Positions 1 through 32,222 of a stretch of DNA of 32,222 nt are shown here, in pieces (positions within the stretch are counted from its first letter, which is position 1; each line of letters starts with the position of its first letter). A program made the translations under genes and the position numbers. This DNA comes from Actinomycetes bacterium (GTDB lineage Bacteria; Actinomycetota; Thermoleophilia; RBG-16-64-13): assembly GCA_021802965.1 (NCBI GenBank), contig JAJZQZ010000011.1, positions 1 to 32,222 of the forward strand, written 5' to 3'. The notes beneath the pieces were generated by a model that saw only the letters and a list, made by a program, of their open reading frames with translations, was not told the origin of the DNA and searched no databases.

Positions 1-75
1 GGGCCGACCATCGTGATCGTGGCCATCGCCTTCTTCATCGCCTCCTTCATCGGGAAAGCCGTGCGTTCGGGCTAG
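1..75 (+). CDS. C-terminal fragment of a metal-ion (Zn/Mn-type) ABC transporter permease, truncated by the window edge
   Basis: Frame 1 reads GPTIVIVAIAFFIASFIGKAVRSG*, the typical hydrophobic C-terminal end of ABC-3 family permeases. Confidence 0.6.
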   Translation, partial: GPTIVIVAIAFFIASFIGKAVRSG

Positions 76-145
76 AAGACCGCCGGGCTCGTCCGTCTTC
101 TCGCATGGGCGGGCATCTCGCGGCGAAAGATGAGACAATGGCTCC

Positions 146-766
146 GTGGGGGGACGCAGAAACGCCGGGGGCGCCACAGCCCCTTCTAGGAACCGCGCCC
201 TGATAGCCTTCATCATCGGGTTGTCGGTCTTGGTCGGCAGCCTTGTAGCTGGGGCGCTGATCGACACTCGCGGCCCTAGCGCAGCCGAGTTGCCGGTGGT
301 GATGATGCGCGAACCCCTCGGATCCGGCGTCGTCATCTCCGCCCCTCCACCGGGACTCCTGGACTCCGAGCAGTTTCTGTACGGGAGCGAGCCCGCCCTG
401 ACGGCGACCACGACCTCGGTGCTCTTGAGCCAGGTCCTACCTGAGGGCTCGGAGAGAGCCTCCACGTCACATGGCGCCTCCATCCGTCGACGCACGGACG
501 GCCCGCCGGAAGACGCATCCCTTCCGACGCCGCCGGCCAAGCCCCCCACGGTCTCGACGACCACGCCGAGATCGGACACCCGGTTGCCACTCCTCCCAAG
601 GCCGCCGGTGTCGAGTGCGCCCCATCCGCCCGCTGTCGAAGGAAGTCCGGCGATCATTGAGACCGTACTGGCTGCAGGCGAAGTCCGCTCGACGGATGCC
701 TCGCCCAAGAACTCGCACGAAGTGACGAGGCCCCCCATCCGCGAGGAACACGACGACGAACTGTAG
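146..766 (+). CDS. Hypothetical single-pass membrane protein with Pro/Thr/Ser-rich extracytoplasmic region
   Basis: GTG-start ORF, one TM segment (ALIAFIIGLSVLVGSLVAGAL), low-complexity tail, directly upstream of a two-component system. Confidence 0.6.
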   Translation: MGGRRNAGGATAPSRNRALIAFIIGLSVLVGSLVAGALIDTRGPSAAELPVVMMREPLGSGVVISAPPPGLLDSEQFLYGSEPALTATTTSVLLSQVLPEGSERASTSHGASIRRRTDGPPEDASLPTPPAKPPTVSTTTPRSDTRLPLLPRPPVSSAPHPPAVEGSPAIIETVLAAGEVRSTDASPKNSHEVTRPPIREEHDDEL

Positions 767-787
767 TCCGGGGCAGGGGGTTCATCG

Positions 788-1453
788 GTGAGGATCTTGC
801 TGGTAGAGGACGAAGACCGCATCGCCTCGTTCATACTGAAGGGCTTGACAGCCGAAGGTCATCTCCTGGAACGGGCCGCCTCCGGAAGCGAAGCCCTCGA
901 ATCCGCACTGTCAGGACGCAACGACCTGATCTTGCTCGACCTGAAGCTGCCCGACGGGGACGGCCGGGAGATCGTACGCCGGTTGCGGGCCTCGCGGGTC
1001 CAGACCCCCATCCTGGTCCTCTCGGCGCTGAACGAGATAAACGACAAGGTGGCGCTGCTCGATCTGGGCGCCAACGACTACTTGACCAAACCTTTCTCGT
1101 TCCGCGAGCTGGCCGCGCGCGTCCGCGCGTTGACACGGACGGACCTTGCCCACCCCGAGCTCCTCGAGGCGGCGGGCTTGACCCTGGACTCCCGCGCACG
1201 GGTGGTCTCTCGGGGTACCCGCAGATATCGATTGTCGGCGCGCGAATTCACCCTGCTGGAGTACCTCATGAGGCACGCGGGCGAGAGCATCGGCCGGGCC
1301 GAGATACTCGAGGCCGTGTGGGGCACGAGTTCGTACACCGAGAGCAACGTCGTCGACGTGTACATCCGCTACCTGCGCCGCAAGCTCGACACGCCGGACG
1401 CCCCGTCGGTCATAGAGACCGTGCGCGGCGTGGGGTACCGTGTCCCTGCCTGA
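788..1453 (+). CDS. OmpR/PhoB-family response regulator
   Basis: Receiver domain (ILLVEDEDRIASFILKGL, LLDLKLPDGDG, NDYLTKPF) and winged-helix DNA-binding C-terminus (LLEYLMRHAG, VDVYIRYLRRKLD, VRGVGYRV). Confidence 0.95.
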   Translation: MRILLVEDEDRIASFILKGLTAEGHLLERAASGSEALESALSGRNDLILLDLKLPDGDGREIVRRLRASRVQTPILVLSALNEINDKVALLDLGANDYLTKPFSFRELAARVRALTRTDLAHPELLEAAGLTLDSRARVVSRGTRRYRLSAREFTLLEYLMRHAGESIGRAEILEAVWGTSSYTESNVVDVYIRYLRRKLDTPDAPSVIETVRGVGYRVPA

Positions 1454-2951
1454 GATCGCCCGCGCCCGCCGTCGCATAGTGCGAGGTCGCCTCTCCGCCG
1501 GGGCGCGCGTGGCCCTGGCCGTCACCTTCTCGGTGGCCGTGGCGGTGGCGCTCCTGGCGATCATCGGCTACCTTGTCCTCGAGCGGCAGCTGGCTGCCGA
1601 CCTCGATCGGAGCCTGCTGCGCGAGGCCGAGGCCTTCGCCGCGACCCTCAGCGCCGCCGCCGATTCCGGTACCGCGGATCTCATGGACGTATCGCGCACG
1701 TACCTGGGCGCGCGTACAGGTGGCGGGGGCCCCGGGGCCGTCCTCCTGGTCCGGTTCCCCGACGGGACAGTGCTGTCCAACGCGAACCTACACCTTGAAG
1801 ACGCGCCTGAGAACCGACCCAACCTCGACCCGGCGACCACGTCGCGTTCGTACTCCAACGTGTTCGTGGGCGGCCAGGAATACCGGGTGGCCACGGTTCC
1901 TTTGGCAGGCCGTTCGGGGAACGTCGTCGCCGTCTTCCAAGCGGCGGTCTCCAAGGCGGAGACAAGCGCGCTCGCCGGCTATGGGGCTCAAAGCCTCGTG
2001 GTCACCGGCCTCGTAGTGACTCTCTTGGCCGCGTTGCTCTCCCGGCTCGTCGCGCGCACCAGCCTGCGTCCGCTGCACCAGGCCGCAGCCACGGCTCGGG
2101 CGGTCACAAAGTCGTCGCTCTCCGAGAGGGTGCCCTACGAAGGCCCCCGGGACGACGTCGGCGTCATGGTGGCGGCGCTCAACGACATGCTCGACCGCCT
2201 CGAAGCGGCCTTCACCGAGCAACGCCGCTTCCTTGCCGACGCATCCCACGAGCTGCGCACGCCTCTCACGGTGATACGGGGCCACCTCGACGTGATGCGC
2301 GAGACCACCCGGTTGCGGCCCGACCAGGAAGAGACACTGGACCTTGTAGCGAGCGAGCTGACCCGCATGACCCAACTGGTCAACGATCTCCTCGCCCTTG
2401 CCCGGCTCGAAGCCGGCTCGGGCCTGACTTTTTCGCGTATCGACCTGGCCGAGATCCTGGATGAGGCGTTCGTCCGCGCGCAGGGGCTGGGACGACGCCG
2501 CATGTCGCTCGAAGCCGACGGGCCCATATACGTGCTCGGCGATCATGATCTGCTCCTGCAGGCGCTCCTCACCTTGCTCGACAACGCCGTGCAGCATACG
2601 GAAGAAGGTGGGAGCGTCCACCTCGCGTCGTCGTACCAGGGCGCCGTGGCGAGCCTCAGCATAACCGACGACGGCCCAGGCATACCTCCCGCCGACCTCC
2701 CGCGAGTCTTCGACCGTTTCTACCGCTCGACCGCCTCCCGATCGGGGCAAGCCGGGAGCGGGCTTGGACTCGCGATCGCTTCGCGATTGGTGGCGCTGCA
2801 CGGGGGCGCCCTCTCGGCCGGGAATAGCGCGGACGGCGGCGCCGTCTTCACGCTCACGCTGCCCTTGCTGTCTCAGCCTCCCGCCGCCGAAGGCGGCCCT
2901 CCCCGACGCCGGCGACGGCGACTCGGGCGGATCAACCGTCCGACTTCTTGA
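1440..2951 (+). CDS. HAMP-domain sensor histidine kinase
   Basis: Two TM segments, HAMP, H-box FLADASHELRTPLTVIRGH, N-box LLDNAVQHT, G-boxes DDGPGIPP and GSGLGLAI; GTG start overlaps the response regulator by 14 nt. Confidence 0.95.
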   Translation: MSLPEIARARRRIVRGRLSAGARVALAVTFSVAVAVALLAIIGYLVLERQLAADLDRSLLREAEAFAATLSAAADSGTADLMDVSRTYLGARTGGGGPGAVLLVRFPDGTVLSNANLHLEDAPENRPNLDPATTSRSYSNVFVGGQEYRVATVPLAGRSGNVVAVFQAAVSKAETSALAGYGAQSLVVTGLVVTLLAALLSRLVARTSLRPLHQAAATARAVTKSSLSERVPYEGPRDDVGVMVAALNDMLDRLEAAFTEQRRFLADASHELRTPLTVIRGHLDVMRETTRLRPDQEETLDLVASELTRMTQLVNDLLALARLEAGSGLTFSRIDLAEILDEAFVRAQGLGRRRMSLEADGPIYVLGDHDLLLQALLTLLDNAVQHTEEGGSVHLASSYQGAVASLSITDDGPGIPPADLPRVFDRFYRSTASRSGQAGSGLGLAIASRLVALHGGALSAGNSADGGAVFTLTLPLLSQPPAAEGGPPRRRRRRLGRINRPTS

Positions 2952-3111
2952 GCTTGCCGGCGAGCGCTTCGTTCAATTCCGCGGTCTCCCGGAGCTTGTC
3001 CTTGTAGTCCGAGCTGTCCGCGTGGTGGATCTCGTGGAGCAGACCCTTGTGCGCCTCGCCGAGGATCTCCACCAGATATGCCTGCTCAATCTCTGTGATC
3101 TCGACAAGCAT
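2932..3111 (-). CDS. Small acidic/helical hypothetical protein (59 aa)
   Basis: MLVEITEIEQAYLVEILGEAHKGLLHEIHHADSSDYKDKLRETAELNEALAGKLKKSDG; AAAGG Shine-Dalgarno-like sequence upstream of the internal ATG at 3111. Confidence 0.6.
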   Translation of the reverse strand: MLVEITEIEQAYLVEILGEAHKGLLHEIHHADSSDYKDKLRETAELNEALAGKLKKSDG

Positions 3112-3361
3112 GATTCCGTACCTTTCTCTCGGGGCCCATACCCGCGAGGTAGTCATTCCCCACCGCCGCGACTATCACTCGCCCACTTTCGTGGATCACG
3201 ATCACTGCTACTCGGCGATGTCTACGCTCGGCGACTGGGAGGTCTGGGAGGTCGCCAACTCCAGCAACATGGACCATCCCTTCCAGCACCACGTCAGAGC
3301 CGCCCACGTGTGGTCCATAGAAGGCGGCGACACCAAGTCGTCCATCGCGCCCTGGCGGCAA
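3086..3361 (-). CDS. Possible hypothetical protein (91 aa), weakly supported
   Basis: ORF just downstream of the VOC gene on the same strand; plausible composition but no recognised domain and overlaps the start of the next ORF. Confidence 0.25.
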   Translation of the reverse strand: MPPGRDGRLGVAAFYGPHVGGSDVVLEGMVHVAGVGDLPDLPVAERRHRRVAVIVIHESGRVIVAAVGNDYLAGMGPERKVRNHACRDHRD

Positions 3362-3382
3362 AGCGCCATTCTTCAGCAGCTG

Positions 3383-4171
3383 CTAGGGCTGCCCGGCCCC
3401 AATCGGCTGCAGCAGGGCGAAGGTGGCCCCAGCCGGATCGGCCAACACCGCGAAGACGAGCATTCCCGGGATCTCGGTCGTCTCAGCGACCACGGTCGCC
3501 CCCAGCTCCTCTGCCTTGGCGACGTCGGCGGCTACGTCGGTCGACCCGAAATATGGCATCCAGAAGGACGGCATCTCGGAGGGCATCGTATCCGGCATCG
3601 GCATGATCCCTCCCTCCCCCTGCCCCTCGACGACCACCTGCCAGTAAGGCATGGGGCCGGCATCCATGCGCTGGATCTCCCAGCCCAGCAGCTGCTTGTA
3701 GAAGTCCGCCGCCCGCTGCGGGTCGCGAGTCGTCAGGTCGTTCCAGGAAAGGGTGCCCGGCTGCATGTACTCGATGGTCTCGTCATGGCGGACCGGCTTC
3801 CAGAAGAAGAGATAGGCGCCGGTGGGGTCTTGTATGGCCGCCATCCGGCCTACGTCCACCACGTCCATCGCCGGCATGACCACCGTGCCCCCGAGCTCGG
3901 CCGCTTTGGCTGTGGTGGCGTCGACGTCCTCGGTCGCGACATAGACGTTCCACGTGCTCGGTTGCCCGTGCGCGATCATGTCGGGCGCAAGCTCCGACAT
4001 CCCCGCCACGTTGTGCCCGTCTGAGGAGAACGTGCGATACACCATCCCCTCCGCGAAGGGGGTATCGGCGTGGCTCCAGCCGAACAGCTTCTCGTAGAAG
4101 GCCGACTGCTTCTCCAGATCGTGAGCAGCGACGTCGACCCAGTTGAATTCGCCCGGTTTGGTGCGTTCCAT
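3383..4171 (-). CDS. VOC (glyoxalase/bleomycin resistance-like) family protein, two domains
   Basis: Tandem VOC-like modules: GEFNWVDVAAHDLEKQSAFYEKLFGW and GTLSWNDLTTRDPQRAADFYKQLLGWEI. Confidence 0.9.
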   Translation of the reverse strand: MERTKPGEFNWVDVAAHDLEKQSAFYEKLFGWSHADTPFAEGMVYRTFSSDGHNVAGMSELAPDMIAHGQPSTWNVYVATEDVDATTAKAAELGGTVVMPAMDVVDVGRMAAIQDPTGAYLFFWKPVRHDETIEYMQPGTLSWNDLTTRDPQRAADFYKQLLGWEIQRMDAGPMPYWQVVVEGQGEGGIMPMPDTMPSEMPSFWMPYFGSTDVAADVAKAEELGATVVAETTEIPGMLVFAVLADPAGATFALLQPIGAGQP

Positions 4172-4293
4172 TGCCTGCTCCTATCGATAGGCGGCGCGCA
4201 GCCGGATGGTGCGAAAGTCTCTATCTGTTGAGATACCCACGAAGGTCGGCCGCCACGCACCCGGCGGCACTCGTGCATGCGACTCGACCGCGA

Positions 4294-4512
4294 CTACTGC
4301 ACTCGGGTCACGGTGGGATCCGGCTGCTCACCCAGGAACTCGATCCAGGCGGCCTTGATGCACGGGTAATGCTTGTTCGCCTCGACCAGAGACATGAAGG
4401 CGTCTATCGTGCCCTCGAACCAGGTCTGCAGCTGAGCGTTCCTGAACCCGCCGTCCTCAGTGAAGAGATAGCGATCGGGCGCGTCCGGGGAGCCAGTTCC
4501 ATCTGCCTGCAC
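4294..4512 (-). CDS. Small hypothetical protein (72 aa)
   Basis: ORF MQADGTGSPDAPDRYLFTEDGGFRNAQLQTWFEGTIDAFMSLVEANKHYPCIKAAWIEFLGEQPDP..., plausible amphipathic composition, between two same-strand genes. Confidence 0.45.
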   Translation of the reverse strand: MQADGTGSPDAPDRYLFTEDGGFRNAQLQTWFEGTIDAFMSLVEANKHYPCIKAAWIEFLGEQPDPTVTRVQ

Positions 4513-4615
4513 CTCGACGCCGGGGAAAGGAAGACTGGACCCTCTTACCCCTCGCTTTTAGAAGGGAAACGCCTCACCGCGGGCGGGCAAGAACCCGGGG
4601 CCGATCCGACCCGGG

Positions 4616-6580
4616 TCAACCCCGCGACGGGTTCCTCTCGTCGAGCACCGCCGGCGTGACCCCCTCGGTCTTCGGTTGGCGGCGCGCGAGCCCGGGCTTG
4701 GGGAGCTGCCCCTCGACCCACAGGGAAGCGACCGCGGTCGGCACGAGGCTGAAAGCGTTCTCGTATGTCAGGTAGCGCGGTTCCCAGCGGGGCCGGAACT
4801 TCGCGTTGAAGCGGTACAGGCTCTCCAGCTGGAACCACCGGCCCCCGAAACGCAGGACCGCTGCCATGAGCAGCTGGCGACGCCCCGCGGGCTCGCGGAG
4901 ATATCGCGCGAAGAGGGCGAAGTTGAGCGAGATCTCCTCGATGCCCTGCCCGCGGAGCAGGGCGAGAGATCGGACCACGAGGAAGTCGGTCAGGCCGTTC
5001 GGGGTGTCCTTGCGCCGGCGCATGAAGGCCAGCGACGCTGCCGGCCGCCCGAAGACCGGAACGAAGTGAAGGAAGCCTCCCACCTCTCCATCCTCGTCTC
5101 TGGCCAGGACGACGAAGCCGTCCGGGGCATGCTCCCCGCCCAGGCAGTCCATCGCCATCGTGAAGCCACGCTCTCGCTCACCTCCCAGGGCCGCTTGGGA
5201 CACGTGCTCCAACTCGGCCAGCAGTCCCCTGTCCACCTCATCCAGGTAGTGCAGCTCGGCTCGGTATCCGGCCCGCTCCACCCGAGCAACAGCCTGGCGA
5301 ATGCCTCGCATGCGGCGGCCTTCCAGGCTGAAGCCCACGGTGTCGAGGATCGCCTCATCTCCAAGATACATCGAGCGCATCCCCGCATCAGCGTAGAGCG
5401 GAAGCATCGGCCCACTTGCTCCCAGAGCCGCCAGCCGCAGGCCGTGGCGCCGGGCAAAAGCCGCCGTCTCCCGCAACAAAGGGCGGAGAGAATCGGGGTG
5501 TCCCACGGGGTCCCCGGAGATGACCAGCACTCCATTCTCGACGCGATAGCCTAGGAACGCGCGGGCGTCCGGACTGAAGAGATAGTGCTTATCCGCGCGG
5601 AGCTTGAAGTAGGCGAGGGTGTCGTGCCCGTGCCGCTGGACGAGATCGCGTGCGAGGACGCGGTCGGGAGCTCCGGGGAGCGCGCGGGGTGCCGCGAGCG
5701 GTCGGCAGAGCAGCCACAGGGCGGTGAGACCCGCCCCGAGCGACACGAGCCCGATACCGATCGGAAGGTGTCCGAGGTCATCGTGGAACTGCACCGGACC
5801 CGGCTGCCAGAGGAGCAGATCGGTGGTCTCATGAACCACGAGGGACAAAGACGCCGTTCCGGGCAAGGCGACCCAGGTCGCGACCGCCGCGAGGGCCAGC
5901 GCTCCCCCGGCCGTAGCCGCGGCTACGAGTGCCGAGGCACGCAACCCATCGCGAGAGGACGGGACGACGAAAGCACGCCGACCGTAGACGAGCAGGCCGA
6001 TCGCCCCCACTGAAAGCAGAGCCTCTTCGTACGACAGACCCTTCAGCAGGTTGAGGGCCGCGAGTCCGACGAGTAGACCGACGGCCGCCTGCCACGCGCG
6101 TCGCCGTCTCCTCCCCAGGAAGAAGGCCACGAGCAGCAGGGCCGCGCTCAGCGGTATCGCCAAGGCATGGGAGAGCGGCCGCAGCTCATCGGGCAGAAGC
6201 ATGCTCAATAGGTGTCCCCGAACGCGGATATCAGGCGCCAGAGCCGAATCGAGATTGATCAAGGCAGTGAAGCCGGCGAAGGTCGCCGCGAACGGCGGGA
6301 GCCAGCCCCCCCGGGGACGTGGCGGCAGGAGAGGCGGAGTCAGGCGGTGGAGCCCAAGGGACCAGCGGGCCGTGTCCCGGCGGGACGGGACGAGATCGCG
6401 CCAGTCCTTGGCCACCAACCACACGCCCAGGGCCGCCAGGAGCCCGGTGGCCTTCCCGGCTTCGAGGACGTCGGCTGCGAGAAGAGCGCCGAGGATCGCG
6501 AGCAACGACACTCCGATCATGCACTCGTGCACCCGCTTTCCGAGCACGAACAGCCGGGGACCAAGATCGTGCCGCTCCAC
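4616..6580 (-). CDS. Membrane protein with C-terminal DUF2156 / phosphatidylglycerol lysyltransferase-like (MprF-like) domain
   Basis: Multiple N-terminal TM helices, then DTLAYFKLRADKHYLFSPDARAFLGYRVENGVLVISGDPVG and LRFGGRWFQLESLYRFNAKFRPRWEPRYLTYE, hallmarks of the MprF/LysX C-terminal family. Confidence 0.85.
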   Translation of the reverse strand: MERHDLGPRLFVLGKRVHECMIGVSLLAILGALLAADVLEAGKATGLLAALGVWLVAKDWRDLVPSRRDTARWSLGLHRLTPPLLPPRPRGGWLPPFAATFAGFTALINLDSALAPDIRVRGHLLSMLLPDELRPLSHALAIPLSAALLLVAFFLGRRRRRAWQAAVGLLVGLAALNLLKGLSYEEALLSVGAIGLLVYGRRAFVVPSSRDGLRASALVAAATAGGALALAAVATWVALPGTASLSLVVHETTDLLLWQPGPVQFHDDLGHLPIGIGLVSLGAGLTALWLLCRPLAAPRALPGAPDRVLARDLVQRHGHDTLAYFKLRADKHYLFSPDARAFLGYRVENGVLVISGDPVGHPDSLRPLLRETAAFARRHGLRLAALGASGPMLPLYADAGMRSMYLGDEAILDTVGFSLEGRRMRGIRQAVARVERAGYRAELHYLDEVDRGLLAELEHVSQAALGGERERGFTMAMDCLGGEHAPDGFVVLARDEDGEVGGFLHFVPVFGRPAASLAFMRRRKDTPNGLTDFLVVRSLALLRGQGIEEISLNFALFARYLREPAGRRQLLMAAVLRFGGRWFQLESLYRFNAKFRPRWEPRYLTYENAFSLVPTAVASLWVEGQLPKPGLARRQPKTEGVTPAVLDERNPSRG

Positions 6581-6689
6581 GGTCAGCCGCTCGCCGCCAG
6601 TCCGTTTGGACCGGGAGTCCGCCGGCTGTCCCTTCTGCTCTTCGCGGTCCGTCGCTCACACCCTTTCTCGTTGACCAGGCGCGACAAGG

Positions 6690-6887
6690 ATACCGCGTGG
6701 AGAGGAAGAGCAGGCGTTCGAAGCCGAACACGTTCGTGCCCCACCCTTCCTGGAACACGAGCACCATCAACCCATAAGCGGCGCCGACGGAGAGCAGGTT
6801 CATGATGATGGCCTTCAGCGGCACCACGAGCGAGCGGAAGAGGATGGCGAGCAGGATGAAGCTCAGACCGAGGACGAGCTCCTTCAT
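6690..6887 (-). pseudogene. Remnant of an MMPL/RND-family transporter
   Basis: MKELVLGLSFILLAILFRSLVVPLKAIIMNLLSVGAAYGLMVLVFQEGWGTNVFGFE matches the conserved TM region of MMPL proteins; no MMPL sequence follows and no full-length ORF surrounds it. Confidence 0.7.
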
Positions 6888-7106
6888 CCACTGTCGTACG
6901 CGGTGCCCCGGCCTCGGTGCGCGCGCCCTACTAGTCTCCTGATTTTTTCTACCCGCCCGCAGACACATTCAAGCCGCCAACAGGGTCCACGGCCCCGGCG
7001 CGGCCGACGGGCGAGATCACGGTCTTGACCTTCCCCCTCCCAGAGAGTATGTAGAAGGGCGGCGGTGCACCATGCCCGCCGAAGGGGGAACCGGGGGCAC
7101 GTCACT

Positions 7107-7643
7107 TTGAACGAAATCATCCTGCACGTGAACGGCCGTGCCTACGCGGCCAGAGTCGAAGACCACTGGACGCTTCTCGACGTGCTCAGGAACCAGCTCG
7201 GGTTCACGGGAGCGAAGAAAGGCTGCGACCAGGGCTCGTGCGGCGCGTGCACGGTGCTCCTCGACGGTATCGCCGTGCAGTCCTGCCTGGTCCTCGCGGT
7301 GCAGTCCCAGGGCAGAAGCATCGTGACGATCGAAGGGTTGGCGCGAGATGGCCGGCTGGACCCCCTGCAGAGCGCGTTCCACGAGGTGGGGGCGATCCAG
7401 TGCGGCTTCTGTACGCCCGGCATGATCCTCTCGGCGAAGGCGCTCCTCCTGAGGAACCCCGACCCCAGCGAGGACCAGATCAAGGAGGCCTTGTCCGGGA
7501 ACCTCTGCCGCTGTACCGGGTACGTGAAGATCGTCCAGGCGGTCAAGATGGCGGCGGCGGAGAGGTCGCAGGCGGCGGGCGCGGCGCCTCAGGACGTCGC
7601 GCTCAGAGCGGATCCGGCGCCTCAGGCGGGGTCTGGCACGTGA
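7107..7643 (+). CDS. hcrC: (2Fe-2S)-binding subunit of a xanthine oxidase-family molybdenum hydroxylase, 4-hydroxybenzoyl-CoA reductase gamma-like
   Basis: GCDQGSCGACTVLLDG and CGFCTPGMILSAKALL...NLCRCTGY double 2Fe-2S motifs; adjacent large and FAD subunits; probable TTG start. Confidence 0.85.
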   Translation: MNEIILHVNGRAYAARVEDHWTLLDVLRNQLGFTGAKKGCDQGSCGACTVLLDGIAVQSCLVLAVQSQGRSIVTIEGLARDGRLDPLQSAFHEVGAIQCGFCTPGMILSAKALLLRNPDPSEDQIKEALSGNLCRCTGYVKIVQAVKMAAAERSQAAGAAPQDVALRADPAPQAGSGT

Positions 7644-10003
7644 AGCCCGACTACGTCAACATTGGGGGCCGCATGCCCCGCGTCGACGGTATCGTCAAAG
7701 CGGCCGGCGAGGCCATGTATGCGGCCGACCTCTCCCTGCCCGGGATGCTGCACGGCAGGTTGCTGCGCAGTCCTCACCCCCACGCCCGCATCCTCGGCGT
7801 CGACACCTCGGCCGCGGCGGCGCTTCCCGACGTTCACGCCGTCATCACCAGCAGAGACACCTCGGGGTTTCTGGCAGGCGGCATCGGCTCCCCGGGCAAC
7901 GAGCCCTACCTGGCCCTGGACAAGGCCCGCTTCGTCGGCGACGCCGTGGCCGCGGTGGCCGCCGTGGACGAGGAGACCGCCGAACGGGCCCTGGAGCTCA
8001 TCGACGTCCAGTACGAGGTGCTCAATCCCGTGCTCGACCCGTTCTCAGCCATGAGACCGGGCGCACCGCTCGTCCACGACGATGCCCCGGGTAATCTGTC
8101 GTTCGAGACAGACCTGAGCTTCGGCGACGTGGACGACGCCTTCTCCACCTGCGACTACGTGCGCGAGGACGAGTTCGAGACCGCGCCGATACGTCACGGC
8201 TTCATCGAACCCCACGCCGCCCTCGCCAGCTGGGAGACCTCCGGGCGCCTGACCTTCTGGGGCTCCAAGCAGAGCCCTTACTTCACCTACCGCAACATGG
8301 CGAAGGCACTGGGCATCCCCATGAGCCGCGTGCGCATCGTGCAACCCCATCTCGGGGGCGGGTTCGGCGGCAAGAACGAGATGTTCAACGTCGACTTCTG
8401 CGCGGCCCTGCTCTCGATCACAACGGGGCGGCCGGTCAAGGTGGTGGTCAGCCAGGAGGAGGTGCTGTACGCCTACCGCCAGCGCCATCCCGCGTGGATC
8501 AAGCTGAAGACGGGCTTCATGAACGACGGGACGCTCGTGGCCGTGGACGCGGACATCGTCGCCGACGGCGGAGCCTACAAAGGCATCGGCGCGCTCAGCC
8601 TCTTTCTGATGTGCACCTTCCTCGCCCTCCCGTACCGGGTGCCGCATCTGCGGGCCAAAGGGCGCCGCGTCTATACCAACACCCAGCCGTCCTGCGCCAT
8701 GAGGGGCCATGGTGTTCCCCAGGTGCGCTATGCGGCCGAGGTACAGCTCGACATGGCCGCATCGGACCTGGGGCTCGACCCGCTCGAGGTCCGGATCAAG
8801 AACGCCATCCAGCCCGGCGACACGACTGGCAATGAGTTCCGGATAACCAGCTGTGGACTGACCGAGACCCTGGTGGCCGCCCGGGACACCGCCGAACGCT
8901 GGAGACGCGAGATCCCGGCCGCGACCGAGCCTCATCTCAAGCGCGGGATAGGCGTGGCCTCTTACGGATACGTGAGCGGGCCGCGCATAGCCGGCCACAA
9001 CACGTCGGCCGCGCTGATCAAGGTGCACGAGGACGGGCGCGTCGGTCTGGCGACCGGTTCGAGCGACTGCGGGCAAGGCTCGAGCACGGTCCTATCCCAG
9101 ATCGCGGCTGAGGTGTTGGGGGTGCGGCTGGAGGACGTGCAGTACGCCTCCTTGGATTCCGAAATCGTACCCGTGGACCCCGGGGTCTTCGGCAGCCGGG
9201 TCACCTTCATCACCGGGAACGCGGTCAAGCGCGCCGCTGAGGACGTGCGCCGGCAGCTGGCCGGCGTGGCGGCGGGCATCCTGGGGGTCGACCCCGAGGA
9301 CCTGGTGTTCCGAGACCGCCGGGTCTTCGTGGAAGGCGACCCGGAGCGCGGCATCCCCTTCGACCGGCTGGTCAAGTCGGCACAGTACTCCGGCACCGGC
9401 ATGACCCTTCTCGGCCGAGGCTACTGGGCCCCGGAGGGCATCGATCTCCCTCGTTTCGACACCGGTATGGGCAATCAGTCGGGGGCCTACTCCTTCGGTA
9501 CCCAGGTGGCGGCGGTGGAGGTCGACACCGAGACCGGCCGGGTCAAGGTCCTGCGTCTCGCCGTAGCGCACGATTGCGGTCAACCCATAAACGAGATGCT
9601 GGTGGAGGGGCAGCTCGAAGGCTCGTCCATCGGCGGGGTCGGCCACACGTTCACCGAGTGCATACAGCGGAGGCAGGGGCAGACCATGAACGCCTCCTTC
9701 CTCGAATACCGCATGCCCACCGCTCTCGACGCCTGCCCGGTGGAGAGCACCCACACCGACACCACCGACGAGATGGGACCATACGGGGCCAAAGAGGCCG
9801 GAGAAGGGGTCCAGGTGGCCATCATGCCCGCTTTGGTGAATGCCGTCCACGACGCCATCGGCGTATGGTTCAAGCGGGTGCCCATCACGCCGGAAGCGGT
9901 CGTCGCCGCGCTCCGTGGAAGCTCTGCGGGCGCCACGCCGAACGGCGGCGCAAAGGGCGGCGCGGACGGCGACGGCCCAGATGAGGACCGGGGCCCGACT
10001 TGA
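7640..10003 (+). CDS. hcrA: Molybdopterin-binding catalytic subunit, xanthine dehydrogenase family, 4-hydroxybenzoyl-CoA reductase alpha-like
   Basis: GTG start overlapping the upstream stop (GTGA); GGGFGGKNE, CAMRGHGVPQVRYAAE, GAKEAGEG motifs of Mo-hydroxylase large subunits. Confidence 0.85.
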   Translation: MKPDYVNIGGRMPRVDGIVKAAGEAMYAADLSLPGMLHGRLLRSPHPHARILGVDTSAAAALPDVHAVITSRDTSGFLAGGIGSPGNEPYLALDKARFVGDAVAAVAAVDEETAERALELIDVQYEVLNPVLDPFSAMRPGAPLVHDDAPGNLSFETDLSFGDVDDAFSTCDYVREDEFETAPIRHGFIEPHAALASWETSGRLTFWGSKQSPYFTYRNMAKALGIPMSRVRIVQPHLGGGFGGKNEMFNVDFCAALLSITTGRPVKVVVSQEEVLYAYRQRHPAWIKLKTGFMNDGTLVAVDADIVADGGAYKGIGALSLFLMCTFLALPYRVPHLRAKGRRVYTNTQPSCAMRGHGVPQVRYAAEVQLDMAASDLGLDPLEVRIKNAIQPGDTTGNEFRITSCGLTETLVAARDTAERWRREIPAATEPHLKRGIGVASYGYVSGPRIAGHNTSAALIKVHEDGRVGLATGSSDCGQGSSTVLSQIAAEVLGVRLEDVQYASLDSEIVPVDPGVFGSRVTFITGNAVKRAAEDVRRQLAGVAAGILGVDPEDLVFRDRRVFVEGDPERGIPFDRLVKSAQYSGTGMTLLGRGYWAPEGIDLPRFDTGMGNQSGAYSFGTQVAAVEVDTETGRVKVLRLAVAHDCGQPINEMLVEGQLEGSSIGGVGHTFTECIQRRQGQTMNASFLEYRMPTALDACPVESTHTDTTDEMGPYGAKEAGEGVQVAIMPALVNAVHDAIGVWFKRVPITPEAVVAALRGSSAGATPNGGAKGGADGDGPDEDRGPT

Positions 10004-10983
10004 GCCTCCCCCGCTTCACCTACACCGCCGCCACCTCCGTCGAGGAGGCCTGCTCCCTGGCCGGATCAGGCACCATGTTCTTGTCCGGGGGCACCGACCT
10101 GCTGGTGAGCATGAAGCAGCGCATCCACGCGCCGGCGCGCCTGGTCGGGCTCGCCGGGATACCCGAGTTGCACGGGGTTGCCGAGACGCAGGCGGGCGGC
10201 CTCCGCATCGGTGCGGCCACGACCATCACCCAGCTCGCGGAATGGGCTCTGACCGTCCCGCGCTGGTCCGCGTTGGGAGACGCGGCGCTCAAGACGAGCT
10301 CCCCCCTGCTGCGCAATACGGGGACGGTCGGCGGGAACCTCTGCCTGGACACCCGGTGCTCGTTCTACAACCAGCCGGCCATCTTTCGGGCGCGCTGGGG
10401 AGCGTGCCTCAAGCTGGGCGGAGACGTGTGCCACGCCGTCAGGAGAAGCACTACCTGCCACGCCGTCTACTCGGGTGACCTGGCTGGCCCCCTGATGGCC
10501 TGGGGCGCGACCGCCACCGTGGCGGGACCGGCGGGTACGCGCACCCTGCCCGTTGAGCACCTCTTCACCGGCGACGGCGCGCGTCCGTGCGCCCTCGCGT
10601 CCGACGAGATCCTGGTCCGGGTCGAGCTGCCCCAGCCCCCGCCGTACGCGCGTTTCTCGTACCAGAAGCTGCGGCTGCGGGACTCGATCGACTTCCCCCT
10701 CATGGGAGTGTCGCTCTTCGCCGCGTTCGACGGTCCGGGCGCCGGGGCGCGCTGCCGCGGCTGCCGGATCGTGCTGAACGCGGCCGGGCCCGCTCCCGTG
10801 GTGGTCCATGAGGCCGGCGGTCTTCTGGACGGCGCCGTGCCCACCGAGGAGCTCGCCGCCGACCTGGCGCCGCTCCTGCGCGCGGAGGCTCGGGCGGTGG
10901 GGAACACCGCCGCCGGCGCCGGATACCGAATCGAGATGATCGAAGTATTGGTGCGCCGCGCCTTGCGGGCCTTGGAAGGCTGA
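10000..10983 (+). CDS. hcrB: FAD-binding subunit of Mo-hydroxylase with extra [4Fe-4S] insertion, 4-hydroxybenzoyl-CoA reductase beta-like
   Basis: TTG start overlapping upstream stop (TTGA); GGTDLLVSMK, NTGTVGGNLC FAD motifs; C120-X15-C136-X7-C144-X8-C153 insertion typical of HcrB. Confidence 0.85.
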   Translation: MSLPRFTYTAATSVEEACSLAGSGTMFLSGGTDLLVSMKQRIHAPARLVGLAGIPELHGVAETQAGGLRIGAATTITQLAEWALTVPRWSALGDAALKTSSPLLRNTGTVGGNLCLDTRCSFYNQPAIFRARWGACLKLGGDVCHAVRRSTTCHAVYSGDLAGPLMAWGATATVAGPAGTRTLPVEHLFTGDGARPCALASDEILVRVELPQPPPYARFSYQKLRLRDSIDFPLMGVSLFAAFDGPGAGARCRGCRIVLNAAGPAPVVVHEAGGLLDGAVPTEELAADLAPLLRAEARAVGNTAAGAGYRIEMIEVLVRRALRALEG

Positions 10984-10991
10984 CCCGACCG

Positions 10992-12632
10992 ATGGAGGAC
11001 CACATGCCGAACCCCGGCCCGCCGCCCGGCCTCGACAGATACCGACTGGGCACGTTCGCGGACATCATGTATCGAAACTCCCTCCTCTACGCCGAGAAAG
11101 AAGCTTTTGTCTGCGGCACCGAGAGGGTGACCTTCGCGCAGTTCAACGCCGGCTCGAACAGGCTCGTCCGCGCCCTGTACGGACTTGGCCTCGAGAAGGG
11201 TGAGACCCTGGGCGTCGTCTCCTGGAACTGCATGGAGGTCCTCTACGCCTACGGGGCGGCCATGAAGGGCGGCTTCATCGTCTCCCCGTTCAATGCCCGG
11301 CTGCAGGACGACGAGTTGACCGCCGTGATCGACGACTCGGCCGCCCAGGTGCTCATTGTGGGCGCGGGATGCGAGGACAGGGTCGAGCGTATCCGCCCGC
11401 GGCTGGGACACATGCGCCACCTCGTCTCCTGCGACCCGGGCCGGGAGGGGATGATCCCCTTCGCCGAGCTGGTGGCAGCCCACGCGGACGACGAGCCCGA
11501 CGTGGAACTCGACGAGGACGACCCGTTCCTCATCATCTACACCAGCGGCACCACCGGCGCCCCCAAGGGCGCCCTCTACACGCACAGGCGCAAGCTCGAA
11601 GACTGCAAGGTCTGGGCGCTGAACCTGACCGTGGAGCCGAGAGACCGCGCGATGCTGGTGCAGCCGCTCTTTCACATCGCGGGCACCATCATCTTGGCGT
11701 TCATGTACGTGGGGGCCGCTCACATCATCATGCCCAACACGTCCTTCGACCCGGTGGCCACCGTCCACACCATGGAGCGGGAGAAGATCACCTTCCTGCA
11801 GGTGGTCCCCACGCTGCTCGTGTCCATAATGGATGCGGCCGAGATCGAACGCCCCGACCTGAGCGCCTTGACGCGCATCCTGTACGCGGCGTCCCCGATG
11901 CCCGTCGACCTCTTGCGCAGGGGGTTGGAGACCTACGGACCGGTCTTCGTACAGTCCTACGGGCAGTCCGAGTCCGGTCCCAACATCACCTCCTTCCCCC
12001 GCGACGAACACGACGTCCTGCACCTGCCGCCGGATCAGCAACAGGTGCTGCGCTCGGCGGGACGACCCTGCGTGGGTGTGCAGGTGAGGATCGTCGACGG
12101 CGAAGGCCGCGAGTGCGGCTCTGGCGACATCGGGGAGATCACGGTGCGCAGCAAGTCGCTGATGGTGGGGTACTGGCGGAAACCCGAGGAGACGGCCAGG
12201 ACCATCGTCGACGGCTGGCTCCACACCGGCGACATGGGCTACCTCGACCCCGAGGGCTACCTCTATCTTGTGGACCGCAAGCGGGACATGATCGTCACGG
12301 GCGGGGAGAACGTCTACCCCTACGAGGTCGAGCAGGTGCTCCGTCTCCACCCGGCCGTCGACGAGGCCGCCGTCGTCGGCCTTCCCGACCCCTATTGGGT
12401 CGAGCGGGTGCACGCCTTCGTGGTGCTGGCAAAACCCGGCGAACCGCTCGATGATCCCACTGCCGCTGGGGAGCCCGCTCTGGTCGAAGAGTTGCGCCGC
12501 TTCTGTCGGGACCACCTCGCTGGGTACAAGGTGCCGAAGTCGGTCGAGTTCATCGATGCCCTTCCACGTAACGCCACCGGGAAGGTGCTGCGGCGCGAGC
12601 TACGCGCCCGCTGCGTCGGGACCAGCGACTAG
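10992..12632 (+). CDS. AMP-dependent acyl/aryl-CoA ligase
   Basis: IIYTSGTTGAPKGALYTHR, GWLHTGDMGYLDPEGYLYLVDRKRDMIVTGGENVYPYEVE, PRNATGKVLRRELR motifs of the ANL superfamily. Confidence 0.93.
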   Translation: MEDHMPNPGPPPGLDRYRLGTFADIMYRNSLLYAEKEAFVCGTERVTFAQFNAGSNRLVRALYGLGLEKGETLGVVSWNCMEVLYAYGAAMKGGFIVSPFNARLQDDELTAVIDDSAAQVLIVGAGCEDRVERIRPRLGHMRHLVSCDPGREGMIPFAELVAAHADDEPDVELDEDDPFLIIYTSGTTGAPKGALYTHRRKLEDCKVWALNLTVEPRDRAMLVQPLFHIAGTIILAFMYVGAAHIIMPNTSFDPVATVHTMEREKITFLQVVPTLLVSIMDAAEIERPDLSALTRILYAASPMPVDLLRRGLETYGPVFVQSYGQSESGPNITSFPRDEHDVLHLPPDQQQVLRSAGRPCVGVQVRIVDGEGRECGSGDIGEITVRSKSLMVGYWRKPEETARTIVDGWLHTGDMGYLDPEGYLYLVDRKRDMIVTGGENVYPYEVEQVLRLHPAVDEAAVVGLPDPYWVERVHAFVVLAKPGEPLDDPTAAGEPALVEELRRFCRDHLAGYKVPKSVEFIDALPRNATGKVLRRELRARCVGTSD

Positions 12633-12642
12633 CCGACCTTCT

Positions 12643-13671
12643 ATGCCTATGCCCATCCCGCGGGCGATGAGCCGCGAAATCAACGCACCGAGAGCCCGTT
12701 TCATCCTCGTGGCCCTCCTGCTTGCCTGCTCGGTGGTCCTTTTCTCGTGCGAGCACGACTCGACCGGCAATCCCCCCACGAGCGCGGGCGCTACCTCGGC
12801 GCCCGAAACCGCACCCCCTTCGAACTCTCCCGCCGGCCAGCGGGTCGTATATGCCGTGGGTGACGATACCTATCCCGACTCCGTCACTGTCTCCCACCGG
12901 CTGGCCGCCCTCGTGCCCCTCCCCTCGCAAGGTCTCGCCCTCTTCTGCTACCTCGGAGACGTGCAGACCAAAGGCACCGCCGAAGACTTCCGGCGGTACG
13001 ACGCCATATGGGGAGGTGCGGGCCGTGACCTGCGCACGAAGACCGTCTCGATCATCGGCAACCATGAGACCGGCAACTTGGACAAGGGTTGGCGAGCATA
13101 TTGGAGCGGAAACCTGGTCACGCCATGGCCGGGCAGCCCGACCCAGACCCACCCCCCTTACTACGCGGTGAAGCTCGGCTCGTGGAAGGTGATCGCCCTC
13201 AATACGACCGACGACCTGCGGGCCAGGAGCCCTCAATACGACTTCCTGGTGGCTCAGCTGCGGGAGGGCGGCTACAAGTGCATCGTGATCGGGCACCATC
13301 CTCGCTGGTCCAACGGCAAGCACGGCGACGATGCAGACCTCGCCGACGCCTGGAAGGCCATGTGCGACCACGGCGCCGTCGCCTACGTCTCCGGTCACGA
13401 TCACAACTCGCAGATCCAGCCGCGTCGAGCAGCCGACGGCACCGTCGTCTCGACCGGGGGCTGCCTCCAACTCGTCGCGGGAGCCGGCGGAGCGCCGCTC
13501 TACTCGTTCCGTTCCGGGCCCGGCGTCTCCGCGCCCGCGTGGGGCGACGCGACTCACTACGCGATCCTCCGGCTTACACTCCAAGACGCCGAGTTCGGGG
13601 TCGATTTCATCGCACAGGACGGCAGCCTGCTCCACTCGGCGACCTTCCCGGCCAAGGCAGGCACGGGATAG
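12643..13671 (+). CDS. Lipoprotein metallophosphoesterase
   Basis: Lipobox-like FILVALLLACSVVLFSC; metallophosphoesterase motifs YLGDVQ, IIGNHE, VIGHHPRW, YVSGHDHN. Confidence 0.85.
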   Translation: MPMPIPRAMSREINAPRARFILVALLLACSVVLFSCEHDSTGNPPTSAGATSAPETAPPSNSPAGQRVVYAVGDDTYPDSVTVSHRLAALVPLPSQGLALFCYLGDVQTKGTAEDFRRYDAIWGGAGRDLRTKTVSIIGNHETGNLDKGWRAYWSGNLVTPWPGSPTQTHPPYYAVKLGSWKVIALNTTDDLRARSPQYDFLVAQLREGGYKCIVIGHHPRWSNGKHGDDADLADAWKAMCDHGAVAYVSGHDHNSQIQPRRAADGTVVSTGGCLQLVAGAGGAPLYSFRSGPGVSAPAWGDATHYAILRLTLQDAEFGVDFIAQDGSLLHSATFPAKAGTG

Positions 13672-13723
13672 AGGCCGAAAAGAGTCGGTCACCCGCGAAC
13701 TGAGACTACTCCCCGCCGACCTG

Positions 13724-15868
13724 CTACCCGGACGGCTGCGGGTCGAAGTACAGCTCGATGGTGGTGTCTTCCACGGTGTCGCCGCTCCGATGGTACTTCT
13801 TGCTGGCGACCTTGCCGCCCACCGACTCGCCCTTGCGCGCCACGACGTCCCAGTTCTGGATGACCACCGCCTCACCGTCGAGCTCGCTCCTGTGCCCGTC
13901 GATGAAGTTCGCCCACCAGAAACCCGCGGGAGCGTAGGAGAACTCGAGCCAACTCCCATCGGGGTGCGTGACCTTGACCTTCTCGGAGATGATCGGAACG
14001 ATCAAACGGAGCTTGGGCTGAAACGGCGGTCCTTGGTGACCGTTCAGAAATGCGCCGGTAGCCAGGAGCTCCAAGTTCCTCGCCTGCATCATGGGATGCG
14101 GCGGCGTCAGGGTCACGGTCGCGGTGGTCCCGGGGATCGACCACTGATACGACTCGCTGAGCTCACCCTCGCCCCCCAATGTCATTCCGAGCTCGTTGGT
14201 CTTGTAGAGGGGGAACTGCGCATCGGCGACGGCATCCTGGACCATGCTCGTCATCAACGAGTGGAAGACCAGCCGGAAGTTCAGCAATAACTCTCCCTCC
14301 CGCCTGATCGCCTCGGCCAGCCTCTGCATCTCGGGGACATTGCGGCACCACTCGGCGATCTCGAAGATCTCCGCGACGTAGAAGATCTCCTTTTGCTCGC
14401 TCGCCCACCTCACGCGGTTGTCCACGGCCTTGCCCAGTGCGGCCTCGATGAGCCCCCATCCGGTGAGCAACTGCGGGCGGAAATAGCCCTCCATCCCCCA
14501 GCGATAGACCAAGTTCTTCCATTGGAGGAAGAAGGGCAGCTCATCGCGGATGTCATCCGGCCACTGGAGGCAGTTTTGCAGGCCGGCCTCGATGTAGGGC
14601 CATTGCTGCTCAAGGTACTCCTTGCGCTTCGTCGAATCCCACAGCGCCGCGTCCCGTTCCCACTGGTCGCCGAGAGCCGTCGGGGTGTGACTGCCAAGGT
14701 CGCCCGCGTCCCCAGGGGTGCCGGCGGCAGCTCCCTTGCCGCTGAAGTGATAGACGTCGAGCGTGATACGGCCGGCACCCACGTAGACGGGGCAGAGGTA
14801 GGCCTCGCCGTTGGCACGGAACCCGAAGCCGAACCACTCCTGCCCGCCGGGCGGGGATGTCCCGGGGGGAGGGGTGATGGTGAGCGTCCCCGGGTTGCTC
14901 AGGACGAGACCTTCAGGTTCCAACTTCACGCCGCCCACGAGGCCGCCCGTCGCGGGCAGCCCGCCGACGCCCGAGAGGGGCACCACGGAGATGTCCACCG
15001 ACCCCGCGACGGCCGCCGGGGGGAGCGTCAGAACGTACTTGGTGCCGTCGGCCCCGGTGGCGTCGATAGCGCCCCCTGAACTGTCGATGGTCGCGGTAGC
15101 TCGGCGGCTATCGTCGGCCTGGATGGTCACCATGAGGGGATTGGCCCCCACCTTCTGCAGCAGACTATGGAGCACCTGGGCAACCTCGCCCCGAGTAGCA
15201 GGCGCCCAGGGGTCCCAGCCGGCTCCGAAACCCTCGAGACCGACGAGCAGGCCGTTGTGCTCGGCTTTGCGCAGGTTGGCGGCGTGGGTCTGGTCGTCGA
15301 AAGTGGGCAGACTACCCTGGTATCCTGGAGGGGTAGCAGCGAGGGCCCCCGGCTTCAGGCGATCGGCGGCGCGCACCACCATGGTCAGAAGTTGAGCGCG
15401 CTTTATGGGGTCGCCGGGAGCGAAGGTGGTGGGGGTGGCGCCTTTGGTGATCTGGTTGGCCGCGCACACGGCGATGTAGTTGTCGGGGAAGAAGGGGTCG
15501 GCATACCCCCCGACCTGTACGTCTGAGAAAGGACTGATGTCGGCTTCGGTCACGGGCAGGGCGAAGCTCAGGACCACCATCTTGGCGAATTGCTGCCTGG
15601 TAACCTGACGATCGGGGCCGAAGCTGCCATCGGGGAAGCCGCCGATGATGCCGCGGGCCGAGAGGTCGGCGATCGCCGTGGTGTAGCGATGGGTGGCGGG
15701 GACGTCGTTGAAGGCGAGAGCGGGAGACGCAAGCGCCATGAGGAACACGAGTGCACACGCGCCCGCGAGCAGCCAAGCCGCGAGCTTCGGACGGCGCCCG
15801 AACCGGGCTCCCACGACGGCCGACCCGACCACAACGGACCGCTCCCCCACAACTCTTGCCCATTCCAT
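13724..15868 (-). CDS. SLH-domain secreted/surface protein with uncharacterised C-terminal region
   Basis: Signal peptide (LAAWLLAGACALVFLMALASPALA) then SLH repeats (FNDVPATHRYTTAIADLSARGIIGGFPDGSFGPDRQVTRQQFAKMVV; CAANQITKGATPTTFAPGDPIKRAQLLTMVVRAAD); in-frame ATG at 15868. Confidence 0.88.
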   Translation of the reverse strand: MEWARVVGERSVVVGSAVVGARFGRRPKLAAWLLAGACALVFLMALASPALAFNDVPATHRYTTAIADLSARGIIGGFPDGSFGPDRQVTRQQFAKMVVLSFALPVTEADISPFSDVQVGGYADPFFPDNYIAVCAANQITKGATPTTFAPGDPIKRAQLLTMVVRAADRLKPGALAATPPGYQGSLPTFDDQTHAANLRKAEHNGLLVGLEGFGAGWDPWAPATRGEVAQVLHSLLQKVGANPLMVTIQADDSRRATATIDSSGGAIDATGADGTKYVLTLPPAAVAGSVDISVVPLSGVGGLPATGGLVGGVKLEPEGLVLSNPGTLTITPPPGTSPPGGQEWFGFGFRANGEAYLCPVYVGAGRITLDVYHFSGKGAAAGTPGDAGDLGSHTPTALGDQWERDAALWDSTKRKEYLEQQWPYIEAGLQNCLQWPDDIRDELPFFLQWKNLVYRWGMEGYFRPQLLTGWGLIEAALGKAVDNRVRWASEQKEIFYVAEIFEIAEWCRNVPEMQRLAEAIRREGELLLNFRLVFHSLMTSMVQDAVADAQFPLYKTNELGMTLGGEGELSESYQWSIPGTTATVTLTPPHPMMQARNLELLATGAFLNGHQGPPFQPKLRLIVPIISEKVKVTHPDGSWLEFSYAPAGFWWANFIDGHRSELDGEAVVIQNWDVVARKGESVGGKVASKKYHRSGDTVEDTTIELYFDPQPSG

Positions 15869-16101
15869 CGGTGCCCCTCCTCGCCGTGTACGCGCTGGGT
15901 GCACCGATTCTACTGATGTGTGGTTAGGCGCGCAAACGCACAGTACAGAACCCTGAGTGAAGAAGGCCTTCGATGGTCTTGGCCGTGTGGCTGAAGCGCA
16001 TCGGCAAGACGACACTGACCAGGCCTGAGGCGGGCGTGGCCTCCGCGGTCCGAGGCACGTGGAGGGGCATCCCCGCATCCGATGAAGTCTTCATCGGCGG
16101 G

Positions 16102-16776
16102 CTAAGCCGTCCGATCTTCCCTGTCCTCGACGTACGCTCCCGCGACCGATGCGCCGGTCTGGTCGGCCAGCCGTACGAAGAAGTCCCGGGCGAACGCGTA
16201 GTCGTCAGCGGCAAGCCGACGGGACTGCGGCAGAGACAGGAGCGCCAGTCGACGGTCCAACTGGCCGAGGATGAAGTCGATGCCGACGCGCCCGTACCAG
16301 GAGCGTATCGCCCGGGTCACCCCCACGACGCCGAACGTGTCCAACTTGTCGGCGTCGAAGAGGATCCGCGACTCCAGCGTGGTCCGGTCGACGTCGTCGA
16401 ACGAAAGGTCGTGCCTGGCTATCGCGAACAGGGTCGGGGCGCGCTTCTCGGCCGGAAAGCCGAGACGCTCGAGGATAGGGACGGCCAGTTCGGCACTGAG
16501 CGCGCCGTGGTCCTCGTCCCGGACGTGGTGCCTACCAAGGTCATGCAGGAAGGTGGCGGCCGCCAACACCTCGAGATCGGCCCCCAGCTCCTCCCCGAGT
16601 GCCAGCACTCGGCTCCAGACACGGTCGATGTGATCCTCGCCATGGGATTCCGAAGGCACGGGCGCTCGGCCCATCTCCGTGAGCATGGCCTCGCGAAGGA
16701 GCGGAAGCCAGCGGCGCCAGGCCGCATCTGTAGCTCCGACGTCGGCGGGTTCGTCCACCGTATCCCTTCCCATCAT
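16102..16776 (-). CDS. HD-domain phosphohydrolase
   Basis: HGEDHIDRVWSRVLAL...LAAATFLHDLGRH...IARHD...ILFDADKLDTFG; in-frame ATG at 16776 or 16773 although the ORF track extends further upstream. Confidence 0.85.
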   Translation of the reverse strand: MMGRDTVDEPADVGATDAAWRRWLPLLREAMLTEMGRAPVPSESHGEDHIDRVWSRVLALGEELGADLEVLAAATFLHDLGRHHVRDEDHGALSAELAVPILERLGFPAEKRAPTLFAIARHDLSFDDVDRTTLESRILFDADKLDTFGVVGVTRAIRSWYGRVGIDFILGQLDRRLALLSLPQSRRLAADDYAFARDFFVRLADQTGASVAGAYVEDREDRTA

Positions 16777-16943
16777 CGCCGGGATCTGCTTCCCCACGCG
16801 AGATTGGCCCCCAGGAACACGAGGAATGCCACCACCTCGAGGACGATGATCAAGGTGGTCGAGAGGTGGAGCAACTTGGCCGCGACCAGGTAGAGCAGCA
16901 CAAGCCCGATCAACAAACTCACCACGTTGACCCCGCCTATCAT
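16773..16943 (-). CDS. Small two-TM membrane protein (56 aa)
   Basis: MIGGVNVVSLLIGLVLLYLVAAKLLHLSTTLIIVLEVVAFLVFLGANLAWGSRSRR; stop overlaps the HD gene start. Confidence 0.6.
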   Translation of the reverse strand: MIGGVNVVSLLIGLVLLYLVAAKLLHLSTTLIIVLEVVAFLVFLGANLAWGSRSRR

Positions 16944-17131
16944 ATTGCCCTCCCAGGTTGGGCTCGTCGGAGCGGATGACACAGGGGGGCCCTTGGGCCC
17001 TGCTCAGTATGGCAGTGACGGTGACCACACGCAACCGACCCTCCTGCGCATCGGCAAGGGGTGAAATAGGGTCTTCGCGGAGGTCCCAGGGAAAAAGAAG
17101 AAGGCTCGCATATGCAGGCCTCTTCTTATAG

Positions 17132-17183
17132 TAGCGGGCAGGATTTGAACCTGCGACCCTCGGGTTATTAGCCCGTCCGCTCT
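17132..17183 (-). pseudogene. 3' half of a tRNA (Met/Ile-like) lacking its 5' half; candidate integration (att) site
   Basis: Minus strand reads AGAGCGGACGGGCTAATAACCCGAGGGTCGCAGGTTCAAATCCTGCCCGCTAC: anticodon stem-loop, variable region, TpsiC arm (GCAGG TTCAAAT CCTGC) and 3' acceptor strand, but no matching 5' acceptor (GTAGCGG) or D-arm upstream. Confidence 0.75.
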
Positions 17184-17291
17184 CAGCACAAGGGAAGTCG
17201 ATCCCGGTCAACGAGGACCAAGAAAGGCACCACCCGGCAGGTATCCCAGGCAAACGCGGTCCAACGGTATCCAAGGGCGGACAACCCGGGC

Positions 17292-17311
17292 GTTGGCAAA
17301 GCGTTGGCATG
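17292..17311. repeat. Two direct copies of GCGTTGGCA with 11-bp period, possible integrase arm-type sites
   Basis: GCGTTGGCAAAGCGTTGGCA beside the tRNA 3' fragment. Confidence 0.4.
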
Positions 17312-17459
17312 CGCTGGGCGAGGCAAAACCTGGAAGACCCTCTAGCAGATAGGGCATAATGGGGCACCTCGGGTCACACGGACTCATTCCCAGCTGGGTA
17401 AGTGGGTGCACGCACCACTGCGGGGGTTGACCGTGGCGCTCGTCGGCAGGGAAGTCTAT

Positions 17460-19478
17460 CTATCCATCTACACCCGGGTCGCAGCTCGAACCGATCAACC
17501 TACCCACTAGTGCCTCGTAGATATCCAAAGAGGCCGGATTGGCCAGCGAATCCCGGTTGGTCACCGGCCTTCCGTGAAAAATGTTCGTGACCGCCGTCTC
17601 CACCTTCTTGCCGTTCAGCGTATAAGGTATGTCAGCCACGGCGATGATCTTCGCTGGTACGTGGCGCGGGGAGGCGTTCTCGCGCAGCGTCTTCGCGATC
17701 TTCATCTGGAGCTCGTCGGTGAGTTCGTTGCCGTTGGCCAGCTTCACGAAGAGCAGCACTCGCTGGTCGCCCTGCCAGTCCTGCCCGATGGCGAGCGAGT
17801 CGGCGATCTCGGTCAACCGCTCAACCTGGTTGTAGATCTCGGCCGTGCCGATGCGCACGCCGCTGGGCTTGAGCACGGCGTCGGAGCGACCGTAGAAGGT
17901 CACCCCACCCGTGTCACCGTGGATGAGCACGTAGTCCCCGTGGCGCCAAACACCCGGGTACACGTCAAAGTAGGCGTCGTGATAGTGCTTGCCGTCGGGG
18001 TCGTTCCAGAAGCAGAGCGGCATTGGCGGCGCCGGGGCGAGACAGACGAGCTCCCCCACCTCGTCGCGCACCGGCTGGCCCGCCTCGTCGAAGCACTCCA
18101 CCTTCATCCCCAAGCCTCGGGCCTGGAGTTCGCCTGGGTAGACGGGCAACGTGGGCGTGCCGATGGCGAAACAGCCGTTGATGTCTGTGCCGCCCGAGAT
18201 GGAGTTGAAGTGCACGCCTGACTTGATCGACTCATAGACGTAGGCGAAGCCCTCGGGCGAGAGGGCCGAGCCCGTCTGCAGGATCTCGCGAAGCGCAGAG
18301 AGATCATAGTCGCGGGCAGGTTGCATGCCCTGGGCCTTCAGCAGGTTAATGTAAGTCGCACTGGTGCCGAAGACGGTGACTTTCTCGTCCGCAATGAACT
18401 GCCACAGGGCGCCCAGGTCGGGATAGCCCGGGTTGCCGTCGAACAGGACAACGGTGGCGCCGGCGCCCAGGCCCGAGATAAGCCAATTCCACATCATCCA
18501 GCTGGCGGTAGTGATGTAAAAGAGGATGTCGTCACGGGTGACGTCGGCGTGAAGCACGAGTTCTTTCAGTTGGTTCAGCATCAGGCCGCCCCCTGACTGC
18601 ACGAGGCACTTGGGCTTGCCCGTGGTCCCCGAGCTGAACATGACAACCGCGGGGTGGTCGAAAGGCAGCTGGGCGAAATCGAGGACGGCATCGTCGTGCT
18701 CGCCCAGGAAGTCGTCCCAGCGAAGCGTCGTGGGCGCCGGGAGGCCGGCCGCAGCCCGGGCGGCGGCTGGCGCGGTGAGGTCGACGTTGTTGCCGGCATA
18801 AGAGGCGACCACCACAGTTGCTACCGAGGAGATCCCTGCCACCACTTGGGTCGCGTTCGCGAAGGCGTCGAAGGTCTTGTCCTTGTACAGGTAGCCGTCG
18901 GCGCAGAGGAGCACCTTGGGCTCCACCTGGCCCAGGCGGTCGACGGCCGCTTGGGGACCGATGTCGGTGGCGCACGAGGTCCAGACGCCGCCAATGGCCA
19001 CCGTGGCAAGCATGCCCACGGCCGTCTCGGGCAGGTTGGGGAGGTAGCCGGCGACGACGTCGCCGGATTGGACGCCTGCAGCTCGGAGCGCCCGGGCGAG
19101 GCGGGCGACGGTCTGGTTCAGCTCTCGATAGGTGATCCGATTCGCGGGGCGCGTCTCGCCCTTGAAGAGGAACGCAGTCCGGTCGTCGTCGTAGCGGAGG
19201 AGGTTCTGGGCGAAATTGAGGCGCGCGCCCGGGAACCAACGCGCGCCCGGGAAGCGGCCGAGGTCATCGACCACCGTCTCGTACGTCACCGAGTGCTTGA
19301 CCTGGAGGAAGTCCCACATCGCCGCCCAGAAGGCAGGGATGTCGTCGACCGACCACTGGTATAAGTCGTCGTAGGAGAGGAAAGAGCGGCCGAGTCGCTC
19401 ACCGGCGAAGGTAGCGAAGCGAGTGATGTTCGCCTGGGCGACGCGCTTCGTGGTAGGGGTGTAAAGCGGCTCGGCCAC
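17460..19478 (-). CDS. aacS: Acetoacetate--CoA ligase (acetoacetyl-CoA synthetase)
   Basis: Family-specific N-terminus (FLSYDDLYQWSVDDIPAFWAAMWDFLQVK), GARWFPGARLNFAQNLL, VMFSSGTTGKPKCLVQSGGG, SGGTDINGCFAIGTPTLPVYPGELQARGLGMKVE. Confidence 0.9.
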   Translation of the reverse strand: MAEPLYTPTTKRVAQANITRFATFAGERLGRSFLSYDDLYQWSVDDIPAFWAAMWDFLQVKHSVTYETVVDDLGRFPGARWFPGARLNFAQNLLRYDDDRTAFLFKGETRPANRITYRELNQTVARLARALRAAGVQSGDVVAGYLPNLPETAVGMLATVAIGGVWTSCATDIGPQAAVDRLGQVEPKVLLCADGYLYKDKTFDAFANATQVVAGISSVATVVVASYAGNNVDLTAPAAARAAAGLPAPTTLRWDDFLGEHDDAVLDFAQLPFDHPAVVMFSSGTTGKPKCLVQSGGGLMLNQLKELVLHADVTRDDILFYITTASWMMWNWLISGLGAGATVVLFDGNPGYPDLGALWQFIADEKVTVFGTSATYINLLKAQGMQPARDYDLSALREILQTGSALSPEGFAYVYESIKSGVHFNSISGGTDINGCFAIGTPTLPVYPGELQARGLGMKVECFDEAGQPVRDEVGELVCLAPAPPMPLCFWNDPDGKHYHDAYFDVYPGVWRHGDYVLIHGDTGGVTFYGRSDAVLKPSGVRIGTAEIYNQVERLTEIADSLAIGQDWQGDQRVLLFVKLANGNELTDELQMKIAKTLRENASPRHVPAKIIAVADIPYTLNGKKVETAVTNIFHGRPVTNRDSLANPASLDIYEALVGRLIGSSCDPGVDG

Positions 19479-19906
19479 GGCTGTCCTCCTATTGTGAGGC
19501 TCGAGGGTCCATGCTCAGTCCCACCTGCGCATCGGGACCGAGCCTGTCTGCAATTCCTGATAGAGATCGTCTTCCAGAACTAGGTCCATGCGGCTGGCGC
19601 GTTGGCACCTGACTCCCCCAAGAGTCAGCGACTCCCGACGGCGGGAAAATGGGGTGGGGCGCAAAGACCTGCCACATCCCGAGACGGGGGGTTTGTCTTC
19701 CGAGGAGGACAAAGAATACTGAGGCATCGACTGCCGGTCGACGCCACAGCGGGATGAGAGAGCGAAAGTGACGTCTTGCCTTGTAGCAGGCGTGCGGCGC
19801 AAGCGTCTGATTGCAGCCGCCGCCGGAGGAACTTCCCTCACTGCTCGGTACCGCGGGCTCAGCGGCTCCGCGCGCACGCGTTCATGTCGCTGGCAACAGA
19901 GCGGTG

Positions 19907-20947
19907 TCATGGCATCGACTCGGCGTCGGTCAGGGGCGGGGCGGTCTCCGCGGCCGGCCCGGACATGAGCGCGGGCTCCGGTCGCGGGGCCAGCTTCGAC
20001 GCCGCCGCGTGGAGATGGTCCAGCCACCCCTCGTCGCGCAAGGTGGCGAAGACTTCCCATGCCACAGTCCTCTCGCTCGGACGCACGACCCGGCCCTCCC
20101 GCCGGTGCACCGCTCCGTTGACCAAGCCCTGGATACGCTCGAACGCGCTCAGCTCTGAATCGGGAGCCGCCAGTGGTCGCATTCGGGGTCGCGGTGTGCG
20201 CAGGCGGCCGTGGCGCAGGGGATAGTCGGCGGACATGACGTCGAGCGCGGGGACACCCAGTGTGGCGAGGTCCCAGACGATGATCTCAGCCTGCTGCGCA
20301 GCGAGTAGCGCCGACAAGGGAGCCTCGAACTCGGCGACCTCACCGGGGAGGACCGTCACCACTGCGGGCAATTCGGCCTCAACGAGCTCAACATAGCCAG
20401 CGGCAAGCCTTCGGACAAGATAAAGGTTCTGCGAGTGGATCGCAGCGCCAAGGTCGGCCAGACCGCGCACCTGGGTGACGCACGCATACCCGAGTCGTCG
20501 CGCCACGAGCACCCCTAGCTGCCCGCTGGCGTAGGCCGAGCCGAAGGCGCCGGTCAGAACCAGGTTGCATGCGAGCGTGGCAGCAGCGGCTGCCACGACC
20601 ACGGCCAAACCGGGTGCCCTGGCCTCAGCGAGTGCGCCGTCCCACACCCGCACGGCTCGATCGGCCCCGCGCGCGAGGCCGTCGCGCAGCCAGGGTTCGG
20701 CCTCGGCTAGGCCCAAGTGTAGCAGCACCACTTCGGCGGGCGAAGGGGCCGTGTCCGACTTTTCGGCTTCGGACAACAGCCCGGCCTTCAGCCGGAGCGC
20801 GACGTCAAGCGCTGCGCAGTCGGCTGGATCGAGTTGGGTGACGTCCCACTCGGGGCGCAGGCGGTCGGTACGTAGATCGCGCTCTGGAGAAACGCGTAGG
20901 TCGGGGGAGATCTGTTGCAGGACGAGGATACGCACGCCCAGTGTCAC
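19907..20947 (-). CDS. etfB: Electron transfer flavoprotein beta subunit (EtfB/FixA-like), divergent
   Basis: GTG start at 20947 overlapping the fixX stop (GTGA); EtfB-like architecture (LARGADRAVRV...LPAVVTVLPG) adjacent to etfA, fixC and fixX. Confidence 0.8.
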   Translation of the reverse strand: MTLGVRILVLQQISPDLRVSPERDLRTDRLRPEWDVTQLDPADCAALDVALRLKAGLLSEAEKSDTAPSPAEVVLLHLGLAEAEPWLRDGLARGADRAVRVWDGALAEARAPGLAVVVAAAAATLACNLVLTGAFGSAYASGQLGVLVARRLGYACVTQVRGLADLGAAIHSQNLYLVRRLAAGYVELVEAELPAVVTVLPGEVAEFEAPLSALLAAQQAEIIVWDLATLGVPALDVMSADYPLRHGRLRTPRPRMRPLAAPDSELSAFERIQGLVNGAVHRREGRVVRPSERTVAWEVFATLRDEGWLDHLHAAASKLAPRPEPALMSGPAAETAPPLTDAESMP

Positions 20948-21219
20948 GTCCCCCGGAAGCGGACGCCGAAACCACCTCGTGGGTAGTGCCAGTCCAGCGC
21001 GCCCTGGTCGCAGAGGACGAGGCAGGTGCCGCACTCCAGGCAGGCCTCGTAGGCAAACTCCACTCGCTCGCGCTCCTCACTCCAGGTATAGCAGCGCGCC
21101 GGGCAGGCGAAGGTGCAGGCGCGCACCGAGCACCCCGCGCAACGCTCGTGGACGACGCGGATGTGCGCTTCGGTGTTCACCCGGTAACTGGTGACGTCGA
21201 AGATGCCTTCGATGTTCAC
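20944..21219 (-). CDS. fixX: Ferredoxin-like protein FixX
   Basis: CAGCSVRACTFACPARCYTW...EFAYEACLECGTCLVLCDQGALDWHYPRGGFGVRFR matches the FixX pattern. Confidence 0.93.
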   Translation of the reverse strand: MNIEGIFDVTSYRVNTEAHIRVVHERCAGCSVRACTFACPARCYTWSEERERVEFAYEACLECGTCLVLCDQGALDWHYPRGGFGVRFRGT

Positions 21220-22550
21220 AGGTACGACCGCCCCGCCTCGACCAGGTCGACGACCAGCTCGCGCAGAGCCACTCGGCCCCCCATGGCCGTCCTCCCCAGT
21301 CGGCCCAGCCGTCGCTTGGGCTCACAGTCGGACCGGTACAAGCCATCCATCAGCGCGCCCACCATCTTGGGGTACGCCGAGAAGATGCGGTCGCGGTGCA
21401 GTAGGTGCACCGCTCGGTCGTACGTCTTCATGTCTCGCAGCACGAAACTCTCGCGCAGGCGCTCGTCGTACGCCGCCAGGCGCGCGGCCGAGACATCGCC
21501 GGCGGCGACTGCTTCGACAGCCACCTCGCCCGCCAGCTTGCCCGAGGTCATGGCCAGGTTCATGCCCTCCTGTGCGAGGCCGTTCGTGTAGCACAGCGCG
21601 GCGGCATCCCCCGCAACCAGCACCCCTGCGCCTGACAAGCGCGGGACCATCTTGAGCCCTCCCTCGGGCAGCAGATGGGCCGAGTACTCCACCAAACGGC
21701 CACCCCTAATCAGCGTCGCGACGTACGGCGAAGCAACGAACCTTTCCAACAGCTGGTAGGGAGCGAGGCACCGGATCTTGAGGGAGTCCAGGTGCAGAAC
21801 GACGCCAACGGCCAGGGTCTCGGTCTGCGTGTATACAAAGCCGCCACCACGGACGCCCTCGGTGCAACCGAGGAACTCCTGTGTCGCTCCCTGCTGACCG
21901 ACCAGGCCGAACCGTTCGGCAATTTGCTCCTCGGGCAGACGATAGAGTGCCCTCACTCCCAGGGCGAGTTGGTCGGGTCGGAAGCCCTGGTGGAGGCCGG
22001 CATCCTTGCCCAGCAGCGACAGGGTGCCATCGCAGAGCACTACGACCGGCGCCTCTAGTACGCCGTCCGGTCGGGCGACGCGGACACCGGAAACCCGCCC
22101 GTTCTGCAGGACCAGGCCCTCGACGAGACACCCGGTGAGTAAGGTCACCCCCGCATCGCGCGCCCGCTCAGCGTACCAGCGGTCGAAGCGCGGCCGGAAC
22201 AGGGTCAGGCCGGTACCGACCAGGGCGTCCGACGACACTCGTGCTGCGGCAGGCGCGGAGTCGGCTGCCGATCCATCGCCGTGGTATGCGACCGTTGTGG
22301 CTGAATGTTCGCCCACGACGGTCAGCACCCGTTTGACGACCTGGCGCTCCCAGGGAGCGTCCTGCCAGAAACCTGGCAGCAGCTCCTCGGGAGCCGCACA
22401 GGCGACCACCATCCCGCCGAACATGTTCTTGCCCCCCGGCGTCTCGGCCCGCTCGAGCAGCACGACCCGGGCACCCGCCAGTGCTAGGGTCAACGCGGCG
22501 GTGGTCCCTGCCGGGCCCGCGCCCACGACGATGGCGTCGACCTTATGCAC
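21216..22550 (-). CDS. fixC: FixC / ETF-quinone oxidoreductase-family flavoprotein
   Basis: VDAIVVGAGPAGTTAALTLALAGARVVLLERAETPGGKNMFGG, GVLVAGDAAALCYTNGLAQEGMNLAMTSGKLAGE; GTG start overlaps the etfA end. Confidence 0.92.
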   Translation of the reverse strand: MHKVDAIVVGAGPAGTTAALTLALAGARVVLLERAETPGGKNMFGGMVVACAAPEELLPGFWQDAPWERQVVKRVLTVVGEHSATTVAYHGDGSAADSAPAAARVSSDALVGTGLTLFRPRFDRWYAERARDAGVTLLTGCLVEGLVLQNGRVSGVRVARPDGVLEAPVVVLCDGTLSLLGKDAGLHQGFRPDQLALGVRALYRLPEEQIAERFGLVGQQGATQEFLGCTEGVRGGGFVYTQTETLAVGVVLHLDSLKIRCLAPYQLLERFVASPYVATLIRGGRLVEYSAHLLPEGGLKMVPRLSGAGVLVAGDAAALCYTNGLAQEGMNLAMTSGKLAGEVAVEAVAAGDVSAARLAAYDERLRESFVLRDMKTYDRAVHLLHRDRIFSAYPKMVGALMDGLYRSDCEPKRRLGRLGRTAMGGRVALRELVVDLVEAGRSYL

Positions 22551-23679
22551 TGGCCCCTCCGTCGACCGCCCCAACCCTTCTCGCGATACCTAGGTCGGCG
22601 CTGTCAACAGCCGCTACGCTGTCGCGCCACTCTTTGATCAATGCGACGAGTTCGGGCAGCACCTCGCGCAGGTCGCCGACGAACGCGGTGTCGCTCAACG
22701 CGAGAATCGGCGCCACCGGGTCACGGTTCACTGTCAGGATTCGCTCCGCACCCTGTACCCCCGCCATATGGTGCGGCGACCCGGAGATTCCGAGCGCCAG
22801 GTAGAGGTCGGGCGCGACGGTCTTGCCGGTCTGCCCGACGAGACGCTCCTTGGGTAGCCGCCGGTCGTCCGTAACCGGACGACTCGCGCCCACGGAACCC
22901 TCCAACAGCTCCGCCAACTCGACCACCAGCGCCAAAGCGCCATCTCCCGGGCCGTCAACAGCTCCGGCGCCGGCAGCGACGATCCGGCGCGCATGCACCA
23001 AGTCGACTGTACGATAGTCGGGAGGTACGAAGCCCAGATGACGGACACGACACCCGTCCCCTCTCCGCGCTGTCTGACCAGGCGATATGGTCACGAGGTC
23101 GAGTTTCGCCGAGCCGCCTAGGGTTGCCTGCAGCACGTCTGGGGAGATTGAGACCACCTGGATCCGCCCGGGTGCAAAGGTCGATTCTTGCTCCAAGTGC
23201 CCACCGAAGACCGGCTTCACCCAAGTGAACAATGGATCCCCGTCGGTCGCGCTGCGGTGGGGGACGGCATCGGTCGCCCCGAGCAGGGCACAGGTGTCCA
23301 GGCAAGCGGCCAGCAGGGACGCAAGTTCGCGCCCCAGGTCTGTGTCGGGGCAAAGAACGGTGAGGGCGCCCCGCTCGCGTGAGTGGGCCGCCAAGGCGTC
23401 GGCCAAGGCGGGTAGATCGACAGGCGATCCGTCGGCCGACCAGGTGACATGACCGACAACCGCCACTCGCGCATCGGGCGCCGGTTGCGCAGGCGGGATC
23501 ATTGCCGCCAGCCGAATGGCTTCGGAGGGCAGCCGCAGGTCGAGTCCCCCTTCGGTCGCTCGCGAGTCGGCGTGCGGGTCGGACTCCGCGGGGCGACGGT
23601 CGCGCACCGCGCCCGAGCCCGCCTCAGGCGGCCCCATGGCGGGCTCGATTACGACCAGAATGTCGACGCGGTGGGTCAC
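22543..23679 (-). CDS. etfA: Electron transfer flavoprotein alpha subunit (EtfA/FixB)
   Basis: C-terminal FAD-binding motif LPKERLVGQTGKTVAPDLYLALGISGSPHHMAGVQGAERILTVNRDPVAPILALSDTAFVGDLREVLPEL. Confidence 0.93.
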   Translation of the reverse strand: MTHRVDILVVIEPAMGPPEAGSGAVRDRRPAESDPHADSRATEGGLDLRLPSEAIRLAAMIPPAQPAPDARVAVVGHVTWSADGSPVDLPALADALAAHSRERGALTVLCPDTDLGRELASLLAACLDTCALLGATDAVPHRSATDGDPLFTWVKPVFGGHLEQESTFAPGRIQVVSISPDVLQATLGGSAKLDLVTISPGQTARRGDGCRVRHLGFVPPDYRTVDLVHARRIVAAGAGAVDGPGDGALALVVELAELLEGSVGASRPVTDDRRLPKERLVGQTGKTVAPDLYLALGISGSPHHMAGVQGAERILTVNRDPVAPILALSDTAFVGDLREVLPELVALIKEWRDSVAAVDSADLGIARRVGAVDGGASA

Positions 23680-25625
23680 ACCCGCTTGCCGGCCATGTAG
23701 CCTTCGTAGATAGCCATGTCGATCCGGCGCGGAGCCACGCAGTCACCGGCGCGGTAAAGCTCGGGAACCCGGCCCTTAAGCGCGAAGTACAAGGCGTCGT
23801 CTGCGTCGTTGCCCATGGCGGTGACCACGCTGTCGTACCCCTCGATGGTGAACCAGTTGTTCGAGTACACGTCGAAGCCGTTGAGCGCCGTGCCTTGGAT
23901 CTCCATGACAGCGTAATCGGGGGTGAAGGTAACCCCGGCCTGCAGCAGGCGCTGGCGCGTGAGGTAGAGATCCTGGGTCGGACCGAGCTCGGAGCCGACG
24001 AACAGGCTGGAGGTGACGATGTGCACCGTCTTGCCCGCGGTCGCCAAGGCTTCCGCGGTGGCGGTCGCCTGGTGGTGGCCGTCATAGTCGATCAAGAGCA
24101 CCCGGTCGCCCAGTTCGACTTCGCCGCCGAGCGCCTGCCACACGTTGAACACGTGCGGCCCGTCGGCGCCGCCGACCGGGCAGGTCTTTGGCCGCGACCC
24201 GGTCGTGACGATGACCGCTTCGGGCTCATCGGCAAGCACCTGGTCGGCGGTCACCTCATGCCCGGTAACAACGCGCACAGGCAGCTTCGCAAGCGCCGCG
24301 CGCTCGTTGCGCCCGATCACACCGAACTCGTCGCGGCCCGCACCCCTCATGGCCAGCAGCACCTGCCCGCCCAGCTCCGGCCCACTGTTATATAGAGTGA
24401 CCTCGTGGCCGCGCAGGGCGGCAACCTTGGCGGCCCACATGCCAGCGGGCCCGCCGCCGACCACCGTGACCCGTTTGCGACGCATCGTGGGCCTAAGATG
24501 ACGCTCCCCCTCGATAGCCTCGCTTCCCGCCCCCGGATTCTGGACACAGCCAATGGACTTGTTCAGTCCCACTCGGCCGTAGCAATTCTGGTTGCAGGCT
24601 ATGCAGGAGCGGATCTCTTCGGCCCGCCCCTCCTTGGCCTTATTGGCGAACTGAGGGTCGGCGATCTGGCCGCGCACGACGCCGATCATGTCGGCCTGGC
24701 CGTCGGCCAGCACGCGCTCAGCGAAGGCGGGGTCGTTGATGCGCCCGGTGGCGAACACAGGCAGCGTCACCGCCGACTTCACACCTGCGGACAACGGCAC
24801 CCCGTACCCCAACGGCAGGTGCATGGTGCCGCCCACCAGATAGAGGTTATAGAAGGTTGAAAGTGTCAGGTTGAAGAAGTCGACGTGGCCCGTCGACTCG
24901 AGCCGCCGGGCCATACGCTTGGCGTCGTCCAGCGTCAGCCCCCCCGGGATGAGTTCGTCTGCGCACAGGCGCACGCCCACAGTGTAATCGTCGCCCACGG
25001 CCCCCCGGACCGCAGCCACCAGTTCCAGCGGAAAACGCAGTCGCCGCTCCTCATCGCCGCCGTACTCGTCGTCGCGGAGGTTGGTCAGCGGAGACATGAA
25101 CTGGCGCACCAGAGAGGCGTGCCCGAACTGCAGCTCGACCCCGTCGAAGCCGCCTTCGCGCGCATGTACCGCCGAGCGACAGAAGTGGGCGACGACCTCC
25201 TGGATATCCTCCGGCTCCATGACCTTGGGCACCTCGCGGAAGAGCACGTCGGGAACCGCCGAGGGCGCCCACACCGGCAGCCGTGAGAGACTGCCGCTGC
25301 ACTGCTGGCCGTTGTGGTTGAGTTGGGCGAAAATGCGCGTGTCGAATTCACGCACCGCTCGGGTCAGTCGCTTATATCCGGGGATGACTTTGGGCGCGAA
25401 CGCTTCGATGAGGTGCTCGTACGCCTGGTCGGTCGGGTGCACTGACTGCTCTTCGGTGATGATGAGGCCTGCCCCGCCACGGGCACGTTCGACGAGATAG
25501 GCGATCAGCCGGTCGGTCACCATTCCGTCATCGGCCAAGTTGGTCAGGTGCGCCGAGAAGGAGATGCGGTTTACGACCGTCACCCGGCCGATGGCCAAGG
25601 GAGTAAAGAGGTGCGCATACGACAT
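23676..25625 (-). CDS. OYE/FadH-family oxidoreductase (FMN, 4Fe-4S, FAD/NAD(P)), resembling mycofactocin-associated OYE oxidoreductases
   Basis: N-terminal OYE TIM barrel (LFTPLAIGRVTVVNRI, FDGVELQFGHASLVRQFMSPLTNLRDDEYGG), 4Fe-4S motif CIACNQNCYGRVGLNKSIGC, then Rossmann FAD domain (VTVVGGGPAGMWAAKVAALRGHEVTLY). Confidence 0.92.
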   Translation of the reverse strand: MSYAHLFTPLAIGRVTVVNRISFSAHLTNLADDGMVTDRLIAYLVERARGGAGLIITEEQSVHPTDQAYEHLIEAFAPKVIPGYKRLTRAVREFDTRIFAQLNHNGQQCSGSLSRLPVWAPSAVPDVLFREVPKVMEPEDIQEVVAHFCRSAVHAREGGFDGVELQFGHASLVRQFMSPLTNLRDDEYGGDEERRLRFPLELVAAVRGAVGDDYTVGVRLCADELIPGGLTLDDAKRMARRLESTGHVDFFNLTLSTFYNLYLVGGTMHLPLGYGVPLSAGVKSAVTLPVFATGRINDPAFAERVLADGQADMIGVVRGQIADPQFANKAKEGRAEEIRSCIACNQNCYGRVGLNKSIGCVQNPGAGSEAIEGERHLRPTMRRKRVTVVGGGPAGMWAAKVAALRGHEVTLYNSGPELGGQVLLAMRGAGRDEFGVIGRNERAALAKLPVRVVTGHEVTADQVLADEPEAVIVTTGSRPKTCPVGGADGPHVFNVWQALGGEVELGDRVLLIDYDGHHQATATAEALATAGKTVHIVTSSLFVGSELGPTQDLYLTRQRLLQAGVTFTPDYAVMEIQGTALNGFDVYSNNWFTIEGYDSVVTAMGNDADDALYFALKGRVPELYRAGDCVAPRRIDMAIYEGYMAGKRV

Positions 25626-25723
25626 CGCCCTACTTCACCTCCCGCTGCAACGCCGCCGGAAACCGACGGAAGCGGGGACCATCCCCATCCAGATAGCAGA
25701 AGACCGAAAACTCTCCATACCCC

Positions 25724-25816
25724 TTAGTAGACCCCGCAAATGCCGTCCACGGCCAGCTGCTCGATCTCGATCTCCTCAAGGATCTCCGGCAACTCGGTCG
25801 CCCCTTCCACTCCCAA
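25724..25816 (-). CDS. mftA: Mycofactocin precursor peptide (MftA-like); start uncertain (TTG at 25816 or GTG at 25810)
   Basis: Short acidic leader and C-terminal core ...GATELPEILEEIEIEQLAVDGICGVY*, matching the conserved IDGMCGVY-type terminus of MftA; only visible in the ORF track as the tail of 25724..26014. Confidence 0.82.
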   Translation of the reverse strand: MGVEGATELPEILEEIEIEQLAVDGICGVY

Positions 25817-26313
25817 ACTGTCGTCACAAAGATCTATTGTCGTGCGATCCTTCGTCGGCTCGAGTCCTCGGGACAGCGGCCGAGAATCTGTCTCCCGCGT
25901 AGCACTGACGCCGCCGAGCCAGCACTTCTGGTCGGACTGGGGCAGGTTGTCTTGGCCCTGCAGATCTGGCACCGGTTCCTCCACTTGTCGTACTCCACGT
26001 TGCGCTCGCCACACTCCCTATCGGCCGGTTTGCCCGCTCCGCCGTTCAGGATCATGAGAGAGCATCAAACGATTTGCCTGCGTACGCGAGCTCAGCACTG
26101 GTCTAGCCAACTCGGGCAACGGCGACGCCAAAGACCGAAGAGCCTCTGTCCGGGGGCCCGCATCTCGCGGCATCCTCAGTCGCACGACCGGTCGAGACGT
26201 GCTGCGTCAAGGACGACAACGCCCCTGAACCCCATCGCGGAGCGGGTTAGTCCGATTCCCCCACGACGAATCGGTGGATAGAAGAAACCAGAAACTGGAA
26301 GACGAAAAAGCGC

Positions 26314-27909
26314 TCAGGGAGCCATCCCATCACGAAGGGATCGATCGGCATCCACTTGCCCCCCCAAGTCATGCCCGACGTAGCATGCAGCGACGAGAGG
26401 CTCGACAGCAAGGGGCGCGGTGCATTCGGCCGATATGGCTCCCTCGACGATCACAAAGGCATGAGTACAGACAGACACGATCTCCTCCGGCTCAGCGCTT
26501 GCCATGATGACCGCAAGCCCTCGGTCTGCAAAATCCCTTATGAGCCTATGGATCTCCTCCCGAGCGTGCACGTCGATGCCCGCGGTCGGTTCATCCAAGA
26601 TCCAAAGTGAGGCCCCCGTCAGCATCCAACGACCAATGAGGACCTTCTGCTGGTTACCGCCTGACAGAGTCTGTATTGGCTGGTTGGGATCGCCTTTGAT
26701 GGAAAGCTGCTGCGCGAGGCGCCCGACAGCGGAACGTTCTTTCCGCCCGGACGTGAAACCTCTCCCCGAGAAACTGTGCAACGCCGCGACGGTCGCATTC
26801 TCCGTGACGCTCATGCCGCGTAAGAGCATGGGGCCGCGCCCTTCCGTTATGTACGCCACACCCCTGCGCGCGGCCTCCCGCGGCGAGCGGCAAGGTCCAC
26901 CTCCGAGCACGTCGAGGGAGCCGTGCGCGTAATGCTGGACCCCGGCGATCATGCGGAGGAGCTCGCTGCGGCCTGATCCCTGCAGCCCCGTGAGCCCAAC
27001 GATCTCCCCTGGGTACACCTCGAATGACACTCCGCGTATTCGCGAGCCGTGCAGATCGCGAGCCGCGACGGCGACCTTGCCCTTCCGGCGTGATGAGAGC
27101 GTGCTGGTCCCCCGGCGACCGGGCTGGCCCCCTACGAGCTCGACCATCCCCTCGATAGTGACAGCGTCGCGCTCCACGCGGCCCGTCACCCGACCGTCTC
27201 GCATGGCTACAACGCGGTCGGAGAGCCGCTTGATCTCCTGCAAACGGTGCGAGATGTATACGAGAGAGTGGCCGGAGTTCGCAAGTGCAGTCAGCACCGG
27301 AAACAGATGTTCCACGGTATCGGCCGGGAGAGTCGCGCTGGGCTCGTCGAGAATGAGCAGCTGGGGGTCGTGCGCCAGCGCGCGCGCAATGGTCAACAGT
27401 CGCTGTTCGACGGGTGAGAGTGCACCGGCCGGCCGGTTTGGATCCATCTTCTCGAGACTCACCCGAACCATCAGTTCGCGAGCGCGCTCTCGCAACGAGC
27501 CACCGCGAACAACGCCGGCGCGAGAGGGGAACTGTCCCAGTAGCAGGTTCTCGGCGACCGACATGTCGGGAACCAGATTGAGTTCCTGAGGCACGAAAGC
27601 GATCCCGGCGTGCAAGGCAGTGCGAGGATTACGCAGGTGGACCTCTCGTCCGTGGAGCAAGATCTGTCCGCCGTCTGGAGTGATGACTCCGGCCAGAATG
27701 TTCATCAACGTCGACTTGCCCGCACCGTTGGCCCCAACAAGTCCGACAATCTGGCCGCAGGGGATATCGAAGGAGACTCCGTCGACCGCCACCACCGAGG
27801 CGAACGCCTTACGGATGTCGACGAATTCGACAAGCGGTGGAGGCGCGGAGCCGTCTGCCTCCGCATCCGCCGAGCCTCTTCTCTCAGATGCGAGCTCGTT
27901 TCCCGACAT
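26314..27909 (-). CDS. Sugar-type (CUT2/RbsA-like) ABC transporter ATP-binding protein, two ABC domains
   Basis: GLVGANGAGKSTLMNILAG, LSPVEQRLLTIARAL, LLILDEPSATL; second domain GLTGLQGSGRSELLRMIAG, LSGGNQQKVLIGRWM; ATG at 27909 preceded by a G-rich SD. Confidence 0.95.
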   Translation of the reverse strand: MSGNELASERRGSADAEADGSAPPPLVEFVDIRKAFASVVAVDGVSFDIPCGQIVGLVGANGAGKSTLMNILAGVITPDGGQILLHGREVHLRNPRTALHAGIAFVPQELNLVPDMSVAENLLLGQFPSRAGVVRGGSLRERARELMVRVSLEKMDPNRPAGALSPVEQRLLTIARALAHDPQLLILDEPSATLPADTVEHLFPVLTALANSGHSLVYISHRLQEIKRLSDRVVAMRDGRVTGRVERDAVTIEGMVELVGGQPGRRGTSTLSSRRKGKVAVAARDLHGSRIRGVSFEVYPGEIVGLTGLQGSGRSELLRMIAGVQHYAHGSLDVLGGGPCRSPREAARRGVAYITEGRGPMLLRGMSVTENATVAALHSFSGRGFTSGRKERSAVGRLAQQLSIKGDPNQPIQTLSGGNQQKVLIGRWMLTGASLWILDEPTAGIDVHAREEIHRLIRDFADRGLAVIMASAEPEEIVSVCTHAFVIVEGAISAECTAPLAVEPLVAACYVGHDLGGQVDADRSLRDGMAP

Positions 27910-28062
27910 TTCTACCCCCCTGTCTCCAACGTTCCCCCTCGGAACGGTATCCGACATGCCAACCGTGACGCCGAGCGACATGCGAATCGTCCAAACGTCG
28001 ACCATCCTGCACTGCGGGCCACTCGACCATCAGCAGGAGACGCACAATCGGCATCAAGCCGC

Positions 28063-29133
28063 TCAGTCAGCCTTCCTTCCTGTACCGAGCATAAGAGTCA
28101 CAATGAGCGTGACGCCGATGATGCCGTCGCCCAACCACCCGCTGGCCCCGAGTATGTTCAAGCCCGACTGCAGAACGCCGATGAAGAGCGCCCCTACTAC
28201 ACTGCCGAACACGTTGAAGGTTCTCGCCCCCAGCACGGACGTACCGAAGAACACCGCGACAAAGGGAGGTATGAAGAGCCCGCCGCCAAGCTGGGGCGAG
28301 TACTGGCCTGCCCGCGACGTTATGATGACGCCCGCGGCGGCCGCACAAAAGCCCATCACAGTGAACGCGCCGACACGCGTTATCGACATGTTGACGCCTG
28401 AAAGGCGGGTGGCCGTCGGGTTGCTCCCTATCGCGCGAACGTACCGCCCGAACACCGTCCACCGGAGCATGGCGTAAATGGCCAGCGCCAGGGCTGCGGC
28501 GTAGTAGACCGTAAACGGGATGCCCAATGCCCGGCCGAAGGCCACGTTAAGATACGTCTCGTTGTGGACCGGGATCGTAAGTCCCCCGTGCGACAGACTG
28601 AACGACAGGGCGGTCCACACAGCACTAAGAGCGATAGTCACGATAAACGAGCCAGCGCGGCGCATCGCCACCAGCGCTCCCCCGATGAGCCCGGTCACCA
28701 CCCCGACAACTAGACCAACCAGAATGGGAACCGCCCACTGGTTCAGAGACGCCGAGGCCTGCACGGTGACGACCGAGACAAGCGCTGCGGCACCAGGAAA
28801 CGCAAGGTCGAACTCTCCGGCATTGAGCACGACCGTCAGCCCCACGGCCAAGACGATCACCGGGGCGGCGAGATCGATGATGGACCGGATGCTGACCCAC
28901 GTGGGAAAGACATCCGGTCTCACCGCCGAAAAGGCACCAAACATGATCGCGAAGCCTATCAGTGTGCCATACCGTCCCAAGAACCGACGCAAGACCGCCC
29001 CGCGTGATGTGGGAACAGTGGCATGGAAACGGGTGGGCTCGATCTGCCCCCCAGTCGCTTGCTCGCCCGACCCCGCGCTGCCTTTCGCAGCGCGGGGTTC
29101 GGAGATCCCTACGATGTTCTCAAGATCGGACAC
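28063..29133 (-). CDS. RbsC-like ABC transporter permease
   Basis: Multi-TM protein with CUT2 permease features (VLAVGLTVVLNAGEFDLAFPGAAALVSV, YVRAIGSNPTATRLSGVNMSITRVGAFTVMGFCAAAAGVI); GTG start. Confidence 0.93.
   Translation of the reverse strand: MSDLENIVGISEPRAAKGSAGSGEQATGGQIEPTRFHATVPTSRGAVLRRFLGRYGTLIGFAIMFGAFSAVRPDVFPTWVSIRSIIDLAAPVIVLAVGLTVVLNAGEFDLAFPGAAALVSVVTVQASASLNQWAVPILVGLVVGVVTGLIGGALVAMRRAGSFIVTIALSAVWTALSFSLSHGGLTIPVHNETYLNVAFGRALGIPFTVYYAAALALAIYAMLRWTVFGRYVRAIGSNPTATRLSGVNMSITRVGAFTVMGFCAAAAGVIITSRAGQYSPQLGGGLFIPPFVAVFFGTSVLGARTFNVFGSVVGALFIGVLQSGLNILGASGWLGDGIIGVTLIVTLMLGTGRKAD
29071..29097. repeat. Perfect 11-bp inverted repeat with 5-nt loop between binding-protein and permease genes
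   Basis: CCCCGCGCTGC-CTTTC-GCAGCGCGGGG. Confidence 0.85.
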
Positions 29134-29160
29134 TGGCGACTACCTGACTCTCGCTCGTGG

Positions 29161-30321
29161 TTACTTCGTCCCGTATTCCTGGGCCCACTTGGTGATGTAC
29201 TTGAGCACCAGCTCCGAGTTCGGGAAAAGTCCCTCGGCAGGCACGGGGAGCTTCTCGGCGACTTCAGACCGCGCGACGACCTCATACTTCAGACCCCCCT
29301 GATTCTTGATAGCATCGGGGTCGACCGGCGTGTTCTTCTCCAGGAGGCCAAGCAGCTGATCGACACCGATGACTGCGGTCTTGGGCAATTCTACATCCAT
29401 GACCCCTTCAAGAGCGGTGTCGGCCATAAGCTGCTCGACCATGTACGGCGACGTGTAGTACGAGAAGAACTTCGCCGAACTCCTCTCGTTCTTGATGGCG
29501 GCCAACGAACCCGGGGTGCTCATGTCGTAGATGCCATACACGATATTGATGTCGGGATTGGCGCGCAGGATGTCGCCCAGACCCTTGATCGTCGTGTTCA
29601 CGGGGTCCGTCATGCTCTGCTCGGCTGTTGCGACGACCGTTGCGCCCGTGTTGGCACCGGCCAGAGCCTTCTTGAAGGACTCAAAGCGCGTCCTACCAGC
29701 GGCGCCACCACTCGCAGTCATCACGGCGATCTTCGCGTTCGGGTACGTCCGAGCGATGTAGTCACCGATCACGCGCCCCATCTCGGACTCGTCTTCTTCA
29801 TACTGGCCCGTCCAGAGCGGAGACTTCTCGGTGCCTCCTGTCGCCTGGACGCTCGGAATCCCCGCGTCTTTGGCCGCGGCAAGTCCCGGGCGTACCCACG
29901 ATGCCTCTACGGTAAGGGTGATGATCGCGTCGACCTTCTGCGCGACGAGCGATTGGAATCCCGCGAGGGTCTTCTGCGTGTCCGACTGAGCGTCGATGAT
30001 GATCGTCTTCCACCCCAGTGCCTTGGCGGCCATCTCGACTGCGGTCTGACCCTTCATCAGGGTGGGAGAGGCTGCACCCGATTCGTTCAAGATGCCGAGC
30101 GTCCTCGGTTTGACGTTGATCTTGGTATCCAGGCTGATCGCGGCAGTGGTTTCCGAAGTCTGGGGCGCCGCTGTGGTGTCAGTGGCCGGCGCGGTGTCGG
30201 CCGTCGTAGTCTCTGTTGCCGCAGCCGAGGTGGTGGTCGTTCCGCCACCGCACGCGACAGCGAACACGCTGATGGCGAGCATCAGCAGCAACGCCAAACC
30301 TACCAGATAGCTTCTTCTCAT
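29161..30321 (-). CDS. Periplasmic-binding-protein-like lipoprotein (RbsB/peripla_BP_4 type)
   Basis: Lipoprotein signal MRRSYLVGLALLLMLAISVFAVACGGG; substrate-binding fold (TLGILNESGAASPTLMKGQTAVEMAAKALGWKTIIIDAQSD); G-rich SD before ATG at 30321. Confidence 0.92.
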   Translation of the reverse strand: MRRSYLVGLALLLMLAISVFAVACGGGTTTTSAAATETTTADTAPATDTTAAPQTSETTAAISLDTKINVKPRTLGILNESGAASPTLMKGQTAVEMAAKALGWKTIIIDAQSDTQKTLAGFQSLVAQKVDAIITLTVEASWVRPGLAAAKDAGIPSVQATGGTEKSPLWTGQYEEDESEMGRVIGDYIARTYPNAKIAVMTASGGAAGRTRFESFKKALAGANTGATVVATAEQSMTDPVNTTIKGLGDILRANPDINIVYGIYDMSTPGSLAAIKNERSSAKFFSYYTSPYMVEQLMADTALEGVMDVELPKTAVIGVDQLLGLLEKNTPVDPDAIKNQGGLKYEVVARSEVAEKLPVPAEGLFPNSELVLKYITKWAQEYGTK

Positions 30322-30501
30322 TGTTCCCCCCATCGATCCGATGACATGGTAACTAGCCGTACTGCCCGTCGTCCATTCAAACCGTTGACTCCACCGATCT
30401 CCTTCATGCTCCCTTCCGGGGAGGCAGTCGAGCCACCCCGCGGGTCACACATGGCCCCACCCTTCCTTCCGATTGCGCCTCTCACGTCGCGGCGCCACGG
30501 G

Positions 30502-31614
30502 TTATCGCCACTCGCAGAGCCAGCGGCCCGTTAGCTGGCGCTTTTCCATACGCTCGGCGATATCGTTCACCTCCTCGATCTTGAACGTCCCGCTCACCAA
30601 CTTTTCCAACAGCAGGTCGCCTCGCATAGCGGCATTGGTCAGCTTGGGGATGTCGTCGTGGGTCGAGATGCCACCGTAAAGACCGCCGATCATGTCCTTG
30701 TGATGGAAAGGCGAGAGCTGCAGGGACATGTTGACTTTCTGCTCGTCGCCCATGATGCCGATCAAGACGATGGTGCCGTTCATCGCCAGTGCCCACCATG
30801 CCTGCTCGATGACGCCCGGGTCACCGACGGCATCGAACGCAAAGTCGATGCCGCGGTCGTTCGTGAGGTCCTTGATGACGGGCACCGGATCGACGTCGGC
30901 GTTGCAGATGAAATGGGTGGCGCCGAGCTCACGAGCGAGCTTCTCGCGGGATTTCTCGAGGTCTATGGCTATGATCGGGTAGGCCTGGCGCATACGCGCC
31001 GCTCGGATGATGTTGAGGCCGATGCCACCCAGGCCCCACACCGCTACCCGGTCACCCAGGCGCACATCGGCGACCTTGTGCACCGCTCCCCAACCGGTGG
31101 GGATACAGCAAGACATGAGGGCCGCGTGCTCGAGCGGGAAGTCCTTGGGCAGGGGCACAACACCGGTTTCGGGCATCACCGCGTGGCTTGAAAAGCCGGC
31201 AACAAAGGCACCGTGAAGAACCGGGGCGCCCTTGGCGTCTCGCATGCGCGGGGTGCCGTCGAGCATGGTGCCCTGCGCGAAGACGTCAAAAGAGGTCAAG
31301 CAAAGGTTGCCCATGCCCGACCGGCAGGTCGGGCAGTGGCCGCACGGGATCATCCAGGTGCTCGCGACGTGGTCACCTTTCTTGACCAGCGTGACACCGG
31401 GACCGACGGCCTCTACCACACCCGCGACCTCGTGGCCTGCCACCATCGGAAGGGGCATCTTTATGTGCCCCTTCATTATGGATAGATCGCTGTGGCAGTA
31501 TCCCGTGAAGGCGTACTTTATGAGCACTTCACTCTGTTTGGGATCCTCGAGTTCGAGTTCCTCGATCTTGTAGCCTTTTCCATGTTCACGCAGAACAGCG
31601 GCTTTGATCTTCAC
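30502..31614 (-). CDS. Zn-dependent alcohol dehydrogenase (MDR superfamily), NDMA-dependent/nicotinoprotein-like
   Basis: MDR motifs GYCHSDLSIMKGHIKMPLPMVAGHEVAGVVEAVGPGV, CGHCPTCRSGMGNLC (structural Zn), VWGLGGIGLNIIRAARM; GTG start with GGGGGAG SD. Confidence 0.9.
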   Translation of the reverse strand: MKIKAAVLREHGKGYKIEELELEDPKQSEVLIKYAFTGYCHSDLSIMKGHIKMPLPMVAGHEVAGVVEAVGPGVTLVKKGDHVASTWMIPCGHCPTCRSGMGNLCLTSFDVFAQGTMLDGTPRMRDAKGAPVLHGAFVAGFSSHAVMPETGVVPLPKDFPLEHAALMSCCIPTGWGAVHKVADVRLGDRVAVWGLGGIGLNIIRAARMRQAYPIIAIDLEKSREKLARELGATHFICNADVDPVPVIKDLTNDRGIDFAFDAVGDPGVIEQAWWALAMNGTIVLIGIMGDEQKVNMSLQLSPFHHKDMIGGLYGGISTHDDIPKLTNAAMRGDLLLEKLVSGTFKIEEVNDIAERMEKRQLTGRWLCEWR

Positions 31615-31964
31615 TAGGCTCCCCCTTTATGGCAATGACTACCTAACGCCGGGTACTCTCTCTAACCCCACAACCAATGCGTCGAAGGCCACCACATCGG
31701 GCGAGGTTCACGACGGCCTGCGCCTTGACTCCTCAACCTCTCCAGCCTCATCCACCATCTCAGCGCCGCATGCCTCGCACTGCCGGACTCATATTCACTA
31801 CAGTCGGTTGCGCGATGTGCGGTCAGGCGCCTTTGTGCTCGGGCGCGCATCCCGCTTTCCCCTGCATTGCCTGCCACAACAGCGTACGCGCGCGGCGAAA
31901 TGAATGTAAATGGTCCATTCCTCAGGGTCTGCGGTTCCGAAATAGTCAGGGCCGAATAGACGAT

Positions 31965-31993
31965 TGTCCCGGGATGTGGCGGGACATTTGTCC
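31965..31993. promoter_or_regulatory. Overlapping dyads built from TGTCC/GGACA half-sites, possible operator
   Basis: TGTCCCG-N8-CGGGACA (31965-31986) and GGACA-TT-TGTCC (31982-31993) in the non-coding region upstream of the alcohol dehydrogenase. Confidence 0.35.
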
Positions 31994-32111
31994 AACGGCA
32001 CAGACCAGCCTTCGAGGCGCCGGCGGCGACCGGAAGAGAGCGAGAACGGGCCGCGCCAAAAGTCCGGCCGCCCGTGATCTTTCCGTTGTTCCTGAGCGGA
32101 AAGTCGCCCGC

Positions 32112-32222
32112 TTATCCTACGATAAGCGACTTGACCTCCGTCGCCCGGATATGTTGGCGCCCTCCCACTCCGAACGCTTCGTTGAACTCCTCGATCAGAT
32201 CGCTTAGCGTCTCGGATGCTAG
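32112..32222 (-). CDS. Possible C-terminus of a CDS entering from the right edge
   Basis: Open minus-strand frame LASETLSDLIEEFNEAFGVGGRQHIRATEVKSLIVG*, ending inside a hairpin at 32110-32127. Confidence 0.3.
   Translation of the reverse strand, partial: LASETLSDLIEEFNEAFGVGGRQHIRATEVKSLIVG

Follow-up and report, generated by a model that had tools for sequence, protein, structure and literature searches.

An orphan mftA-type gene without an ATG start, placed before a divergent mycofactocin-type redox operon in a member of the Thermoleophilia

Can a small reading frame that has no ATG and lies away from mftB and mftC be a mycofactocin precursor gene and, if so, how would its product be matured? 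The question is raised by the window analyzed here, namely the whole of a contig of 32,222 bases (C117) from a genome assembly of 3.24 Mb in 263 contigs that is 78% complete. An earlier note on this DNA had pointed to a minus-strand frame at 25724-25816, without an in-frame ATG, with TTG 25816 and GTG 25810 as candidate start codons and with an intact Asp-Gly-x-Cys-Gly-Val-Tyr-stop ending, and translation bears out each of these features. In particular, the minus strand from 25900 to 25724 translates as ...CDDSLGVEGATELPEILEEIEIEQLAVDGICGVY and a stop codon, and the end of the frame (25795-25724) reads ELPEILEEIEIEQLAVDGICGVY and stop, the C-terminus being VDGICGVY, with Val-Tyr last and DGxCG before it. 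In the upstream direction, neither a stop nor an ATG occurs in the frame until position 26018, where a stop codon lies 60 codons ahead of an ATA at 25837. The profile NF040489 (variant-type mycofactocin precursor) matches this frame, which we call mftA', over its full length (positions 1-23 of 23) with 39.2 bits, the cut-off being 30, and with an E-value of 3.2e-9 when scaled to the whole genome. The search with TIGR03969 (MftA) that the earlier note had proposed gave a divided answer: the long reading of the frame, with 23.6 bits, falls just under the cut-off of 25, while a 22-residue reading from a TTG closer to the stop reaches 26.1 bits.

The 23-residue conserved region (25724..25795 including its stop, minus strand) contains no internal stop, frameshift or other damage, and the manner in which it has diverged is informative. 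Namely, compared with ten members of the bacterial family, a 21-codon core differs by 10-16 bases, chiefly in the third codon position; 6-9 codon changes are synonymous and 2-4 replace an amino acid, corresponding to dN of about 0.06-0.12 and dS of about 0.7-1.6 where computable. When an equal number of changes was placed at random, so few replacements were obtained with p<=5e-5 in the three members tested. Since the changes are mostly synonymous, selection has preserved the peptide encoded by the core over most of the period that separates the copies, which does not by itself establish its present use. The tail is short, and one could therefore ask whether the likeness arose by chance or the peptide is of some unrelated kind. 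However, the genome-wide E-value, the synonymous-biased divergence and the position directly before a mycofactocin-system oxidoreductase gene rule this out and leave it virtually no probability. Judged from its sequence, mftA' is a genuine MftA-type precursor gene and a second, orphan copy in its genome: the assignment made in the earlier note holds as to type, with the correction that an ATG-started mftA is present on another contig (C28). Neither of the outcomes named there as fatal to the assignment was obtained, the NF040489 cut-off being exceeded and mftB, mftC and mftF all occurring in the genome.

Where would translation of mftA' begin? ATA and TTG both belong to the start codons of translation table 11. 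The codons favored previously, TTG at 25814..25816 and GTG at 25808-25810, have no Shine-Dalgarno pairing (+0.4 kcal/mol) and were rejected for this reason; when pairing to the 16S tail is predicted for random positions, 5% of these reach -8.4 kcal/mol, and no candidate start of mftA' does so. Better candidates on this measure, neither of them strong, appear to be ATA 25837, with the weak motif GAAGGA upstream (25848..25853, minus strand; -5.5 kcal/mol, a value attained by 25% of random positions), and TTG 25790..25792, which would give the 22-residue peptide and has AAGGGG upstream (25801-25806; -7.1 kcal/mol). Starting from the ATA, the probable leader IDLCDDSLGVEGAT (25796..25837, minus strand) would be acidic and free of Lys and Arg (shuffle p 0.0002), 18 residues would precede ILEEIE, the range in relatives being 14-22, and the surrounding bases match those around the initiating ATG of mftA on C28 in 9 of 12 positions, a level reached by only 0.04% of window positions, with the proviso that these comparisons were picked after looking and are suggestive only. 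A change of ATG to ATA at 25837 is a likely account of the history of this start. No terminator, sigma-70-type promoter or Rfam element was found in 25600-26400. A gene without an in-frame ATG is indeed easily overlooked by automatic gene callers, as the earlier note remarked, but this is not a new phenomenon, missed mftA calls having already been described by Haft in 2011 (PMC3023750).

The genes around mftA', all on the minus strand, run from an alcohol dehydrogenase through an ABC transporter, mftA' itself and a set of redox genes to a ligase. The dehydrogenase (30502..31614) is of the NDMA-type zinc class (TIGR03989, 304 bits, under the cut-off of 440) and is 65% identical to the one beside the C28 mftA. 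It is followed by a periplasmic sugar-binding protein (Peripla_BP_4, 29161..30333), a transporter permease (BPD_transp_2, 28063..29133) and a sugar-type transporter ATPase with a double ABC domain (26314..28005), and then by 476 bp with no clear gene before mftA'. A spacer of 98 bp (25626..25723), the position of mftB and mftC in other clusters, separates the mftA' stop from OYE_2' (23676..25625), an intact mycofactocin system FadH/OYE oxidoreductase 2 of 649 residues with its CIACNQNC motif (TIGR03997, 910 bits, cut-off 793); neither this spacer nor the region upstream holds any significant remnant of mftC, mftB or an alcohol dehydrogenase gene. Next come etfA' (22543..23679), for electron transfer flavoprotein alpha, whose best NCBIfam match is mft_etfA (NF038209, 134 bits, under the cut-off of 240), a FixC-like FAD oxidoreductase of the ETF:quinone oxidoreductase type, FixC' (21216..22574, sharing 64% identity with its C28 counterpart), and etfB', for the beta subunit (19907..21034; TIGR04503, 79 bits, under the cut-off of 200; 49% identity to the C28 copy), the true start of which is probably internal to that frame. 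An acetoacetate-CoA ligase (17460..19478; TIGR01217, 840 bits, cut-off 521) completes the series. No mftB, mftC or mftF is present in the window. Elsewhere, it carries a molybdenum hydroxylase large subunit of the aldehyde oxidase/xanthine dehydrogenase type (7238-10003) and an AMP-binding acyl-CoA ligase-like protein (10992-12632), both on the plus strand, and, on the minus strand, a 784-residue frame (13724-16078) that matches one S-layer homology domain and none of the NCBIfam models.

A family-by-family profile search of the genome itself locates the maturation genes. The C28 cluster is complete and comprises genes for an NDMA-type alcohol dehydrogenase, mftA, mftB, mftC, OYE_2, etfA, FixC, etfB and mftF; its mftA, with 41 codons, an ATG start and GGAGG upstream, scores above cut-off, as do MftB (40.3 bits), MftC (356 bits) and MftF (347 bits), and the mftB and the above-cut-off mftC found there are the only ones in the genome. 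The last ten residues, LAVDGICGVY, are the same in both precursors. The earlier note had proposed to look for mftB to mftF elsewhere in the genome: the first two and mftF are on C28, but mftD and mftE were not found. More precisely, ten mft-bearing genomes of the family contain no MftD at E<=1e-10 and no MftE above cut-off, the present genome, at 78% completeness, has no MftE at 1e-10, and MftG was not detected in the family; OYE_2, EtfAB and FixC are clustered there in place of MftD, MftG and an above-cut-off MftE. The window has the gene order of the C28 cluster, with mftA, OYE_2, etfA, FixC and etfB and the dehydrogenase upstream, but it lacks mftB, mftC and mftF, has the sugar-type transporter between the dehydrogenase and mftA' and the acetoacetate-CoA ligase at its end. 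The window thus holds a second, diverged version of the cluster's redox genes. A recent duplication of the C28 cluster is ruled out: OYE_2' shares 76% identity with its C28 counterpart and clusters, with support 93/91, with the proteins of G003, G005 and G012, which belong to other genera. Its end branch in the tree, 0.30, is the longest among the Thermoleophilia-type rows except one (L084), which could reflect relaxed constraint.

How common is such an arrangement? Most mft-bearing relatives in the family share the C28 gene order, and the members examined (G000, G001, G003-G006, G008, G011, G012 and G015, loci L120-L130) mostly have mftB, mftC and mftF. Other genomes contributed 80 OYE_2 loci. 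An mftA was found upstream of OYE_2 in 54 of these, and for 53 the intervening distance is 1.28-2.1 kb, room for mftB and mftC. The sole exception resembling the window is G004, where mftA (36903-36968 of contig C132, locus L120) lies directly before OYE_2 with a gap of 300 bp and a weak trace of an mftC end, AVAGCVTDSADLPSLDC (E 0.17); no mftC was found in this genome, which is 76% complete. A second parallel is G012, whose contig C9 (L126:6251-7740) carries a second cluster of mftA, a mycofactocin-coupled SDR (NF040490, above cut-off), an MftB-like protein (27.4 bits, the cut-off being 33), an mftC that breaks off some 61 positions into the profile, and OYE_2, the intact mftC being on a different contig. 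As in the window, this is a second copy with an intact mftA and OYE_2 and no functional mftC of its own. Unlike mftA', however, its precursor has an ATG after AAGGAGG, a strong Shine-Dalgarno sequence, and 28.9 bits with TIGR03969, mftB and an mftC fragment persist, and its OYE_2 is only 57% identical to OYE_2'. The precursor gene there looks fully translatable despite the broken local maturase, which favors maturation in trans. In G006 (contig C40, L122:6173-12948), mftA sits between two alcohol dehydrogenase genes about 5 kb from mftB, the interval holding the second of these and two long glycine-rich secreted-type proteins that are alike in sequence. Extra copies look uncommon: two mftA were seen in 2 of 53 mftA-positive genomes among 397 Actinomycetota sampled, with a model that misses some variant copies. 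One genome of another family (G368, a single contig, C1, of 6.0 Mb) has two equal-scoring mftA at 10913 and 5985295, near both ends.

Set against what is established, the locus is an unusual arrangement of the known mycofactocin system and not a new system. With the NF040489 and TIGR03969 families mftA' shares the C-terminal 23 residues, the DGxCGVY end, the acidic leader and the OYE_2/ETF context, and it departs from their norm in lacking an ATG, in being a second copy away from mftB and mftC, and in the TIGR03969 score of its long reading. In mycobacteria, MftA is bound by MftB, its terminal Val-Tyr is decarboxylated and cyclised by MftC, and the product is set free by MftE and deaminated by MftD, in vivo mycofactocin is oligoglycosylated, and MftG connects the cofactor to respiration (PMC11778925). 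Of these steps, those of MftE, which the earlier note had named, and of MftD are not to be assumed here. Since MftD and MftG are undetected and MftE is only sub-cut-off in the family, release and later maturation would need other enzymes, and MftD and MftE are known not to be universal (PMC3023750). Several precursor genes for one maturation set have a precedent, with a different cofactor and family, in the Methylophilaceae, where 3-12 pqqA copies accompany one set of maturation genes (PMC4109929). Retention of a potential mftA after loss of mftB, mftC and mftE has been described in Herbiconiux sp. L3-i23, the genome of which, unlike the present one, is without any mftC (PMC11778925).

Is mftA' then in use, or is it a remnant? 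According to the latter interpretation, a second cluster that was once complete was stripped of mftB and mftC, after which the start of its mftA disappeared through the change from ATG to ATA, so that the tail would be a young pseudogene before a functional OYE/ETF operon fed by cofactor from C28. The missing ATG, the weak Shine-Dalgarno pairing at every candidate, the ATA at the expected beginning of the leader with its 9 of 12 bases as in C28, the G004 locus and the truncated mftC of G012 all fit such a history, and since OYE_2' is an old, fast-evolving paralogue in the G003/G005/G012 group, mftB and mftC could have gone late. That said, the conserved region is undamaged, the spacer contains no significant mftC remnant, which suggests that the deletion was not very recent, and both ATA and TTG are permitted starts. 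We give this close rival of maturation in trans a substantial probability, somewhat short of an even chance. It is also conceivable that the locus is real but that the ATA is a miscalled ATG, the two differing by one base, or that the contig was wrongly binned in an incomplete, fragmented assembly. This is improbable, however: the tetranucleotide correlation between the window and C28 is 0.988, above any relative tested, so that composition speaks against wrong binning, the tree places OYE_2' within the same bacterial family, and a base miscall would only reinforce mftA' as a real gene.

The explanation that we favor, at about even probability, is that mftA' is a second precursor, belonging to the divergent redox operon and matured in trans by the enzymes encoded on C28. 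It is favored by the NF040489 match, the constraint on the core, the mftB, mftC and mftF of C28, the shared LAVDGICGVY, the acidic ATA leader and its C28 start match, the G012 parallel and the pqqA precedent, and is weakened by the lack of an ATG, weak Shine-Dalgarno pairing and lack of a sigma-70-type promoter, by the absence of local mftB and mftC and by the long OYE_2' branch. We infer that translation of mftA' would most likely begin at a non-AUG codon, AUA 25837 or UUG 25792, that MftB from C28 would bind the peptide, that MftC from C28 would decarboxylate and cyclise its C-terminal Val-Tyr, and that the modified peptide would then be released and glycosylated (MftF). In this manner, mftA' would add cofactor whenever the operon (sugar-type uptake, NDMA-type dehydrogenase, OYE_2, EtfAB, FixC) is expressed. 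Going by family names and clustering, electrons would pass from the dehydrogenase to mycofactocin, on to OYE/ETF/FixC and finally to quinone, and the operon would be a second redox module linked to the import of an alcohol or a sugar-like compound. Only tentatively do we suggest the wider idea of a catabolic operon with its own non-AUG precursor, matured by a single distant MftB/MftC, in which cofactor supply is coupled to the pathway.

What would this mean for the organism and its family? In practical terms, TIGR03969 combined with ATG-based gene calling can overlook such mftA copies, and a precursor tail can stay intact though its maturation genes are lost. If a precursor of this kind with a distant maturase is real, an extra mftA without a functional mftC would be a recurrent arrangement in this bacterial family. 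Finally, if mftA' works, one maturase would serve unlinked precursors and the catabolic operon would set the cofactor dose, which may also hold for the multiple pqqA of PQQ producers.
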